A stretch of 64,000 nucleotides of DNA. Origin: Tenericutes bacterium MZ-XQ (GTDB lineage Bacteria > Bacillota_I > Bacilli_A > Acholeplasmatales > Acholeplasmataceae). Shown here one piece after another: positions 1-64,000 of the stretch. The stretch covers positions 1,432,858 through 1,496,857 of the forward strand of contig CP017950.1 in the NCBI GenBank assembly GCA_002838205.1. The letters run 5' to 3'. Below the pieces are notes generated by a model that did no database searches, was not told where the DNA came from, and saw nothing but the letters and a program-made list of their open reading frames with translations. How positions within the stretch are numbered: position 1 is the stretch's first letter; the number at the start of each line of letters is the position of its first letter. Position numbers and translations under genes: made by a program.

Positions 1-889
1 CCCACATATCTCTGTCAATGATCGCTGGATGACTATTTTCAACATAGTACTGAGGAATTTGTCCGTTATTCTTAACCATTTTATGATCAAGATAGTTTTC
101 AGTATAAGTCTTTTGAAGGAGTGCATCACCTTTATACTTCTCATTGGTAAGAATTGAATTCACATTATTTTTGGTCCAATTCGTTTTACCAGTGGGGGTT
201 TTTACTTGCTTTGATTTCAAATAGTTTGCTATGCCTGTTGCAGTCTTTCCTTCAACCAAAAACATCTTATAAATCATTTTGACAATCTCTGCTTGATCTT
301 CATCAATCACAATCTTTTCATCTTCTTTCTTATAGCCTAGAAACGATTTATAAGCAAATGAAACTTTACCCTGTTGAAAGCCGACTCTCTTACCCCATGT
401 CACGTTTTGACTGATTGAACGTGATTCTTCTTGAGCGATTGATGCCATGATCGTTAATATGAGTTCACTTTTGGGATCTAGCGTCCAGAGATTTTCTTTT
501 TCGAAGAACACCTCAACACCGTTATCTTTTAGTTTTCTAACATAAGATATGGTGTCTAATGTATTTCTTGCGAATCTTGATATGGACTTAGTAATGATTA
601 GATTTATCTTTCCATTTAATGCGTCTGCGATCATTTTATTAAAGCCTACACGTCTTTTTGTATTAGTCCCAGAGATACCTTCATCTGCATAAACGTTTAT
701 ATACTCCCAATCTGGCTTATCTTCTATAAACTTCTTGTAATAGGTGACTTGAGCTTCATAGCTAGTATATTGTTCGTCTGAGTTGGTAGAAACTCTTGCA
801 TAGGCTGCGACTTTCTTAACTGCCATTTGATTAAGTGGCATTTGTGTTAATGGGTGAATCGTAGATGGAATGACAGTAACCTTAGCCAT
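1..889 (-). CDS. Serine recombinase, second copy (partial, cut by window edge)
   Basis: This open frame runs off the left edge, so only about 296 N-terminal residues are visible. An N-terminal resolvase/invertase domain starts near residue 26 with AAYARVST, where the Ser should be the nucleophile. It continues with ADEGISGT, ITKSISRFARNT and AQEESRSIS, all typical of large serine recombinases, and then a Recombinase domain from about residue 180. The ATG at 889 follows GGAGGT at a good distance and overlaps the stop of the upstream recombinase by 8 bases, so the two are translationally coupled. It is clearly related to, but diverged from, that neighbour. Role by family: site-specific DNA integration or excision. 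The zinc-ribbon and C-terminal coil cannot be judged. Confidence 0.9.
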   Translation of the reverse strand, partial: MAKVTVIPSTIHPLTQMPLNQMAVKKVAAYARVSTNSDEQYTSYEAQVTYYKKFIEDKPDWEYINVYADEGISGTNTKRRVGFNKMIADALNGKINLIITKSISRFARNTLDTISYVRKLKDNGVEVFFEKENLWTLDPKSELILTIMASIAQEESRSISQNVTWGKRVGFQQGKVSFAYKSFLGYKKEDEKIVIDEDQAEIVKMIYKMFLVEGKTATGIANYLKSKQVKTPTGKTNWTKNNVNSILTNEKYKGDALLQKTYTENYLDHKMVKNNGQIPQYYVENSHPAIIDRDMW

Positions 890-2195
890 GATGAACACCT
901 CCCTGATGTTGTTTCAATGCTCTTTGTTTTGCCTTCTCCCTCATTTCAGGCGTCCAAGCTTCACTTCTTGAGCTTTTGTTCCAAGACTGTTCAACACTTG
1001 TTTCATCTTTAAATTGAAAAATAAGTTTGTTTTCGGGCATCACGAGTACCTGCTTAACTTTTGATTTTAATACTTCTTCATCAAAGGATCTAATTTTCAA
1101 TATTGTTTTAGCAGCTTTTTTAATTTCTCTGTCTGGTACTTGTTTAGATGGGCAAGCTTCTATTCCTTTCGTTACTGAAAGTGAACATTTCCATATTTCG
1201 TTATGTGGTGTGGTTTTATGAGTATATGCTTTACCACAAATCCCACACTTTATCATGCCCTTGAAAGCTTGAGGTTTTTTATTTATTCTTGGTTTGATTC
1301 TTTCAGCTCGTTGTTTTCTTATTTCTTGAACTTTATCAAATAGATCCTTGCTAATAATCGCCTCATGATTCTTTTTAACTGCATACTGGTCAAGCTCACC
1401 TGAATTGATGATTTTTCTTTTAGATAAGTGATTCTCTCTAAATGTCTTTTGAAGTATCAGATCGCCTGTGTAGTTATAGTTGGATAATATGGTCATGATG
1501 CTTGATCTATTCCATTTTGCTGAATTCTTCGGAATGATACCTCGTTCATCAAGGATTTTGCCGATTGTATCGGCACCATATCCAGCAATGTATAATTGAT
1601 AAATCTGTTGTACGATCTTAGCTTCATCTGGTATTACGATGAAACGTTTGTCTTCAAGTGCATATCCTAAACATGGTTTGCCGCCCCATAGAATACCTTG
1701 CTCAAAGTCTTTCTTGATTCTCCATTTCATGTTCTCCGATGTGCTTCTGGATTCCTCTTGAGCAAATGTCGCAAGGAACGTTAGAATCATTTCACCTTCA
1801 CCGCTCAAGGTATGCACGTTCTGTTCCTCAAAGAACACATCAATACCTAATGACTTCAATTCTCTAACGGTTTCTAATAAAATGACTGTGTTTCGAGCAA
1901 ATCTTGATATCGATTTGGTGATGATCATATCTATCTTCCCCGCTCTACTATCCTCAAGTAAATTTTGAAACTCCAATCGTGAATCTTTAGTACCAGTTAA
2001 CGCTTCATCTGCATATACACCAGCAAATGACCACTCACTATTATCATGGATCAGTTTCTTATAATGGTTAACTTGAGCAGAAAGCGAGTGAAGCATAGCA
2101 TCTTTACCACTTGAAACTCTAGCGTAGGCTGCAACCCTCATCTTACTCGCTAACTTGGGTAACGCGTTTACTTTTGTTACTGTTTTCTTTGTCAT
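882..2195 (-). CDS. Large serine recombinase (phage/element integrase type)
   Basis: A 437-residue site-specific recombinase. Residues 20-160 form the resolvase catalytic domain, with AAYARVSSGKD holding the nucleophilic Ser, then YADEALTGT, ITKSISRFARNT and AQEESRSTSE. Residues about 180-290 form the Recombinase domain, and a zinc beta-ribbon follows near 315-350 (CGICGK, then Cys residues further on). The length is somewhat short for large serine integrases but normal for Firmicute element recombinases. The ATG at 2195 has AGGAGG six bases upstream. The gene overlaps the end of the small upstream gene by 53 bases and the next recombinase by 8. It probably integrates or excises the neighbouring phage-like element; which att sites it uses is not visible. 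Confidence 0.92.
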   Translation of the reverse strand: MTKKTVTKVNALPKLASKMRVAAYARVSSGKDAMLHSLSAQVNHYKKLIHDNSEWSFAGVYADEALTGTKDSRLEFQNLLEDSRAGKIDMIITKSISRFARNTVILLETVRELKSLGIDVFFEEQNVHTLSGEGEMILTFLATFAQEESRSTSENMKWRIKKDFEQGILWGGKPCLGYALEDKRFIVIPDEAKIVQQIYQLYIAGYGADTIGKILDERGIIPKNSAKWNRSSIMTILSNYNYTGDLILQKTFRENHLSKRKIINSGELDQYAVKKNHEAIISKDLFDKVQEIRKQRAERIKPRINKKPQAFKGMIKCGICGKAYTHKTTPHNEIWKCSLSVTKGIEACPSKQVPDREIKKAAKTILKIRSFDEEVLKSKVKQVLVMPENKLIFQFKDETSVEQSWNKSSRSEAWTPEMREKAKQRALKQHQGGVHHG

Positions 2196-2409
2196 GATTT
2201 ACCTCCTCTTCCGACACACTATATATCACTCTTTTTAAAGGTATAGTCAAGTCAATAAGTCGGTATAGATTACCTTTTTTGATACAATACTTATCTGCTA
2301 AATGTGACTCTGCTTTTTGATAATCTTGCTTTGTCATGATGCCTTTTTCAAACATTGTTTTTAAGGGAGTTATGGATAAAAGATACTTTTCAAGATTAGA
2401 TCGTTTCAT
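2143..2409 (-). CDS. Small SHOCT-like protein of the recombinase operon
   Basis: An 88-residue protein. Residues 1-50 (LLSITPLKTMFEKGIMTKQDYQKAE region) resemble the short SHOCT-type helical motif, in which a 'long helix, G-(I/L)-(I/L)-T, second helix' pattern precedes other modules. The C-terminus is charged and rich in Glu, Lys and Ser. Such small proteins are often found just upstream of tandem serine recombinases in Firmicute mobile elements; a role in controlling or assisting recombination is inference. The start overlaps the end of the HTH gene by 14 bases and no strong ribosome binding site precedes it, so translation is probably coupled. The 3' end overlaps the recombinase by 53 bases. 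Confidence 0.7.
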   Translation of the reverse strand: MKRSNLEKYLLSITPLKTMFEKGIMTKQDYQKAESHLADKYCIKKGNLYRLIDLTIPLKRVIYSVSEEEVNHDKENSNKSKRVTQVSE

Positions 2410-2671
2410 GGTGTTTTTTCTCTTTTCGATGTTGATTCCAAAACTGATACCTGCAATGATCAGAACAGAATACTTTTTTCTTCTTTCCCTTGACAGATTT
2501 CATGGTGATTCCGCAATATTTGCATGTGCCGAGAAGTAAATCTTCTTCTGATATTTTTGCAAGTGTATACCTTACTGCACTCGCAGTCATGGATAACTCT
2601 TTCGCAATTCTTTTGTATCCATATCCTTTTTCTTTCAACTCGTTTATCCTATTTTTTACATCATCACTCAT
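2396..2671 (-). CDS. Small HTH and zinc-ribbon DNA-binding protein
   Basis: A 91-residue protein. Residues 8-40 (INELKEKGYGYKRIAKELSMTASAVRYTL) look like a helix-turn-helix of the sigma-70 region 4 / Hin type. Residues 50-80 hold a CxxC and a CxxxC pair (CKYCG and CSDHC) that should bind zinc. The ATG at 2671 is chosen because AAGGAGG lies seven bases upstream; an in-frame GTG at 2689 would place this ribosome binding site inside the gene. It is the first gene of the recombinase operon and likely regulates it or acts as a recombination accessory factor; this is inference from position and domain type. Confidence 0.75.
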   Translation of the reverse strand: MSDDVKNRINELKEKGYGYKRIAKELSMTASAVRYTLAKISEEDLLLGTCKYCGITMKSVKGKKKKVFCSDHCRYQFWNQHRKEKKHHETI

Positions 2672-2721
2672 AAGATCAACCTCCTTCACTAGTTAAATGG
2701 CGAGGTAAGGTCCGTTTTGCC

Positions 2722-2772
2722 GGTAAAAAATAAAAAAAACCTCATGTTGAGGATAATTTCCTGTTCATGAGG
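2722..2772 (-). terminator. Terminator at the end of the phage late operon
   Basis: On the minus strand CCTCATG (2772-2766) pairs with CATGAGG (2746-2740), with a loop of about 19 bases, followed by a run of eight T and more T-rich sequence. It lies just after the holin-like gene and before the recombinase operon, so the two transcription units are separate. Confidence 0.75.
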
Positions 2773-2779
2773 TCTGTGA

Positions 2780-3265
2780 TTATTTATTTAATTGTTCTTT
2801 GATAATTTTTTCTGCTTCAGATAAGGTTTCTTTTCCTTGCATCTTGTTGCTGAATGATACGTAGTCATTAATGATCGCTTCAATCTTAGATTGATTTGTT
2901 TCGACAAATTCAACTGCTTTCTCTGTAGATCCCGTAATGTTACTTACCCATTCACTTAAACGAGAAATAACAGCTAACTTTTTATCATCGCCATTAAGAT
3001 ATGTCTCGCCTTTAGTTTTAGCTAACTGATTTTTTTCTTCTACAATCATAATAAATTCTTTGATCGTTTTTTGGATGCTTTCATCGAAGATAACATCTTT
3101 TGCTTTGCTGACCAAGTCATATACATTTTCAGCTGTTTCTTTAAGATCTTGTTTGACCTCTTTGATTATCTCATTAAGAGATTGATTTTTACCCATTTTT
3201 GATGTCACATACAGAGCTAGTAGTAACAGCGAAATTATTAGTAATAAAATTTCAAGTGTTGTCAT
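2780..3265 (-). CDS. Holin-like phage membrane protein
   Basis: A 161-residue protein with one N-terminal membrane segment (residues 4-22, LEILLLIISLLLLALYVTS). A long, mostly helical, charged tail follows, with heptad-like patterns from 30 to 160. This layout (single TM, coil, last gene of the late operon) matches LLH/phage_holin-type proteins of Firmicute siphophages. No peptidase, amidase or muramidase gene lies nearby, as expected for a host without peptidoglycan, so the protein may act alone in membrane disruption. It overlaps the next upstream membrane protein by 14 bases. The family assignment rests on topology and position, not on a diagnostic motif. Confidence 0.6.
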   Translation of the reverse strand: MTTLEILLLIISLLLLALYVTSKMGKNQSLNEIIKEVKQDLKETAENVYDLVSKAKDVIFDESIQKTIKEFIMIVEEKNQLAKTKGETYLNGDDKKLAVISRLSEWVSNITGSTEKAVEFVETNQSKIEAIINDYVSFSNKMQGKETLSEAEKIIKEQLNK

Positions 3266-3578
3266 TTTCTTTTCCTCCTAAATGTTTATAGATATTAACT
3301 TGTGAATCTTCTAATCTTGACACACGATGTTCTAACACATTCACATCTTTTTTAAGCGATTTTATATCTTGAGAATGAAGTTCAAGCAAGTTAATCATTT
3401 TCACATTTTGCTTTTCTATTTTTTGTAGGTTAACCATGATTTCATCATTCTTTGACTTATTGTTTTTTTCTTGCCTATTGAATTGTTTAATCGTGGTTAA
3501 TATCACTACAACCATTGTCACGATCCAATAGATTAAGTTTTCCATTCTAAATAGACTTAATAGATTATCCCAGTCCAT
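3252..3578 (-). CDS. Small membrane protein with coiled coil (XhlA-like)
   Basis: A 108-residue protein. Residues 12-32 form a membrane segment (ENLIYWIVTMVVVILTTIKQF). The rest is hydrophilic with heptads of I/L/V (NLQKIEKQNVKMINLLELHSQDIKSLKKDVNVLEHRVSRLEDSQ), a coiled coil typical of haemolysin XhlA-type accessory proteins found next to phage holins, although here the membrane segment is N-terminal rather than C-terminal. It sits between the nucleotidyltransferase gene (14-base overlap) and the holin-like gene (14-base overlap), so the three are translationally coupled. Function as a lysis accessory is inference from topology and position. Confidence 0.6.
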   Translation of the reverse strand: MDWDNLLSLFRMENLIYWIVTMVVVILTTIKQFNRQEKNNKSKNDEIMVNLQKIEKQNVKMINLLELHSQDIKSLKKDVNVLEHRVSRLEDSQVNIYKHLGGKENDNT

Positions 3579-4203
3579 GATTTTTCATCTCTTTTCTGTA
3601 ATTACTCAAGTAATCAATTTGTTCTATAATTTTATCAACATACTTTGTTGCATCATGAGTTTTGTAATTTGCCTTATACTCAAGCATTAGACTATACCAA
3701 GGTTCCGAAACCTTTAAATTAAACTGTCCAGTCTCATCATAGTGATCGAGCATACCCCTAAGTCGAAACAAATGGTAATGTGTCTTTGAGGTTGGATTGA
3801 TTTCAAATTTACTTATGGCATAGACTAAAACAGCATCAATAAAATGGTAGATGAAACTTCGATCAACAGATTTAATAAGTTCATTTAGTTCATTAGAAAA
3901 TTCAGGACTAAGATAATATTCATTTGAATCTATGCCCATGATATTATCGGCTGCTTGTCTGTGGTAAGCAATGATCGAATCGTCAAATTGCTGTCTTTTT
4001 ATAAAATCTTCTTTCGAGAAAACAAAAAGATCATAATTTCCAATAAATAAATGCAGTATCCCTTTAAAACCGTCTAATACAACAGTTAAATCAATATCGC
4101 TATTTTCATCATCTAAACCATAAGCCTTAGAACCCCCATAATAAATGAGTAATATTTTTGTGTTTGGAAACACTTCTTTTATCATGTTATATATTTCATT
4201 CAT
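3565..4203 (-). CDS. Phage-borne nucleotidyltransferase (DNA polymerase beta superfamily)
   Basis: A 212-residue protein. Residues 17-45 carry the nucleotidyltransferase signature: YYGGSKAYGLDDENSDIDLTVV contains the GS...G turn and the two metal-binding Asp residues of SDIDL. The remainder is helical and may select the substrate. It resembles predicted nucleotidyltransferases of the YcgL/RlaP type, whose substrates are poorly known. The ATG at 4203 is preferred over an in-frame TTG at 4239: GAGG lies nine bases upstream and the start overlaps the previous stop by 8 bases. Finding such an enzyme between tail-tip and holin-like genes is uncommon. It could modify host RNA or protein; no target can be named. 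Confidence 0.75.
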   Translation of the reverse strand: MNEIYNMIKEVFPNTKILLIYYGGSKAYGLDDENSDIDLTVVLDGFKGILHLFIGNYDLFVFSKEDFIKRQQFDDSIIAYHRQAADNIMGIDSNEYYLSPEFSNELNELIKSVDRSFIYHFIDAVLVYAISKFEINPTSKTHYHLFRLRGMLDHYDETGQFNLKVSEPWYSLMLEYKANYKTHDATKYVDKIIEQIDYLSNYRKEMKNHGLG

Positions 4204-4528
4204 CTTGAGATTCCTCAACGTGTTCAGGTATTGGATCAACCACTTCTAAATCATCCAATGAATCATCAAAACCAATCACATTTTGTTTTAACCAAAGATA
4301 TCCATGTTCAATCGGATTTGTATTCAAAAATGTTGGATAATCTAATTGAGGTATTTCGATGTCAATCTCCTCAATAGGATCACTTTGATTTATTCTTGCT
4401 TCTTTTGATAGATAAGTTGATACACAAAGTATGATCCTTTTATCTTTATAGTTAATGCTAAACGCTGATATTCTATGGTATGAAGCTTGAACGCCAAACT
4501 TCGTATCTAAAGCCTTAATAATTGCCAT
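4196..4528 (-). CDS. Phage late protein of unknown function
   Basis: A 110-residue protein beginning MAIIKALDTKFGVQASYHRISAF. It has an N-terminal beta-rich half and an acidic C-terminus (LEVVDPIPEHVEESQDE). Similar small proteins follow tail-fibre genes in Bacillus and Listeria siphophages, but I recognise no domain. It lies eight bases after the tail protein at 4536 and overlaps the nucleotidyltransferase start by 8 bases, so it belongs to the late operon. Confidence 0.6.
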   Translation of the reverse strand: MAIIKALDTKFGVQASYHRISAFSINYKDKRIILCVSTYLSKEARINQSDPIEEIDIEIPQLDYPTFLNTNPIEHGYLWLKQNVIGFDDSLDDLEVVDPIPEHVEESQDE

Positions 4529-4535
4529 ATTGTCC

Positions 4536-5216
4536 TCACTTTCTTTTCACACGGTAAATCGTAATTGATAAAGTATCTGGTGAACCGAGATTTAATCCAG
4601 TATTGATATAAAGTTGTCCAAGATTACCATTTACTGTATGCACAAAATCACATGACTTAATAGTTGAGTCACCTTGACCAGATAAAGTTGTTACACTTTT
4701 ACCGTATGCAACCCATTGCACGATATCGCTGAGTGATGACCTAAACATTGGGGATAATTCAAAAGAGATGATTTTCGATATACCACTTGTGATAGTTGGT
4801 CCTGTTTCATAACTATCTTCGATATATTGAACCGTTGTGTTTTTTGAACTTCTTGTTTGATAGACGCTACTTTCTGTACTTGCATAATAATTTAAGTAAC
4901 TACCCGTTAGAGTTGATGATGCGGCAGTTCGATAATAAAAATAAGTATCTGAGACATCTGTTGATGTACCATAAGTTGATGAAACAATATGGATTTTATA
5001 GATGAAATTTGAATCAAATGAATAATTCAGAGTATGTGTATACGCATAGCCTTCATAACTATAAACAAGTTCCATCTCTCCACCAATTTTGACAACCGAT
5101 GAAGGCGTTCTAGCGTATAAAGCATTCTCGTTATAATCAAATGCAAGTTCACCTAAATAGTTTAATTGTGCAGTTGTTGGTTTTGCAGTACCTCTTTTAA
5201 CTCTGATGATAGCCAT
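4536..5216 (-). CDS. Phage tail/receptor-binding protein, short
   Basis: A 226-residue protein. Its first 45 residues (IIRVKRGTAKPTTAQLNYLGELAFDYNENALYAR) match the small N-terminal module of many phage distal tail proteins ('IxxRRGT...GE..yd...lyvg'). The rest is rich in Ser, Thr, Tyr and beta-forming residues, as in receptor-binding or fibre tips. The neighbouring protein at 5216-6067 starts with the same kind of module. The two genes overlap by one base. It likely sits at the distal tail and may contact the host membrane surface; the ligand is unknown. Confidence 0.65.
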   Translation of the reverse strand: MAIIRVKRGTAKPTTAQLNYLGELAFDYNENALYARTPSSVVKIGGEMELVYSYEGYAYTHTLNYSFDSNFIYKIHIVSSTYGTSTDVSDTYFYYRTAASSTLTGSYLNYYASTESSVYQTRSSKNTTVQYIEDSYETGPTITSGISKIISFELSPMFRSSLSDIVQWVAYGKSVTTLSGQGDSTIKSCDFVHTVNGNLGQLYINTGLNLGSPDTLSITIYRVKRK

Positions 5217-6067
5217 TAATAAGTCCCACCATCTATGATTGAGGTCGGCATAAGGACCTTAGTTTTATCAATACCTAATTTATAGGAAACTCTAGTTGGT
5301 GTGTAATTTGAGTCGACAACCGCTGTATAAATGAGTCCATCGATAATTACTCCATTGGTATAATCAGCCTCTGTTCCAGCAACTGCAATTCCATCAGCAT
5401 CACTTATGTATACATTTTTAACGTTACTTAAGACTGTTCTTTGATCTTCAGTTAAATGTAAATTACTGGCGACATGCGTGTTATATGTTGATGCAGCTAC
5501 ACCACCTAATCCTGCAAGGGTAATTGATACCGCTCCGGTTGATCCATTAACACTTGTGACTGCATCTGTTGGTGTTAAGAGCTCTTGCCAGTTAGCTAGC
5601 GTTGAATAAGGTGATGCTTTAAGAATAAATGATTTGTTTAAGTCGGTTCTAACCGCAACGTCACCTTCTTGAGCTGTAGACAAACCAAGCATCGCAGTTT
5701 GACTTGCGACTACAAATGTATTTGTCATCGCAATCTTTGGTACAACACTGTCTGCTAGTTTGCCATTCGCATCGAGAACAGGTACATTCCCATTTCCGGT
5801 TCCAGTATTTTTGGTTGCTGCAGTTCCTAATCCAAGTGCAGTAATTTTTGTGTCAATTTGAGTGTTTACTTTAGCAACTCCAGGTATTTTTAAATAGTCT
5901 GATTCTGCTAGTGGAACTGATACACTAGCAACCTTATCTGCTTTTGCAATATATAGATGCTCACCACTAAAATCAACTAGTGGTTCACCAGCTTTTACTG
6001 ATCCTGTTGTCCCAACAAGAGGACCTGTTCCTGCTGTAGTTCTTCTTTTAATTTGAATTGTGGCCAT
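5216..6067 (-). CDS. Phage tail fibre-like protein
   Basis: A 283-residue protein. Residues 1-45 form the module IQIKRRTTAGTG...GEPLVDFSGEHLYIAK, shared with the downstream tail protein. Residues about 60-190 have low-complexity Gly/Ala/Thr/Val sequence typical of fibres (LGLGTAATKNTGTGNGNVP, SVNGSTGAVSITLAGLGGVAASTYNTHVASNLHLTEDQR). The LHLTEDQR stretch is common at fibre ends in Firmicute phages. It starts 11 bases after the previous gene and overlaps the next by one. It is probably a structural adhesin of the tail tip; the host receptor is not known. Confidence 0.7.
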   Translation of the reverse strand: MATIQIKRRTTAGTGPLVGTTGSVKAGEPLVDFSGEHLYIAKADKVASVSVPLAESDYLKIPGVAKVNTQIDTKITALGLGTAATKNTGTGNGNVPVLDANGKLADSVVPKIAMTNTFVVASQTAMLGLSTAQEGDVAVRTDLNKSFILKASPYSTLANWQELLTPTDAVTSVNGSTGAVSITLAGLGGVAASTYNTHVASNLHLTEDQRTVLSNVKNVYISDADGIAVAGTEADYTNGVIIDGLIYTAVVDSNYTPTRVSYKLGIDKTKVLMPTSIIDGGTY

Positions 6068-6078
6068 TTAAATTCCTC

Positions 6079-6852
6079 CTATTTTTTCATAAATAAACTT
6101 GTGATTTTATGCGTTGAGTTTGTTGTAGTTAATGTCACAACCCCATTCTCATATGAGATACTTAATGAGTAATCACTAGAAGCATATCGATATGAAACTG
6201 CTGTATTTGACCCAACGATAATGAATAGCAACTCACCTGGAAACGTAACAACTGTAGATCCATTGATCACAACATATAAGATTGCTTGGCTTAGTTCAGT
6301 TGAATTAGTTCCTGAGAAACGATAAGTTCCAGCTGAGACTAGCGTTAATTGTTTCCTGATTGGTAAGTAGTGGTTAAATATTTCATCATCTAATGTATCG
6401 ACTCGCCCTTTATCGTTACTAATCATCTTTCGTGAATAACTAGTTAAAGTCACCGATGATGTCGTTTTTGTATATGCACATAGTACCAACTCATAAAGAC
6501 CATCAGTAGTTAATAAATTGGTTGTTGTTAATGAAGGATACCCTCCAACCTGCTCTTTTAAGTATAAGCTTACGCTATCATCTGCTGAGTTTACACCCAA
6601 GACTACATAGCCACTTTTACTAGAGTCTGGTGTAACACCGATCATTGTTTGGTTTTCGATGTATACCAAACGTCCAAATATTGATGCATAACCATCACTA
6701 AATGTAATGGTGTTGTTTGCTAAAGTAAAACTACATTCGCTCTTTAAACCTTTTAAAATGCCAACATCGCTTGAAAAAAGAAAATGATACAAATCTGAAT
6801 CAATCTTAGCTGTAACATTGCCACCTTCAAAGGTGATTTTTTGCAGTCCCAT
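6079..6852 (-). CDS. Phage baseplate/tail-tip structural protein
   Basis: A 257-residue beta-rich protein. Its N-terminal part (FEGGNVTAKIDSDLYHFLFSSDVGILKG...FSDGYASIFGRLVYIENQ) resembles the minor structural/baseplate proteins in the tail-tip clusters of Lactobacillales and Bacillus phages. It carries no catalytic motif. It overlaps the upstream tail gene by one base. The position after the Tal-like protein and before fibre proteins supports a tail-tip role. Confidence 0.65.
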   Translation of the reverse strand: MGLQKITFEGGNVTAKIDSDLYHFLFSSDVGILKGLKSECSFTLANNTITFSDGYASIFGRLVYIENQTMIGVTPDSSKSGYVVLGVNSADDSVSLYLKEQVGGYPSLTTTNLLTTDGLYELVLCAYTKTTSSVTLTSYSRKMISNDKGRVDTLDDEIFNHYLPIRKQLTLVSAGTYRFSGTNSTELSQAILYVVINGSTVVTFPGELLFIIVGSNTAVSYRYASSDYSLSISYENGVVTLTTTNSTHKITSLFMKK

Positions 6853-7970
6853 CAGAACTCACCTCCATCAATATTTGAATTTGTAATTGTGATATTACTT
6901 GTCGAAGTACTGCCAGTATTTTTACTGAGCAGTTGTATTTTTTCTGTGAGTTTCACTCTATATTCTCCTAACGTTATCGTTGCATGTTTCATTGAATCTC
7001 TAAATTCAATTCCAGTTATAACTGAATCATAGGTTTTACCTTTATGAATAAACGATACATAATCACCTAAATTAATGTTTTTGAACGGTACAAAAATGTT
7101 ATTGTTCATATCAATCATAAAAGTAATGTTGTGATCTAGTTTTGACGTGACCATTTCACTTCTTGCTTTTGTTTCAAGAGATAAGTATTCGTTATCTGTA
7201 TAAAAATAGCTCTTTGACATCACACTTGTATATCTTAGATCAGACGAGCTATCTTCTGTGATATCTCCAGTTGTTAGTAGATAAAACGTTCTAACATTTA
7301 GATAGGTTTGGTTTTCACTTCTCGGATAGAAAATGACCTTATTAACGAGTTGACTTGTTGAATCATTGGTTTCTATCTGCATGATTGATGAAAAATCACT
7401 TTTGATGGTCGTCCCTTGATTGACACCAACAATTCTAAATTTAATACCCGTAATTCTTCCTCTAATGTAGATGACTTCTGTTTTAAAACTAATACCATAT
7501 CCCTTAGATACGAGTTCAAATATCTTTGACATATTAATGATGTTGTCTGTTTCAAAATTCAAACTTCCGGATGCACTTGTTTCTTTACTGATATTTAAAT
7601 ATGACAAATTTTGTCTTGTGTCTGAATTATTCTTGAAATAGCTCGAAATGATTTGATATAAATAATCCGCTAAATCACCACTAAAACTTGGTGCAATGAT
7701 ATCCAAATTAAAAATCTCCCTAAAATCGAGAGATTTAATACTCGTTGTATAATCATCTAATCGTTCAATACTTTCAAGAATACCTATATATGAGAATGTG
7801 TCATGTTTCAGGATGACAATATCCCCGATTTCACAGTTAATCTCTGTCTTGTTCACTTGAAACGTTGATCGCTTAATTAAAACCATGTCTAAAATGATCT
7901 CATATTGCTTACTGACATATGCATTATCTTTATACTGCAAAGTACTTCGATCTAAGAACAATAGTTTCAT
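6852..7970 (-). CDS. Phage tail-tip (Tal/gp18-like) protein
   Basis: A 372-residue protein in the position of the tail-associated (Tal) or tip hub protein, directly after the distal tail protein. The N-terminal 110 residues (ILKHDTFSYIGILESIERLDDYTTSIKSLDFREIFNLD) look like the hub beta-barrels that handle coordinates around the tail tube. It has no lysozyme or peptidase extension, which many Gram-positive phage Tal proteins carry; this fits a host without a wall. The C-terminus ends in a Ser/Thr/Asn-rich linker. Family assignment is by position and fold-like pattern. Confidence 0.65.
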   Translation of the reverse strand: MKLLFLDRSTLQYKDNAYVSKQYEIILDMVLIKRSTFQVNKTEINCEIGDIVILKHDTFSYIGILESIERLDDYTTSIKSLDFREIFNLDIIAPSFSGDLADYLYQIISSYFKNNSDTRQNLSYLNISKETSASGSLNFETDNIINMSKIFELVSKGYGISFKTEVIYIRGRITGIKFRIVGVNQGTTIKSDFSSIMQIETNDSTSQLVNKVIFYPRSENQTYLNVRTFYLLTTGDITEDSSSDLRYTSVMSKSYFYTDNEYLSLETKARSEMVTSKLDHNITFMIDMNNNIFVPFKNINLGDYVSFIHKGKTYDSVITGIEFRDSMKHATITLGEYRVKLTEKIQLLSKNTGSTSTSNITITNSNIDGGEF

Positions 7971-7971
7971 A

Positions 7972-8802
7972 TTAAATCCCTAAATATCCTTCAAGCACAG
8001 TTACTTTACATATCGTTTCAGTTGCAACGCCTGGTTTAAACTCAAACTCGTAATTACCATGACCCAGAAAGATAAAATTATCCGTTTCAAAATCTTGTAA
8101 TCCATATATGTCTGTAACAATACCTGATTCTTCTTTTGTCATTAACTGTTTACTTGGAATAGCGTTTACTACAATAGAAGCATTATCAGCAGTTATGTAT
8201 AACCTTAGAGTTGCCACAATCTCTCCGCTCTTCTTGACTATAACTTCAGGATCAATTACATCTCCAAGCATTTCTATGACGACAGGTGCATCATCCAATC
8301 CATCATTAATGATAAATGTTTTTCCCTCATATGAACTTGAATAGTGATATGGATAAATATAAGGATATACTTTGCCGGTTGCAGTTCCATTTGCTATGAT
8401 TTCATAAGTCTTTTCTCTTAGCCATAGTGATAACTTTTTGAAAACAATAGTACTTTGTAATGTGCCCGAAATGAGTTCTGCTTTCGTTAGGCTTGCTACA
8501 TCAACAAAACAATATGCCTTAAATGCATCTGTTTGATAATATAACTTTAGGTCGTCACCACTTTTACTAATGAAATCAACAAAGGCTTTATATCCTATAT
8601 AACCTTTTAAGAATACAAGTGTTGTCGTTATTTCTGAAAGTGGAATCTTATATTCTGACCTTGAAAAAAGGTTATGATATTCTAAATACTTGGAATCGAG
8701 AGCAAACCCTAATCCACTTACTTGAGAGATGTGTGTTTGATTTTTATAGTTAAAGTAGTAAGTGTCACCATATTTGTTTTCTATATAAAATTGCCTAATC
8801 AA
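7972..8802 (-). CDS. Phage distal tail protein (Dit-like)
   Basis: A 276-residue protein between the tape measure and tip hub genes, the usual place of Dit. Residues 1-110 (IRQFYIENKYGDTYYFN...LEYHNLFSRSEYKIPLSEITTTLVFLKGYIGYKAFVDFIS) match the N-terminal Dit pattern. The C-terminal half is a galectin-like beta domain (PVVIEMLGDVIDPEVIVKKSG, FIFLGHGNYEFEFKPG). Its start overlaps the tape-measure stop by four bases (ATGA). It likely forms the hexameric ring joining tail tube and baseplate. Confidence 0.75.
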   Translation of the reverse strand: MIRQFYIENKYGDTYYFNYKNQTHISQVSGLGFALDSKYLEYHNLFSRSEYKIPLSEITTTLVFLKGYIGYKAFVDFISKSGDDLKLYYQTDAFKAYCFVDVASLTKAELISGTLQSTIVFKKLSLWLREKTYEIIANGTATGKVYPYIYPYHYSSSYEGKTFIINDGLDDAPVVIEMLGDVIDPEVIVKKSGEIVATLRLYITADNASIVVNAIPSKQLMTKEESGIVTDIYGLQDFETDNFIFLGHGNYEFEFKPGVATETICKVTVLEGYLGI

Positions 8803-10808
8803 ATCACATTACCTCCTAAAGCTCTATTGATGGAGTCTATATCGAATGTCGAAGATGTCGTATTGATTGTGATATTGTTTGTGTTGCTTGTTGACGAATT
8901 CGAACTGGAGTTGTTGACTGTGCTTGATCCTTTTAGATTAAATGTGTCACTAAAAAATCCACCAATCTTACCGAAAAATCCACCAACTTTATCTGCAGCT
9001 TTTCCTGCAAAATCACTAACGCCATTCGTAACTTTAGAGGCAATGTTGCTGATACCATCGGTTACACTTCCGAATACATTCTTTATCTTTCCACCAAAGT
9101 CTCCTATTTTTGATGGCAAATCTCCAATCCATTCAAATATTTTCTGAATAAATTCGATGATCTTTTGCACAACTTTTAAAATTGGATCTAGAACTGTCTT
9201 TAAAACTTTGATTGCTGGAACTAATATGGCTTGTAAGACTTGACCTAAAGTAGTAATCAAAGGTGCCAGTGCTTCTAATATCTCAGCAAACATTGTCACT
9301 TGCATAATCAGTGGCATGAGTAAAACATCTAAGATAGGTACTAATAAATCAACAAGCATCACAACTAAATCAATAATCACATCAAGAATAGGCTCTAGTG
9401 CAGTAAGGAGTGCATCAACGATCATCATGATCGGAGGTAGCAACAACATAAATGTTTCCATGAGTCTATCAAGAAGTGCTCTAAACTCTTCACTTTGAAA
9501 TAAAGCAAGGGCTAAAATGGCGATGAGCGCGCCTATACCAAGGGTGGCAAAGTTTATACCTGCACCTGCAAAAAGCCCAGCAGCACCCACACCTTTAAGC
9601 GTCATAGCCACAATATTTAAGAGTGGTCCAACCTTACCAACAACCCCGAGTACTGGACCAATAGCCGCAACTAATCCTATAAGGGTTGCGATCATTTTCT
9701 TTGTATCTGAATCTAGACTATTCCATTTTGCAATCCAGTCTTTAACGACAGGTATCATTTCATCTCTGACTTTGATGATTAAGTTTTGAATCACAGGCAT
9801 AAGTGTACTAGCAATATCAACTGCAAGACTAGATAAGGCTTGTTTGGTTCTATCTAGGGCATCTGTAAACTCACCAGCTTGTGCAGCTTGTTCATTTGTC
9901 ACAATACCAAGTTCTCTTGCTTCTTGTCTTAAGTCATTTATAACTTCTGCTTCTTTAGATAAAACCGGAATAATATCAGCTGCGACTCTTTCACTTAATA
10001 AATCATTGGCCACACCTAGTCTTACTGCTTCATCTTCCACTTTACTTAAAGCATCTCTAATCAGTAAGAATGCTTCATCCGCATTTTTACCTTTTAAATC
10101 ATCAACAGTTAGTCCAATTAAGCCTAGACTATCCGCAAACTTATCACCATTGCCAGTCGCAATATCACCTAAGATACCATTAACCTTAACAAACGCTCGT
10201 TCCATTCTTTCTGTGGAAACCCCTAATATAGTTGCGGTATGATTCCACTCTTGAAATGCTTCAGCTGATAAACCAATCTTCTCTGCAGTATCACCAATCT
10301 CATCTGCAGTATAAGCAGTCTTAATCGAAAACGCTGTTAATGCAGAAACGGCTCCTAAGATAGGAACTGTTACAGATTTTGTCAGTGTAGAACCAAGTTT
10401 TCCAATCTTATCAAACTTGGCGTTACTTAATTCTTTAATTTTATTGTTTGTATTACTTAGTTGGCCATTCAGTTTTCCGAGTTCAGCTTCTGTATATTGG
10501 ACATTACGTTTGAGCTTATTAAACTCATCTTGACTCATGTCACCAATCTGAACTGCTTTTTTGGCTTTTTCAAGTTCTAGATTTTGTGTATCTAATCTTT
10601 TCTTTGTTGTTTGTAAAATACTATTTAATTTATCTTGTTTTGATTTCCATAAATCAAGATTAGAACTATCATATCTTAGATTAGCATTAATAGCTTTTAA
10701 ATCTTTATTTTGTTCTTTAAGATCCTTTTTAATATCTTTAAGCTCATTTTCTAAATCTCTACCATCAAGGCTAAGTTTGATATTGAGTCCTTTTACTGTT
10801 TCTGCGAT
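8799..10808 (-). CDS. Phage tail tape measure protein, apparent ATC start
   Basis: About 669 residues. The N-terminus (AETVKGLNIKLSLDGRDLENELKDIKKDL) is the classic tape-measure start and is followed by coiled coil to residue about 130. Then come Ala/Gly-rich hydrophobic segments (about 360-510), long helices and a Ser/Thr/Asn-rich end. The frame is open well upstream of the first ATG (10538). Upstream of 10808 the only sensible start is ATC at 10808-10806, placed seven bases after GGAGG; the in-frame codons between there and the TGA at 10846-10844 include no ATG, GTG or TTG. It sets tail length and is threaded through the tail tube. It lies directly behind the moron's terminator. Confidence 0.85.
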   Translation of the reverse strand: MAETVKGLNIKLSLDGRDLENELKDIKKDLKEQNKDLKAINANLRYDSSNLDLWKSKQDKLNSILQTTKKRLDTQNLELEKAKKAVQIGDMSQDEFNKLKRNVQYTEAELGKLNGQLSNTNNKIKELSNAKFDKIGKLGSTLTKSVTVPILGAVSALTAFSIKTAYTADEIGDTAEKIGLSAEAFQEWNHTATILGVSTERMERAFVKVNGILGDIATGNGDKFADSLGLIGLTVDDLKGKNADEAFLLIRDALSKVEDEAVRLGVANDLLSERVAADIIPVLSKEAEVINDLRQEARELGIVTNEQAAQAGEFTDALDRTKQALSSLAVDIASTLMPVIQNLIIKVRDEMIPVVKDWIAKWNSLDSDTKKMIATLIGLVAAIGPVLGVVGKVGPLLNIVAMTLKGVGAAGLFAGAGINFATLGIGALIAILALALFQSEEFRALLDRLMETFMLLLPPIMMIVDALLTALEPILDVIIDLVVMLVDLLVPILDVLLMPLIMQVTMFAEILEALAPLITTLGQVLQAILVPAIKVLKTVLDPILKVVQKIIEFIQKIFEWIGDLPSKIGDFGGKIKNVFGSVTDGISNIASKVTNGVSDFAGKAADKVGGFFGKIGGFFSDTFNLKGSSTVNNSSSNSSTSNTNNITINTTSSTFDIDSINRALGGNVI

Positions 10809-10811
10809 GTT

Positions 10812-10820
10812 TCCACCTCC
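10812..10820 (-). promoter_or_regulatory. Ribosome binding site that fixes the ATC start
   Basis: On the minus strand the sequence reads TGGAGGTGGAAACATC. GGAGG sits seven bases before ATC, which is ideal spacing. The next ATG in this frame is 270 bases further in, inside the conserved N-terminus. Confidence 0.65.
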
Positions 10821-10826
10821 AATGCA

Positions 10827-10854
10827 TAAAAAAACACATCAGATTTGACGTGTT
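10827..10854 (-). terminator. Terminator of the metal moron, upstream of the tape measure gene
   Basis: On the minus strand AACACGTCA pairs with TGATGTGTT around an AATC loop (nine pairs, one G-U), followed by seven T. It lies between the Fe-S protein gene and the tape-measure ribosome binding site, inside what should be one phage late transcript. Confidence 0.75.
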
Positions 10855-10869
10855 ATTATAAAGAACATT

Positions 10870-11286
10870 TTAATTATTATAATCATTTATTAAATCGTTT
10901 ATTTGTCTACTACAACATTTACCAGTAGGACTTTTGTGAACACAATCACTGTTTTTCATCGCGTTTGTATTTTTTACAACCTTTCCTACTGTATCACACT
11001 CTTTATTCACTATCGCATCAACAATTTCAGCTTTTTCTACTTTACTACAATAGCAAATATATTTTGGATCAGCATCTTCCTTGTACCAAATCGGAACTTT
11101 AACATCAGTTTGCATTATCATATTTTCTTCACCAGAAAAATAAGCAACATCACATGTTGGGTTTAAGCATAAATAATAATCTTGATTAACCTCAATGGAT
11201 TCTATGCTAGTTAAGCTTTTAACTGTAACATTACTTACCAGTTCGCCATTCACATTACATTTTGGACATGGTTTTGTTTTTTGCAT
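10870..11286 (-). CDS. CopZ-like (2Fe-2S)/zinc-binding protein of the phage moron
   Basis: A 138-residue Cys-rich protein. The N-terminus has CPKCN and a later Cys (CLNPTCD), a zinc-type pattern. The C-terminal 70 residues (YICYCSKVEKAEIVDAIV...CVHKSPTGKCC) follow the BFD-like [2Fe-2S] pattern CxC...C...CC, as in the N-terminal part of Archaeoglobus CopZ and related copper/iron chaperone proteins. The ATG at 11286 is preferred over GTG at 11295, because AGGTGA lies just upstream of it. It is the third gene of the fetA-fetB cassette, 12 bases after fetB. It probably delivers or senses Cu or Fe ions. The role is inference from family. Confidence 0.75.
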   Translation of the reverse strand: MQKTKPCPKCNVNGELVSNVTVKSLTSIESIEVNQDYYLCLNPTCDVAYFSGEENMIMQTDVKVPIWYKEDADPKYICYCSKVEKAEIVDAIVNKECDTVGKVVKNTNAMKNSDCVHKSPTGKCCSRQINDLINDYNN

Positions 11287-11298
11287 AATAGTCACCTA

Positions 11299-12087
11299 TT
11301 ATCCATCAATTAATTGTGAATCCTGATTAAAAAATGTTTTATATCCAAAAATTAAAAATATATAAGTGCTTAATGATACACCACCTAAGATTCCAAGCAT
11401 AACCCCAATTTGATACATGATAGCAGTCGTTGGTACAACACCAGATAAAATCTGTCCAGTCATCATACCAGGCAAGAAAATGATCCCCATCCCCAGCATA
11501 TTATTAAGGGTCGGCATGATAGCTGAATCGAATGCTTGATTAATGATATCATGGCTTGCTTCTTTTGGTGTTGCACCTAATACTAACGACTCAATCACTT
11601 CATCTTTTTGATCCGTAAATTTATTGAGTAACGTATGAATACCAAGTGTGATTCCTGTCATGCTATTACCAATAATCATCCCAGTTATTGGAATAAGGTA
11701 TTGAGGGTTATAATACGGCTCAATTTGTACAACAATAAACACAAAATAAAATAACGCAATGAGTCCACCAGTGGGTAAACTAAGCATAATAACTTTTTTT
11801 AAAGATGGGGTTAGATCATCCTTAAACTTTCTAAACACTGTTAAAACACTGAACCCTACCATTAATAAAACAACACCAAATGTCACAAAGGGCGATGGGT
11901 TATCAAAGATTGCTGTTAAAAGAAGGCCCATTACAACAAGCTGCACCGTCATTCTAAGGGTTGCAAGTATCAACGTTTTTTCTCTTTTAATGCCACGCCT
12001 ATTTAAAATCCATAAAATAAAAACAACAAAGACATAGCCAAATAAAACTTGCCAAACACTAAGCTGAATGATTGTATCATTATTCAA
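11299..12087 (-). CDS. fetB: FetB-type metal ABC exporter permease
   Basis: About 262 residues with some seven predicted membrane helices. Diagnostic stretches of the FetB/YbbM (UPF0014) family are visible: LILATLRMTVQLVVMGLLL, PITGMIIGNSMTGITLG, LGATPKEA and MMTGQILSG. In E. coli FetAB is known as an iron exporter that protects against peroxide stress. The gene overlaps fetA; no ATG is present near the start. TTG at 12087, nine bases after AAGGGG, is chosen over TTG at 12096, which would touch that ribosome binding site. It sits in a prophage late operon, an unusual place. Metal specificity is not certain. Confidence 0.85.
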   Translation of the reverse strand: MNNDTIIQLSVWQVLFGYVFVVFILWILNRRGIKREKTLILATLRMTVQLVVMGLLLTAIFDNPSPFVTFGVVLLMVGFSVLTVFRKFKDDLTPSLKKVIMLSLPTGGLIALFYFVFIVVQIEPYYNPQYLIPITGMIIGNSMTGITLGIHTLLNKFTDQKDEVIESLVLGATPKEASHDIINQAFDSAIMPTLNNMLGMGIIFLPGMMTGQILSGVVPTTAIMYQIGVMLGILGGVSLSTYIFLIFGYKTFFNQDSQLIDG

Positions 12088-12718
12088 GCGACTCAACCCC
12101 TTTCACTTCACCCTTGGCAATTTCAATCAAAATATCACCATATTTTTTAGCAACCGCTTTAGAGTGTGTAATCATCACCAAACTCAACTGGTTTTTTTTA
12201 ACAAAATCAACAACCATTGAAATCACTAAATCTTCAGTTTCATCATCTAATGCACTTGATGGTTCATCCATTATATAAACCTCACCTTTAAGCAACATCA
12301 CTCTTGCAAGCGCAAGACGTTGCGCTTCTCCACCTGATAGTTTGCTTGCATCATGGCCTAAAGATTGGGTTAATTTCACTTGTTTAAGCATCTTTTCCAT
12401 CGTTTCATCAGTAACATTCAAGCGATGAAAAGAAGCTGCTTTCATTAAATTATCCTTAATTGTTTTTTTATAGATATAAGGTTTTTGTGATAAGTAAATA
12501 ACGCTTTTTCTTAATGCAACCGCATCATAATCTTTTAACTTTTTATCTTTATACACAATCTCACCTTCATCAGGTGAAATCATTTTATTTAGCAGTTTTA
12601 AAAGGGTAGACTTACCCGCGCCACTCTCCCCAACAATACATGTGATTTTCCCTTGTTTAATGGTTAAATCATCGATGTTTAAAATGTCTTTATATTTTAC
12701 CTCTTTTAGTCTAAACAT
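12080..12718 (-). CDS. fetA: FetA-type metal ABC exporter ATPase
   Basis: A 212-residue ABC ATPase. It shows Walker A GESGAGKST (about residues 33-41), Q-loop YLSQKPY, signature LSGGEAQRLALARV, and Walker B VYIMDEPSSALDD followed by the switch His (MITHS). It pairs with the FetB permease just downstream, with which it overlaps. The ATG at 12718 is preferred to GTG at 12727, since GAGGTGA precedes it. The leader and start GGTGACTATTATG are repeated in front of the third gene of the cassette. A promoter with an extended -10 lies immediately upstream. By family it energises metal export, probably iron. Confidence 0.88.
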   Translation of the reverse strand: MFRLKEVKYKDILNIDDLTIKQGKITCIVGESGAGKSTLLKLLNKMISPDEGEIVYKDKKLKDYDAVALRKSVIYLSQKPYIYKKTIKDNLMKAASFHRLNVTDETMEKMLKQVKLTQSLGHDASKLSGGEAQRLALARVMLLKGEVYIMDEPSSALDDETEDLVISMVVDFVKKNQLSLVMITHSKAVAKKYGDILIEIAKGEVKGVESLE

Positions 12719-12738
12719 AATAGTCACCTCTTACTGCT

Positions 12739-12747
12739 ATTATAACA
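12739..12747 (-). promoter_or_regulatory. Extended -10 promoter of the metal moron
   Basis: The minus strand reads TGTTATAAT, an extended -10 element (TGnTATAAT), about 20 bases before the fetA start. The -35 region is weak, which is tolerated with an extended -10. It overlaps the last codons of the phage tail-chaperone frame. Confidence 0.65.
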
Positions 12748-12749
12748 TA

Positions 12750-12995
12750 CTATATGAGAAAGTTATCGATATCATGTTGTCTTGCTCTTTTACTGGATTT
12801 AGGTCCACTAATCACATTTTTCTCTAGTTCTACGATTGAAAAGTATGTTTCTAGATCAAATGACTTGGTATCTTCAATCGATAATCCTAAGTGCGCAAGA
12901 TTGAAGATGATGTTAGCGGTAATATCTTTTTCTTCTGCACTACTTTGATTTGCTGGGTTGGGGTGTGCTTTTCTGAAATGTCCCGAGCATTTCAC
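12750..12995 (-). CDS. Tail assembly chaperone C-terminal extension (T frame), reached by frameshift
   Basis: This frame overlaps the end of the preceding chaperone gene and has no good ribosome binding site of its own. It is best read as the T part of a G-GT pair, as in most siphophages. Relative to the upstream frame it is in +1. A CCC-C run at 12963-12960 allows a +1 slip that changes 'ST-P-QPSKSK stop' to 'ST-P-NPANQSSAEEK...' and yields a fusion of about 178 residues. The T part (FNLAHLGLSIEDTKSFDLETYFSIVELE) is helical. Such fusions load the tape measure during tail assembly. Confidence 0.65.
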   Translation of the reverse strand: MKCSGHFRKAHPNPANQSSAEEKDITANIIFNLAHLGLSIEDTKSFDLETYFSIVELEKNVISGPKSSKRARQHDIDNFLI

Positions 12996-13287
12996 CTATC
13001 GTATTCGTTAGATTTTGTAACTCATCCTGGTTACTTAATAAACCAAAATCAAGTGACATTAAAAAGTCATTATATGATTGCTTGCTAAAAGGTCGATGAA
13101 GCACATAGATGATTCTAAAGATCGTATCAATCACTGTCGATAAATCTTCTTCTTTTTTACCCGTCTTTTCTAGCTTTTTAATATCACTAAATAGTTCAGT
13201 TGAAAATACATTACGGTAATCAATAATTGTAAATAGTGATGAATGCAGGCGATAGTCTTTATCACCTAGATTAAGTGTTTTTTCCAT
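12940..13287 (-). CDS. Phage tail assembly chaperone (G-like)
   Basis: A 115-residue, mostly helical protein between the major tail protein and tape measure, the usual place of the G chaperone. It starts MEKTLNLGDKDYRLHSSLFTIIDYRNVF and ends in a flexible Thr/Pro/Ser/Lys tail at which the frameshift occurs. It normally binds the tape measure protein in excess over the fused GT form. The start lies 10 bases after the tail tube gene. Assignment is by position, size, fold type and the overlapping second frame. Confidence 0.75.
   Translation of the reverse strand: MEKTLNLGDKDYRLHSSLFTIIDYRNVFSTELFSDIKKLEKTGKKEEDLSTVIDTIFRIIYVLHRPFSKQSYNDFLMSLDFGLLSNQDELQNLTNTIGEMLGTFQKSTPQPSKSK
12958..12966 (-). 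other. Candidate +1 programmed frameshift site
   Basis: The minus strand in the chaperone frame reads ACA CCC CAA. A tRNA on CCC can slip one base forward on CCCC, moving ribosomes into the T frame, which is open to 12750. The zero frame stops 18 bases later (TAG at 12942-12940). Overlapping Pro codons are the known +1 site in Listeria phage PSA; use here is inference. Confidence 0.5.
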
Positions 13288-13297
13288 GTGCTACTCC

Positions 13298-13864
13298 TTA
13301 TAAAAATGTTGGCAATGTCGGTGCAGTGGTTAGAAATGTTGCGTAGTTTGTATCTTGTGCGCCTGCGATTGCCCTTAAGATCAGATTGTTTCCTGCTTCA
13401 ATTGGTCTTGCTGTAATATTAAGTTCAATTGAGTTTGCTTCAATAGAATCTGATTTTGTTTTACTCGAGTCTCCTGAAGGCGATGCTGTACATAAGAAAT
13501 ACCATATACGTCTTGCTTTCATGTCACCTTGTATTTCATAGCCTAATGCGAATGTTTTTGTCTCAGCATTCACAATTTCTATTAAGTTCCCATTGGTATC
13601 TTCTAAGAACCCAAAGATATCCTTTTTAAATGCTTCATCAATTTCTGTGAACTTTAATGTCACGTTAGATCCTGAATTAGATACGAGTGTCTTAATGACT
13701 TTATCATCTGCATAAACTTGTGCACTACTACCAATGACCTCAGTACTAATTTCTTGTGCGCCTTCTAATCGTTTAGGTACACCAAAAGTCCAACTACCAT
13801 CTTCTGTTTGTGTTGCTAGTGCATAGTGCACATTGGTTAAACCAAAAGTTACTTTATTACTCAT
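13298..13864 (-). CDS. Phage major tail (tube) protein, phi13-type
   Basis: A 188-residue protein. Features typical of the phi13/TP901-like major tail protein are present: VTFGLTNVHYALAT near the start, GAQEISTEVIGSSAQVYADDKV in the first third, and the GYEIQGDMKARRIWYFLCTASP core. It polymerises into the tail tube. It is preceded by the completion protein gene (2-base gap) and followed by the chaperone gene. No Ig-like C-terminal domain is seen. Confidence 0.85.
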   Translation of the reverse strand: MSNKVTFGLTNVHYALATQTEDGSWTFGVPKRLEGAQEISTEVIGSSAQVYADDKVIKTLVSNSGSNVTLKFTEIDEAFKKDIFGFLEDTNGNLIEIVNAETKTFALGYEIQGDMKARRIWYFLCTASPSGDSSKTKSDSIEANSIELNITARPIEAGNNLILRAIAGAQDTNYATFLTTAPTLPTFL

Positions 13865-13866
13865 TG

Positions 13867-14202
13867 TTATAAAACCTCCAATTTGATTTCATATACACGG
13901 TTTATTGAACCGTCTTCATTTTGATATTCAGTGATCATTTGAAATTCATAACCACCATAATATAAAGATACCTCGAGCTTTTCTTCTAACTCGAGGTTTT
14001 TATGTTTTGTTATTAGATTAAGTTGAATCGTTAGTATTCGCATGGTTACTTTATCGTCTGCATACATCGATCCCTTATTTGATACTTCTTGATAAATGAT
14101 ATACTCATCACTTTCATCTATACTATCTTTTTTACCATATGAAACTTGTCCTGGTAAAACAGAACTTAATGTCGTGTAAAGTGATTCTAAAATTTCTTTC
14201 AT
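13867..14202 (-). CDS. Phage tail completion/terminator protein
   Basis: A 111-residue protein between the HK97 gp10-type gene and the major tail gene, the position of tail terminator proteins. Its pattern (LYTTLSSVLPGQVSYGKKD...EYIIYQEVSNKGSMYADDKVTMRILTIQLNLITK...LEEKLE) matches the DUF3168/DUF806-like group, in which a ring caps the tail tube and docks to the head. Neighbour spacing is one and two bases. Confidence 0.7.
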   Translation of the reverse strand: MKEILESLYTTLSSVLPGQVSYGKKDSIDESDEYIIYQEVSNKGSMYADDKVTMRILTIQLNLITKHKNLELEEKLEVSLYYGGYEFQMITEYQNEDGSINRVYEIKLEVL

Positions 14203-14203
14203 A

Positions 14204-14593
14204 TCAGTTTCCTTTAGAAATGATTTCTTTGATGTCTTCTAACATCTTTGGTGTAAACATATCGTAAGCCGGCCTCATAAAAGGTCTTGGCCCGACATAT
14301 TTTCCACTTCGGTGTGTATAGCCAAACTCAAGTAAATGTGTGAGTCCACCTTTGCCTTCAGAGTAAATAGATATAGATGTGTTCAATCCACTTCCATTTG
14401 AAGTTGCGACAAATGAATCCGCAAATGCATTTTTATAGCCACTTCTTGGTGCATTACGTTTCATGTAAATTAATATATCTTTAGCAGTATCATTTAATCT
14501 TTTTTCAAGCTTTGGGATTATGCCTTCTACATAATTTTCTATTTCATCTTCAATCGCTTGTCCTAAATCATTCAGTGTAATCAATGATATCAC
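14204..14593 (-). CDS. HK97 gp10-family head-tail protein
   Basis: A 129-residue protein. The pattern 'KLEKRLNDTAKDILIYMKRNAPRSGYKN' followed by 'LTHLLEFGYTHRSGKYVGPRPFMRPAYD' is the hallmark of HK97 gp10 family proteins, whose conserved end is E-G...G...R-P-F-x-x-P-A. These proteins take part in tail completion or in joining tail to connector. The start lies within the end of the closure gene (26-base overlap). Confidence 0.88.
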   Translation of the reverse strand: MISLITLNDLGQAIEDEIENYVEGIIPKLEKRLNDTAKDILIYMKRNAPRSGYKNAFADSFVATSNGSGLNTSISIYSEGKGGLTHLLEFGYTHRSGKYVGPRPFMRPAYDMFTPKMLEDIKEIISKGN

Positions 14594-14906
14594 CTAACTT
14601 GATGGATGTTCTTTTTAAATAAAGTTCAATAAATTGTCCTGCTTGATAGGTTCTTTCTATCTTATAGATAACACTACCTATATCCACATACTTAGAACTA
14701 TCATAGACGATTCCTTGTACTTTAACCGCGATATCAATTCTGATATCTGAACGTTTACTTTCATAGTACTCTCTTGAAGTAATCGAAAAATTAATACCAA
14801 TCACTTCTTTTTTCGACTTAAATTGATAACTCATTACACCCATGGTGTTAGGAACCATCTCCAAGGTTAGTAAGTGCATTCTTATATTGGGGGAATTTGG
14901 ATACAT
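14568..14906 (-). CDS. Phage head closure protein (SPP1 gp16-like)
   Basis: A 112-residue small beta-barrel protein. The residues SKKEVIGINFSITSREYYESKRSDIRIDIAVKVQGIVYDSSKYVDIGSVIYKIERTYQ resemble the head-closure family in which D...Y-x-I-x-R-x-Y/W is conserved. It probably forms the gate ring under the connector that keeps DNA in the capsid. It follows the connector gene by five bases and overlaps the gp10-like gene. Confidence 0.75.
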   Translation of the reverse strand: MYPNSPNIRMHLLTLEMVPNTMGVMSYQFKSKKEVIGINFSITSREYYESKRSDIRIDIAVKVQGIVYDSSKYVDIGSVIYKIERTYQAGQFIELYLKRTSIKLGDIIDYTE

Positions 14907-14911
14907 TTTTT

Positions 14912-15193
14912 TTAGCTCCCTTTTGTTAATGCGAGTTGACCTACCAGCATATCAAATGACTTGGGTAGTTCTTTTGCGCTTCCATCGTTTTTAAAGCCAT
15001 AAAATGTCTTCACATAAATAATAATGACTGTACTAACCATTGGATTTGATTCATCATTTATATAAGAAGGATCAACCCCACAACTTTCTAAGTAATGTTT
15101 ACAGCTATTGATGTGCGTGTTTAACTCATCATCTGCATAAGTCTCTACTTGGGGGATGAGTAAAGCCTTTTTTACAATATCTAAAATTGCCAT
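14912..15193 (-). CDS. Phage head-tail connector protein (gp6/gp15-like)
   Basis: A 93-residue helical protein directly after the major capsid gene. It has the pattern of HK97 gp6-type adaptors: LIPQVETYADDELNTHINSCKHYLESCGV, then VIIIYVKTFYGFKND and the terminal helix LPKSFDMLVGQLALTK. It should form the ring that joins portal and closure protein. Confidence 0.8.
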   Translation of the reverse strand: MAILDIVKKALLIPQVETYADDELNTHINSCKHYLESCGVDPSYINDESNPMVSTVIIIYVKTFYGFKNDGSAKELPKSFDMLVGQLALTKGS

Positions 15194-15218
15194 GAAATCG
15201 ATCCTTTCTTAACTAAAA

Positions 15219-16358
15219 TTATCCTGCAGGTGCAGCTTTCTTCTTAATGCGTAAGAAGCCGTTATAACCAACAACATTACCACCAGTAAAGACTGAAGCT
15301 TTATAACTGATAATACCGTCTTTAAATTTGTAATCTGTTGATTTACCAATTTCTACTGGTGAGAACACTGGCACTTCATAGTTCTTAAGCGCACCATAAG
15401 CGATACCATATTCACCAGCAACTGTGTTACTATCAGAGATTGCTTTACAATGTGAGTTAATGATATAAGGAATACCATCAATCGTTTTATTGACATAATC
15501 AATCGAGTGAACCTTACGACCTTCTTGTGTCTTTAGTCCAGCAAACGCACGTAAATCATTCTTATTCAAGATAAGAACTGCACCACCTTCGACTTCTTCA
15601 TCGCCTCCATAAGCAAAGACAATGTCATCAAGGGTTGAATCTGTGATTGCTTCAACTTCAAGTGCTGTCTTATCCGCAAGTGCCACTGCAGCTTCACTGA
15701 AAATACCAGTAAATGTATTCGTTGTTCCTGCACCTCGTAAGATTTGTTCACTAATTTTCTTTTTAAGTGAAATATTGATGTTTCTTAAGACTTCTGCTTG
15801 GTAAGGAATTGAAGGCAGTTTTTCTAACTCTTCTGTAATCTCTGTATAAGCAGTGATTTTAACTTTTGAAATGGTTAAGTAACCAAATGCAGGTTCTGTC
15901 TCTGAATAAGCTCCGCCTTCTGCAGTCGTTCCAGCGATGCCATTTGATTTAACAAATGATTTCTTATAAGTCTCACCGCCATTTAAATTAATCACATTGA
16001 CACGATCAACTAGACTTGACACTTGAGCAAATGGAACTGGCGCAAGATTCGTTGACGTGTGATCAGGAAGTAAGATCTCAGAACTTGATACTTGAATGAC
16101 TCTACTTTCTTTTAAGCTTTGTCCTCTTGTTTCTAGTTTTTCTTTATCGACCATTTGACGATTATCGACTTGAATGGGTTTAAATTCTGTTTTAGAAGCA
16201 ATCGCCATCTTCTTATCAATCGATGCTCTTTCTTCTTGAAGGGTTGTTGTTTCTGTGTCTAGTGCTTCTAGTTTTTCTAGATCAGCTTCTGTATCTACTA
16301 GACTTCTAATTTCTTTTAATCGTGATTCAATTTCTTTTCTTCTTAATTCTAAATTCAT
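15219..16358 (-). CDS. HK97-family major capsid protein
   Basis: A 379-residue protein. Residues 1-60 form a charged coiled coil (RRKEIESRLKEIRSLVDTEADLEKLEALD), the delta or scaffolding domain removed by the protease. The mature fold starts around residue 95-110 and contains KKSFVKSNGIAGTTAEGGAYSETEPAFGYLTISKVKITAYTEITEELEKLPS, the E-loop and spine helix region of HK97 capsids. The gene follows the protease gene by 15 bases. The frame appears intact. Confidence 0.93.
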   Translation of the reverse strand: MNLELRRKEIESRLKEIRSLVDTEADLEKLEALDTETTTLQEERASIDKKMAIASKTEFKPIQVDNRQMVDKEKLETRGQSLKESRVIQVSSSEILLPDHTSTNLAPVPFAQVSSLVDRVNVINLNGGETYKKSFVKSNGIAGTTAEGGAYSETEPAFGYLTISKVKITAYTEITEELEKLPSIPYQAEVLRNINISLKKKISEQILRGAGTTNTFTGIFSEAAVALADKTALEVEAITDSTLDDIVFAYGGDEEVEGGAVLILNKNDLRAFAGLKTQEGRKVHSIDYVNKTIDGIPYIINSHCKAISDSNTVAGEYGIAYGALKNYEVPVFSPVEIGKSTDYKFKDGIISYKASVFTGGNVVGYNGFLRIKKKAAPAG

Positions 16359-16373
16359 GATTTTTTTCTCTCC

Positions 16374-16964
16374 TTAGATTTTTGATTTAATTTTGATACG
16401 TTTTTTGATTAAATCTGATTTTTCTTTTTGCTCTTCTAACTCCATAGTCTTTAGTTCCAATTCCATGGACTCTAAAGAACGAGCATATATCGAGGTTGCA
16501 TCATATGCAGGTGTATCCACAACCGACACATCATACAATCTTTCTATCCTTGTAATGGTTCTTTTGGGAATGTCACCTTCACGGTTCCATACCTGTTCAT
16601 CAACGGTAAAAGCAAAACTCATTTTATCTAATAGGCCACTTCTAACCATTTTATAGATATCCTGGTTATGACTTGTATCTAAGAGTTCAGCTCTTACCTT
16701 GAGGCCAATATGATCAACAGTAAGTTCAAGTGATTTATTCTTGGTTCTCGCAATAATTAAAAAGGAGTCCATATGATTGTATTTCATAGGAACATCCTTC
16801 ATTTTAGTTTCCCCTAAAGCAGTAGGTGATATTTCTTCAATGAACCCATAGGTCTCATCACCGATTAAAGTTTCTTGATTAAAGACTAATGCATAGCCTT
16901 CTAAAATCATCTTACCTTCATCTTCATGAAGACTGACTTCTGCGAGTCTAGTTTCTTTTATCAT
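16374..16964 (-). CDS. HK97-family prohead protease
   Basis: A 196-residue serine protease of the prohead type. The core motifs are EGYALVFNQETLIGD near residue 22, the His-containing MKYNHMDSFLIIARTKN, and MSFAFTVDEQVWNREGD...TRIERLYDVSVVDTPAYDATSIYAR, which holds the catalytic Ser region and the conserved 'DVSxVxxPAY' end. A charged coil forms the C-terminus. It cleaves the capsid delta domain during maturation. It overlaps the small gene upstream by 17 bases. Confidence 0.92.
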   Translation of the reverse strand: MIKETRLAEVSLHEDEGKMILEGYALVFNQETLIGDETYGFIEEISPTALGETKMKDVPMKYNHMDSFLIIARTKNKSLELTVDHIGLKVRAELLDTSHNQDIYKMVRSGLLDKMSFAFTVDEQVWNREGDIPKRTITRIERLYDVSVVDTPAYDATSIYARSLESMELELKTMELEEQKEKSDLIKKRIKIKSKI

Positions 16965-17166
16965 TGGATCTTACCTCTACTTTTTTGGCTTGTTTAGGTT
17001 TTACTTCATGTTCATAGTCAAACTCAAGCTCTGAGTCTTTATATGAGAATGTTTCTAGTTTTTCTTTCTTACAAAAATCAGTGATCGTTTTAGTTTTTTC
17101 TTTTTGCGTTTCTAAAATACTTTTTAAAGCTTCATTTGATATTTTTCCATTAACTGTTATTTTCAT
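16948..17166 (-). CDS. Small phage protein between portal and protease
   Basis: A 72-residue charged protein (MKITVNGKISNEALKSILETQKEKTKTITDF...). I recognise no domain. The ATG at 17166 is chosen because GGAGG lies nine bases upstream; an alternative longer frame from 17220 lacks such a signal. It overlaps both the end of the portal gene and the start of the protease gene by 17 bases, which supports translation as part of the head module. Confidence 0.6.
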   Translation of the reverse strand: MKITVNGKISNEALKSILETQKEKTKTITDFCKKEKLETFSYKDSELEFDYEHEVKPKQAKKVEVRSNDKRN

Positions 17167-18210
17167 CTTTAGGTTCCTCCGTTCCAACTTGATATTGATT
17201 TGCTTTATCTGCATCGACAAAGTTTAATGATTGAAGTCGTTTGTTTCCACCTTCGATAGGCTCTAATCCTAATAGTGCTCTTGATTCATTGAGTGACATA
17301 ATTCCTAGACTCATCAATTTTTCAATGGCTGTAACTTTGGTGTTCCATGAAGCGTACTGCAATCTTTCACTATAAAAGATAATTTCTTCACCACGTTCCA
17401 ATTGATTGTTGGTAAGTAAGCCTATAGAAAAAGCCTCGCTAAGTTGAATAGCTAAAGGCTCGATCGTTGACTCATAAAATGAATTGAATTCTTCTTCTGT
17501 ATATTTACTTGTAAAGATTGGTACTGATACACCAAAGTAATCGAGTATTTTTGATTGCAAGAATTCTAGAGTATCTTTATCAATCAATTTAGGATCTACA
17601 TCTAAGGGGATGTATTCACTCTTTAAATCAATCGGAATGATAGAACTTCCTTTTGTGTTGACTGAATCAGAAAGTGCACTATCAAATAGTTCTCTTTGTT
17701 TTTTCTTATCGGTTTCTGATAACATACCGTTCATCTTAACAATACCTTTAATCTGCATGGATGACTTAATCGCATTATCAATCCCTTGTAATAAACTATC
17801 ATTAATTGAGATGGTTTTTAGGATTGCTTCATGATCACCACTTGATCCATTTCCACCAAAGATATCATTTTGTCCGTAGTGTTTTCTTAAATGAATGATA
17901 TTCTCATACGGTAATGTATAGGTGTCACCATTTTCAAATAAGAATTTTATAAAGTATTGATCACTCTGATCTATTACTATTTCCACCGTAATGGGTTTAA
18001 GAGGATAAAGACCTATAAGGTGTCCTGTATATTTATCAAACCTAGGATAAATGAATGTATTATCATTAAGTAGTAATGTCGTAATAACCTTATAGATGAA
18101 ATCATATGGCGTCATGATATCGTTGGGTTTATGCTTCAAAAGAAAAGACAGCCTTCCGCTTTTCTCGGATACTGTCTTATCGTTTTCTATTTTAATATAT
18201 CTTGGTTTTA
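17150..18210 (-). pseudogene. Phage portal protein, 5' end removed by IS insertion
   Basis: About 353 residues of an HK97-type portal remain. The visible part begins IKPRYIKIENDKTVSEKSGRLSFLLKHKPNDIMTPYDF, corresponding to the second conserved block of portals ('Hpl..LL...PN..mt.ydf'), and runs to the normal C-terminus. Other hallmarks are IHLRKHYGQNDIFGG and the clip/stem region around residue 200 (ILDYFGVSVPIFTSKYTEEEFN). The reading frame stays open right up to the IS3 left end at 18211, and the first 50-90 residues are missing. An in-frame TTG at 18139 could be taken for a start but lies inside the conserved block. The rest of the gene is not seen on the other side of the IS. Confidence 0.88.
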
Positions 18211-18241
18211 TGCACTGCTATGATTTTCTAGGACACATAGG
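18211..18241 (+). repeat. Left terminal inverted repeat of the IS3 element
   Basis: It reads TGCACTGCTATGA, then a variable stretch, then GGACACATAGG. The matching copy at the right end differs at several central positions. Confidence 0.75.
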
Positions 18242-18312
18242 TACCTACCTAGATATAAAAATAGCGACATGCAACTTTCCTTTGTTGCTATTATTTTATC
18301 ATTATTTAGTGT

Positions 18313-19200
18313 TTAAGTAAATCCATTAATCATTCTATATTCAACTGGTGTTATGTAATCAAGACGATATGCTAATCGATGATTATTAAAGTAATGAACA
18401 TATAATTCTATAGCTGTATGTATATCTGAGAAATCATGAAGTTTCATGTATTGTTTTAAGTCCCCTTTAATCCAACCTATTAGTGATTCAATTACTGGAT
18501 TATCTGTAGGTGTTCCTGCACGTGACATAGAACGAGTAATCGGATAGTCTTTATGTGCTTTTTCGAACTTAACTGAAGAATAAACTCTTCCTTGATCACT
18601 ATGTAAGATAGTATGTTCTTCACCGTATCCTCGTTCCTCTTTGATACGCAAGAATTTATACAAACTTCTTAAGTGATTCATCACGCCATTTCCGTGATGA
18701 TAGTTTGCTAAATCATATCCAACTATCTCATTGTTGAATACATCAATATGCAAGTTTAAATCGTATTTCTTTCCATCATGTTTAAGCATTGTTGTGTCAC
18801 TACACACTTTCTCAAATGGTCTTGTAGTACTCCAATCACCATTGATTATATTAGGAAACTTATCCGATACTCCTTTTGGTCTTCTAAATGCTTTTCTACG
18901 CGCTCTAGAGTAAATTCCCATTTCTCTAAATGCTTGATATGCTGAATAGAATGATACAATCCATCCAGTTTCATTAAGTATCATTTTCCTAATTGCTCTA
19001 TATCCGCATTCTGGATGGATTGAATGATAATTCTTAACTAACATTTTTAGTGTTTCCTTTGTTTCTTGTCGCTCTGTTTTATTCTCTTTTCTTCTTAGCC
19101 ATCTATAATATCCGCTTCTTGTGATTCCCATGTATTCACATAGATCTTTTATGTAATACTTGATTCTAAATTTATGAACTAAAGTATACTCATAATTCAA
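18313..19200 (-). CDS. IS3-family transposase OrfB (DDE catalytic part)
   Basis: A 295-residue protein with an rve integrase-core domain. The catalytic triad is visible: Asp in VCSDTTML, Asp in LHSDQGRVY and Glu in NPVIESLIGWIK, with the last two about 35 residues apart, as in IS3 elements. The N-terminal 90 residues hold the HTH_21 motif (YRAIRKMILNETGWIVS). The gene starts on TTG at 19200, within the stop region of orfA and one frame back, so the active enzyme is probably the OrfAB fusion made by frameshifting. Confidence 0.92.
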   Translation of the reverse strand: MNYEYTLVHKFRIKYYIKDLCEYMGITRSGYYRWLRRKENKTERQETKETLKMLVKNYHSIHPECGYRAIRKMILNETGWIVSFYSAYQAFREMGIYSRARRKAFRRPKGVSDKFPNIINGDWSTTRPFEKVCSDTTMLKHDGKKYDLNLHIDVFNNEIVGYDLANYHHGNGVMNHLRSLYKFLRIKEERGYGEEHTILHSDQGRVYSSVKFEKAHKDYPITRSMSRAGTPTDNPVIESLIGWIKGDLKQYMKLHDFSDIHTAIELYVHYFNNHRLAYRLDYITPVEYRMINGFT

Positions 19201-19517
19201 GATCTGTTTTTTTTTACATATTTTGCTTCTTCACTTGAATACCCTCTTTTTAGTCTTTCAATTTCAACTTTAAGCATTAAGATTTCATGCTTTAGTGATT
19301 CTACTGATTCGGGTTCTTGATTGGATGGTATTTGATCTTTTATTTTACGTTTACTTACTAGTCCACTAATACCTTCTGCTTGATACTTACGTACCCACTC
19401 TCTTTGTGTTTTCCTAGCTACACTATATGTTCGTTCTATTTGATGTTTCGATATATTTTCATTCAATATCATCTTTACTATTTTAAGTTTAAAGTCTAAA
19501 CTGTACTGATTTACCAC
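19197..19517 (-). CDS. IS3-family transposase OrfA (HTH part)
   Basis: A 106-residue DNA-binding protein. Residues 4-55 hold the HTH_Tnp_1/IS150-type helix-turn-helix (LDFKLKIVKMILNENISKHQIERTYSVARKTQREWVRKYQ). Residues 70-92 form a leucine zipper-like coil (VESLKHEILMLKVEIERLKR) used for multimerisation. The GTG start at 19517 follows AAGGAG eight bases upstream. It overlaps orfB by four bases. Confidence 0.88.
   Translation of the reverse strand: MVNQYSLDFKLKIVKMILNENISKHQIERTYSVARKTQREWVRKYQAEGISGLVSKRKIKDQIPSNQEPESVESLKHEILMLKVEIERLKRGYSSEEAKYVKKNRS
19207..19215 (-). other. -1 frameshift slippery run of the IS3 element
   Basis: In the orfA frame the minus strand reads GTA AAA AAA AAC AGA. 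The nine A followed by C give an A-AAA-AAC type slippery heptamer. A -1 slip bypasses the orfA stop and continues in the orfB frame. Confidence 0.7.
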
Positions 19518-19568
19518 ATTATCAACTCCTTCGTGTTATTATACTACATTATTCTTAGAAAGGGAGGG

Positions 19569-19599
19569 GGAATGTGTCCCACTTTTTCGTGGCAGTGCA
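19569..19599 (-). repeat. Right terminal inverted repeat of the IS3 element
   Basis: On the minus strand it reads TGCACTGCCACGA, then a central stretch, then GGGACACATTCC, aligning with the left repeat. Confidence 0.75.
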
Positions 19600-19673
19600 C
19601 ACTTTTGATAGAAAAAGATAAGTGAATCTAAATATAAAAGTGAATTTACAATAACTTTATCAATTTTAAAAAA

Positions 19674-19746
19674 TGTAATCGTGTAAAAATCATTCAAATC
19701 GTGTAAAATGACTTGTAATCGTGTAAAAATCATTCAAATCGTGTAA
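19674..19746. repeat. Two 33-bp direct repeats with four phased AATCGTGTAA sites
   Basis: Copies at 19674-19706 and 19714-19746 are identical over 33 bases with a period of 40. Each contains two AATCGTGTAA sites, starting at 19678, 19697, 19718 and 19737, spaced 19, 21 and 19 bases, about two helical turns. The remaining stretch 19600-19839 shows no gene. Confidence 0.8.
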
Positions 19747-19839
19747 GCAAATTATTGGTCAGTTATTTTTAATCATATTTTTGGCTATTTCTCATATCTA
19801 AATCAACTCTTCAAATCAAGAAAAAGCCCTTACTAAAGC

Positions 19840-19871
19840 AAAAAAAGGCCTGATACTTATTGTATCAAACC
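19840..19871 (-). terminator. Terminator after tRNA-Leu
   Basis: On the minus strand GGTTTGATAC pairs with GTATCAGGCC (ten pairs, two G-U) around AATAA and is followed by seven T, 14 bases after the tRNA 3' end. Confidence 0.85.
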
Positions 19872-19884
19872 TATGCTTCTTATA

Positions 19885-19974
19885 TGGTGCGGACGATGAG
19901 ACTTGAACTCACACGGGCGATTACTTGCCCACAAGCCCCTCAAACTTGCGTGTCTACCATTCCACCACATCCGC
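19885..19974 (-). tRNA. tRNA-Leu (GAG anticodon), CCA encoded
   Basis: The reverse strand folds as a class II tRNA. The acceptor GCGGATG pairs with CGTCCGC (one G-U), the D arm contains GGTGGAATGGTAGAC, and the anticodon loop TTGAGGG is closed by CAAGT/GCTTG, giving GAG (Leu CUU/CUC). A long variable arm GGGC...GCCC and the T loop GTTCAAGTC follow. The 3' ACCA is encoded (19885-19888). It stands alone between two terminators. Confidence 0.95.
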
Positions 19975-19975
19975 T

Positions 19976-20003
19976 TTAAAAAAAGGCACATGGCCTTTTT
20001 TAT
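19976..20003 (-). terminator. Terminator after fakA
   Basis: AAAAGGC and GCCTTTT flank a small loop, giving a hairpin with T runs in both directions. It lies 11 bases past the fakA stop and just before the tRNA. Confidence 0.65.
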
Positions 20004-20013
20004 ATGTAATTTT

Positions 20014-21669
20014 TTATTCTACCGCAATGATAAACGAATAAATTTCTTGCTTACCATTAATTAAATCTACTTCAATATCAGGATTTAATTTCTTCGCATA
20101 TTCAACAACAGCTAAAATTTCTTCTTCAGTTGCGTCTACACCATGGAAAATCGTAATAATTTCTCTATCTTCATCAATCATGTCATCAAGTAGTTTATGT
20201 GCAGTCTCAATTCTTGTTGGTGTTGATACTAAGATTTCACCTTTAGTGATTCCAATGAAATCACCATTTTTGATCTTAACACCATTAATTTCAGTATCTC
20301 TTACAGCATAAGTAATCTCAGCTGATCTCATATTTGATACGATATCAGTCATATCTTCGATATTTTGATCTAACTCTTGAGTTGGATCAAAAGCCATCAT
20401 AGATGAATATCCTTGAGCTATACTCTTTGTCTTTAAAACTCTAATAGAACGATCAGGACATAAATCTAAAGTTTGTTCTGCTGATAAGATAATATTTTTA
20501 TTATTTGGTAAGATGATGATATTTTCAGCATTCATTTCTTCAACTGCTTTAACAAATGCTTCAGTTGATGGGTTCATCGTTTGACCACCATCAATAATCA
20601 TATCAACACCTAATTCTTTGAATGCTTCATGAATACCTTCACCTGAAGCAACAGCAATAATGCCATACTTAGCTTTAGGTTTTTCTGTTTTAGCAACAGC
20701 TTTATGATTTTCAGTACCCATAATGTTTGAGTGTTGTAATCTCATGTTTTCAATCTTAATGGTTTGTAAATCACCATATTTTTGTGCAAGTGTTAATGCA
20801 ACACCTGGTTGATTGGTATGTACATGAACTTTTAGTAAATCATCATCAGTTACAACAACTAATGAATCACCCATTTGTGTTAATGGATTTTTCATGAAAT
20901 CTTCTGTGAATTTTTCTGGATTATGTAACTTAACGATAAACTCTGTACAATATCCAAATTTAATATCTACACTACCAAGATTTTCAGCACCATGATAATG
21001 TTCTACGTTTTGTTGAACAGGTTGAGCTTCTGCTTCACTTAACATTTGTCCGTTAAGCGCCATCATCCAACCTTCTATAATTTTAATGAAACCAGCACCA
21101 CCACTATCAACAACACCTGCTTCTTTTAACACTGGTAATAATTCTGGTGTTTTGATTAATGTTTCTTTAGCTTGGTCTAAATACATGTTTAATACTTCTT
21201 CTACACTATTTAAATTAGGTTGTTCACGGAGTACTTTTTCAGCTGATTCACGAACAACTGTTAAAATTGTTCCTTCAACTGGATCCATTACGGCACGGTA
21301 AGCCATTTGGTAACCACCTACAAGTGCTTGAATAAATTCTTGTACTGTAGCTGATCCATTATCAATTTTAGCGATTTCTGAATAAACGCCGCGGAAAAAT
21401 TGGGAAAGAATAACACCTGAGTTTCCTCTTGCTCCCATGAGTAGTCCACGTGATAAAATTTTTGAAATATCTATAATCGATTGACTTTCTAAATTGTTTA
21501 CTTCTTTAATACCGGCCATCATTGTCATTTGCATGTTTGTTCCAGTATCACCATCTGGTACAGGAAAGACATTTAAATGATCAATTTCTTTGTGATTGTT
21601 TTTTAAATTTATAGCTCCGTTTGTTACCATTTTCTTAAATAGAGATCCACTGACTGATTTATTTGCCAT
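20014..21669 (-). CDS. fakA: Fatty acid kinase catalytic subunit FakA (DAK2/YloV)
   Basis: A 551-residue protein. The N-terminal DAK2-like kinase domain (1-200) contains HLNVFPVPDGDTGTNMQMTM, which holds the Mg/ATP-binding Asp residues, and SRGLLMGARGNSGVILSQFFRG. The middle and C-terminal parts form the FakA-type DegV-like regions (VVDSGGAGF, INGKQEIYSF). With FakB it phosphorylates exogenous fatty acids bound to FakB, feeding phospholipid synthesis; this fits a Mollicute that takes up fatty acids. ATG 21669 is used because GAGGAGG precedes it; ATG 21684 would overlap that site. The yloV-rpmB neighbourhood is conserved in Firmicutes. No fakB is in this window. Confidence 0.93.
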   Translation of the reverse strand: MANKSVSGSLFKKMVTNGAINLKNNHKEIDHLNVFPVPDGDTGTNMQMTMMAGIKEVNNLESQSIIDISKILSRGLLMGARGNSGVILSQFFRGVYSEIAKIDNGSATVQEFIQALVGGYQMAYRAVMDPVEGTILTVVRESAEKVLREQPNLNSVEEVLNMYLDQAKETLIKTPELLPVLKEAGVVDSGGAGFIKIIEGWMMALNGQMLSEAEAQPVQQNVEHYHGAENLGSVDIKFGYCTEFIVKLHNPEKFTEDFMKNPLTQMGDSLVVVTDDDLLKVHVHTNQPGVALTLAQKYGDLQTIKIENMRLQHSNIMGTENHKAVAKTEKPKAKYGIIAVASGEGIHEAFKELGVDMIIDGGQTMNPSTEAFVKAVEEMNAENIIILPNNKNIILSAEQTLDLCPDRSIRVLKTKSIAQGYSSMMAFDPTQELDQNIEDMTDIVSNMRSAEITYAVRDTEINGVKIKNGDFIGITKGEILVSTPTRIETAHKLLDDMIDEDREIITIFHGVDATEEEILAVVEYAKKLNPDIEVDLINGKQEIYSFIIAVE

Positions 21670-21891
21670 TTTGATCCTCCTCATATTTGTAAAAAATGTT
21701 CATATATAATTCCTTTTAAGGTCATTGTTTTTCAAAATTATTTCGTAATTCAAATTAACACTTTAACAGTATAGCATTTAATAAATTAAAATGCAATAAC
21801 TTTTATATACATATTAATTCATTTACATTATATCATATTTGGCTGTAAATCAACGTTTTACGATAAAATCACATTTTTATATCTTTATATA

Positions 21892-21919
21892 TTGCAATTT
21901 TTGGTAAATTATGTTAAAT
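21892..21919 (+). promoter_or_regulatory. Possible rpmB promoter
   Basis: TTGCAA (21892-21897) and TTAAAT (21914-21919) are 16 bases apart and lie about 30 bases before the rpmB start. The match is only fair. The rest of the 277-base divergent spacer (21670-21946) is very AT-rich with no other visible feature. Confidence 0.35.
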
Positions 21920-21946
21920 TGAATTGTGCAGTTAGGAGTGAGAGAT

Positions 21947-22135
21947 ATGGCTACATGCTACGTAACAGGAAAAAAGACAGTATTTGGCAATAAACGCAGT
22001 CATGCATTAAATGCTACTCGCCGTACTTGGAAGAGTAATTTACAAACAGTTCGTATTAAAGATGAAAATGGCAAAATCGTTAAAGTTAAGGTTTCTGCTA
22101 GAGCTTTAAAAAAGAACAATTTAGAACGCGTTTAA
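21947..22135 (+). CDS. rpmB: Ribosomal protein bL28
   Basis: A 62-residue basic protein: [37 protein letters not shown], with the bL28 pattern 'C-x-x-x-G-K-...-G-N-x-x-S-H-A-x-x-x-x-x-R-x-W-x-x-N-L'. The ATG at 21947 follows GGAGTGAG. It stands alone on the plus strand between fakA and thiN, both on minus, the same neighbours as in Bacillus. Key parts of the large ribosomal subunit; intact. Confidence 0.97.
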
Positions 22136-22142
22136 AAAAAAT

Positions 22143-22169
22143 AAAAAGGCAATCGCCTTTTATTTTTTT
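22143..22169. terminator. Bidirectional terminator between rpmB and thiN
   Basis: AAAAAGGC and GCCTTTTA flank the loop AATC, with a T run on the plus side (TTATTTTTTT) and A/T-rich sequence on the other. It serves both converging genes. Confidence 0.7.
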
Positions 22170-22776
22170 ATCTATCTTTTTGAGATAATATAACTAGCAC
22201 ACATCCTTGATGTACATGGATTTGTGCTTTTTCTTTTGTCTTTTCATTACTGATACCAAGCGGATCAAACTGACCTAACTGATACTCGTTTAATGGATAT
22301 TTAAAGCCTTCAAGAGTAATTTTTGCATGTGGATATGCAAACACTGATACATACCCTTCAAATGCAATCTCTTTAATGCCTTCTTCTAACATGAAAATTT
22401 CTGAATGTTCGTTTAAAATCCTTAAGTTTTTAAACTCATTAAAATGCATTAAATGAACCACAAAATGCTCAATACGATCTCCACCAATGCCACCAATCAT
22501 CAAGAGTTCATCAGGATTTAAATTATGACTTTCAATCAGTGCTTGATAAGTGTCAGTAACATCTTTTTCTGGTTTTAATCTAACAACATTTAATTGTGTC
22601 AAAATACCTTCATTTTTTAATGAATCAAAATCACCGACAGCTAAATCAATCTTAATTCTTTGCTTATAAAGATCAAGCACTGCTTGATCAACAGCAATCA
22701 CATAATCATCATCTTTTAATGTGATGATTTTTTTTATATCTTTAGGGACAGGATGGACAACAATTAAAACTCTCAT
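22168..22776 (-). CDS. thiN: Thiamine pyrophosphokinase
   Basis: A 202-residue enzyme that converts thiamine and ATP to thiamine diphosphate. The catalytic domain has AVDQAVLDLYKQRIKIDLAVGDFDSL, with the GDFDS metal/ATP motif, and KPEKDVTDTYQAL, matching the conserved 'K-x-x-x-D-x-T-D' segment. MIGGIGGDRIEHFVVHL forms the second binding block. A C-terminal beta domain (about 140-200) binds thiamine. The start overlaps the rpe stop by four bases. The gene ends the rlmN-rsgA-rpe-thiN operon. Confidence 0.92.
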   Translation of the reverse strand: MRVLIVVHPVPKDIKKIITLKDDDYVIAVDQAVLDLYKQRIKIDLAVGDFDSLKNEGILTQLNVVRLKPEKDVTDTYQALIESHNLNPDELLMIGGIGGDRIEHFVVHLMHFNEFKNLRILNEHSEIFMLEEGIKEIAFEGYVSVFAYPHAKITLEGFKYPLNEYQLGQFDPLGISNEKTKEKAQIHVHQGCVLVILSQKDR

Positions 22777-23402
22777 TTTAAACTCTCAATCGCTTCTTTT
22801 GGGTTTTTATGGTTAAACACATAACTACCAGCAACAACCATATCTACACCGCTATCTTTGCATATATCAATGGTTTGGTCACTGATACCACCATCAACTT
22901 CAATGATAAAATGGAGATTCTTTTGTTTTCTAAGTTCTACCAACTCTTTGACTTTATCCATCATATCTTCCATAAATGATTGTCCACCAAATCCAGGTTC
23001 TACAGTCATAACTAAAACCAAATCTATATCGTTTAAAAATGGTACTATATCATAAACCTTTGTTTTAGGTTTGATAGATATTCCCGTTTTTATCCCTTTT
23101 TCTTTGATTTTCTTTAGGGTTTCTTCTGTATCGTTTGCTTCTATATGAACTGTTATATATTCTGTTTGATCAAGTGCAAACTGGTCTATCCAAAAAAGAG
23201 GATCAGTGACCATCAGATGAATATCTAATGGAATCTGAGTGATGTGATTGATACTTCGTGTAATATGAGGACCAAATGAAATATTGGGCACAAAATGACC
23301 ATCCATCACATCGAGATGGATATAATCAGCAGTTTGGATTTTTTCGATTTCATCGTTTAATTTTGCGAAATTCGCTGTTAATATTGATGGTGCAACTAAC
23401 AT
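22773..23402 (-). CDS. rpe: Ribulose-phosphate 3-epimerase
   Basis: A 209-residue TIM barrel that interconverts ribulose 5-phosphate and xylulose 5-phosphate. Family motifs are visible: VAPSILTANFAKL, YIHLDVMDGHFVPNISFG with metal-binding His and Asp, HLMVTDP, VEPGFGGQSF and IEVDGGI with the second catalytic Asp. GGAAGTGAT precedes the ATG. It lies between rsgA (12-base gap) and thiN (4-base overlap), the common Firmicute order. Confidence 0.96.
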   Translation of the reverse strand: MLVAPSILTANFAKLNDEIEKIQTADYIHLDVMDGHFVPNISFGPHITRSINHITQIPLDIHLMVTDPLFWIDQFALDQTEYITVHIEANDTEETLKKIKEKGIKTGISIKPKTKVYDIVPFLNDIDLVLVMTVEPGFGGQSFMEDMMDKVKELVELRKQKNLHFIIEVDGGISDQTIDICKDSGVDMVVAGSYVFNHKNPKEAIESLK

Positions 23403-23414
23403 AATATCACTTCC

Positions 23415-24371
23415 TTAATATTTATCTTTTTGAGCTTTGATTTCTTCAAAAAACTGTTTGTAATTTTCATATCTTGATGCTAAAATCCTATGCTCTTCAT
23501 AAGCTTCTTTGACAGCACAACCAGGCTCATAAACATGATTGCACTTATTTGAAAATTTGCAATCTGATTGATATTTAACAAAGTCTGGATAGTACTGTTT
23601 TAAATCTTCAGGATAAAAAATCTTATACTCGATTTTTGAAAATCCTGGGGTATCTACTATGTAGCCTTCATTATAGTTATATAATTCAGTGTGTCTTGTT
23701 GTATGTTTACCTCTACCTAAAGCTTTTGAAATCTCTTGTGTTTTAAGTCCCAGCTCAGGCATTAAAGCATTTAGTAGTGTTGATTTACCAACACCAGTTT
23801 GGCCTGCCAACACAGTAATTTTATGTTTAAAAATATGTGTTAAAACATCAATACCGATGCGTTGTTTGCTATTGACATAGTAAACTTCATACCCAATGTC
23901 TTCATAGTACTTTAAGTCTTTTTTTAATTGATCAAGTGCATCTTTTCCTATGAGGTCTATTTTAGAAATCACGATGACTGGATCAAGGTTTTCTTGCGTC
24001 ATAATAATTAAAAATTTATCAAGTAAATTAAAACTAAAATCAGGATTTACTGCAGAAAAAACAAGTAAAGCTTGGTCGATATTAGCAACGTCTGGTCTTA
24101 CTAAATCGTTTTTTCTTGGTAAGATTTCAGTAATTAAGGCTTGATCTTCAGAATCATCATATAAAACATTATCACCTACTTTAGGACTTACTTGAATAAA
24201 CTTAGTTTCTTTTTTTGTCCTTTTAGTGAGTTGTTTATTGTATGCACTATCTTCATCAACCTTCATATATCTGAATTTTCCGCGTGCTTGACAAATCACA
24301 TCTTCATGTGTTGTTTCATCGACGACAGTATACTGATTTGCAATCAATTTTTTAATAAATCCTTTTTTCAA
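23415..24371 (-). CDS. rsgA: Ribosome small-subunit GTPase RsgA
   Basis: A 318-residue circularly permuted GTPase for late 30S maturation. The N-terminal OB domain is at about 1-75. The G motifs come in permuted order: ISKIDLIG (G4), GQTGVGKSTLLN (G1), GRGKHTTRHTEL (switch), and DTPGF (G3). The C-terminal zinc knuckle is CKFSNKCNHVYEPGC with Cys/His ligands. It lies 10 bases after rlmN. In Bacillus prpC and prkC lie between these genes; here they are missing. Confidence 0.96.
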   Translation of the reverse strand: MKKGFIKKLIANQYTVVDETTHEDVICQARGKFRYMKVDEDSAYNKQLTKRTKKETKFIQVSPKVGDNVLYDDSEDQALITEILPRKNDLVRPDVANIDQALLVFSAVNPDFSFNLLDKFLIIMTQENLDPVIVISKIDLIGKDALDQLKKDLKYYEDIGYEVYYVNSKQRIGIDVLTHIFKHKITVLAGQTGVGKSTLLNALMPELGLKTQEISKALGRGKHTTRHTELYNYNEGYIVDTPGFSKIEYKIFYPEDLKQYYPDFVKYQSDCKFSNKCNHVYEPGCAVKEAYEEHRILASRYENYKQFFEEIKAQKDKY

Positions 24372-24381
24372 AAAAACCCTC

Positions 24382-25398
24382 CTATAGATGTTGACTTCTT
24401 AATTGGCCACAAGCCGCATTAATGTCATGTCCTTGTTCTTTTCTTAGTGTCACTTGAATTCTATTTTTCTTCAATATATCATAAAACCTTAATTGCTGTT
24501 CAATCTTAGAGCGTTTATAAGGAGCTTCTAAGACCTCGTTATAAGGAATTAAGTTTACATATACATTAAGCCCTCTAAGAACCTTTACAAGCTCATGAGC
24601 AACTTCATCCATGTCATTCACTTCATCAATTAAGATATATTCAATCGTTACTCTTCTGTTTGCAACTTTTAAATAATATCTAATTGCATCAATCACTTCT
24701 TCTACTGGATACGCTTGATTGATTTTCATCAATTTAGAACGAATATCATTGTTTGGCGCATGTAAGCTGATTGCTAAGTTAACTTGCATGCCCATGTGCG
24801 CATATTCTTTAATTTTTGGAACAATACCACTTGTCGATACTGTAATATGTCGTGCACCAATAGATAATCCTTTTGGATCATTGATGATGGTTAAAAATTT
24901 AAGTAAGTTTTCATAATTATCAAAAGGTTCTCCAATACCCATCACAACGACATAATTGATTCTTTCTTTTAATATTTTTTCTGTTTCTATAATTTGTGAG
25001 ATAATCTCACCAGCAGTTAAATCTCTTTTCTTTTTTAATTGCCCAGAGGCACAAAAAGAACAACCAATATTGCATCCAACTTGTGTCGTTACACAAATGC
25101 TATTACCATAATGTTGTTTCATCAGTACAGATTCAATTAAATGGCCATCATGAAGGCTATATAAACATTTCAATGTGCCATCTTGACTTCTATGTTGAAG
25201 CACAAGTTCTAGTGCTTTTAACGTGAAATTTTGGGTCAATAGTTCAATAAGATCATTTGGCATGTTATGCATTTCTGAAAAATCTGAAATTTTTTGCTTA
25301 TAAACCCATTGCCAGATTTGATCTGCTCTATATTTTTTGTGTCCGTTTGTTTCTAAAAACTCTATGAGTTCTTCTTTTGTAATATCATAAATTAACAT
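24382..25398 (-). CDS. rlmN: 23S rRNA/tRNA (adenine-C2) methyltransferase RlmN
   Basis: A 338-residue radical-SAM enzyme that methylates A2503 of 23S rRNA and A37 of some tRNAs. The iron-sulfur motif CNIGCSFCASG is near residue 109, and the methyl-carrying Cys lies in the C-terminal AACGQL. YVVMGIGEPFDNYENL and VSTSGIVPKI are further family markers. The ribosome binding site is weak. It heads the operon with rsgA, rpe and thiN; the IS110 element sits just upstream and could affect its promoter. Confidence 0.96.
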   Translation of the reverse strand: MLIYDITKEELIEFLETNGHKKYRADQIWQWVYKQKISDFSEMHNMPNDLIELLTQNFTLKALELVLQHRSQDGTLKCLYSLHDGHLIESVLMKQHYGNSICVTTQVGCNIGCSFCASGQLKKKRDLTAGEIISQIIETEKILKERINYVVVMGIGEPFDNYENLLKFLTIINDPKGLSIGARHITVSTSGIVPKIKEYAHMGMQVNLAISLHAPNNDIRSKLMKINQAYPVEEVIDAIRYYLKVANRRVTIEYILIDEVNDMDEVAHELVKVLRGLNVYVNLIPYNEVLEAPYKRSKIEQQLRFYDILKKNRIQVTLRKEQGHDINAACGQLRSQHL

Positions 25399-25410
25399 TT
25401 CATCATGTAA

Positions 25411-25448
25411 TAATTAAGTTGTATTAAGTTAGATATACGACTTAATTA
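25411..25448. repeat. 14-bp inverted repeat upstream of rlmN
   Basis: TAATTAAGTTGTAT (25411-25424) pairs with ATACGACTTAATTA (25435-25448) around a ten-base loop, with one G-U when transcribed on plus. No T run follows on either side. It lies between rlmN and the IS110 left end. Confidence 0.7.
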
Positions 25449-25472
25449 TTTACTCCTTTACTTCTAATTTAA

Positions 25473-25478
25473 TATAAT
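25473..25478 (+). promoter_or_regulatory. Possible -10 box before the IS110 left end
   Basis: A perfect TATAAT sits nine bases before the presumed element edge at 25487, so a transcript could start almost exactly at the left end. No clear -35 is seen. Confidence 0.4.
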
Positions 25479-25486
25479 ACTATTGT

Positions 25487-25660
25487 ACTGTGGATTTGTT
25501 TCATTTTATTACAGCATTGACTGTTTCTAGGTGACACTTACCACAGTCTTTATTTTAATCAGCAATAGTTAGATAACGCTAGACGTTTATTACATGATTA
25601 TGAGGTAAAGACTTAGTGGGCAAAACACGAGTACAAATAACTTTTTGGGAGGTGTGTACG
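25487..25660 (+). ncRNA. Candidate IS110 bridge RNA region
   Basis: The 5' non-coding end of the IS110 element. IS110-group elements such as IS621 encode a guide ('bridge') RNA of about 177 nt here. Visible structure: ACTGTGG (25487-25493) can pair with CCACAGT (25541-25547), and as an alternative GACTGT (25519-25524) with ACAGTC (25543-25548), enclosing GGTG/TACC. Another small hairpin AACG-ctaga-CGTT follows. Function is inference from family and position. Confidence 0.4.
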
Positions 25661-26818
25661 ATGATTTATATCGGTTTTGATATATCAAAGTACAAACATG
25701 ACTGCTTCATCGCCACTGAAGCAGGTCTATCATTCTCATTCGAGAATAATTCAACTGGGTTTAAACAACTTCTTCAATACTTTAAACCATTTAAGAAACA
25801 AGATATGATCATAGGCCTTGAGGCTACAGGTCATTACGGAGATAATTTAAAATCTTTTCTTACATCCCATGGCTATAAATTCATGGAAATCAATCCTTTT
25901 CTAGTGAAGAAGTTTAGCGACTCAAAATCACTAAGAAAGCTTAAAACCGATAAGAAAGATGCAAAACTAATATCCGAATATATGATGTCTGTAGACTACA
26001 AAGCCTATCATCATCAATCTTACCATATTCAGGCCTTAAAAATATATACAAGGCTTAGATCTAAGTTAGTTTCTCTTAGAACTGCTCAGTACAATACAAT
26101 GACAAAATCTTTAGACATCATATTTCCTGAATTCAAGCCCTTCATGCAAGAACAAGGCTATTCTATGACTTCTTTATATCTTTTAAAGAAGTATACTACG
26201 CCTGATAAAATCAAACATTTAAATGATAAACACTATGATCCTATTAGAAAGCTTTCGATGGGTAAATTTAGTTATGTAAAGTTTACAAAACTAATCAAAT
26301 TAGCATCTCATACGATTGGTGTACCTAGTGAAGCTGAAGTATATAAACTTAAACTTTCAATCCATTATGTTGAAGTTCTAGCTAAGGATATTAATAACTT
26401 AGAGAGCAAAATTAAATCATTCATAAAACAATATCCTACATACTTTGAAAGTATTAAAGGTTTAGGTGTAATGTCTACTGCAATTATACTAGCTGAGTTT
26501 GGTGATATATCATTATTTGATAACCCCAATCAAATGACTGCTTATGCTGGTCTAGATTCTAGTATTTCACAATCTGGAACATCAGAATCAGTTGGTAAAT
26601 TAGTTAAACGCGGTAGTTCTTATCTAAGAACAACTTTAATCAATGCTTGTCTGACACTAATGATTTATAACCCTACGCTCTATAAGTATTACTTAAAGAA
26701 GAAAGCTGAAGGCAAACACCATCGTGTAGTGATGACGCATTTAGCTAAAAAACTTATTCGGATTATTTTTCATTTAGAAAAAACACAAACTTTCTTTGAC
26801 TCAAATAAATTAAAATAA
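25661..26818 (+). CDS. IS110-family transposase (DEDD recombinase)
   Basis: A 385-residue protein. The RuvC-like DEDD domain comes first: Asp in YIGFDISKYKHD, Glu in IIGLEATGHYG, and Asp residues in KTDKKDAKLI. A coiled-coil middle follows, then the Tnp_20 domain (IKGLGVMSTAIILAEFGDI, MTAYAGLD), in which the conserved Ser of KRGSSYLRTTLI should attack DNA. The ATG at 25661 follows GGGAGGTG; longer in-frame starts at 25616 lack one. It appears intact. Confidence 0.93.
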   Translation: MIYIGFDISKYKHDCFIATEAGLSFSFENNSTGFKQLLQYFKPFKKQDMIIGLEATGHYGDNLKSFLTSHGYKFMEINPFLVKKFSDSKSLRKLKTDKKDAKLISEYMMSVDYKAYHHQSYHIQALKIYTRLRSKLVSLRTAQYNTMTKSLDIIFPEFKPFMQEQGYSMTSLYLLKKYTTPDKIKHLNDKHYDPIRKLSMGKFSYVKFTKLIKLASHTIGVPSEAEVYKLKLSIHYVEVLAKDINNLESKIKSFIKQYPTYFESIKGLGVMSTAIILAEFGDISLFDNPNQMTAYAGLDSSISQSGTSESVGKLVKRGSSYLRTTLINACLTLMIYNPTLYKYYLKKKAEGKHHRVVMTHLAKKLIRIIFHLEKTQTFFDSNKLK

Positions 26819-26874
26819 TTAGCTTCAAAACTGTGGCGGCTTAGTGCTAATTCATTTGAAATAACTTGTTTAAG

Positions 26875-26912
26875 CCTCTTCATTTTTAAATATAGAGGTC
26901 TTTTCGTTTTAT
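26875..26912 (+). terminator. Probable terminator downstream of the IS110 element
   Basis: CCTCT (26875-26879) pairs with AGAGG (26894-26898), followed by TCTTTTCGTTTT. The stem is short. The remaining spacer to 27020 shows nothing else I can identify. Confidence 0.45.
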
Positions 26913-27020
26913 ATGAAATAAACCTCTTGACTTTAATAGTTAGTCACCTACATTATATTATACACGATAATCTATATATATTGAAAGAAACTACTGATAA
27001 ATGCATATACATAAGTACTG

Positions 27021-27054
27021 AAAAAAGAAAAGCACTCTTATAAAAAAGTGCTTA
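27021..27054 (-). terminator. Terminator after pheT
   Basis: On the minus strand AAGCACT pairs with AGTGCTT and is followed by TTCTTTTTT, 13 bases past the pheT stop. Confidence 0.85.
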
Positions 27055-27067
27055 ACTTTTGCAAACT

Positions 27068-29425
27068 TTATTTTCTAACTTCCGCTTTATATTCATAAGC
27101 AAGTCTTGAAACAATTTTTTTCATGAGTTTATCCACATCTTGTGTCTCTAAAGTTTTACTTGAGTCATTAAAAACTAAATTAAACGCAATAGATTTCTTT
27201 CCAGTCTCTATGTGACTTCCTTGATATACATCAAATACACTAAGTTCAACTAGATTTTGTCTTAATGTTTGTTTGATCATAGCAATTAAAGCTTTTGCTT
27301 CAATATCTTCATCAACAACGATAGCTAAATCTCTTTCGATATTTGGATATTTAGAAATAGTTTCAAAGGTAAATACAACTTTATGTTTAAGAAGTTTATC
27401 TAATTTAAGTTCAAGTACATAAGTTAAATTAATATCTAAAGCTTTTTGCTCGCTTGGGTGAATTTCACCAATCAATCCAATAACATCATCACCATACTTA
27501 ATATTTGCTTGACGATAAGGATGTAAGAATGCATGTTCTTTTGTTGTTTCATAGGTCAAATCAATATCTAGTGCTTTCATGACTTGGTCTAAAACACCTT
27601 TAAGTACATAAAAATCAACATCTATACTTTGTTTTTGCCATTTTGATTGATGCCACTTACCACTCATTGCAATGGCTAATGTCGAATATTCAACACCTTT
27701 AGCAAACACATGTCCGATTTCAAACAAATGAACGTCATCAGTTTGTCGATTTTGATTATAACTAACTGTTTGCAACAAGCCGTTTAATAAGCTTTGTCTA
27801 AGGACTTTTTTATCAGAAGATAGTGGCATTAAGATTTCAACTTTTTCGCCAATAATTTTATATTTATTATAGTTTTCTTCATCAGTTAGTGAATAAGTAA
27901 TGACTTCATGAAGACCTAAGTGAGCAAGTTCATGACGCAGATTTCTTAGGCGCTTTTGTTTTTGTGTTAAATATCCATGTGTTTGGTTTAAGTGTTTTGT
28001 CATTGGAATTTGATTTAGCCCATGCATACGTGCGATTTCTTCTAAAATATCTGCAGGAATTTCTAAGTCAATTCTATAACTTGGAGGTGTTATTAAATAG
28101 TGATTTTCTTTTGTTACCACTTGATATTGATATCTATCAAAATAATCAAGTAATGCCTCTTCTTCAATTTCAACACCTAAACGATCACTAAAGAATGTTT
28201 TAGGCACTTCAATCGTTGGAATCTTTCTTTCTGTTGTAACAACTTCACTAATGCCTTGAGATACTTTTGCATCTGCAAGTTCAATTAAAAGTTCAGTTGC
28301 TCTTTCAAGACCTAAAAGAACACGTCTATCATCAATTCCTCTTTCAAAACGTAGAGATGAGTCGCTTTTTAAGTTTAGACGTTTTGATGTTTTTTGAATA
28401 CGTTTTGAATCAAAATAAGCAGCTTCCAAAATCACAGATGTAGAGTTCTCATCAATCATTGTGTTTTCTAAGCCCATGACACCACCAATCGCAATCGGTT
28501 TTTCTCCATCAGTAATGACAACATCATCTTTTTTTAGAATTCTTTTTAATCCATCTAAAGAGATGACTTCTTCATCTTCATTAGCATCTCTAACAACAAT
28601 GTGATTTGATTTTACTTTTTTAGCATCAAACATATGCAGTGGTGTACCATATTCTAATAATACATAATTTGAAATATCAACAACATTATTGATTGGTTTA
28701 ATATCGTGTGCTAAAAGTGCACTTTTTAGCCACCATGGAGATTCTTTTATTGTGACTTCACTCATATGTCTAGCGTAATATCTTAGACATCCTTCTGTCT
28801 TAATTTCAACTTTTACTGGATTTTCGGTTTTTTCTTCTTTGATCTTTATCTCAGGTATCACTACTTTTTGATGAGTCAGCGATGCTAAATCATAAGCAAA
28901 CCCTAAAATCGATAATAAATCAGATCGATTCGGTGTCAGTCCTAAAGTCATCTTCCATCCTTCTAAAGAAAGTGCTTCTAAAGCTGGAGATCCAATTTCT
29001 TTTGGTTCAGCAAAATGATAAATACCCTCTTTAAAATCATCTGGAATCAATTCTTCATCAATCCCTAATTCTTGAAGTGAACAAATCATACCTGATGATT
29101 CTTCACCTCTAATCTTAGATTTCTTAATTTCAAAATTCCCAGGTAAAACCGTACCGACTTGCGCAACAACAACATATTGATCTTTACGAACATTCGGTGC
29201 ACCACATACAATTTGTTCAACGCGATCACCTAAATCAACTGTAGTTAAGTTTAAATGATCAGAATTCGGATGAGGTACGCAAGTTAATACTTTACCTATA
29301 ACTAAATTTGTAGCTGTATTTAAAGGTTCAAAACTTTCAACCTCTATAATTTTTTGATTTGTAACTTCTAAGATATCATCTGGAATGTTTACCCATTTTT
29401 TGAGCATATTTTGTGTGATAATCAT
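27068..29425 (-). CDS. pheT: Phenylalanine-tRNA ligase beta subunit
   Basis: 785 residues, close to the usual 790-810. The N-terminal tRNA-binding EMAP-II-like domain is at about 38-150 ([24 protein letters not shown]), the B3/B4 editing domain at about 205-380, the B5 domain at about 400-470, the core class II-like fold at 480-680, and the C-terminal FDX-ACB anticodon-binding domain at about 695-785 ([19 protein letters not shown]). It forms the alpha2-beta2 enzyme that charges tRNA-Phe. The start overlaps the pheS stop by four bases. Both are controlled by the T-box upstream. Confidence 0.97.
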
Positions 29426-30441
29426 ATCTTGCTCACTCCTTTGAATTGATTTAAAAATCTCATGTCATTGGTGTAAAAATGTCTAATGTCATCAATGTTA
29501 TATTTTAATATCGCAATACGCTCAACACCAACACCAAACGCGAATCCTTTATAGATTTCTGGATCATATCCACCCATTTTTAAAACATTTGGATGAACTA
29601 AGCCAGCACCTAAAATTTCGATATATCCGATACTCCCATCTTTTTTAATATAAGATACATCCACTTCTACACTAGGCTCTGTAAAAGGAAAATACGAAGG
29701 TCTAAGTCTAATATTTCTCTCAGGTCCAAATAAATGTCTTACCATCGTTAAAAGCGCATCTTTTAAATGTGCAAAAGTTATATTTTTATCAATCACTAAT
29801 CCTTCGATTTGGGTAAATTGATGAGAATGTGTTGGATCATCATCATCACGGCGATACACCTTACCAGGACAAATGATTTTTAAAGGTTGTCCTTTCATCT
29901 TAAGCATGGTTCTCGCTTGAACTGGTGATGTATGTGTTCTAAGTAACATTTGCTCATCAACATAAAAAGTATCTTGCATATCTCTCGCTGGATGATCTTT
30001 ATCTAAATTCATCATCTCGAAGTTATAATGATCGTTTTCAAGCTCAGGTCCTTCTTCAACAGTATATCCCATGCCCATAAATAAATCTTCAATATCTTCA
30101 ATCACTTGGTTCAACGGATGTGTAGACCCTTGATAAAATTGATATCCCGGTAGTGTTACATCAATATGTTCTTTTTGTAGAGTTTCAAGTAAAGCTTCTT
30201 CTTCTAACACCTGCTTTTTTTGGTATAAAGCTTGCTCGACTTCTTGTTTCACTTGATTGACCATTTGTCCAAAAGCTGGTCGTTCTTCGTTAGGTAAGTC
30301 TCTTAATTTACCCATCATCAAAGAAATATGTCCTTTTTTACTTAAGTATTCGACTCTAACTGTTTCTAAGTCATTTAAAGTATCGACTTGACTAAGTTTT
30401 TCAATTGCATCATCTTTTAGTTTTTTTAATGTTTCATTCAT
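29422..30441 (-). CDS. pheS: Phenylalanine-tRNA ligase alpha subunit
   Basis: 339 residues. An N-terminal coiled coil (1-90) contacts tRNA. The class II catalytic core carries motif 2 around [24 protein letters not shown] and motif 3 [16 protein letters not shown]. The Phe pocket lies around [17 protein letters not shown] precedes the ATG. First gene of pheST; transcription is set by the T-box leader. Confidence 0.97.
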
Positions 30442-30454
30442 TTTTCTTCTTCTC

Positions 30455-30670
30455 CTTTATAAATAAAAAGTCCTCAGACAAAAAGTCTAAGGACGAAAAT
30501 TTCGCGGTACCACCTTAGTTCTAGAATGACTCTAGCCCTCTTAGTCTTTAACGCAGACATACGGATGTGATTGGCATCTTTCAAGAATGAATTCATATAT
30601 ATAGTATTTACGTAGATTCCACCAGCCTACGCTCTCTTATAAACCTTTATATATACTACTACTTTCTATC
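30455..30670 (-). ncRNA. T-box riboswitch of pheST
   Basis: The minus-strand leader ends with the T-box sequence AAGGTGGTACCGCG (30516-30503) and a terminator GTCCTTAGAC/GTCTGAGGAC (30494-30470) with a T run. Stem I lies at about 30570-30660 and contains GGTGGAA. UUC triplets, the expected Phe specifier, occur on its 3' side (about 30585-30592). Uncharged tRNA-Phe should bind and prevent termination. Confidence 0.92.
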
Positions 30671-30697
30671 AACAATTTATATTTTTCAACTTTTGTG

Positions 30698-31450
30698 CTA
30701 ATCTCTTCTAGAAGCTAAAATTGCTAAAAATCTTAACAATTGTAAATAAATCCAAACGATTGTAACCATAAGACCTACAGATACTACCCATTCATAAGAT
30801 TTATCTGCACCACTTTCTACAATCATTTCAGCACGATCAAAGTCTAATGTTAACATCAATGCACCAAATACAATAAGTGCTCCAGACATAACAAGAACTA
30901 TCGTTAAATTTCCTGTGATACTGCTGATAATTGGACTTCCTCCTATGGATAACAATCCAAAAATAATTGATAAAATCAAAATTGAAAATAAGGCTGTATA
31001 CATGATTTTTCTAAATCTTGAAGTTACTCGAATCGTTCTACTAGAATATAAGAATAGCATCACAGCGAAAATAGTTGCAGTTGCAATAACTGCTGTAACA
31101 GCGATGCCGCCGTAGCCTAAGACTTCTTCAAAAACTGCAGTGATAAAGCCCAATACAACCCCTTCTGCAAGTGCATATATAATCGCAAAATATCTTGCCA
31201 GTCTAGGACTGATTGATGCAACTAAAACCGAAATAAATGCTACAATTGCAGATCCTATAAGTAAACCATATAGTGATTCAGCTGGTAATCTACCAGCAAA
31301 AGCCAAGCCAATTACTGTCCCACCACTAACTACTGCTAAAACTAACAATAAAACTGTCTTTAAGATAATACCACTATAGGTTGCTTCTGCGACACCTGTA
31401 TATGTTGTATCTCTTTGTATTCTGCTAAAAACTGGGTTAGAACTTCTCAT
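30698..31450 (-). CDS. Bax inhibitor-1/YccA-family membrane protein
   Basis: A 250-residue protein with about seven membrane helices. It starts MRSSNPVFSRIQRD, the usual beginning of the YccA-like (COG4760) bacterial branch of the BI-1 (TMBIM) family. The C-terminal half shows FDRAEMIVESGADKSYEWVVSVGLMVTIVWIYLQLLRFLAIL, with the acidic residues found in pH-gated calcium-leak members. ATG 31450 follows AGGAG; GTG at 31459 is not preferred. The cellular role in bacteria is uncertain. It lies between polC and the T-box. Confidence 0.9.
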   Translation of the reverse strand: MRSSNPVFSRIQRDTTYTGVAEATYSGIILKTVLLLVLAVVSGGTVIGLAFAGRLPAESLYGLLIGSAIVAFISVLVASISPRLARYFAIIYALAEGVVLGFITAVFEEVLGYGGIAVTAVIATATIFAVMLFLYSSRTIRVTSRFRKIMYTALFSILILSIIFGLLSIGGSPIISSITGNLTIVLVMSGALIVFGALMLTLDFDRAEMIVESGADKSYEWVVSVGLMVTIVWIYLQLLRFLAILASRRD

Positions 31451-31493
31451 CACAATCACTCCTTTATCAACACATATTATATCTCTTTATTTC

Positions 31494-34400
31494 TTAAAGT
31501 GCAAACAATCCCGATTCTATCACATGATTTTCCGAATTTAGGTCTTTAAATGCACCATAAGATTCCATTTTTTCAAATACTGTTTTGTTTATCTTCGTTC
31601 GATTTTTCACATCATCTTTTGATGTAAAAGGTTTTTGTTCTCTTTTTGCCACAATATCAATAGCAACTTGCTCACCTAAGCCATCAATTGAGTTAAAAGG
31701 CATTCTTAATCCTTTATCTTCCATGATAAACGTAGTTGCTTCAGATGTATGAATATCGACTGGTAAAAAGTTGAATCCTCGTTTTGTCATCTCTAATGCT
31801 ACGCCAAGTGTCACAAGTAAAGATTCATCTTTCGCTTTTAGATTATATTGTGCTTGGAGTTCATTGAGTTTATTTCGAATCGCATTAGAGCCAGCTACCA
31901 TGATTTCATAGTCGAACTGAGTTGCCCGTTTCGAGAAAAACCCACTATAGAATAAGAGTGGTTTATAAACTTTAAACCAAGCGATTCTCATGGCCATAAT
32001 AACATATGCCGCAGCATGTGCTTTCGGGAACATATACTTAATTTGGCTTGCAGACCATATATACCATTCAGGTACATTGTGTTTTCTCATTTCTTGTTCA
32101 TAAATGAGCCATTTTGCTGGATCTTTTGATGGTTTACCTTTACGAACAAACTCCATAATCTCAAACGCTTTAATTGGCAACAATCCAAATTCAGTAAGTT
32201 GAACCATGATATCATCACGGCAACCAATAATATCATTAAATGGAATCTTACCAAAATCTGTTTTATTATTCACTAAAGATTGTGCGTTTTTGAGCCAAAC
32301 ATCTGTTCCATGAGATAACCCTGAAATCTTAACAAGTCCCGCAAACGTATTCGGTTTTGTATCTACTAGCATCTGTCTTGTAAAGTTTGTCCCAAACTCA
32401 GGTATTGCGTAAGATGCGACTTCACTCATGATTTCATGTGACTCAACACCAATGACTTTAGTTCCTGAAAAGAGTTCATAGACCTTTGGATCATCAAGTG
32501 GAATATCTTGAGCTTTATGAAATGGAAATTCTTTTGGATGTTCGAAAACATAGTCCATTAAAAATTTAATGAGTGTTGGATCATCGTGTCCTAGAATATC
32601 AAGTTTGAGTAGATTATCTTCAAATGAATGATAATCAAAATGAGTGGTCTTCCATTCACTTGAGGTATCATCTGCTGGATATTGAATCGGTGTCACATCA
32701 AAGATTGTCTTTGACTTAGGCACGACAACAATACCACCAGGATGCTGTCCTGTTGAACGTTTGACACCTTCTATTTTTTTAGCTAATCTTTCAATTTGAG
32801 CAGATCTTTTTTCAAGATGTTTATCTTCCAAATAGCCTTTGACATAACCAAAAGCATTTCTTTCTGCAACCGTTTGAATGGTTCCTGCTCTAAACGTATG
32901 ATCAGCACCAATGAGTTCTCTAACATATTGATGCGCTTTTGATTGATAATCTCCAGAAAAGTTAAGATCAATATCTGGAACTTTTTCTCCTTCAAAACCT
33001 AAGAATGTCTCGAATGGGATATCGTGTCCATCTTTAACGAGTTTTTCACCACAAATAGGACACTGATGAGTTGGTAAGTCATATCCACATTGTACATTAT
33101 CAAAATATGGTTGGAAGTCTTTTTGTTCCGGTGTTAAACCATATGCGATTTTTTCTTCATCAGTTAGATGAAAGACTGTAAAATCACCATTTGGACAACG
33201 ATAATGTGGCTTAAGCGGATTCACTTCTGTCACATCAAGTAGAGTTGCAACTAAAGATGAACCTACAGATCCACGTGAACCAACCAAATATCCATCTTCT
33301 AATGATTTTTTAACTAAAAGATGTGAAATATAATAGTTTGCTGCAAACCCATTTCCTATAATGCTATTTAATTCCTTTTTTACACGCTCTGATACAATTT
33401 GATGTGGATGTTCTCCATACAAAAATTGCATCTTATCATAGACAAGTCGTTTCACTTCTCCTGCTATCGATTCAATGCCTAACTGTTCTAAGAATGCATC
33501 ATCAGGCAGTGCATAAAGTTCACTTGTAAATGCTTGAATACGTTCAATTTTATCATTTAATATATGTGTGTTTTTAACAACAATTTCATAGGCTAATTCT
33601 TGATCTAAGAAACTAAACGATTTTAGCATTTCATCGGTTGTTAAAAAATATTGTTCTGGCATTTCTTCATATTTATTCAGTTGATGAATCCCTCCACCAA
33701 CAAGTGGAGTTCTAATATAAATTTCTCTATATAAAACATCTTTTTTCTCTAAATAGTGCACATCACCTGTAGCAATCACTAACTTATTCATTTCTTTTGC
33801 ATAACGAATAATTTTAGTGATGATTGCTTCAATGACTTCATCAGCAAACTGTCCTAGGTCTTGTTTTAAGTGTTTGTATGCTTGCGGTGGTTGAACTTCA
33901 ATATAGTCATAGTATGCAATGGCTTTCTTTAAAGATTGATCATCCCTATTTAAGGCAATTTCAAAAACATCTCCATTTGCACATCCGCTGCCGATGAGTA
34001 AACCATCTCGATGCTTATCTAGAACTGATTTTAATGTTCTTGGTCCATTGTAAAAATGATCTGTGAGTGCATCACTGATCACTTTGAACAAATTTTTATA
34101 CCCTTCTTGAGTTTGGGTTAACACATTGATGTGATAAGGCATTTGGTGTTTCCAAGCTTCTTTTAAATCAATTGCTTGATTGATTTCTTGATAGCTTCTA
34201 ATATCTTTAGAAATCAAATCCTGAAGCATTTGCTGCCATATTTGCGCTGTTACAAATGCATCATCATCAGCTCTATGATGCTGTTCTTGTTTAACTTTAA
34301 ATAATTTTGCAACAGCCTTCAAATTAAATCTTTTTAACTGATCAGAATAAAAATATCTAGCTAAGCTTAATGTATCAATAACCAACGAATCATCAAAAAT

Positions 34401-35951
34401 CAAGTTTAGATGCTTTGCGTTTTCTTTAATATGTCCAACATCGAAATGTGCATTATGTGCAACTAAGATACTACCTTCACAAAACTTAAGAAATGAAGGG
34501 AGAACTTCATCGATTTGTGGAGCATCTTTTACCATTTCATCCGTGATGCTTGTTAATCGAGTTGTAAACTCTGATAATGACTCATTTGGATTTACAAATG
34601 TTTGATATTTTTCTATAGTATTAGAAGCTGTCACTTTAACAGCCCCAATCTCAATGATTTTATCTCTTGTTGATGACAATCCTGTTGTTTCAATATCAAA
34701 AACAACATATGTCTGATCTTTAAGTGCTAAATCTTGTTCTGAATCTGTTGTAATTTTAAATGCATTTTCATCTACAAAATCTAGTTCAACACCATATATA
34801 GGCTTGATTGCTTTATTTTTAGTTGCTTTATATATTTCAGGGTATGCATAAAGTGCATTATGATCAGTAAATGCAATTGCTTCATGTCCCCACTTAATCG
34901 CTTGATTGACATACTCTGATACTTCTCCTATGCCATCCATGTTACTCATTTTCGTGTGAACATGAAACTCAATGCGTTTTTCTTTAGCTTTATCTTGTCT
35001 TTCAAGCTTCTTTGATTTTTCTAAAAAATTGATGGCATTCGCAAAAATAACGACATCTTTTTGATATGTATCAAATTGCGCTCTACCTTCAACTTGAACA
35101 ACATCATTTTCGTTTAGTGATGATGCTAAATCTAAATCCTTTTTACCTCTTAAGAAATTTTTGACATGAATGGCGTCATCATCATCGTATAATACAAAAC
35201 TTAAAAGTTTAGTATTGGTTAACTCTCTGATTTCAAGTTTAGAGATGGTACCTTCAATTAAGAAGTTCGTATCACCTTTTTGATTTTTATATTGATCTAG
35301 GCGATATTGATCAAGTGGTATTTCTTTAATCGCAATCGCTTTTGGACTACTCTTTTTGGTAAATACTTTTTTTGTGACTTCCTGTTTTGCTTGTTTTGCA
35401 TATTCGCCACGCTGTTCTAATACTTTTTCTTGGGCTTTGATCGATTTCGATATCATTTTTGATGTTGGTTCTAAATCTTCCGAAATGACATAATTAACCT
35501 CAAGATCAACCCCTAATGGCAATAGCAATTTTTGAATGGTTTTAAAATGTTGTTTGATATATGTGCTATCTTTGTCAATCAAAACTTTGATTTGATGATC
35601 TTCATACATAGTTTTAAAGTTTTTTAAAACGAGTAAACTCGCCTTATCTTTAGATAACTCAATCACAGCATAATCAAAATATTTACAAGCTAAATCCTTT
35701 AATCCATTTTTATCTTTATAGTCTAATTCAACTTCAACTTTTGATACAACCTTTGGCACTCGAAAGTAACTTTTTAATTGCTCTATAAAAGGTAAAAGAA
35801 CCTCAGGATCAAGCATAGCATCTAAGGTTAATTTAAATGTCCATTTTTTAGATTTTTCATCGACTAAAACATGTTCCAAATAGGCATTATTTAAAATGGG
35901 TGACTTGAATTTTGACTGCTCTAGAAATAATTGAAATTTATTCTTTTCCAC
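31494..35951 (-). CDS. polC: DNA polymerase III PolC
   Basis: 1485 residues, normal for Gram-positive replicative PolC. Order: N-terminal domain (1-220), OB fold (about 225-330), PHP part I (IEFHVHTKMSNMDGIGEV), an inserted DnaQ-like 3'-5' exonuclease (VFDIETTGL...AHNAHFDVGHI...HHRADDDAF, about 420-590), PHP part II, the zinc knuckle (CGYDLPTHQCPICGEK, about 960-975), and then palm, thumb and fingers with PDIDLNFSG carrying catalytic Asp residues. It is the main chromosomal replicase. The stop of the neighbouring DUF1189 gene directly abuts its start region. Confidence 0.98.
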   Translation of the reverse strand: MEKNKFQLFLEQSKFKSPILNNAYLEHVLVDEKSKKWTFKLTLDAMLDPEVLLPFIEQLKSYFRVPKVVSKVEVELDYKDKNGLKDLACKYFDYAVIELSKDKASLLVLKNFKTMYEDHQIKVLIDKDSTYIKQHFKTIQKLLLPLGVDLEVNYVISEDLEPTSKMISKSIKAQEKVLEQRGEYAKQAKQEVTKKVFTKKSSPKAIAIKEIPLDQYRLDQYKNQKGDTNFLIEGTISKLEIRELTNTKLLSFVLYDDDDAIHVKNFLRGKKDLDLASSLNENDVVQVEGRAQFDTYQKDVVIFANAINFLEKSKKLERQDKAKEKRIEFHVHTKMSNMDGIGEVSEYVNQAIKWGHEAIAFTDHNALYAYPEIYKATKNKAIKPIYGVELDFVDENAFKITTDSEQDLALKDQTYVVFDIETTGLSSTRDKIIEIGAVKVTASNTIEKYQTFVNPNESLSEFTTRLTSITDEMVKDAPQIDEVLPSFLKFCEGSILVAHNAHFDVGHIKENAKHLNLIFDDSLVIDTLSLARYFYSDQLKRFNLKAVAKLFKVKQEQHHRADDDAFVTAQIWQQMLQDLISKDIRSYQEINQAIDLKEAWKHQMPYHINVLTQTQEGYKNLFKVISDALTDHFYNGPRTLKSVLDKHRDGLLIGSGCANGDVFEIALNRDDQSLKKAIAYYDYIEVQPPQAYKHLKQDLGQFADEVIEAIITKIIRYAKEMNKLVIATGDVHYLEKKDVLYREIYIRTPLVGGGIHQLNKYEEMPEQYFLTTDEMLKSFSFLDQELAYEIVVKNTHILNDKIERIQAFTSELYALPDDAFLEQLGIESIAGEVKRLVYDKMQFLYGEHPHQIVSERVKKELNSIIGNGFAANYYISHLLVKKSLEDGYLVGSRGSVGSSLVATLLDVTEVNPLKPHYRCPNGDFTVFHLTDEEKIAYGLTPEQKDFQPYFDNVQCGYDLPTHQCPICGEKLVKDGHDIPFETFLGFEGEKVPDIDLNFSGDYQSKAHQYVRELIGADHTFRAGTIQTVAERNAFGYVKGYLEDKHLEKRSAQIERLAKKIEGVKRSTGQHPGGIVVVPKSKTIFDVTPIQYPADDTSSEWKTTHFDYHSFEDNLLKLDILGHDDPTLIKFLMDYVFEHPKEFPFHKAQDIPLDDPKVYELFSGTKVIGVESHEIMSEVASYAIPEFGTNFTRQMLVDTKPNTFAGLVKISGLSHGTDVWLKNAQSLVNNKTDFGKIPFNDIIGCRDDIMVQLTEFGLLPIKAFEIMEFVRKGKPSKDPAKWLIYEQEMRKHNVPEWYIWSASQIKYMFPKAHAAAYVIMAMRIAWFKVYKPLLFYSGFFSKRATQFDYEIMVAGSNAIRNKLNELQAQYNLKAKDESLLVTLGVALEMTKRGFNFLPVDIHTSEATTFIMEDKGLRMPFNSIDGLGEQVAIDIVAKREQKPFTSKDDVKNRTKINKTVFEKMESYGAFKDLNSENHVIESGLFAL

Positions 35952-36728
35952 TTAAATAACTCCTTTCGGTATAATTGTGATTGATCGATATGCAAGGTTA
36001 TGATAAATATATGCAGCAATCATGCCTAATACATTTAAATAAGATGCATTAAACAGCACTAAAATAAGCTGAACAACTGCATAAACCGTAGTTAAATATA
36101 ATGACAGTTTTAAACGCATAGAAAATGCCATGGGTACTCTTTGGACAAACATTGCCATGAGCACAGCCATTAATAATGCGATGACTAAATAATCAACGAG
36201 AGAAAACAAATAAAGCGCTATTGTTTCTGCATATAATAACATCGTTTGTCTTTCATATACTGTTTTTAATGCCACACTCAACCTTGTGATTTCGCTTTGC
36301 TCAGTTGAACCAAAATCATAAGTTTCTAGATTCAAACTTTGATATGAAACTCGATCAAGTTCTATATCCATCGCATAAACAGCAATCGATTGTTCTTCAA
36401 AAACAAAACTGATCGTATTAGGGTTTAGATTTTGATTTCCTAAATATATTTTAAAATAGTCAACATCAACAACTTGATATGACTCATAAATCAGTTTTCC
36501 ATCAACAATAGATGCTTGCTCGTATCTAAAATCTTTAGCAATCACATCTTTCATTTCTTCATACATGTGATAATCCATAGAGGGATCAATTGCAGTTTTT
36601 ATGAAATTAGGAATCACAATTAAAAAAGTCACAAAAATGACATATAAAATGACCTTAAACCATGAATCCTTCATAAAAAAAATTGTTAAAGGGGGCTTGG
36701 ATAAACTTGTTGTAAATTTCTTGAACAT
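35952..36728 (-). CDS. DUF1189-family membrane protein
   Basis: A 258-residue protein. N-terminal helix at residues 25-45 (WFKVILYVIFVTFLIVIPNFI), an extracytoplasmic part of about 120 residues, and three or four helices from residue 165 on (LYLFSLVDYLVIALLMAVLMAMF and others). The topology and sequence match DUF1189 (YqgB-like) proteins of Firmicutes, whose function is not known. It ends immediately before polC and probably shares its transcript. Confidence 0.8.
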   Translation of the reverse strand: MFKKFTTSLSKPPLTIFFMKDSWFKVILYVIFVTFLIVIPNFIKTAIDPSMDYHMYEEMKDVIAKDFRYEQASIVDGKLIYESYQVVDVDYFKIYLGNQNLNPNTISFVFEEQSIAVYAMDIELDRVSYQSLNLETYDFGSTEQSEITRLSVALKTVYERQTMLLYAETIALYLFSLVDYLVIALLMAVLMAMFVQRVPMAFSMRLKLSLYLTTVYAVVQLILVLFNASYLNVLGMIAAYIYHNLAYRSITIIPKGVI

Positions 36729-36798
36729 ACCTTCAACTCCTTTTCATATTATTATATCATATTTAGACATTTATGATAAAATGAATTTGGTGAAAAAT

Positions 36799-37743
36799 AT
36801 GAACTTAATGAATCACGAAAAACATTATAATACCCTCAATCATTATTATCGACATAAGTATCAAAAAAAGGTATATAAAATACCACTTAATGGTGGTTTT
36901 ACATGCCCAAACATAGATGGAACAGTTGCAACTGGTGGCTGTACTTTTTGTTCTTTTATGGGCAGTGGTGACTTTGCTGGTAATAAAAGAGAATCTTTAA
37001 AAACACAATTTGAAAATATCAAAGAAATGATGCAAATGAAATGGAATGATGGATATTATATCGCATACTTTCAGGCAAACACCAATACACACGCACCATT
37101 AGAGCGATTAAAAGCGCTTTACGAAGAAGCAATTACATTAGACCCAAACATTGTCATGTTATCCATAGGTACAAGACCAGACAGCCTACCTCTTGATGTT
37201 TTAGATTATTTAGAAGATTTAAATAAGCGTATGCCTTTACAAATTGAGTTAGGTTTACAAACAATTCATGAAAAAACATCGGATTTGATCAATAGAGCTC
37301 ACGACTTAAAATGCTTTGATGACGCTGTTAAAGCTTTAAGAAAAAGAAATATTGAAGTGGTTGTACATGTTATTAATGGCTTACCTTATGAGACAAAAGA
37401 CATGATGATTGAAACCATTAAACATGTCAATAAACTTGATGTTCAAGGGATTAAAATCCATATGCTTCACTTAATGGAAAAAACAAAGATGGGCTATGAC
37501 TACAAAAAAAATCCATGGCCTCTATTAACACTAGAAGATTATGTAGATATCACCGTTGAGCAAATTTTGTGGCTTAGAAAAGATATTATTATTCATAGAT
37601 TAACAGGCGATGCACCTTCTAAAATGTTGATTGCACCTACATGGACAAAGAAAAAATTTGTTGTTACAAATGAAATTGATAAAAGGCTTAGAGCTTTAAA
37701 TTTATTTCAAGGAGATTACTATGAAAAACACGCACATCATTGA
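36799..37743 (+). CDS. mnmL: Radical SAM protein MnmL (YtqA, TIGR01212)
   Basis: About 314 residues. The iron-sulfur Cys cluster lies in GGFTCPNIDGTVATGGCTFCS (C-x13-C-x2-C), the TIGR01212 hallmark. GLQTIHEKTSDLINRAHD and HVINGLPYETKDMM are typical of the fold. In Bacillus, YtqA (MnmL), in operon with MnmM, is needed to make mnm5s2U in tRNA wobble position. ATG 36799 with GGTGA five bases upstream is chosen over the much longer frame from 36601, whose first 60 codons lie opposite another gene. It overlaps mnmM by 23 bases. Confidence 0.9.
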   Translation: MNLMNHEKHYNTLNHYYRHKYQKKVYKIPLNGGFTCPNIDGTVATGGCTFCSFMGSGDFAGNKRESLKTQFENIKEMMQMKWNDGYYIAYFQANTNTHAPLERLKALYEEAITLDPNIVMLSIGTRPDSLPLDVLDYLEDLNKRMPLQIELGLQTIHEKTSDLINRAHDLKCFDDAVKALRKRNIEVVVHVINGLPYETKDMMIETIKHVNKLDVQGIKIHMLHLMEKTKMGYDYKKNPWPLLTLEDYVDITVEQILWLRKDIIIHRLTGDAPSKMLIAPTWTKKKFVVTNEIDKRLRALNLFQGDYYEKHAHH

Positions 37744-38278
37744 TATTGCACATCATTTGATGCATGCATATATCACAAAAGATGATATTGTTGTTGATAT
37801 GACGATGGGTAATGGATATGACACATTATTTTTAGCTCAAATTTCTAAATTTGTTTATGCTTTTGATATTCAGGGACAAGCTTTAGAAATCACCCAAAAA
37901 AGATTAAAAGATAATGAAATACAGAATGTAAAATTAATATTGGATTCACACGAGTGTATCAAAAACTATGCGAGTCAGTACAAATATGTTGTTTATAACT
38001 TAGGTTATTTACCAAATGCAGATAAAACCATTACAACTTCATCATCTTCTACCATAAACTCATTAAAAATCGTTATGGAAGATTTACTCGAAGGTGGGAT
38101 CATCTTCATGGTAATATATCCAGGTCATGAAGAAGGAAAAATTGAAAGTGCTGATTTGGAAAAATTTTTTAAAACAGTTGATCATAGATACTTTAAGGTT
38201 GTGAAAACAAATCTACCCTATCAACATTTAAATCCACCTTATCTTGTGATGATATACAAAAAAGAACTTAACCAATGA
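37721..38278 (+). CDS. mnmM: tRNA methyltransferase MnmM (YtqB)
   Basis: A 185-residue class I SAM-dependent methyltransferase. Motif I is VVDMTMGNGYDTLFLAQ, followed by YAFDIQGQALEITQKRL, and NLGYLPNADKTITTSSSSTINSL is the catalytic stretch specific to this family (PF06962). The enzyme methylates nm5s2U to mnm5s2U. AAGGAG precedes the ATG, which lies within the end of mnmL. The gene ends with TGA, showing this codon is a stop here. Confidence 0.92.
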   Translation: MKNTHIIDIAHHLMHAYITKDDIVVDMTMGNGYDTLFLAQISKFVYAFDIQGQALEITQKRLKDNEIQNVKLILDSHECIKNYASQYKYVVYNLGYLPNADKTITTSSSSTINSLKIVMEDLLEGGIIFMVIYPGHEEGKIESADLEKFFKTVDHRYFKVVKTNLPYQHLNPPYLVMIYKKELNQ

Positions 38279-38293
38279 TTAAGTTCTTTTTTT
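38261..38293. terminator. Bidirectional terminator after mnmM and the lipoprotein gene
   Basis: AAAGAACTTAA (38261-38271) pairs with TTAAGTTCTTT (38279-38289), an 11-bp stem, with T runs on both strands. It overlaps the last codons of mnmM. A second small hairpin (CCCATAA/TTATGGG, 38297-38314) follows on the minus-strand side. Confidence 0.9.
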
Positions 38294-38320
38294 AAGCCCA
38301 TAAGGGGATTATGGGTAATG

Positions 38321-39337
38321 CTATTCTGTTTCTTCTGTTTCGTCTTCTTCGTTTTGATAATCTCTAATACGATCTCTCATTTGCTCGCGTCTTTCTTCCA
38401 TGTCTTGTCTAAAACGATTAACTTCGTTTTGATGTTGTTGTCTTTTTTGAATTTTCGCTTGTCTAAATGATTCTCTTAATGCTTCAGATTGTGTATGGAA
38501 AGCATCTCTAACTGCAGCCATTTCATCATGGAACTCTGTTCTTAACGCTTCTAGTTGTGCATTTAAATCAGCAAGTGTTGCTTCTAATTCAGTAGCATCT
38601 GCGCCTTCTTCTAAAGCTTCAATTTGTGCGACAACTTCTGCAATTTGCACTTCTAATGCTTCAATTTGAGGTACATACTCAGCAATTAATGCATCACGAT
38701 CTGCATGAAATTGATCTCTTAGTTCAAAGGCAACATCTTTCATTGCTTCTCTAGCTGCTTTAACGATTTCAATAAGTTCATCTCTTGTCATTAATAAAGC
38801 ATCTTCTAATAATAGGCCATCACTTAATTCTACAGCTTCTTTTGCTAAGAATAAGAATCCTGGAGTGACGCCGTAACCTTCTGCTTCTTCAATGAACTCA
38901 GGTTGATAACCTTTATCTTGTGCTCTACCCATTAAACCTTTGTTTTGAAATGCGTTGTTCACATGTTCTTTAACTCTATTTTTGATACGTTCTTGTAGTT
39001 CAGCATCTTGATTGATTGCTGATACAGATACATAAGTTTCAGTGTCTTCATCAGCTGAAATGTAACCTAATTCTATAGATGTTTCGATAATGAGGTCAAT
39101 TGCATCTTCTAAATCCATGCCTATTAAATCTAGGTCTACAAGTAAAATTTCTGCATCTTCATTGAGTGGATTCGCATAAATCACTTTATCTCTAGGTGAG
39201 ACAATAAGTTCTACACTAGGATTAATATCTAGTGTCACATAACTATCTTCTGCCTGAGCAGATGTAGTGCATCCCACGATAATTCCTACTAAGGCAAATA
39301 TTGCAATAAAACTTAAAACGAATTTGAATTTTTTCAT
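38321..39337 (-). CDS. Lipoprotein with RsgI-like middle domain and coiled coil
   Basis: A 338-residue lipoprotein: residues 1-23 form a signal peptide ending in the lipobox VGC. Residues 32-125 (SYVTLDINPSVELIVSPRDKVIYANPLNEDAEILL...LEDAIDLIIETSIELGYI) match the extracytoplasmic middle domain of RsgI-type anti-sigma factors. Residues about 185-335 form a highly charged coiled coil with an acidic end (EEDETEETE). It has no sigma-binding domain of its own. It lies 76 bases after the anti-sigma gene and very likely forms part of the same signalling module. What it senses is unknown; RsgI proteins of Clostridium sense polysaccharides or cell-surface changes. Confidence 0.8.
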   Translation of the reverse strand: MKKFKFVLSFIAIFALVGIIVGCTTSAQAEDSYVTLDINPSVELIVSPRDKVIYANPLNEDAEILLVDLDLIGMDLEDAIDLIIETSIELGYISADEDTETYVSVSAINQDAELQERIKNRVKEHVNNAFQNKGLMGRAQDKGYQPEFIEEAEGYGVTPGFLFLAKEAVELSDGLLLEDALLMTRDELIEIVKAAREAMKDVAFELRDQFHADRDALIAEYVPQIEALEVQIAEVVAQIEALEEGADATELEATLADLNAQLEALRTEFHDEMAAVRDAFHTQSEALRESFRQAKIQKRQQHQNEVNRFRQDMEERREQMRDRIRDYQNEEDETEETE

Positions 39338-39413
39338 AAATCATTCCTCCTATTCACTCTATATACAACTGGGATTAATACTTTATTGGGATTTTTTTAA
39401 TTTTTCTTTGTTT

Positions 39414-40490
39414 TTATCTGTTTGGCATGTTAGGGTTTCCTGGGTGATCTCTTCTTGGTGGGCCATATGGTCTTTCTTTTTCAATCACGGATGGTGGTCT
39501 GTGATCAGGTCTAATTTCAATAATAAATTGTTCTCGATTATTGTTATCAATTCTTATTGTTATTGACCCTTCATCAGTATCATTTATTTGATATCTGATA
39601 TTCATCCCTTTTTGATTAGGCACTGAATCATCCAATGTAAAATCATATCGACCTTTAGCCCCACCTCTAATGAATGATAACTGAACTTGATTTCTATGTT
39701 CATAACTAATCAATGATTCTTGGATAATTTCGTTTTGAAACATCTTTCTTACGGTGAATTGATTAACTCTACCTACGACATCATATGCAGTTTTAATTTG
39801 TTCTTGACTATTCAGTTGATATGTCATCACAAAAGCTTTTTGATCTAGTTCTCCTTCTATGATAAGTGGATATGATTCATTTTGCGTGACAAGTATGACG
39901 TCTAAGACATACGTTTGATTTTCATGATTAATCGTTTGATTATAATAGAGTTTATATGTGATATCTTCATCATTTAGATCTAAGAATGAAAAGTTCATCA
40001 TATACTTATAATCATCGATGTCAGAATCTAAATAAGTTTTCCCAAAGTTCACTTGATTCATGAGTAAAGTCTCAACGATTTCAGAATATTTTAAAACGTC
40101 ATCGATTTGATTTTCAACATAATCATCTTCTTCATTTTCTTCAACTAAAATCATAGTGCCTTCAAGACTTAACTCCTCGTTTGTACTGATGATTTCTGTT
40201 GTTGAAATAGCTGAAAGCATGACATGATCGCTAAAATCAGAATCTTCCAGTAAGTTGATCGTTGGTGATTGATAGAATAAAGATATCACAAGCACGATAG
40301 ATAATGCTAAAACGAATGTCAGTGAAGCATATAAACCTTTAAAATTAAATGTGCGTTTGGGTTCATGAATGATTTCTGGCTCTTTGATGACTTCGATATT
40401 AAGCTTTTCTTTGAGTTGATCCAAAACATTAGGCACATGCTTTTCTTGTGCTTTGCTTTTAATCATTTCTATAATTGTTTTATCTTTCAT
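39414..40490 (-). CDS. Membrane anti-sigma factor-like protein
   Basis: A 358-residue protein in the anti-sigma position. About 48 cytoplasmic residues (DKTIIEMIKSKAQEKHVPNVLDQLKEKLN), one membrane helix (GLYASLTFVLALSIVLVISLFY, about 48-70), and an extracytoplasmic part of about 285 residues ending in a Pro/Arg-rich tail (RPYGPPRRDHPGNPNMPNR). No zinc-type HxxxCxxC anti-sigma motif is present. ATG 40490 after GGTGA is chosen over GTG at 40499; it overlaps the sigma stop by 11 bases. Binding of the sigma factor by its N-terminus is inference from gene order and topology. Confidence 0.75.
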   Translation of the reverse strand: MKDKTIIEMIKSKAQEKHVPNVLDQLKEKLNIEVIKEPEIIHEPKRTFNFKGLYASLTFVLALSIVLVISLFYQSPTINLLEDSDFSDHVMLSAISTTEIISTNEELSLEGTMILVEENEEDDYVENQIDDVLKYSEIVETLLMNQVNFGKTYLDSDIDDYKYMMNFSFLDLNDEDITYKLYYNQTINHENQTYVLDVILVTQNESYPLIIEGELDQKAFVMTYQLNSQEQIKTAYDVVGRVNQFTVRKMFQNEIIQESLISYEHRNQVQLSFIRGGAKGRYDFTLDDSVPNQKGMNIRYQINDTDEGSITIRIDNNNREQFIIEIRPDHRPPSVIEKERPYGPPRRDHPGNPNMPNR

Positions 40491-41007
40491 ATATCTCACC
40501 TACTTTCGTTTTTAATATATCAATAGCTGCTTTATGCAACCATAAGACTGTACCTAGAGGTTTGTCCATAATTTTTGCAACTTCTTTAAATTTGAGTCCA
40601 TTAATGGTATGAAGTACCACAACTTCTCTTTGATCCTTATTTAAAAGATTAAGTAATTCTAGTATGTCACGATCATCTTTTTCTATGACTTTTTCATTTG
40701 AAGGGATAGTTTCAAAGAGTTCATCTGAATGAACTTCCTTTTTATTTCTGTTGTAGTAGTTAATGCTTAAGTTTCTTCCAATCATTGAAAGATAAGCATA
40801 AACATTACCACCTAATTTGAACTGTTCTATTTTATTGATAAAATTCATATACGTGTCCTGCATCAAGTCTTTTGCGACATCATCGTCTTTGACAATAGCA
40901 ATAATTGCATAATATACTTGTCTGTTTGTCATTTCATAAAAGTCATCAAAATGACGATAATTTCTAGTCTTAAACTCCTTGATGATATCATTCATTTTAG
41001 CGTCCAT
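40480..41007 (-). CDS. ECF-type RNA polymerase sigma factor
   Basis: A 175-residue sigma-70 family protein with only regions 2 and 4. Region 2 contains YAIIAIVKDDDVAKDLMQDTYMNFINKIEQF and GNVYAYLSMIGRNLSINYYNRNKKE. Region 4 is LLNKDQREVVVLHTINGLKFKEVAKIMDKPLGTVLWLHKAAIDILK, a typical HTH. ATG 41007 with AAGGGG upstream is chosen; the longer start at 41034 has none. It is the first gene of an operon with the anti-sigma and RsgI-like genes. ECF sigma factors are rare in Mollicutes. Confidence 0.9.
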   Translation of the reverse strand: MDAKMNDIIKEFKTRNYRHFDDFYEMTNRQVYYAIIAIVKDDDVAKDLMQDTYMNFINKIEQFKLGGNVYAYLSMIGRNLSINYYNRNKKEVHSDELFETIPSNEKVIEKDDRDILELLNLLNKDQREVVVLHTINGLKFKEVAKIMDKPLGTVLWLHKAAIDILKTKVGEIYER

Positions 41008-41033
41008 AATATACCCCTTACATAATGTATACA

Positions 41034-41062
41034 ATTTAAAACCGATTTTTATTGGTATTCAA
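41034..41062 (-). promoter_or_regulatory. Possible promoter of the sigma operon
   Basis: On the minus strand TTGAAT (41062-41057) and TTAAAT (41039-41034) are separated by 17 bases, about 27 bases before the sigma start. It resembles a house-keeping promoter; no obvious ECF-type GAAC motif is seen. Confidence 0.4.
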
Positions 41063-41086
41063 CTATTATTTTATCACTTTGTAAAG

Positions 41087-41117
41087 AAAAAGGTTAATGA
41101 ATGTCCATTAACCTTTT
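41087..41117 (-). terminator. Terminator after leuS
   Basis: On the minus strand AAAAGGTTAATG pairs with CATTAACCTTTT (12 pairs) around a short loop and ends in TTTTTCTTT. It overlaps the leuS stop region. Confidence 0.85.
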
Positions 41118-41120
41118 CGT

Positions 41121-43529
41121 TTAGTTAGCTACTATATTGACTAGTTTTTCTTTAATAACGATGACTTTTCTAATTGTCAATCCTTCTAAATGTTTAACTA
41201 CATTTTCTTGAGAAAGTGCTTTTTCTTTAAGTTCATCTTGTGATATGGTTCTACTATCTACAAATTTCGCTCTTAACTTACCATTAACTTGAATAACATA
41301 TTCAATTTCATCAACAATTAAAAATGACGGATTATATGTTGGCCACTCAGAATAAATGAGTTGCTCGTTTTGTTTTAATATTTCTTGATTGATTTCTTCA
41401 GTCATATGTGGTGCAATTGGATTTAATAATTTTAAGAATCCTCTTGCTTGATCTTTGGATATTTTTTGGACTTTGTAAACATCGTTAACAAAAATCATCA
41501 TTTGACTGATTGCGGTATTAAAAGCAAGCTTTTCATAATCATCTGTAACCTTTTTAATGGTTTGATGATAAATCGTTCTAAGTTCTTTAACTTCATCTGT
41601 TATGATTTCAAAGTCGAACATACGCCATACACGGTCTAAGAATTTTTTAGCACCATTTAAACTTTCAGTTGACCAAGGCTTTTCAGCTTCTAAAGGTCCC
41701 ATGAACATCTCATATAACCTAAGTGCATCTGCACCATGAGACTCAATCACTTCATCTGGATTAACTACATTACCTTTAGACTTGCTCATCTTAGAATGAT
41801 CATCACCTAAAATCATACCTTGATTAAATAATTTTTTAAACGGTTCTTTATGTGAAATCAAACCTAAATCATATAAGAATTTCGTCCAAAATCTTGCATA
41901 TAAAAGATGACCTACAGCATGTTCAGTTCCACCAATATATAAATCAACAGGAAGCCACTTATCTAATAGTTGTTTTGCTTCATCTGAATCAAGTGGAACC
42001 ATTGCTAAATGGTTTTTTAAGACATACCCCATAAAGTACCAAGAACTACCTGCGAGTTGTGGCATGGTATTTGTATCTCTTCTACCTTTAATACCTTTAT
42101 ACGTTACATTGAGCCAGTCATGAGCATTTGCTAGCGGTGATTCACCAGTACCACTTGGTCTAATATTTTTTAAAATTGGAAGTTCAAGTGGAAGATCATC
42201 ATCTTCAAGGATCAATATATTATCTTGATCATCAAATATGACAGGAAATGGTTCTCCCCAATATCTTTGTCTAGAAAATACCCAATCTCTAAGTCTATAT
42301 GTATTATGTTTATATCCTAGTTTTGTTTTTTCTAAATATTCAATGATTTTTTGTTTTGCTTCATCATTATAAAGCCCATCGATGATACCACTATTATAAT
42401 GAATACCATCACCAGTATAAGCTCCTTCTGCTTCACCTCTGATGACTTCTACCATATCTAGTCCAAATGTTTGAGCAAACTCATAATCCCTTTCATCGTG
42501 TGCAGGTACTGCCATAACAGCTCCAGTTCCATATTGAACAAGCACATAATCAGAAATCCAAATCGGTACTTTTTTGTGATTTACAGGATTAATTGCATAA
42601 GCTCCCGTAAACACACCAGTTTTCGATTTATCCATTTGACGATCGATATCTGTTTTTTGTTTTGTTTTTTCAATATACGCCTTAACATCACTCATTTCAT
42701 CATCAGTCGTAATATGTAAAACTAAGGGATGTTCTGGTGCTAAGACACAATAAGTCGCTCCATAAATGGTATCAGGTCTTGTGGTGAAAATTTCAAATTC
42801 ATGCTCAGATTGATCGACTTTGAAAGTCATCATTGCACCTTCAGATTTTCCAATCCAATTGCGTTGCATTTCTTTTAAGTGCTCTGGCCAATCTAATAAG
42901 TCTAAATCATCTAATAAACGATCAGCATATTCTGTGATTCTAAGCACCCATTGACGCATCGCTTTCTTAACAACAGGATATCCACCACGTTCAGATGTCA
43001 TCTTACCATCTTTAATTTCTATTTCATCGTTTGCAAGTACTGTACCTAATCCTTCACACCAATTAACTTCAACATCCTTTAAAACCGCTAATCCGTGTTC
43101 ATACATTTTCTTAAAAATCCATTGTGTCCATTTGAAATATCCCGGATCTGCAGTCGCAAATTCTCGATCCCAATCAATCCCTTTTCCTGACTCAATGATT
43201 TGACGTTTAAAATTTTCAATATTTTGATACGTAAATTCTCTTGGATCTTTACCTGTGGATAATGCATATTGTTCAGCAGGTAAACCAAAAGCATCCCATC
43301 CCATTGGATGCAATACGTTATAACCTTGCATACGTTTAAAACGACTGATAATATCAGTTGCTGTATATCCTTCTATGTGTCCAACATGAAGCCCGTTTGC
43401 GCTAGGATAGGGAAACATATCTAAAACATAATATTTCTCTTTAAAACGGTCATTTTGCGTTTTAAATAGCTTATGTTCATGCCAATAGGTTTGCCATTTT
43501 TTTTCTATGTCTTTAAAATTATAATACAT
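41121..43529 (-). CDS. leuS: Leucine-tRNA ligase
   Basis: 802 residues, normal for the bacterial enzyme. The class I HIGH-like motif is in [16 protein letters not shown] (about residues 42-57). The CP1 editing domain spans about 220-415, with [12 protein letters not shown] and the conserved Asp in [14 protein letters not shown] is in [16 protein letters not shown] (about 570). An anticodon-binding helical domain and small C-terminal domain follow. The upstream spacer is short and holds no T-box. Intact and without close operon partners. Confidence 0.98.
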
Positions 43530-43566
43530 ATGTCTATACCTTCTTTCGCCATATATCTATTATATT

Positions 43567-43599
43567 AAAAAAACCCTTTTTTTCCAATAAAAAAAGGGT
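43567..43599 (-). terminator. Terminator after acpP
   Basis: On the minus strand ACCCTTTTTTT pairs with AAAAAAAGGGT around ATTGG and is followed by a T run. It separates acpP from leuS. Confidence 0.85.
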
Positions 43600-43623
43600 A
43601 TATTTTCATATAACCCTTATTTT

Positions 43624-43851
43624 TTATTTAGAAGCTTCAATATACTTTACAAGATCCCCTACTGTTTTGATATTTTGTGCTTCTTCATCACTTACTTGAA
43701 TCTCAAATTCATCTTCGATGTTCATGATAAGTTCAACTGCATCAATTGAATCTGCACCTAAATCTTCAGCTAATCTTGATTCAAGAGTAACTTTTTCTGC
43801 TTCAACACTTAATTCTTCTACGATCATTTCTTTTACGCGTTCGAATACCAT
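43624..43851 (-). CDS. acpP: Acyl carrier protein
   Basis: A 75-residue acidic four-helix protein. The phosphopantetheine attachment Ser is in [13 protein letters not shown], and [26 protein letters not shown] is the usual C-terminal part. It carries acyl chains in fatty acid and phospholipid synthesis, which acholeplasmas retain. A consensus promoter lies 30-58 bases upstream, so it forms a single-gene unit. Confidence 0.96.
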
Positions 43852-43880
43852 CTATAAATCCTCCTTTATATAGCAGTGTT

Positions 43881-43909
43881 ATTATAAGTTATTTTTACTT
43901 TTTTGTCAA
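43881..43909 (-). promoter_or_regulatory. Consensus sigma-A promoter of acpP
   Basis: On the minus strand TTGACA (43909-43904) and TATAAT (43886-43881) are both perfect and separated by exactly 17 bases. Confidence 0.9.
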
Positions 43910-43996
43910 TCCAAAGATTATATTTTTTTGATGTTCAAAGTATTATGTGATTTTTTGTTATGATAACGTTTACTTAATCTTTTTTAATAATTTGTA

Positions 43997-44024
43997 TTGC
44001 ATATTTTTTTAAAAGTGTTAAAAT
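43997..44024 (+). promoter_or_regulatory. Promoter of the amino-acid transporter operon
   Basis: TTGCAT (43997-44002), 16 bases, then TAAAAT (44019-44024) with an extended TG one base before it. Transcription would start near 44031, just before the structured leader. Confidence 0.7.
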
Positions 44025-44039
44025 TATCTCATCGAAAAA

Positions 44040-44115
44040 AAGCATGGCTATTTCCCAAGATGGAGTTTTGATACTCTTGAGCATATAAGGACGAAGCCAC
44101 CAGTGGCTTTTTTTT
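44040..44115 (+). ncRNA. Putative riboswitch/attenuator leader, class not recognised
   Basis: The leader can fold with GGCT (44046-44049) pairing AGCC (44095-44098), TCC (44053-44055) pairing GGA (44089-44091), and an inner arm CAA/TTG plus GAGT/ACTC (44056-44079). The same AGCCAC (44095-44100) can instead pair with GTGGCT (44103-44108) to make a terminator followed by eight T. The shared strand gives a typical switch between termination and read-through. It precedes an amino-acid ABC operon. It does not match T-box, lysine, glycine or SAM leader patterns that I know. Confidence 0.55.
44095..44115 (+). terminator. Leader terminator of the transporter operon
   Basis: AGCCAC and GTGGCT flank a two-base CA in the sequence (loop opened to four or more in practice), followed by eight T, 28 bases before the first gene. 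Confidence 0.75.
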
Positions 44116-44143
44116 ATGATGAAAATAAAAAGGAGAATGATAA

Positions 44144-44950
44144 ATGAAAAAAATTTTTTTGGTGATTGTTTTAAGTCTAATCACTATACTTGCTTATGGG
44201 TGTCAAAATAGTTCAAACGTTTTTGACTTCATTTTAGATGAGAACTACGATGGGTTTGTTACGATGGCAACTTCTGCTGATTATCCACCATATGAGAACA
44301 TTGTTCAAGATGAAAATGGTAAAAACACAGTGGAAGGTGTTGACATTGAAATTGCTAAGGCAATCGCTCATCGCTTAAACAAGAATTTAAGAGTTGTACA
44401 TAAAGGTTTTGATTTTTTAGTTGAAGATGTCAGATCAGGAAAAGTAGATTTTATTATCGCTGGGATGACACCTACACCTTCAAGATCAGAGATCATTGAT
44501 TTTTCGAAATCATATTATACAGAAGATAGTGTTGTTCAAGTTGTACTTATTCACAAAGATGATGCAGCTTTATATCAAACCATCGAGGATTTGAATAAAG
44601 CAACAATTAGAGTAGGTGCTCAAACAGGGTCTATTCAAGCAGAATTTGCTGAAACATTTACACCACTTGCAACAGCAAAAATTGTACAAGATTTAAAAGA
44701 ATTACTAAATAATCTAGAAAACAATCAAATTGATGCGTTATTTACTGAGGAAGAAGTCGCAAATACGCATATGAATAACGGATACGAAAACTTTGTAAAA
44801 CTAACTTTACCTGAATTAGAGGGCTATGAAGGTAATGCTGTCGGCGTTCAAAAAGGCAATACAGAATTATTAACGATTATTAATGAAGTCATTGATGAAT
44901 TATTAGCTAATGGAAGTATTACAGAGTGGTTAGATGAGTATTCAGCATGA
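44144..44950 (+). CDS. Polar amino-acid ABC transporter, substrate-binding lipoprotein
   Basis: A 268-residue family 3 solute-binding protein. The signal peptide ends in lipobox LAYGC (about residue 20). The mature part begins with the typical TMATSADYPPYENI and VEGVDIEIAKAIAHRLNK, followed by DFIIAGMTPTPSRSEIIDFSKSYYTED, the signature region of the family. It delivers amino acid to the permease encoded next. The substrate (for example Gln, His, Lys/Arg, Cys) cannot be told. AAAAGGAG precedes the ATG. The stop overlaps the next start by four bases. Confidence 0.93.
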   Translation: MKKIFLVIVLSLITILAYGCQNSSNVFDFILDENYDGFVTMATSADYPPYENIVQDENGKNTVEGVDIEIAKAIAHRLNKNLRVVHKGFDFLVEDVRSGKVDFIIAGMTPTPSRSEIIDFSKSYYTEDSVVQVVLIHKDDAALYQTIEDLNKATIRVGAQTGSIQAEFAETFTPLATAKIVQDLKELLNNLENNQIDALFTEEEVANTHMNNGYENFVKLTLPELEGYEGNAVGVQKGNTELLTIINEVIDELLANGSITEWLDEYSA

Positions 44951-45636
44951 ATATTCAGTTAAACTTTTCATTTTTATTAGACTGGTATAGTGTAGGATTA
45001 TTATTCCAAGGTTTGATGATGACCTTAATTCTCGCTTTTTTAGCAGTAGTATTAGGGTCTATATTAGCACTTATACCAGCATTTATGCGACTATCTTCTA
45101 ATAAAGCATTAAGTATGCCAGCAACATTTTATGTTGAAATTATCCGTGGAACACCGATGCTTGTTCAGGTTTTACTTATTTATCAACTATTAAACATACC
45201 TCTATTTTTGATTGGTGGCATGGACATGGGTAGTTTCATTCCAGGTCTTGTCGCATTATTAATTAACAGTTCAGCATATATCTCAGAAATCATTAGAGGT
45301 GGTATTTTAGCTGTTGATAAGGGTCAAACAGAAGCTGCACGTTCTTTAGGTTTAAACAGTAAACAGACCATGTTTAAAATTGTGTTGCCTCAAGCAATCA
45401 AAAATATATTCCCTGCTTTAGGAAATGAGTTTGTAACCATCATTAAAGAAACATCGATCTTTATGTATTTAGGTGTCGCTGAACTGATGTACCAAGTTGG
45501 TATTATTAAATCAAGCTCTCCTGCTGTTACAGAACTATATATCGTTGCAGGACTATTATACTTAGCACTAACTTTCCCTTTATCTAAGGTGATGAACCGT
45601 GTTGAAAGGAGATTACGCTATGCAGATCAAAGATAA
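44947..45636 (+). CDS. Polar amino-acid ABC transporter permease
   Basis: A 229-residue His/Glu/Gln/Arg-type permease with about five membrane helices. The N-terminal [30 protein letters not shown] and [20 protein letters not shown] are typical, and the EAA loop that docks to the ATPase is [35 protein letters not shown]. It overlaps the binding protein gene by 4 bases and the ATPase gene by 17. Confidence 0.95.
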
Positions 45637-46372
45637 TGAAATCATCGTTATTCGTGATTTAAAAAAATCATTTAACGCAGATACCCATGCACTAAATGGC
45701 GTTCATTTATCCATCAAAAAAGGTGAAGTTGTAACTATCATAGGGCCATCTGGATCAGGTAAATCAACTTTACTAAGATGCATGAACTTGATGGAAGTCC
45801 CAACATCAGGTGAAGTTATATTTGAAGGTCATCAATTAAACATCAAAGATAAAAACATTAATAAGTTAAGAGAAAAAATGGGTATGGTCTTTCAATCATT
45901 TAATTTGTTTCCACATTTAAGTGTTTTAGAAAACATAACATTATCTCCAAAATTAGTGTTAAACACATCTGAACAAGCTGCGAAAATATTAGCTGAATCA
46001 CTTTTACAAAAAGTTGGTTTAAGTGAAAAAATAGATAGCTATCCAAATCAGTTATCAGGTGGTCAAAAACAAAGAGTTGCAATCGCTCGTGCACTTGCAA
46101 TGAATCCTGATGTGATGCTATTTGATGAACCCACTTCTGCTTTGGATCCAGAAATGGTTGGAGAGGTTCTAAATGTTATGAGAAACTTAGCTAATCAAGG
46201 TATGACGATGGTAATCGTTACACATGAAATGAGTTTTGCTAAAGAAGTTTCTGATCGTGTCGTTTTCATGGCTGAAGGATTAATTGTTGAAGAAGGAAAG
46301 CCAGAAGACATTTTTTCAAGACCAAAAGAAGAGAGAACAAAAGCATTTTTAAAGAGAGTTAATGTTATATAG
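45620..46372 (+). CDS. Polar amino-acid ABC transporter ATPase
   Basis: A 250-residue ABC ATPase (GlnQ/HisP type). Walker [11 protein letters not shown]-loop [12 protein letters not shown], signature [15 protein letters not shown], Walker [16 protein letters not shown] and the H-loop [11 protein letters not shown] are all present. The ATG at 45620 follows AAGGAG; the longer frame from 45599 would include that site. It powers uptake with the two preceding proteins. Confidence 0.95.
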
Positions 46373-46381
46373 ACCAACAAA

Positions 46382-46405
46382 AAAGAGGATTTTTTAATCC
46401 TCTTT
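46382..46405. terminator. Bidirectional terminator between transporter operon and malQ
   Basis: AAAGAGGATT pairs with AATCCTCTTT (ten pairs) around a T-rich loop, with T runs on both strands. It overlaps the end of malQ. Confidence 0.85.
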
Positions 46406-47875
46406 TTCATATACTCTTCCATACAATTCTGTAAAGTGTTTAATTTTATTTTGCAACTTCTTGGATAAGTCTTTTTTTGTTAATCTCCATCTCCAATTAT
46501 TGCCAAGTGTTGATGGGATATTCATTCTGCCTTCTGTTTTTAAATGTAGATAATCTTGAATTGGAATGATTGCAGTATCTGCGATACATCCTAAAGTGGT
46601 CTTTATTAGGCTATCCACTCTTGAACCAGAACCTTTATGATTAATATATTCAATACAATATTTCAAGTCATGTTCAGGAAGCATATCAAACCAAGTTGCT
46701 GTTGTTGGGTTATCATGTGTTCCGGTATAAGCAATCACATTTCTTGTATATAAATGTGGTATATAATCACTTTCTTCTCTTGAATCAAAGGCAAATTGTA
46801 ATAGTTTCATACCTGGAAAACCCGTTTCTTTTAAAAGTGCTCTAACATCATCTGTAACAACGCCTAAGTCTTCTGCAATAATATTTACAAAACCTAATTT
46901 TTCTTTGATGACATCAAATAGTTTTTTGCCTGGCCCTTTTTTCCATTCACCGTTAACAGCTGTTTTTTCACCATATTTAATACTGAAATAATTAACAAAG
47001 CCAATAAAATGATCAATACGAATCATGTCGTATAACTCCATAGATGACTTAACGCGTTCAACCCACCAGCTATACTCATGTTGATCTAAATATGACCAAT
47101 TGTATAAAGGATTTCCCCAAAGTTGTCCATCTGCAGAAAAATTATCTGGTGGGACTCCTGCGACATGATAAGGTAGACGTTCTTGATTCAAATCAAACAT
47201 TTCTGGATTCGCCCAAACATCACTACTATCATAAGAAACATATATAGGCATGTCACCGATGATTTCAACATGTCTATCATTAGCGTATTTTTTAAGGTTA
47301 TACCATTGCTCATATGCTTTAAATTGTAAAAATTGATAGAATTCGATGTTATCTTTTAATACTGTTTTAAAATGATCTAATGTTTGTTCGTCTCTAAGTC
47401 TAATTTTATCATCCCAGTACAACCAAGAATCTCCGTGATGATGATCTTTTAGAGCCATAAATAAAGCATAGTCATAAATCCAATGACTTTCTTTTAAAAG
47501 AAATTGCTGAAAATCTTGATGATTGCGATCAAATCGTTTGAAAGCAACTCTTAAAATTTCAAACCTTTCTTCATATAGTTTGTCATAATCCACATATTGC
47601 TCTGAATCAAAAGTCGCTTTAATATCAGACTTTTTGATGAGCTTCTCTTTGACCAAAATATCTAGGTCAATAAAATATGGATTATTTGCAAATGCTGAAA
47701 ATGTTTGATATGGTGAATCACCATATGATGTCGGCCCTAAAGGTAATATTTGCCAATAAGACTGTTTTGATTCTACTAAAAAGTCGACAAAATCATATGC
47801 TTGCTTACCAAATGAACCAATACCATATGGACTTGGTAAACTCGAAATATGACATAATATTCCACTTCTTCTCAT
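46394..47875 (-). CDS. malQ: 4-alpha-glucanotransferase
   Basis: A 493-residue GH77 amylomaltase. The family start RRSGILCHISSLPSPYGIGSFG and the acceptor-site region QSYWQILPLGPTSYGDSPYQTFSAFANNPYFIDLD are present. The catalytic residues are in YDMIRIDHFIGF (Asp) and NIIAEDLGVVTDDV (Glu), and the third Asp in YTGTHDNPTT. It moves glucan chains between maltodextrins and frees glucose. It lies two bases after the alpha-glucosidase gene, so the two are one operon. Confidence 0.96.
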   Translation of the reverse strand: MRRSGILCHISSLPSPYGIGSFGKQAYDFVDFLVESKQSYWQILPLGPTSYGDSPYQTFSAFANNPYFIDLDILVKEKLIKKSDIKATFDSEQYVDYDKLYEERFEILRVAFKRFDRNHQDFQQFLLKESHWIYDYALFMALKDHHHGDSWLYWDDKIRLRDEQTLDHFKTVLKDNIEFYQFLQFKAYEQWYNLKKYANDRHVEIIGDMPIYVSYDSSDVWANPEMFDLNQERLPYHVAGVPPDNFSADGQLWGNPLYNWSYLDQHEYSWWVERVKSSMELYDMIRIDHFIGFVNYFSIKYGEKTAVNGEWKKGPGKKLFDVIKEKLGFVNIIAEDLGVVTDDVRALLKETGFPGMKLLQFAFDSREESDYIPHLYTRNVIAYTGTHDNPTTATWFDMLPEHDLKYCIEYINHKGSGSRVDSLIKTTLGCIADTAIIPIQDYLHLKTEGRMNIPSTLGNNWRWRLTKKDLSKKLQNKIKHFTELYGRVYEKED

Positions 47876-47877
47876 AA

Positions 47878-49569
47878 CTACTCCTTAACTACCAATACGA
47901 TCGATTCGTATGGTCTTAACACTATATTTTGATTTTTATATTTTTGATTGCTATAATTTGATATGACTACATCTATGATTTCATAATGACTTAAATCATA
48001 CATTACTTTTTTTCTGCTGAAAGAATTAATGACTAAAAGCCTTTGATTATTAAGTTTTCTTTCGTAAATATATAAGTCATTATGTTCAAGATCAATTTGA
48101 ACATAAGTTCCAAAAGTGATCACATCATGATATTGACTATGTCTTCTTAGATCAATTAACTTTTTGTAGTGATGCCACAAAGAGTCTCGGTTTAATAATT
48201 GATCAGCAACATTTACTTTCTTATAATTTTCATTGAGCAAAGCTAGGGGCTTCACTTGAGAAAAACCTGCAAACTCTTTGTTTTCCCATTGCATGATTGT
48301 TCTAGCGTTATCTCTAGATCTAAGCGAAGCAATCTTCAATGCTCTTACAGGATCATCAGGTGTTTTTTCTAACTCATATGTATAAGTGGCCTTTGAAGAT
48401 ATATCGTTAAAATCATTAACATCTTCAAAAGGGTAATTGGTCATTCCAATTTCTTCCCCTTGGTATATAAAAGGCGTTCCTCTCATCATATGCAGTGCAG
48501 TAGCAAGCATCTTCCCTGATTTTTCAGGATATTTGTAATCACCATATTGACTCATAAGTCTTGGCTGATCGTGGTTTAACCAGTTAAGTGGTAACCATCC
48601 ATTTTCTTTAAATGCTTCTTGCCATCTGTTAAATGCTTCTTTTAAGGATTTCACATTTGTAATCAATTTTTTTGGGTTTGTGATCTCAAATAAGTTATTA
48701 CACCAATTGTGGTCAAAATTAAAGACCATGGATAGTTCATCACGATCAAAGCCAGCATATTTTTTTGCTTGATCGATACTTGCAGATCCACCAACTTCCC
48801 CAATCGTTAGTGCATCATATGGTCGAAATAACTCTTGATTCATTTTTTTTAGATAGTCATGAACCTTAGGCAAGTTAGAGAACTTATGCCAATCAAGTGG
48901 GTACTTATCGGTCGATCCTTCTACATCAATAAACTCATCACGATCTAGATGTGAAACAGCATCAATTCTAAAGCCATCAACACCAAAATCTAACCACCAT
49001 TTACCTACTTTAATCATCTCATCTTGAACTTTTGGATTTTTCCAATTTAAATCTGGCATTTTATTAGAAAAAATCTTCATGTAGTAGCTATCTGTTTGTT
49101 CATCATAGTTCCAGCAACTACCTCCAAAAAACGACCCCCAGTTGGTAGGTTCTACTTTTTTATCATCTTTGATTTTGCCTTCATGCCATATATAGTAATC
49201 ACGATATGGATTATCTTTTGATTCCTTAGATTCTAAGAACCAAGGATGTTCATCAGATGTATGGTTTAAAACAAAGTCCATAACAATCTTAATACCCAAC
49301 GCATGGGCTTTATCAACAAGCTTTCTAAAATCTTCAATACTTCCAAATAACTCACTTACTTTAAAGAAATCTCTAACATCATACCCATTATCATCCATAG
49401 GTGAATCATAAAAAGGGCATATCCAAATGAGATTTACACCAAGGTTGTTTAAATAGTCCAATTTTTCATAAATACCATTTAAATCACCAATACCATCATG
49501 ATTTGAATCATAAAATGTCTTTGGATATATTTGGTATCCTACGCTTTCCATCCACCATTTTTTTTGCAT
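47878..49569 (-). CDS. malL: Alpha-glucosidase/oligo-1,6-glucosidase (GH13_31)
   Basis: A 563-residue GH13 enzyme. KWWMESVGYQIYPKTFYDSNHDGIGDLNGI is the typical start. The catalytic Asp is in DGFRIDAVSHL, the Glu in LTIGEVGGSAS and the third Asp in WLNHDQPRL. A C-terminal beta domain follows from about 480. The hydrophobic residue after the TIGEV motif is not enough to separate alpha-1,4 from alpha-1,6 preference, so the symbol is by similarity. ATG 49569 after AAGGAG is chosen rather than ATG 49590. It is transcribed from the divergent region that holds a LacI-type operator. Confidence 0.92.
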   Translation of the reverse strand: MQKKWWMESVGYQIYPKTFYDSNHDGIGDLNGIYEKLDYLNNLGVNLIWICPFYDSPMDDNGYDVRDFFKVSELFGSIEDFRKLVDKAHALGIKIVMDFVLNHTSDEHPWFLESKESKDNPYRDYYIWHEGKIKDDKKVEPTNWGSFFGGSCWNYDEQTDSYYMKIFSNKMPDLNWKNPKVQDEMIKVGKWWLDFGVDGFRIDAVSHLDRDEFIDVEGSTDKYPLDWHKFSNLPKVHDYLKKMNQELFRPYDALTIGEVGGSASIDQAKKYAGFDRDELSMVFNFDHNWCNNLFEITNPKKLITNVKSLKEAFNRWQEAFKENGWLPLNWLNHDQPRLMSQYGDYKYPEKSGKMLATALHMMRGTPFIYQGEEIGMTNYPFEDVNDFNDISSKATYTYELEKTPDDPVRALKIASLRSRDNARTIMQWENKEFAGFSQVKPLALLNENYKKVNVADQLLNRDSLWHHYKKLIDLRRHSQYHDVITFGTYVQIDLEHNDLYIYERKLNNQRLLVINSFSRKKVMYDLSHYEIIDVVISNYSNQKYKNQNIVLRPYESIVLVVKE

Positions 49570-49628
49570 GCTAAAAACTCCTTTTTCCATATACTAATTG
49601 TATCATATTAAGATGCTTTAAGATATAA

Positions 49629-49642
49629 TGTTAGCGGTTTCA
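49629..49642. promoter_or_regulatory. LacI-family operator in the divergent alpha-glucan promoter region
   Basis: TGTTAGCGGTTTCA is a 14-bp imperfect palindrome centred on CG, in keeping with LacI/MalR/CcpA-type operators (TGnAAnCGnTTnCA, one mismatch). It lies between the two divergent glucosidase genes, and the LacI-type regulator is encoded at the end of the plus-strand operon. The reverse complement of the site at 60066-60079 agrees at TGT, A, CGGT and CA. Confidence 0.65.
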
Positions 49643-49663
49643 CATTTTTAATTTTTTTTGCTG

Positions 49664-49672
49664 TGATATAAT
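49664..49672 (+). promoter_or_regulatory. Extended -10 promoter of the neopullulanase-regulator operon
   Basis: TGATATAAT is an extended -10 box 16 bases before the ATG at 49689, so the leader is short. No convincing -35 is seen. The operator lies about 22 bases upstream. Confidence 0.6.
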
Positions 49673-49688
49673 TATTTTGGTGATAAAT

Positions 49689-51482
49689 ATGAATACTTTA
49701 GCTTTATGGCATCAAGCGAAATCAGAATACGCTTATGCATACGACAAACAGACATTACACATAACATTACGAACTGCAAAAAATGATATAGAAAGCGTAA
49801 AAATCATCCACGGTGATCCTTTTCATTGGGTCGGTGATAAAGATGGAAATCCTACTTGGGTTCATCACATTGATGAGATGTATGTTAGATATCAAACTGA
49901 GGACTTTGATTTTTATTTTATTGAAATTAAACCAGAATTCTTGCGTACGAAATATGCATTTTTGTTGGAGACACAAGGTGAAAAATTCATCTTTGGCGCA
50001 AGACAAACGAGAAAACTCACACATGAAAATGCTTATTTTGAAACCTATGATTTGAGTGAGTATTTTAATTTCCCATTTGTTAATCATGAAGATTTGCATG
50101 GTACACCAAGTTGGGTTAAAGATACTGTATGGTATCAAATATTTCCTGATCGCTTTTTTTCTAAAGAAAAGCGTTCTAAACTGCCTTGGGGTAAACTACC
50201 AGTAAGTAATCATGAACTTTATGGAGGAGATTTACAAGGTGTGATTGATAAACTACCTTATTTAAAAGACTTAGGTGTCACAGGTATATATTTTACACCA
50301 ATTTTTGAATCACCTTCAGCTCATAAATATGACACAACAAATTACTTTAAAATAGATCCACAATTCGGTACAAATGAAGATTTTCATGAACTTGTCAAAA
50401 AGGCACATTCATTAGATATTAAAGTCATGCTTGATGGTGTTTTCAATCACACAGGTTTTGATCATGAATTTTTCCAGGATGTGGTAGAACATGGTGAAAA
50501 AAGCATGTATAAAGATTGCTTTTTCATCGATGATTTCCCGATTGTTAATTTCCCTTTAGATAAGCATGGTAAACCAATCAATTATCACAAAACAAAACTT
50601 AATTTTAAAACATTTGCTTTCACTCCATTTATGCCAAAATGGAACACTTCACATCCTATAGTAGAAAAACATTTACTAGACTGCATTAGATACTGGATTG
50701 AAGAACATGACATCGATGGTTGGAGACTTGATGTATCAAATGAAGTTAGTCATGATTTTCTTAGAAAAATTAAAGAGGTCAGTAGAAAAGCTAAAGCTGA
50801 TACATTTATTTTAGGCGAAAACTGGGATTCTTCTATGCCTTGGCTACAAGGTGATCAACTGGATTCAGTGATGAACTATGATTTAAGTTATCCCTTATGG
50901 AAATATCTAGAACATAAAATGGACCTATCCACATTTAAAGAACTTGTTACAAAATATTTGGCACAAACACCAAAAAATGTGATGGAAAACATGTTTAATT
51001 TAGTGGGTAGTCATGATACAGTTAGAGTTAAAAGACGTCTTGCTGATGACGCTAGACGCATGAAACTAGCATATGTGTTTATGTTCGTGTCATGCGGCGC
51101 TCCTAATATTTATTATGGTGATGAAGTTGGGATGACTGGTGAGCATGATCCAGATAATAGACGTTGTATGCTATGGGATGAACAAGACCAAGATCTTGAT
51201 TTTAAGGCATTCACAAAAAAACTCATTGCCTTAAGACATACACACGAATCATTTAAAACATACGATTATCATTTCATCGATTCAAATATTTTAGCATTTA
51301 CTAAATCTACTTCTAATGACGAGATTTTAGTCCTAATCAACAATGGAGAAAAAACAGAAGTTTCACTTCCATCTATATATAAAGGAGCGTATAAAAATCT
51401 TTTAACTTCTAAAACTATTGATATTCATGATAAAATGGTTTTAGAAACTTATGAGTTTTTAATTCTTTCAAAGGAAGTGTAA
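49689..51482 (+). CDS. Neopullulanase/cyclomaltodextrinase-like glycosidase (GH13_20)
   Basis: A 597-residue enzyme. The N-terminal CBM34-like beta domain (1-125; VHHIDEMYVRYQTEDFDFYFIEIKP) is followed by a GH13 barrel (VKDTVWYQIFPDRFFSKEK). The catalytic residues are Asp in DGWRLDVSNEV, Glu in FILGENWDSS and Asp in LVGSHDTVR. This layout acts on cyclodextrins, pullulan and maltodextrins, giving maltose or panose. ATG 49689 follows GGTGA five bases upstream. No signal peptide is seen, so it acts inside the cell. Its stop overlaps the regulator start by one base. Confidence 0.92.
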   Translation: MNTLALWHQAKSEYAYAYDKQTLHITLRTAKNDIESVKIIHGDPFHWVGDKDGNPTWVHHIDEMYVRYQTEDFDFYFIEIKPEFLRTKYAFLLETQGEKFIFGARQTRKLTHENAYFETYDLSEYFNFPFVNHEDLHGTPSWVKDTVWYQIFPDRFFSKEKRSKLPWGKLPVSNHELYGGDLQGVIDKLPYLKDLGVTGIYFTPIFESPSAHKYDTTNYFKIDPQFGTNEDFHELVKKAHSLDIKVMLDGVFNHTGFDHEFFQDVVEHGEKSMYKDCFFIDDFPIVNFPLDKHGKPINYHKTKLNFKTFAFTPFMPKWNTSHPIVEKHLLDCIRYWIEEHDIDGWRLDVSNEVSHDFLRKIKEVSRKAKADTFILGENWDSSMPWLQGDQLDSVMNYDLSYPLWKYLEHKMDLSTFKELVTKYLAQTPKNVMENMFNLVGSHDTVRVKRRLADDARRMKLAYVFMFVSCGAPNIYYGDEVGMTGEHDPDNRRCMLWDEQDQDLDFKAFTKKLIALRHTHESFKTYDYHFIDSNILAFTKSTSNDEILVLINNGEKTEVSLPSIYKGAYKNLLTSKTIDIHDKMVLETYEFLILSKEV

Positions 51483-52456
51483 TGATGAAACCTACCATTA
51501 GAGATGTCGCAAAAAAAGCGAATGTTAGTGTATCAACTGTATCCAGAGTCATTAACCAAAAGGGTTATGTTCACGAAGACACAAAAATTATTGTTGAAAA
51601 AACTATTGAGGAATTAGGATTTATTCCCAATCAGCTCGCTCGATCTCTAACATCAAGAAGTTCAAAAATTATTGGTGTCATTGTTCCTCATATTGGTCCG
51701 AGTTTTTATGGAGAGCTTCTAGAGGGTATTGAATCTCAAGCGTCTGCTTATGGATATAAAATTATGTTTTGTAATACACAAGATGATCCAGATCGTGAAC
51801 TTGAGTATTTGAAGTTCTTTGAACAATATAATATCGAAGGTTTAATTATTGCCGCAAACTTTTCTAATAAAGATAAATTAGCTGAGTTAAAAATACCTGT
51901 AGTTACAGTTGACCATATTTTAGATGAAAACATTCCATCTATTACTTCTGATAATGTTAAAGGCGGTGCTTTAGCTGCTAAGAAGTTGATTGAGATGGAA
52001 GCAAAAAATATTTTGGTTTTTAGAGGACCATCATTCTTATTGACCACTATGGAACGTACAATAGGTTTTTTAAATGAACTAAAACCAACAAAGATTTATG
52101 CAGATATCTTTGATTTTGACCTAGTCAGTCCAGATATTAAGTTAATAGAAGAAATCATCAAAAATAATCCACATGTAGATGGTATATTTACATTTAGTGA
52201 TACACTTGCGATAGCAACTTTAAATATTTTACAAAAAATTGGCAAGAAGGTACCTGAAGATGTTGCATTAATTGGTTACGATGATACACCTTATAGTAAA
52301 TGGAGTACACCATCCATATCAACCATACATCAATCCGTAAACTTTATGGGTAAGCAATCTTTCATAAACCTAACAAGGTTAATTAGAGGTGTAGAACTTG
52401 AGAGTTTACATGAAATTATCGATGTAAAATTGATTGAACGTCAATCAACCAAATAG
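51482..52456 (+). CDS. LacI-family transcriptional regulator of alpha-glucan use
   Basis: A 324-residue repressor. Residues 1-55 form the LacI HTH and hinge (TIRDVAKKANVSVSTVSRVINQKGYVHEDTK, IPNQLARSLTSRSSK). Residues 60-324 form the periplasmic-binding-protein-like sensor (IIGVIVPHIGPSFYGELLEGIE, DGIFTFSDTLAIATLNILQ, IGYDDTPYSKWSTPSISTIHQ). The start overlaps the glucosidase stop (TAATG), so both are made together. It most likely binds the operators at 49629 and 60066, with a maltodextrin as effector; this is inference from location and operator similarity. Confidence 0.93.
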   Translation: MMKPTIRDVAKKANVSVSTVSRVINQKGYVHEDTKIIVEKTIEELGFIPNQLARSLTSRSSKIIGVIVPHIGPSFYGELLEGIESQASAYGYKIMFCNTQDDPDRELEYLKFFEQYNIEGLIIAANFSNKDKLAELKIPVVTVDHILDENIPSITSDNVKGGALAAKKLIEMEAKNILVFRGPSFLLTTMERTIGFLNELKPTKIYADIFDFDLVSPDIKLIEEIIKNNPHVDGIFTFSDTLAIATLNILQKIGKKVPEDVALIGYDDTPYSKWSTPSISTIHQSVNFMGKQSFINLTRLIRGVELESLHEIIDVKLIERQSTK

Positions 52457-52464
52457 ACCATAAG

Positions 52465-52495
52465 AAAAAGGAAAATCAACGATTTTCCCTTTTTT
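52465..52495. terminator. Bidirectional terminator after the regulator and glgB
   Basis: GGAAAATC pairs with GATTTTCC around AAC, flanked by A and T runs (CTTTTTTTATTTTTT on plus). It separates the converging genes. Confidence 0.85.
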
Positions 52496-54342
52496 TATTT
52501 TTTAAATTGAAAGATCATACCTGCTAAAGGTCCAAGCTTAGGTTTTATAAAGTATTTAAATCCGTTTAAGTCACCTTTAACCGTATAAAGCTGTGTACCA
52601 TTATATTGATTTGATCCATCATAAATATCTTTATCACTATTCAAAATCTCTTGATATCTACCAGCTCTTGGAACTCCAATATGATATGTTTGATGTACAT
52701 TAGGTGTCATATTTAACACCACAACAAGCATCTCATCATCACTATATCTAATGTAAGAAAAAACAGACTGATCTTGATCATCCACAACGGACCATTTAAA
52801 TCCTTTCGGGTGATGGTCATACTGAAAAAGTGCAGGATGATGACGATAAACTTGCGCTAGATCCTTAAAGAATCGATGTTGTTTTTGAAAGGGTGCTTGA
52901 CTTAAAATATGCCAATCGAGTTCTTTATGCACATCCCACTCACTAAACCCTGCAAACTCTTGCCCCATAAATAATAATTTTTTTCCTGGGTGTGTTATCC
53001 AAAGTGTTAGTAATAAACGCCAATTCGCAAGTTTTTGCCACATATCACCAGGCATTTTATTGGATAAACTGCCTTTCATATGAACAACTTCATCGTGTGA
53101 AAAAGGTAAGACAAATTGTTCATTAAATGCGTATACTAAGCCAAATGTTATTTTATCATGATGATATTTTCTATGAATAGGATCTTGTTTAAAATATCTT
53201 AAGACATCGTTCATAAATCCCATATTCCATTTATAGTTAAACCCAATACCACCTACATCCACAGGATGAGTTACTTGTGGATAATCGGTGGAATCTTCTG
53301 CCATAAATAAGAATCGGTCATCTTTACCAAATAGATGGTAAGAAAGTTGCCTTAAGAAGTTGATCGCATCTTGATTAACTCCTACATTCTTATCGCCTAA
53401 ATAATATATAAGATTAGAGACTGCATCAATTCTATATCCATCAATATGAAAGTAATCCATCCAAAAAGTAAGTGCTGATAGCATAAAACTTCTAGTAATA
53501 CCTTTAGAAAAATCTAAGTTGTCTGTGCCCCATGTGACGTTTTCTCTGCGATGTTTGTCATCGAACTCAAATAATGGTGTGCCATCAAAAAAGCTCAACC
53601 CATGTGCATCTTTGCAAATATGACCTAGAACCCAGTCCATAATTACGCCAATGCCTTCTTGATGAAGTCTATCGATTAAATACATGTAATCTTTTGGTGA
53701 ACCATATCTTGATGTAGCAGCAAAATATCCAGTTCCCTGATAACCCCATGAATCATCTAGAGGGTGTTCATATAAAGGTAAAAATTCTATATGTGTATAC
53801 CCATACTCTTTGACATAGTTGATTAAATCATCGACAACTTCGTTATATTGCTTAAAAGCTCCAAATTTTCTTTGCCAAGAACCTAGATGTACTTCATAGA
53901 TGAGTACAGGTTCTTGATAAGGTTTCTTTTTCTCATACATCCATTTTTGATCATGCCACTCATAATGATCGATATCATATACTTTGGATCCTGTTTGTGG
54001 TCTTACTTCTGTAAAATAACCAAAAGGATCAGTTTTGTGTAAGATACGGCCATCATGCGTATGAATCTCATATTTATAAATCTCCCATTCATAATTTCCA
54101 GGGATTTCAATCCGATAAATGCCTTGGTAATGGATTTTTGTTAGTACATGTTGCCAACCTTCATAGTTGTTAAAACTTGCAATCAAGCGTACTTCTTTTG
54201 CGTTCGGTGCATAAACAGTGTACTCAGTTGCGAAAATCTCACCCTTATCATTTCTTAACAGGTGAGATCCAAAGATTTTATAAGCTTGGTCATGTAATCC
54301 ATTTAAAAACAAGTTTACATCATGATCTGAAATAAGGCGCAT
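52495..54342 (-). CDS. glgB: 1,4-alpha-glucan branching enzyme
   Basis: A 615-residue GH13 branching enzyme with a CBM48 domain (about 35-120) ahead of the barrel. Markers: YEVHLGSWQRKFGAF, THIEFLPLYEHPLDDSWGYQGTGYFA, catalytic Asp in DGYRIDAVSNLIYYLG, Glu in FMAEDSTDYP and Asp in PFSHDEVVHMKGSL. It introduces alpha-1,6 branches into glucans. It lies 11 bases after the pullulanase gene in the glgP operon. Last gene of that operon. Confidence 0.96.
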   Translation of the reverse strand: MRLISDHDVNLFLNGLHDQAYKIFGSHLLRNDKGEIFATEYTVYAPNAKEVRLIASFNNYEGWQHVLTKIHYQGIYRIEIPGNYEWEIYKYEIHTHDGRILHKTDPFGYFTEVRPQTGSKVYDIDHYEWHDQKWMYEKKKPYQEPVLIYEVHLGSWQRKFGAFKQYNEVVDDLINYVKEYGYTHIEFLPLYEHPLDDSWGYQGTGYFAATSRYGSPKDYMYLIDRLHQEGIGVIMDWVLGHICKDAHGLSFFDGTPLFEFDDKHRRENVTWGTDNLDFSKGITRSFMLSALTFWMDYFHIDGYRIDAVSNLIYYLGDKNVGVNQDAINFLRQLSYHLFGKDDRFLFMAEDSTDYPQVTHPVDVGGIGFNYKWNMGFMNDVLRYFKQDPIHRKYHHDKITFGLVYAFNEQFVLPFSHDEVVHMKGSLSNKMPGDMWQKLANWRLLLTLWITHPGKKLLFMGQEFAGFSEWDVHKELDWHILSQAPFQKQHRFFKDLAQVYRHHPALFQYDHHPKGFKWSVVDDQDQSVFSYIRYSDDEMLVVVLNMTPNVHQTYHIGVPRAGRYQEILNSDKDIYDGSNQYNGTQLYTVKGDLNGFKYFIKPKLGPLAGMIFQFKK

Positions 54343-54353
54343 AAAAGTCTCCT

Positions 54354-56309
54354 TTATTTTTTGATATGAACAATATATATACCTGGTTGATCAACATAGA
54401 TTGCATCATCTTCTGAAATTGCTTTTTGTGAAGGGAAAATTAATTCTCCATCACTTAATGGTAATTTTTCTAAGTCATAATAATTTTTAATATAATGAAT
54501 CAGTATGTTTTTATCATCTTCAAGTCTATAAATAATCAATTTCTTATCTTTAACGATTGTAACTTGGTTGTTATAGCTTGTTTGTCTATATAGTTTATAT
54601 TTTTTTCTAAGCTTTAATAAAGCTCTTAGCTTTTTAACAGATTCTTCTTTAATTCTCCAGTGGATTTGGTTAATTTCATCTGGATGATTATAAGAATTTT
54701 CTACACCTTTTTTAGAACGATAAAACTCTTGTCCAGCATGATAAAAAGGTATCCCTTGTGAAATTGCAATCAAATGATTTGCAAAATCTTGAGCAATTTT
54801 AAAATCAGGGAGTGCGACACCATGAGCTAAAACCATTTTGTCATAAAAAGTTAAATTGTCATGACACTCAACATAATTGATTGACTGATTAGGTGTTAAA
54901 AACATATCTGGTGAACCAATGATTGCTTTCATTGCTTTTTGTGTTAGATGGTGATTACCCATAGTAAAACCTAAGCCATCACCGTGAAGTTCTCCTTTCA
55001 TCGTGTTACGATAAAAGTCATTAAAGTGGGCATAGTTCGGAAATGATGCATGATTATGCATATTTGAACGATCCTTTGGTTTAACTTCTGTTTGCATATT
55101 CCATCCTTCACCATATAACATGATATGAGGATTTATCTTCTTAAGCTCTTTTTCAATGGTTAGCATGGTCTCAAGGTCTAAAAGTCCCATGAGATCAAAT
55201 CTGAAACCATCAATTTGATAGGTTTTTACGAAATGAATCAAACTATCAACAATGAGTCTACGAACCATATAGTTTCTTGACTCAACATCATTACCACAGT
55301 ATGATCCATCAGTCATCTTAAAGTTGTGATCGTGTCTATAAAAATAGCCGGGTACAATATCATCATATGGGAATGTTTTATGGTTAAACACATGATTATA
55401 AACAACATCCATATTTATACCTAATTTCATATCATGTGCAGTTTTTACTACCTTCTTTAAGCCGTTAATGCGATCAAGTGGATTACTTGGTTCTTTTGAA
55501 TACCATCCCTCAACTGCAAAAAATAAACTTGGATTATATCCCCAGTTATATTTGAGTTTTTTATCTTCATCAAAAACATCATCAAAATCAAATACTGGTA
55601 GTAGTTGTAAGTGTGTTATCCCAAGTTTCTTGATATAATTTAAAACATTTCCACCTAAAAACTTGCTGTGTTCAACAAGACCTTCATAAAGACCTTTATG
55701 CTCAACATCCAAATTAATAGACATGTCCCTAACATGACCTTCATAAATCACAGCATCCACGTGATTTTTTAACTTAATTGGTGTTTTTTCAAGTTTTAAT
55801 GTTTGATCAAAATCAACAACATGGGCATATTTAGCAGATGCAGCTGTTGTATATGGATCTTTAACTGACTTAAATGTATCTACCAAACGAATATCATAAT
55901 GATATGGTTTAAGATGATGATCACCACTTACAGTGATTTTCCAAATGGGTTCTTCATATGTCATCTGATATCTTTGGTTATCAAGGACCAAATTGACTTC
56001 TTTAGCAACCGGTGAAAAAAGATAAAAAGATGTCTCTTCTTTCGAGTAAACACATCCTAATGGACCATCATATCTAAATTGTTTTTCAAATGCAGGTGTT
56101 AGCGTTACTAAACCGATTTGAAGCGGATAATTTCCACCATTGATTGTGATATGATCAACTTTATGAAGTTCCATATCTTTATCTGTACTAAAATATTGAT
56201 GAGATCCATTTCTTAGCCATTTGACTTCGTAACCTTCTAAATGAATCTCATGAATATACTCATTACTTTCTACACGTAATAATCTAAAATCATCAATAAA
56301 AACATTCAT
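54354..56309 (-). CDS. pulA: Type I pullulanase (GH13_14)
   Basis: A 651-residue debranching enzyme. An N-terminal beta region and CBM48-like domain (about 80-170) precede the barrel. The pullulanase signature YNWGYNP is at about 252-258. The catalytic residues are Asp in DGFRFDLMGLLD, Glu in MLYGEGWNM and Asp in VECHDNLTFYD. No signal peptide, so it should cut alpha-1,6 links of imported or stored glucan in the cytoplasm. The start overlaps the upstream GH13 gene by four bases. Confidence 0.94.
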   Translation of the reverse strand: MNVFIDDFRLLRVESNEYIHEIHLEGYEVKWLRNGSHQYFSTDKDMELHKVDHITINGGNYPLQIGLVTLTPAFEKQFRYDGPLGCVYSKEETSFYLFSPVAKEVNLVLDNQRYQMTYEEPIWKITVSGDHHLKPYHYDIRLVDTFKSVKDPYTTAASAKYAHVVDFDQTLKLEKTPIKLKNHVDAVIYEGHVRDMSINLDVEHKGLYEGLVEHSKFLGGNVLNYIKKLGITHLQLLPVFDFDDVFDEDKKLKYNWGYNPSLFFAVEGWYSKEPSNPLDRINGLKKVVKTAHDMKLGINMDVVYNHVFNHKTFPYDDIVPGYFYRHDHNFKMTDGSYCGNDVESRNYMVRRLIVDSLIHFVKTYQIDGFRFDLMGLLDLETMLTIEKELKKINPHIMLYGEGWNMQTEVKPKDRSNMHNHASFPNYAHFNDFYRNTMKGELHGDGLGFTMGNHHLTQKAMKAIIGSPDMFLTPNQSINYVECHDNLTFYDKMVLAHGVALPDFKIAQDFANHLIAISQGIPFYHAGQEFYRSKKGVENSYNHPDEINQIHWRIKEESVKKLRALLKLRKKYKLYRQTSYNNQVTIVKDKKLIIYRLEDDKNILIHYIKNYYDLEKLPLSDGELIFPSQKAISEDDAIYVDQPGIYIVHIKK

Positions 56310-57601
56310 CGTTTTTGACCTCTGTGTGTTCTAATGATTATTGGTTCTTGATTCAACTTTATTTTACCATGTTTAACGATAATATCTTCATTGCTAAGTT
56401 CGTTTTTATAGATACCATCCATTAAAGCGACTGCAACCTCGTTTTTGTTTTCTAAATTGAAGATACCTAACAAGTAAGTATCTTTATAATCATAAGAGAA
56501 GACAGCTATATCTTCATTATTTTCTAGATGGAAGTTACCCTCTATAAAAATAGGATCTTTTTTCATATGAGTTAATCGCTTAATGTATCCTTCAAGTGAG
56601 TTTTCTTTATTCCATGGAACTAAATCATTTTCAAACAAATCAGGGTAATGATCAATTTCATGTTCCATTCCGGCATAAACAAATGCTGTTCCTTTGATAA
56701 AAAACATCATCGTTAACATTTGCATAAAATGATGATGATCCCTGACTTTTGATCTTAGTCTTTTTTGATCATGATTCTCAAAGTTTCTAAGCTTGATATA
56801 GTTTTTTGGATAGATCATCTCTTGATGATAAATTTCTTCCAACCATCTTGATAAGTGCTTTTTATCTTTGAGCAAGTAATCATCCATATGATCAAAAATA
56901 TCGTAATCGTAACAAATATCAAACGCTTCATACATTTGACTATCTGATGAACAGTCATACCCTAAATCTCTAATATATTTGATGAATCCAGGATGAACAG
57001 ATTCTGTAAGCCAAATAAGTTCTGGATTGATTTTATCCACTTGTTTTCTAGCTTCTATCCAAAAATCAATAGGTAGAAGTGGTGCCACATCACAGCGATA
57101 TCCATCAACGATATGTGCCCAATACTTTAACACCTCTATAAAGTAGTTCCAGACCTCTTTATTGCTGTAATCTAAATCAGTGATGTCACTCCAATCACCA
57201 ACACGATTCGCAAAAGTTCCATCGGCTTTTTTATAAAACCACTCTGGATGTTCTTGAGTCAAAATAGAATCTCTGGAGGTATGATTAATAACAATATCCA
57301 TCATGACTTTCATATCTCTTTTATGTGCTTCATCAACAAGTTTTCTTAGATCATCTAAAGTGCCTAAATCTGGATGAATTTGATAGAAATCAACAATAGA
57401 ATAAGGGCTTCCTTGAGCCCCTTTTCTAGCTTTTTCACCAATTGGATGAAAAGGGAGTAAATAGATGATATCTACTCCCATATTATGAATTCTGTCTAAA
57501 TCATCGATGACACCTTCGAAATTTTGCTTTTTCGAATGTTGTCTAGGAAAAACTTGATATATAGTAGCACTTCTTAAATTTAAGTTTGTTTGCTTTGCCA
57601 T
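56306..57601 (-). CDS. Short alpha-amylase family (GH13) enzyme
   Basis: A 431-residue GH13 protein. The barrel begins RSATIYQVFPRQHSKKQNFEGV, with DIVINHTSRDS as region I. Catalytic residues are Asp in VDGYRCDVAPLLP, Glu in IWLTESVHPGF and Asp in RNFENHDQKR. The usual larger B and C domains look reduced, and the end is a short beta domain. The exact activity is unclear (amylase-like, possibly maltodextrin or sucrose-type). ATG 57601 after AGGA is chosen over 57649, which lies within glgP. It sits between the phosphorylase and pullulanase genes. Confidence 0.85.
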   Translation of the reverse strand: MAKQTNLNLRSATIYQVFPRQHSKKQNFEGVIDDLDRIHNMGVDIIYLLPFHPIGEKARKGAQGSPYSIVDFYQIHPDLGTLDDLRKLVDEAHKRDMKVMMDIVINHTSRDSILTQEHPEWFYKKADGTFANRVGDWSDITDLDYSNKEVWNYFIEVLKYWAHIVDGYRCDVAPLLPIDFWIEARKQVDKINPELIWLTESVHPGFIKYIRDLGYDCSSDSQMYEAFDICYDYDIFDHMDDYLLKDKKHLSRWLEEIYHQEMIYPKNYIKLRNFENHDQKRLRSKVRDHHHFMQMLTMMFFIKGTAFVYAGMEHEIDHYPDLFENDLVPWNKENSLEGYIKRLTHMKKDPIFIEGNFHLENNEDIAVFSYDYKDTYLLGIFNLENKNEVAVALMDGIYKNELSNEDIIVKHGKIKLNQEPIIIRTHRGQKR

Positions 57602-57615
57602 ATGTATCATTCCTT

Positions 57616-60000
57616 TTATTTGTTTAAGTTCATTGTTTCTAAATGCCAAATATCTTTATTGTAGTTTGCAATCGTGCGATCTGAAGTGAAGAATCCTGAA
57701 TGCGCGATATTCATGATTGATTTGTGTAACCAACCTTTGCGATCTTTATATGCTTCATTTGCTATTTCGTGAGCTTTTACATAACCATCAAAATCTTTCA
57801 TGACTAGGAAATAATCGCTATTTAATAAGTTATTTAAAATATAATCAAAATGTGATGGATTTTTGTGAAGTGTGCGGATATATTTAAATACATTTTGTAA
57901 TCTTACATCTTTGTCATAGATTTCTCTTGGCTTGTAGCCATTTTTTTCATAAATCTTAGATACTTCTTCAGCAGATAGTCCGAAAATAATATTATTCTCT
58001 ATACCTGCTTCTTTTACAATTTCAACGTTTGCACCATCCATCGTTCCAATCGTGATTGCCCCATTCATCATGAACTTCATATTTCCTGTACCACTAGCTT
58101 CTTTGGTCGCAGTAGATATTTGTTCTGATAAATCAGCTGCAGGCATGATGTATTCTGCATAAGTGACGTTGTAATTTTCAACAAATACCACTTTTAATAA
58201 ATGATTTGTATCTTCATCATTATTTATCACTTCAGAAACTGTATCAATAAGCTCGATCACAGCTTTTGCCATATGATAGCTTGGTGCAGCCTTTGCTCCA
58301 AAGATAAACGAATGTGGATGATAGTTTTTCTTGAAAGCTTCATCAGATTTCAATCTTTGATACACATAAATGATATGAAGAATATTCATAAGTTGTCTTT
58401 TATATTCGTGTAGACGTTTCACTTGAATATCAAAAATCGAATTTACATCTAACTTCACGCCTTCTAGTTCTAAGATGCGGTCAGCTAAAGCTTGCTTTTT
58501 CGCACGTTTCATATCATCAATTTGCTTTTGTGTGTGCTCATCGTCTTTAAATGGATCTAACAACTCTAACTTAGTTAAGTCTTCTCTCCATGATGTACCA
58601 ATTTTTTCATCTAAAATTTGCACTAATTCTTTATTTGTATGAATTAACCATCGACGATGTGTAATACCATTGGTTTTATTATTAAATTTATTTGGGTATA
58701 ATGTGTAAAAGTTTTTCATTTCAATATTTTTCAAAATATCCGTGTGAAGCGCTGCAACCCCATTAACACTAAATGAACCGTAGATACAAATATGAGCCAT
58801 ACGCACATGATTATTTCCAATCAAAGACATTAAATAGATTTGTTCATGATTGAATCTACCATCATCTTCAAGTACTTTTTTAAATCTACGATTCATTTCT
58901 TGTAAGATTTCATAGATTCTTGGTAGTAAGTTTCTAAAAATACCTTTGTCCCATTTTTCTAATGCTTCTGCTAATATTGTATGATTTGTGAATGCACAAG
59001 TATTTGTTGTTATGTTCCATGCTTCATCATATCCAATGCCTTCTTCATCCATAAATATTCTCATAAGTTCAGGAATGACTAGTGTTGGATGTGTGTCATT
59101 GATTTGGAAAGTATAATATTTATGAAAATCATGCATGCTGCGTCCAAGTGCTTTGTGCTCTTTAATTGCATGTTTGACTCCAGCAGCACTAAAAACATAG
59201 GATTGTAGTAATCTTATTGTTTTGCCTTCTTCAGTTGAATCGTCAGGATATAATTGATCATCAACACCATCAACAATTCTCATATATTCTTCATCTTGAT
59301 GCTCTTGTTTATCTGATGGTTCAGTTGACCATAATCGAAGTGAAGTCACGACACCATTTTGGTCACCAACAACTTTGACATCATAAGGAACGGCTTTAAT
59401 CCACATAGGGTTGATTAGTTTTGTATGTTCAACATAACCAAAAAGTGGAATTTCAATTGCATTCTCTTCATCTTTTGATTCCCACACAAACTCATGATCT
59501 AACCATGGATCCTTATGTTCAACTTGCTTATGATCTTTGATCTCTTGGACAAAAAATCCATGCTTGTATCTTAAACTATTCCCATATAAAGGAAGCGCTA
59601 AAGATGCAGCAGAATCCAAGAAACATGCTGCTAAACGTCCAAGTCCTCCATTACCTAAACCTGCATCAACTTCTGCATGTTCAACTTCATTTAAATCGAT
59701 GCCCAACTCATCAAAACCTTCTTTAACGATGTCATAATAACCACTATTTTGAAGATTGTTTGTTATGAGTCTTCCCATTAAAAATTCCATTGAAAAATAA
59801 ATGGTTTTCTTTAATTGGTTTTCTTTAACGTATGTATTTGCTTTGTTAAATGCTTCTTCTAAACTCTCATTCAAAAGATGAGCAAGTACGCTATATCTTT
59901 GGTATACAGTCGATTCTTTTAACTCAACTTTGTATGTATCATTTAATTTTGATAAAAATGCATTCTTAAAATCATCTTTGGTACTAAATACTTTATTCAT
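57616..60000 (-). CDS. glgP: Glycogen/maltodextrin phosphorylase
   Basis: A 794-residue GT35 enzyme that releases glucose 1-phosphate from alpha-1,4-glucans. FSMEFLMGRLITNNLQN, GNGGLGRLAACFLDS and NGITHRRWL are present, and the pyridoxal phosphate Lys is in KEASGTGNMKFMMNGAITIG. ATG 60000 follows AGGAG nine bases upstream; the longer start at 60030 has none. First gene of the glgP-GH13-pulA-glgB operon. A LacI-type operator lies about 65 bases upstream. Confidence 0.97.
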   Translation of the reverse strand: MNKVFSTKDDFKNAFLSKLNDTYKVELKESTVYQRYSVLAHLLNESLEEAFNKANTYVKENQLKKTIYFSMEFLMGRLITNNLQNSGYYDIVKEGFDELGIDLNEVEHAEVDAGLGNGGLGRLAACFLDSAASLALPLYGNSLRYKHGFFVQEIKDHKQVEHKDPWLDHEFVWESKDEENAIEIPLFGYVEHTKLINPMWIKAVPYDVKVVGDQNGVVTSLRLWSTEPSDKQEHQDEEYMRIVDGVDDQLYPDDSTEEGKTIRLLQSYVFSAAGVKHAIKEHKALGRSMHDFHKYYTFQINDTHPTLVIPELMRIFMDEEGIGYDEAWNITTNTCAFTNHTILAEALEKWDKGIFRNLLPRIYEILQEMNRRFKKVLEDDGRFNHEQIYLMSLIGNNHVRMAHICIYGSFSVNGVAALHTDILKNIEMKNFYTLYPNKFNNKTNGITHRRWLIHTNKELVQILDEKIGTSWREDLTKLELLDPFKDDEHTQKQIDDMKRAKKQALADRILELEGVKLDVNSIFDIQVKRLHEYKRQLMNILHIIYVYQRLKSDEAFKKNYHPHSFIFGAKAAPSYHMAKAVIELIDTVSEVINNDEDTNHLLKVVFVENYNVTYAEYIMPAADLSEQISTATKEASGTGNMKFMMNGAITIGTMDGANVEIVKEAGIENNIIFGLSAEEVSKIYEKNGYKPREIYDKDVRLQNVFKYIRTLHKNPSHFDYILNNLLNSDYFLVMKDFDGYVKAHEIANEAYKDRKGWLHKSIMNIAHSGFFTSDRTIANYNKDIWHLETMNLNK

Positions 60001-60029
60001 ATTATTATGTCTCCTTACATAGTTTATCA

Positions 60030-60035
60030 ATTATA
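60030..60035 (-). promoter_or_regulatory. -10 box of the glgP operon
   Basis: The minus strand reads TATAAT about 30 bases before the glgP start, with TTGATA 15 bases further upstream and the operator at 60066-60079 behind it. Confidence 0.55.
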
Positions 60036-60065
60036 TTTTACCACGAATGCTATCAATGTGCTCAT

Positions 60066-60079
60066 TGGTACCGTTTACA
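60066..60079. promoter_or_regulatory. LacI-family operator upstream of glgP
   Basis: TGGTACCGTTTACA (reverse complement TGTAAACGGTACCA) is a 14-bp palindrome centred on CG. It shares TGT-A-CGGT-CA with the site at 49629 and differs from the LacI/CcpA consensus at one position. It is placed to control the promoter of the glgP operon. Confidence 0.65.
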
Positions 60080-60096
60080 CAAATGTAAATGAATAC

Positions 60097-60122
60097 AAAA
60101 AAAGGGTGAAATGATCACCCTT
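60097..60122 (-). terminator. Terminator after malG
   Basis: On the minus strand AAGGGTGA pairs with TCACCCTT around a short loop, followed by T7 and G. It separates the transporter from the glgP operon. Confidence 0.85.
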
Positions 60123-60138
60123 AAAATAGATACTTTTT

Positions 60139-61521
60139 TTATCCCTTTGTAGCACCAGCCATAATACCTTCGATAAGATATTTTTGGAAAGCCATATAAA
60201 GAGCTGTAATTGGTACACCAACGAAGATTGCACCAGCAGCAAACGCACTATAATGTTGATAATTAAGATCGTTAATAAATCTAAATAAACCAACAGCAAG
60301 TGTCCATTGCTGTGTAATATCATAATCTGGACCAGCACCTTCGGGCTTAAATCTAAGAAGATATCCTGGAAGCATATAATCCATCCATGGTCCCATAAAC
60401 ATAGATACCGCAACAAACGTTAGAATCGGTACTGCAAGTGGTAAGATGATTCGAATAAAGATTTGCAATTTGTTTGCCCCATCAATCATTGCCGATTCAT
60501 CTAAGTCTTTTGGTATTTGTGATAAAAATCCTTTAATTAGCCATAAGTTACCTGGAATACTACCACCTATATATAATATTGATAGTGCAGTTGGCTTACC
60601 TAATAAACCAAACTTCCAGAATAGTACATACATCGCAATAAGACCCATAAATGAAGGAAATGCTTGAAGTACTAATATGGTAAGAAGTCCTGCTTTTTTA
60701 CCTTTAAAGCTGAATCTAGCAAATACATAAGATGCGCCTGTAATTAATAATGTACCAACTAGCATGTTGATGAGCGCTATCTTTAATGTATTCCAATACC
60801 ATCTTGTGAAATTTGTTTCTTCAAATAAATACTGGAAGGCAGCAAATGTTGGATTTTCTGGCCAAATAGCACTAGGTATATCTGTTCTAAGATTTGAAAA
60901 TGCCATACCGAATATGTAAACTACTGGAACAATAACAATGATCGCAACCAAAGTGATTTCACCATATATCAATATACGCTGAATGAAATTAGATAGACTA
61001 AAGACTTCCTTCAATCCTTGTCTAGATACATTTCTTCGCTTTTCCTTCGCATAATAGTAATAAAAACCATATACGGGAATCAAACCAATTAATCCAACTT
61101 GTGTACCTTCATATCCCTTTTTACGTGCATAATCCACAACTGTACCTTGATGAATGAACAGAATCAAGATAACTATGAATATCGAGAATAAGGTTTGTAA
61201 TAAGTTGTTTTGTAGTGATAAATAAATGAGTACTGCTGCAGGTATAATAATAAGCAGTCCAATAAAAACAATAAGCATGGTAACTAGAGTGCGTTTAAAT
61301 AACACTTCAAAACTTAATAAATGGTTAAGTTCAATGTCATCTACATTAGTCTTTGCTGGTAGTTTTTTTGCATAATAATATCCAAAAATTGGAATCAAGC
61401 TCATTAAAAGATATTTTCTACCTTCATATCCTTTTTTAACTGCATGATCATAAGCAGTTCCAAAACTGACACCAACAAAAACGAACATAAGATAAATTAA
61501 AATTATATATATAAATGTCAT
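60139..61521 (-). CDS. malG: Maltodextrin ABC permease MalG with duplicated N-terminal module
   Basis: A 460-residue protein. Residues about 185-460 form a normal MalG permease with six helices and the EAA loop (LDESAMIDGANKLQIFIRIILPLAVPIL). The first 180 residues are extra: two copies of a module, KKGYEGRKYLLMSLIPIFGYYYAK near residue 29 and KKGYEGTQVGLIGLIPVYGFYYYYAK near 132, each next to a membrane helix pair. A usual MalG has about 280 residues. The gene starts three bases after malF. It transports maltodextrins with MalF, MalE and an ATPase that is not in the window. Confidence 0.88.
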   Translation of the reverse strand: MTFIYIILIYLMFVFVGVSFGTAYDHAVKKGYEGRKYLLMSLIPIFGYYYAKKLPAKTNVDDIELNHLLSFEVLFKRTLVTMLIVFIGLLIIIPAAVLIYLSLQNNLLQTLFSIFIVILILFIHQGTVVDYARKKGYEGTQVGLIGLIPVYGFYYYYAKEKRRNVSRQGLKEVFSLSNFIQRILIYGEITLVAIIVIVPVVYIFGMAFSNLRTDIPSAIWPENPTFAAFQYLFEETNFTRWYWNTLKIALINMLVGTLLITGASYVFARFSFKGKKAGLLTILVLQAFPSFMGLIAMYVLFWKFGLLGKPTALSILYIGGSIPGNLWLIKGFLSQIPKDLDESAMIDGANKLQIFIRIILPLAVPILTFVAVSMFMGPWMDYMLPGYLLRFKPEGAGPDYDITQQWTLAVGLFRFINDLNYQHYSAFAAGAIFVGVPITALYMAFQKYLIEGIMAGATKG

Positions 61522-61524
61522 GAT

Positions 61525-63885
61525 TTAGTCCTCCTGGAATGCTCTTGTTTTTGATAAGTTCCATGCAGTTAGTGAACCAACAAACAAGAAGATGAGTACT
61601 GAGAACACAGATGCCATATTAAAGATTGAGTAATCAACCGTTAACGTATACATCCATGAGATCAGAATATCCGTGTCTCCAGCAAATCCCCTGCTGGCTA
61701 TACCAGAGTTCGGACCACCACCTGTAATAAAGTAGATGACCCCGAAGTTATTAAAGTTCCCTGAGAAAGTCATGATTAGGATAGGTGCTGTAGAGTATAA
61801 AACAAGTGGCATAGTGATCTTTGTAATTTTTTGTATGCCAGATGCACCATCAATATCTGCTGCTTCATATAATGTTTTATCAATGGCTGTCATAACACCA
61901 GTCATAAGTGCCATAAAGTAAGGGAATCCTAACCAAATATTTACAAGAATAAGTGTTGCCCGTACGAACGTTGGATTAAATGGATTACTAAACCATTGAA
62001 TATTAGATTCACCTAAATAAAGTAACTTAGAGAACCCTGTTAAGCTATCATAACTTACACCTAACATATTTAAATTTCTTAAAACCTCATAGATACCAAT
62101 ATCTTGCATGAATGTATTAATGAAACCAACTTCATTAAACATAACTGAGAATACCATTTGTGATAATAATGCTGGTATCGCCCATGGAAGAATTAACACA
62201 GTTCTCCAAAATTTTCTAAATACGACTTTTTCACTATTTAAAATAAGTGCTTGGAAAAATCCACCAAAGAAAACTGTAGCCGTTGAAAGCACAGCCCAAA
62301 CGACTGTCCAAGATAAAACTCTCCAGAATGCTACACCAAATGATGCACCTAATCCACTTGTGAAATTAAATAACGCTATGAAATTCGTAAGTCCAACCCA
62401 GTTAAATGTATCCAGCATTGATTCATTACCTGCAATGTTTGTAAAGGCAATGACAAAACCAAATGCAATTGGCATAATAGAAATGAAACCTAAAACAAAT
62501 ATAGCTGGTGATAAAACGATATATTCAAAACTTTCTTCATATACATTTTTGAAGTAAGCTCCATCTTTTAACACTTTTTCTTTTTTTCTCTTCTTTTCAC
62601 TTGTTACATAAGCATCTCTAATACTCCAACCCATAAAGATGAAGAAAAAGAACGATAATATAACACCAATAAGTCCTTCAAGTAATAACATGGTTGAAAC
62701 ATGGCCTCTTACTGGCACTGTTTCAGAAACATTAAACGATGTTAATAGTGAAAAGTCACTATCGCTATTTCCAACCATTGCATCCATTAATCCCATGTGA
62801 CCGCTAATATTAACTTTTTGTGCAGTCCCTAATGTAACTACAGCCCAATAACCTCGAACGAATAATCCGCCTCGATCATAAAAGAAATTATTAAACTGTT
62901 CTTCAAAACTATCTTTTAGTTCAGGATTAAGTTCATGATAAACTTTAATCATAAGTTTAGTAATATCTACACCTGTATACTCGTTCCAAGCATATGAGAA
63001 TGTATATGACATTGCTTGTCTAAATGTGACTGAAAAAGAAGTTTCTTTGTACTGAATGCGTCGTGAGTTATATATCAAATTAGGCTCGTAATATTCAAAG
63101 ATATTTCCATCAAGTAAATAAATAGGTCCTTCAACTGAAATCTCAGTTGGATTAGTTAAACTTACGACTTCACTTGTTTGTAAATCAATATAAACTGTAG
63201 CTACATCATCTGTAGCTTTAACATAAAACTTATTATTTGCACGAAAAATGTCTCCTGACTTAACAAATAAAGTTAAATCATCGAGATTTGTTTTTACATT
63301 ACTTTCTACTAATTCTCCCGTTAGTATACTAGTTTCTACAAATTCTTTTTTGTTGCTTCCGTCTTCTTGTTCTACATTTCTTTCAACGTAGTATTTGCCA
63401 TCAACATCTTTATATAAAGTTTGCTTTCTAATCAAATGTACTAAATTTTCTTCGTTATAATTCTCTTTAAAATCGTCAAGTAAAATATCTTCACTTGATA
63501 CTAAATTTGTGTATTTGATCGGACTATTTTTTTTGAGATCTTGAGCAAAAAATTCTATAAACAACTCTTCAGTTAGATTTTCTTCTCCGCCTATTTCTTC
63601 TAAAAATAGTTCGAAGTCTTCATAAGATGCACCATCTACAAGTTTATTATAATTATACTCCGCCATAAACCCATTGATGTACCACTCATCACCTAAATTG
63701 TTGCCTGCAACTTTATCATACGCATTAATATCATCTTGATAATGACTTGTTCCAAATTCAATACCAACAAATAATGCAAAAACGACAAAAAAGAATAGAA
63801 ACTTAAAAAATTGCCCATTGAGTAATTGTCCTAGGCCCCAAATAATCCCAGAAGCAATCGCTTTAATTATGCTTAATATTTTCAT
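61525..63885 (-). CDS. malF: Maltodextrin ABC permease MalF with large extra domain
   Basis: A 786-residue protein, far longer than the 430-520 usual for MalF. An N-terminal helix (IIKAIASGIIWGLGQLLNGQFFKFLFFFVVFALF) is followed by about 360 residues of polar, probably extracytoplasmic sequence (about 45-400). A helix at about 402-428 comes next, then the permease core from about 460. Its EAA loop is TLYEAADIDGASGIQKITKITMPL. MalF pairs with MalG to form the channel. The extra domain might dock the binding protein or sense substrate. A stem-loop between malE and this gene could reduce its expression. Confidence 0.9.
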   Translation of the reverse strand: MKILSIIKAIASGIIWGLGQLLNGQFFKFLFFFVVFALFVGIEFGTSHYQDDINAYDKVAGNNLGDEWYINGFMAEYNYNKLVDGASYEDFELFLEEIGGEENLTEELFIEFFAQDLKKNSPIKYTNLVSSEDILLDDFKENYNEENLVHLIRKQTLYKDVDGKYYVERNVEQEDGSNKKEFVETSILTGELVESNVKTNLDDLTLFVKSGDIFRANNKFYVKATDDVATVYIDLQTSEVVSLTNPTEISVEGPIYLLDGNIFEYYEPNLIYNSRRIQYKETSFSVTFRQAMSYTFSYAWNEYTGVDITKLMIKVYHELNPELKDSFEEQFNNFFYDRGGLFVRGYWAVVTLGTAQKVNISGHMGLMDAMVGNSDSDFSLLTSFNVSETVPVRGHVSTMLLLEGLIGVILSFFFFIFMGWSIRDAYVTSEKKRKKEKVLKDGAYFKNVYEESFEYIVLSPAIFVLGFISIMPIAFGFVIAFTNIAGNESMLDTFNWVGLTNFIALFNFTSGLGASFGVAFWRVLSWTVVWAVLSTATVFFGGFFQALILNSEKVVFRKFWRTVLILPWAIPALLSQMVFSVMFNEVGFINTFMQDIGIYEVLRNLNMLGVSYDSLTGFSKLLYLGESNIQWFSNPFNPTFVRATLILVNIWLGFPYFMALMTGVMTAIDKTLYEAADIDGASGIQKITKITMPLVLYSTAPILIMTFSGNFNNFGVIYFITGGGPNSGIASRGFAGDTDILISWMYTLTVDYSIFNMASVFSVLIFLFVGSLTAWNLSKTRAFQED

Positions 63886-63924
63886 TGAGCCCTCCGTTAT
63901 ATAAACTAAATGAGGACGGCAAGA

Positions 63925-63955
63925 TTATGCCGCCTCATCATAGTTTTTAAATAAA
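63925..63955 (-). other. Stem-loop between malE and malF
   Basis: On the minus strand ATGAGG-CGGCA pairs with TGCCG-TCCTCAT with one bulged base, a strong stem without a T run. It may protect the malE transcript or partly stop transcription so that the binding protein is made in excess. Confidence 0.55.
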
Positions 63956-63969
63956 TTATTTTGAAATTA

Positions 63970-64000
63970 TTAACCAGCTAGACCTACACGAGTTCTATAT
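63970..64000 (-). CDS. C-terminal end of the presumed maltodextrin-binding protein
   Basis: The last nine residues visible are YRTRVGLAG followed by TAA, in an open frame running off the right edge. The position before malF is that of malE. Too little is visible for a firm identification. Confidence 0.35.
   Translation of the reverse strand, partial: YRTRVGLAG

Follow-up and report, generated by a model that had tools for sequence, protein, structure and literature searches.

Escherichia coli FetAB (YbbL/YbbM) is an iron exporter whose ABC ATPase and UPF0014 permease genes adjoin, and its overexpression is reportedly the topic of a published paper. The pair described here has the same arrangement, but it falls below the curated cut-offs for FetAB, is phage-borne, and is joined to a gene for a CopZ-N-like protein. 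This third protein shares the Zn-site and [2Fe-2S] cysteines with the N-terminal domain of Archaeoglobus fulgidus CopZ (PDB 2hu9), whereas it lacks the C-terminal HMA copper domain. For the locus as a whole, the closest described systems are morons, the definition of which comes from lambdoid and Mu-like phages (Juhala 2000; Hendrix 2000; as quoted in PMC4378225 and PMC5567305). As these quotations present them, morons are autonomous promoter/terminator units located between genes that adjoin in related phages; they are dispensable and may help the lysogen, and the present locus seems to share these features. Unlike the morons of the quoted definition, it occupies one fixed place family-wide, at the junction between the T frame of the tail chaperone and the tape-measure gene (T|TMP), has a terminator stem common to unrelated cargo, and includes metal transporters among its cargo. 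The late region of SPP1 is also comparable, since its late siphophage gene order is broken by morons bracketed by transcription signals (PMC6316719). Nevertheless, the chaperone|TMP junction of SPP1 itself (17.5*|18) is empty, with the stop at 12,255 and the start at 12,267 in the table of the same paper.

The window, that is, the whole stretch of 64,000 nucleotides analysed, corresponds to positions 1432858-1496857 of the 2.157-Mb single-contig genome of Tenericutes bacterium MZ-XQ. The host is a wall-less bacterium related to Acholeplasma. MZ-XQ is a sister isolate of MO-XQ, and its source was 2-km-deep subseafloor coal (PMC6381156). On the minus strand of the window, the genes follow the order G, T frame, fetA, fetB, CopZ-N-like gene, TMP, and Dit, with head and major tail genes before G (Table 1). 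The neighbours of the cassette are phage tail proteins according to Pfam and PHROGs, namely the major tail protein, the chaperone-like phrog_709, TMP, and Dit. This gene order and the Pfam matches bear out the original prediction that fetA, fetB, and a Cys-rich Zn/[2Fe-2S] gene lie between the T frame and TMP, and the three genes are not standard tail genes. Their GC content (33.5, 34.3, and 30.3% for fetA, fetB, and CopZ-N, respectively, vs 36.1% for TMP) differs little from that of the phage. The promoter and the terminator anticipated for the cassette are likewise present as predicted signals, the extended -10 directly after the T stop codon and the hairpin just before TMP, with 7 bases between the end of the terminator and the TMP Shine-Dalgarno sequence.

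Table 1. Location of the cassette, its surroundings, and related features in other loci. Coordinates refer to the window unless a locus is given.
Feature	Position	Strand	Remarks
G tail chaperone	12940..13287	-	ORF list, PHROGs, relatives
T frame of tail chaperone (left slot border)	12750..12995	-	T stop codon 12752-12750
Extended -10 TGT-TATAAT	12739..12747	-	TG 12747-12746, TATAAT 12744-12739; immediately 3' of T stop
Direct repeat copy 1, GGTGACTATTATG	12716..12728	-	RBS and fetA start
fetA-like ABC ATPase, 212 aa	12080..12718	-	ATG 12718; Walker A GESGAGKST, signature LSGGEAQR
fetB-like permease, UPF0014, 265 aa	11299..12096	-	start codon uncertain
Direct repeat copy 2, GGTGACTATTATG	11284..11296	-	RBS and CopZ-N-like gene start
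CopZ-N-like Zn/[2Fe-2S] protein, 138 aa	10870..11286	-	ATG 11286; no C-terminal HMA domain
Terminator CACGTC-AAATCT-GATGTG and T run	10828..10852	-	CACGTC 10852-10847, GATGTG 10840-10835, T run 10834-10828
TMP tape-measure gene (right slot border)	8799..10808	-	start codon AUC 10808-10806 behind SD 10820-10814
Truncated prophage	882..18212	-	serine recombinase, holin-like, tail, head, portal without N-terminus
IS3-family transposase genes at prophage break	18313..19517	-	directly after portal
AUC TMP starts	window 10808-10806; L040-L055, L058, L063	window on -	near clade
UGA peptides	L060:4224-4322, L068:4794-4904, L072:1720-1809, L095:2640-2750, L096:1234-1326, L120:5790-5900	+	
UGA peptide	L022:7884-7795	-	same T|TMP slot
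CorA leaders	L132:326-594, L111:3335-3604, L069:3697-3968, L066:2128-2403	+	conserved between cassettes

IMG/VR (best 80 of 214) and one genome per species (37 loci) were scanned with a profile of the TMP N-terminus, which yielded 113 loci with a measurable T|TMP junction. In 51 of them, the junction is empty and consists of 11-21 bp with nothing but a Shine-Dalgarno site, so the cassette separates genes that directly adjoin in related phages; the other 62 are filled with inserts of 237-2523 bp, which amount to 50 distinct inserts, as some records are repeats of one phage. Since so many junctions are empty and others hold different cargo, the idea that all tail operons of this type contain the cassette was ruled out. 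The expectation that siphophages normally have no gene at this place holds in general, but not in the phage group of the window, where most close relatives are filled: inserts occur in 61/95 loci with a TMP N-terminus of at least about 71% identity and in 1/18 of the more distant loci, and filling is a trait of the nearer clade.

The inserts are enriched in transcription signals at both ends. An extended -10 occurs within the first 70 nt of 36 of the 50 distinct inserts (shuffled mean 7.8, maximum 15), and a hairpin followed by a T run within the last 90 nt of 46 (shuffled mean 0.09, maximum 2). Moreover, the stem CACATC/GATGTG before TMP recurs after unrelated cargo and is near-identical in most other cargo cassettes. 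Empty and filled junctions, varied cargo, and the enrichment of both signals together indicate that T|TMP is a moron slot, with FetAB/CopZ as one of its cargoes, and the relatives, with empty junctions or other cargo within the same promoter/terminator frame, uphold the moron reading of the original prediction. It is therefore very likely that the cassette is a moron occupying a dedicated slot of Acholeplasmatales siphophages with rapidly changing content, where cargo is swapped by recombination and where FetAB and CopZ-N would serve metal handling.

In the mechanism proposed, most cargo brings an extended -10 right after T and a terminator just before the TMP ribosome site. Because both signals bracket most cargo, it could be transcribed from a silent prophage without the tail genes; the anatomy is directly visible, and the host sigma factor would presumably perform this transcription while the tail genes stay off. 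A terminator inside the late operon would, in turn, need read-through or antitermination during lytic growth. Exchange of cargo takes place through recombination within the conserved tail genes on either side, as the CopZ cassette shows by its tract of identity between diverged flanks.

At least 24 kinds of cargo are found at T|TMP. CorA, present in four relatives (L066, L069, L111, and L132), is a second kind of metal transporter in the slot. Other cargo includes RelB-like proteins (L045, L080, L103, and L128), GHKL-type ATPases (L101, L115, L131, and L134), a TenpIN-like toxin (L054), and a ParB-like protein (L088), as well as DUF1232, DUF2188, DUF6946, zinc ribbons, lipoprotein-like proteins, and unknowns. 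Ten proteins from other cargo of the slot had no convincing match in PADLOC. The CorA cassettes share a conserved leader, roughly 190 nt long, in which one or two small ORFs occur; the second overlaps the corA start. Neither these leaders nor the short inserts match Rfam. The TenpIN-like type III toxin is encoded at L054:4189-4932 on the plus strand, and the approximately 300 bp before it may hold antitoxin RNA repeats.

Regarding the function of the window cassette, the products of fetA and fetB pass the Pfam cut-offs for ABC_tran (PF00005, 111.8 bits) and UPF0014 (PF03649, 262 bits over 242/242 positions), respectively, so that a UPF0014 permease gene adjoins an ABC ATPase gene, as in FetAB. 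The third product matches zf_CopZ (PF18423) with 57.7 bits vs a cut-off of 28.4; its Zn-site and [2Fe-2S] cysteines align with those of 2hu9, and the protein ends after the [2Fe-2S] part with no Pfam match to the HMA copper-binding domain. Its chromosomal relatives adjoin genes for a metal P-type ATPase or ars genes. The NCBIfam cut-offs are missed by a wide margin by FetA (NF007601, 136 vs 292 bits) and FetB (TIGR00245, 141.8 vs 410 bits), and they are not reached by CopZ-N (NF045877, 145.5 vs 190; NF047645, 74.2 vs 100), whose best NCBIfam model, below its cut-off, is that of the Csac_0668 (seleno)protein family. The shortfalls of FetA and FetB, along with the toxin-antitoxin-like nature of other slot cargo, such as the TenpIN-like L054 and the RelB-like L045, leave some room for a FetAB that moves another metal or a small solute, or that has an antiphage role of the kind known for many morons. 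This seems possible but less likely, since the full-length UPF0014 match and the presence of a Zn/[2Fe-2S] CopZ-N protein as partner speak for metal handling. Hence, the protein families suggest metal efflux, assisted by a protein that binds metal, as the most likely role, and iron, by analogy with the E. coli namesake, is the best guess for the substrate. Together, FetA and FetB would most likely work as an ABC exporter for Fe(II) or a comparable metal, the Zn/[2Fe-2S] protein could act as its metal-binding or chaperone partner, and the cassette may make the lysogen more tolerant of metal or oxidative stress; the metal or peroxide resistance of lysogens put forward in the original prediction is plausible on these grounds.

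The history of the cassette can be partly read from three viral contigs that carry the CopZ cassette without fetAB. Two of them, both metagenomic (L040 and L042), share with the window an identical stretch of about 1 kb, made up of the last 29 bp before the T stop, all 509 bp of the insert, and 477 bp of TMP, whereas the flanks of this stretch are about 92% and 86% identical, which marks it as a recent recombination tract. The third (L041) has a 97% version of the cassette. In the window, fetAB is exactly the stretch between the two 13-bp copies of GGTGACTATTATG. Because three relatives lack fetAB, its gain is the simpler reading and seems more likely in the window lineage than its loss, although a loss between the repeats is possible. 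The nearest kin of FetB are chromosomal FetB proteins of another family of the same class (72% for G400, family f16), and in a tree the window FetB does not belong to the well-supported clade that the FetB proteins of the host family itself form; FetB would thus have been captured, since it groups with the chromosomal FetB of another family. FetA reaches only 51% in the same comparison. In the window lineage, a fetAB pair from that other family would have been joined to the CopZ cassette between the 13-bp RBS repeats.

Phage-borne FetAB is otherwise rare, as had been supposed, within the collections searched. Among viral contigs, FetB was found only in the window prophage, and the CopZ-N protein only there and in the three CopZ-only contigs; PHROGs has no family for FetB, and 50,697 phage records gave only four FetB matches, with 31-34% identity, in unannotated records. 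Thus, FetAB/CopZ cargo is new for phages in these collections, the moron principle being already known.

The window prophage, also listed in IMG/VR as IMGVR_UViG_2775506791_000002, is a defective, truncated remnant. Compared with related portals, its portal is about 50 residues short at the N-terminus; L024 has a terminase and early genes upstream of the portal that are missing here, and past the IS3 break there are a tRNA-Leu and housekeeping genes. Because of this truncation, the cassette now acts as a chromosomal gene set and not as cargo of a mobile phage. In the sister isolate MO-XQ, a tail operon of the same type is located in a 93-kb plasmid (CP017949; L127/L023), possibly a phage-plasmid.

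The state of the prophage, together with the fact that it holds the sole UPF0014 copy and the only CopZ-N gene of the genome, would also be compatible with an ordinary chromosomal metal-resistance operon that landed in a dead prophage after the loss of mobility and never was phage cargo. This origin is quite improbable, since the CopZ part occurs with the same promoter, terminator, and T/TMP flanks in metagenomic phage contigs and the site is a cargo slot across the whole family; the fetAB step alone could postdate the decay. It is highly improbable that the phage itself is what benefits from the genes, be it in tail assembly, in the metal content of the virion, or in late-stage functions, because, even though the cassette lies on the same strand within the tail operon and is readable from upstream late transcripts, the empty junctions of 51 relatives make its genes dispensable to the phage, and it has its own -10 and terminator at a place that also receives cargo of unrelated function.

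AUC is the start codon of TMP in 17/17 near relatives and in two further ones, behind a good Shine-Dalgarno sequence, and in the 17 there is no other in-frame start; the loss of the TMP start by decay (ATC for ATG) was ruled out, as all 17, including large phage contigs, have ATC. AUC is also found at the start of the short peptide, described below, in L095 and L120.

Seven distinct short cassettes (237-277 bp) contain no standard ORF, but they have a frame of 29-36 codons after a good Shine-Dalgarno sequence that is open if UGA is read, with one to three in-frame UGA each and UAG at the end in all cases. The predicted peptides (29-36 aa) are amphipathic and of membrane type, with UGA at conserved columns, and all convincing matches to their DNA pattern in viral contigs lie inside the T|TMP slot. 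At Trp-like positions there are 14 UGA and one UGG, with one column being UGA in 7/7 distinct cassettes; since another varies among UGA, UGG, UGU, and UGC, the residue is likely Trp, Cys or Sec being possible. Pairwise codon changes seem protein-like (dN/dS 0.4-0.7), which, for such short sequences, is weak evidence alone. In the structural genes of these loci, UGG occurs 93 times and internal UGA never, and 26/74 of the genes stop at UGA (several loci representing one phage). A pattern search found tRNA-Trp(CCA) in 6/7 host genomes, neither CCA nor UCA in the draft G423, and no tRNA-Trp(UCA) in any of the seven, the TTCA matches not being tRNAs by ARAGORN; a host tRNA-Trp(UCA) as the cause of the UGA codons was thus ruled out for the genomes searched. 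It is unlikely, though conceivable, that the shortest cargo of this family-wide port represents a moron type of its own, namely UGA-containing peptides made whole only on UGA read-through. If so, such a peptide could be, for example, a tripwire set off by the suppression of UGA termination through stress or an invading phage.

What was seen as one odd insertion becomes, with the dedicated moron slot, a defined cargo site that is readable across many phages through the same borders, the same terminator stem, and interchangeable cargo. Moron exchange thereby becomes measurable in phages of wall-less bacteria, including which cargo is exchanged, how often, and by which recombination. Moreover, reading the T-to-TMP interval is a simple route to new defence and metal-tolerance genes. 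FetAB-type, CopZ-N, and CorA genes emerge as cargo that phages carry in environmental Mollicutes, whose survival may be limited by metals.
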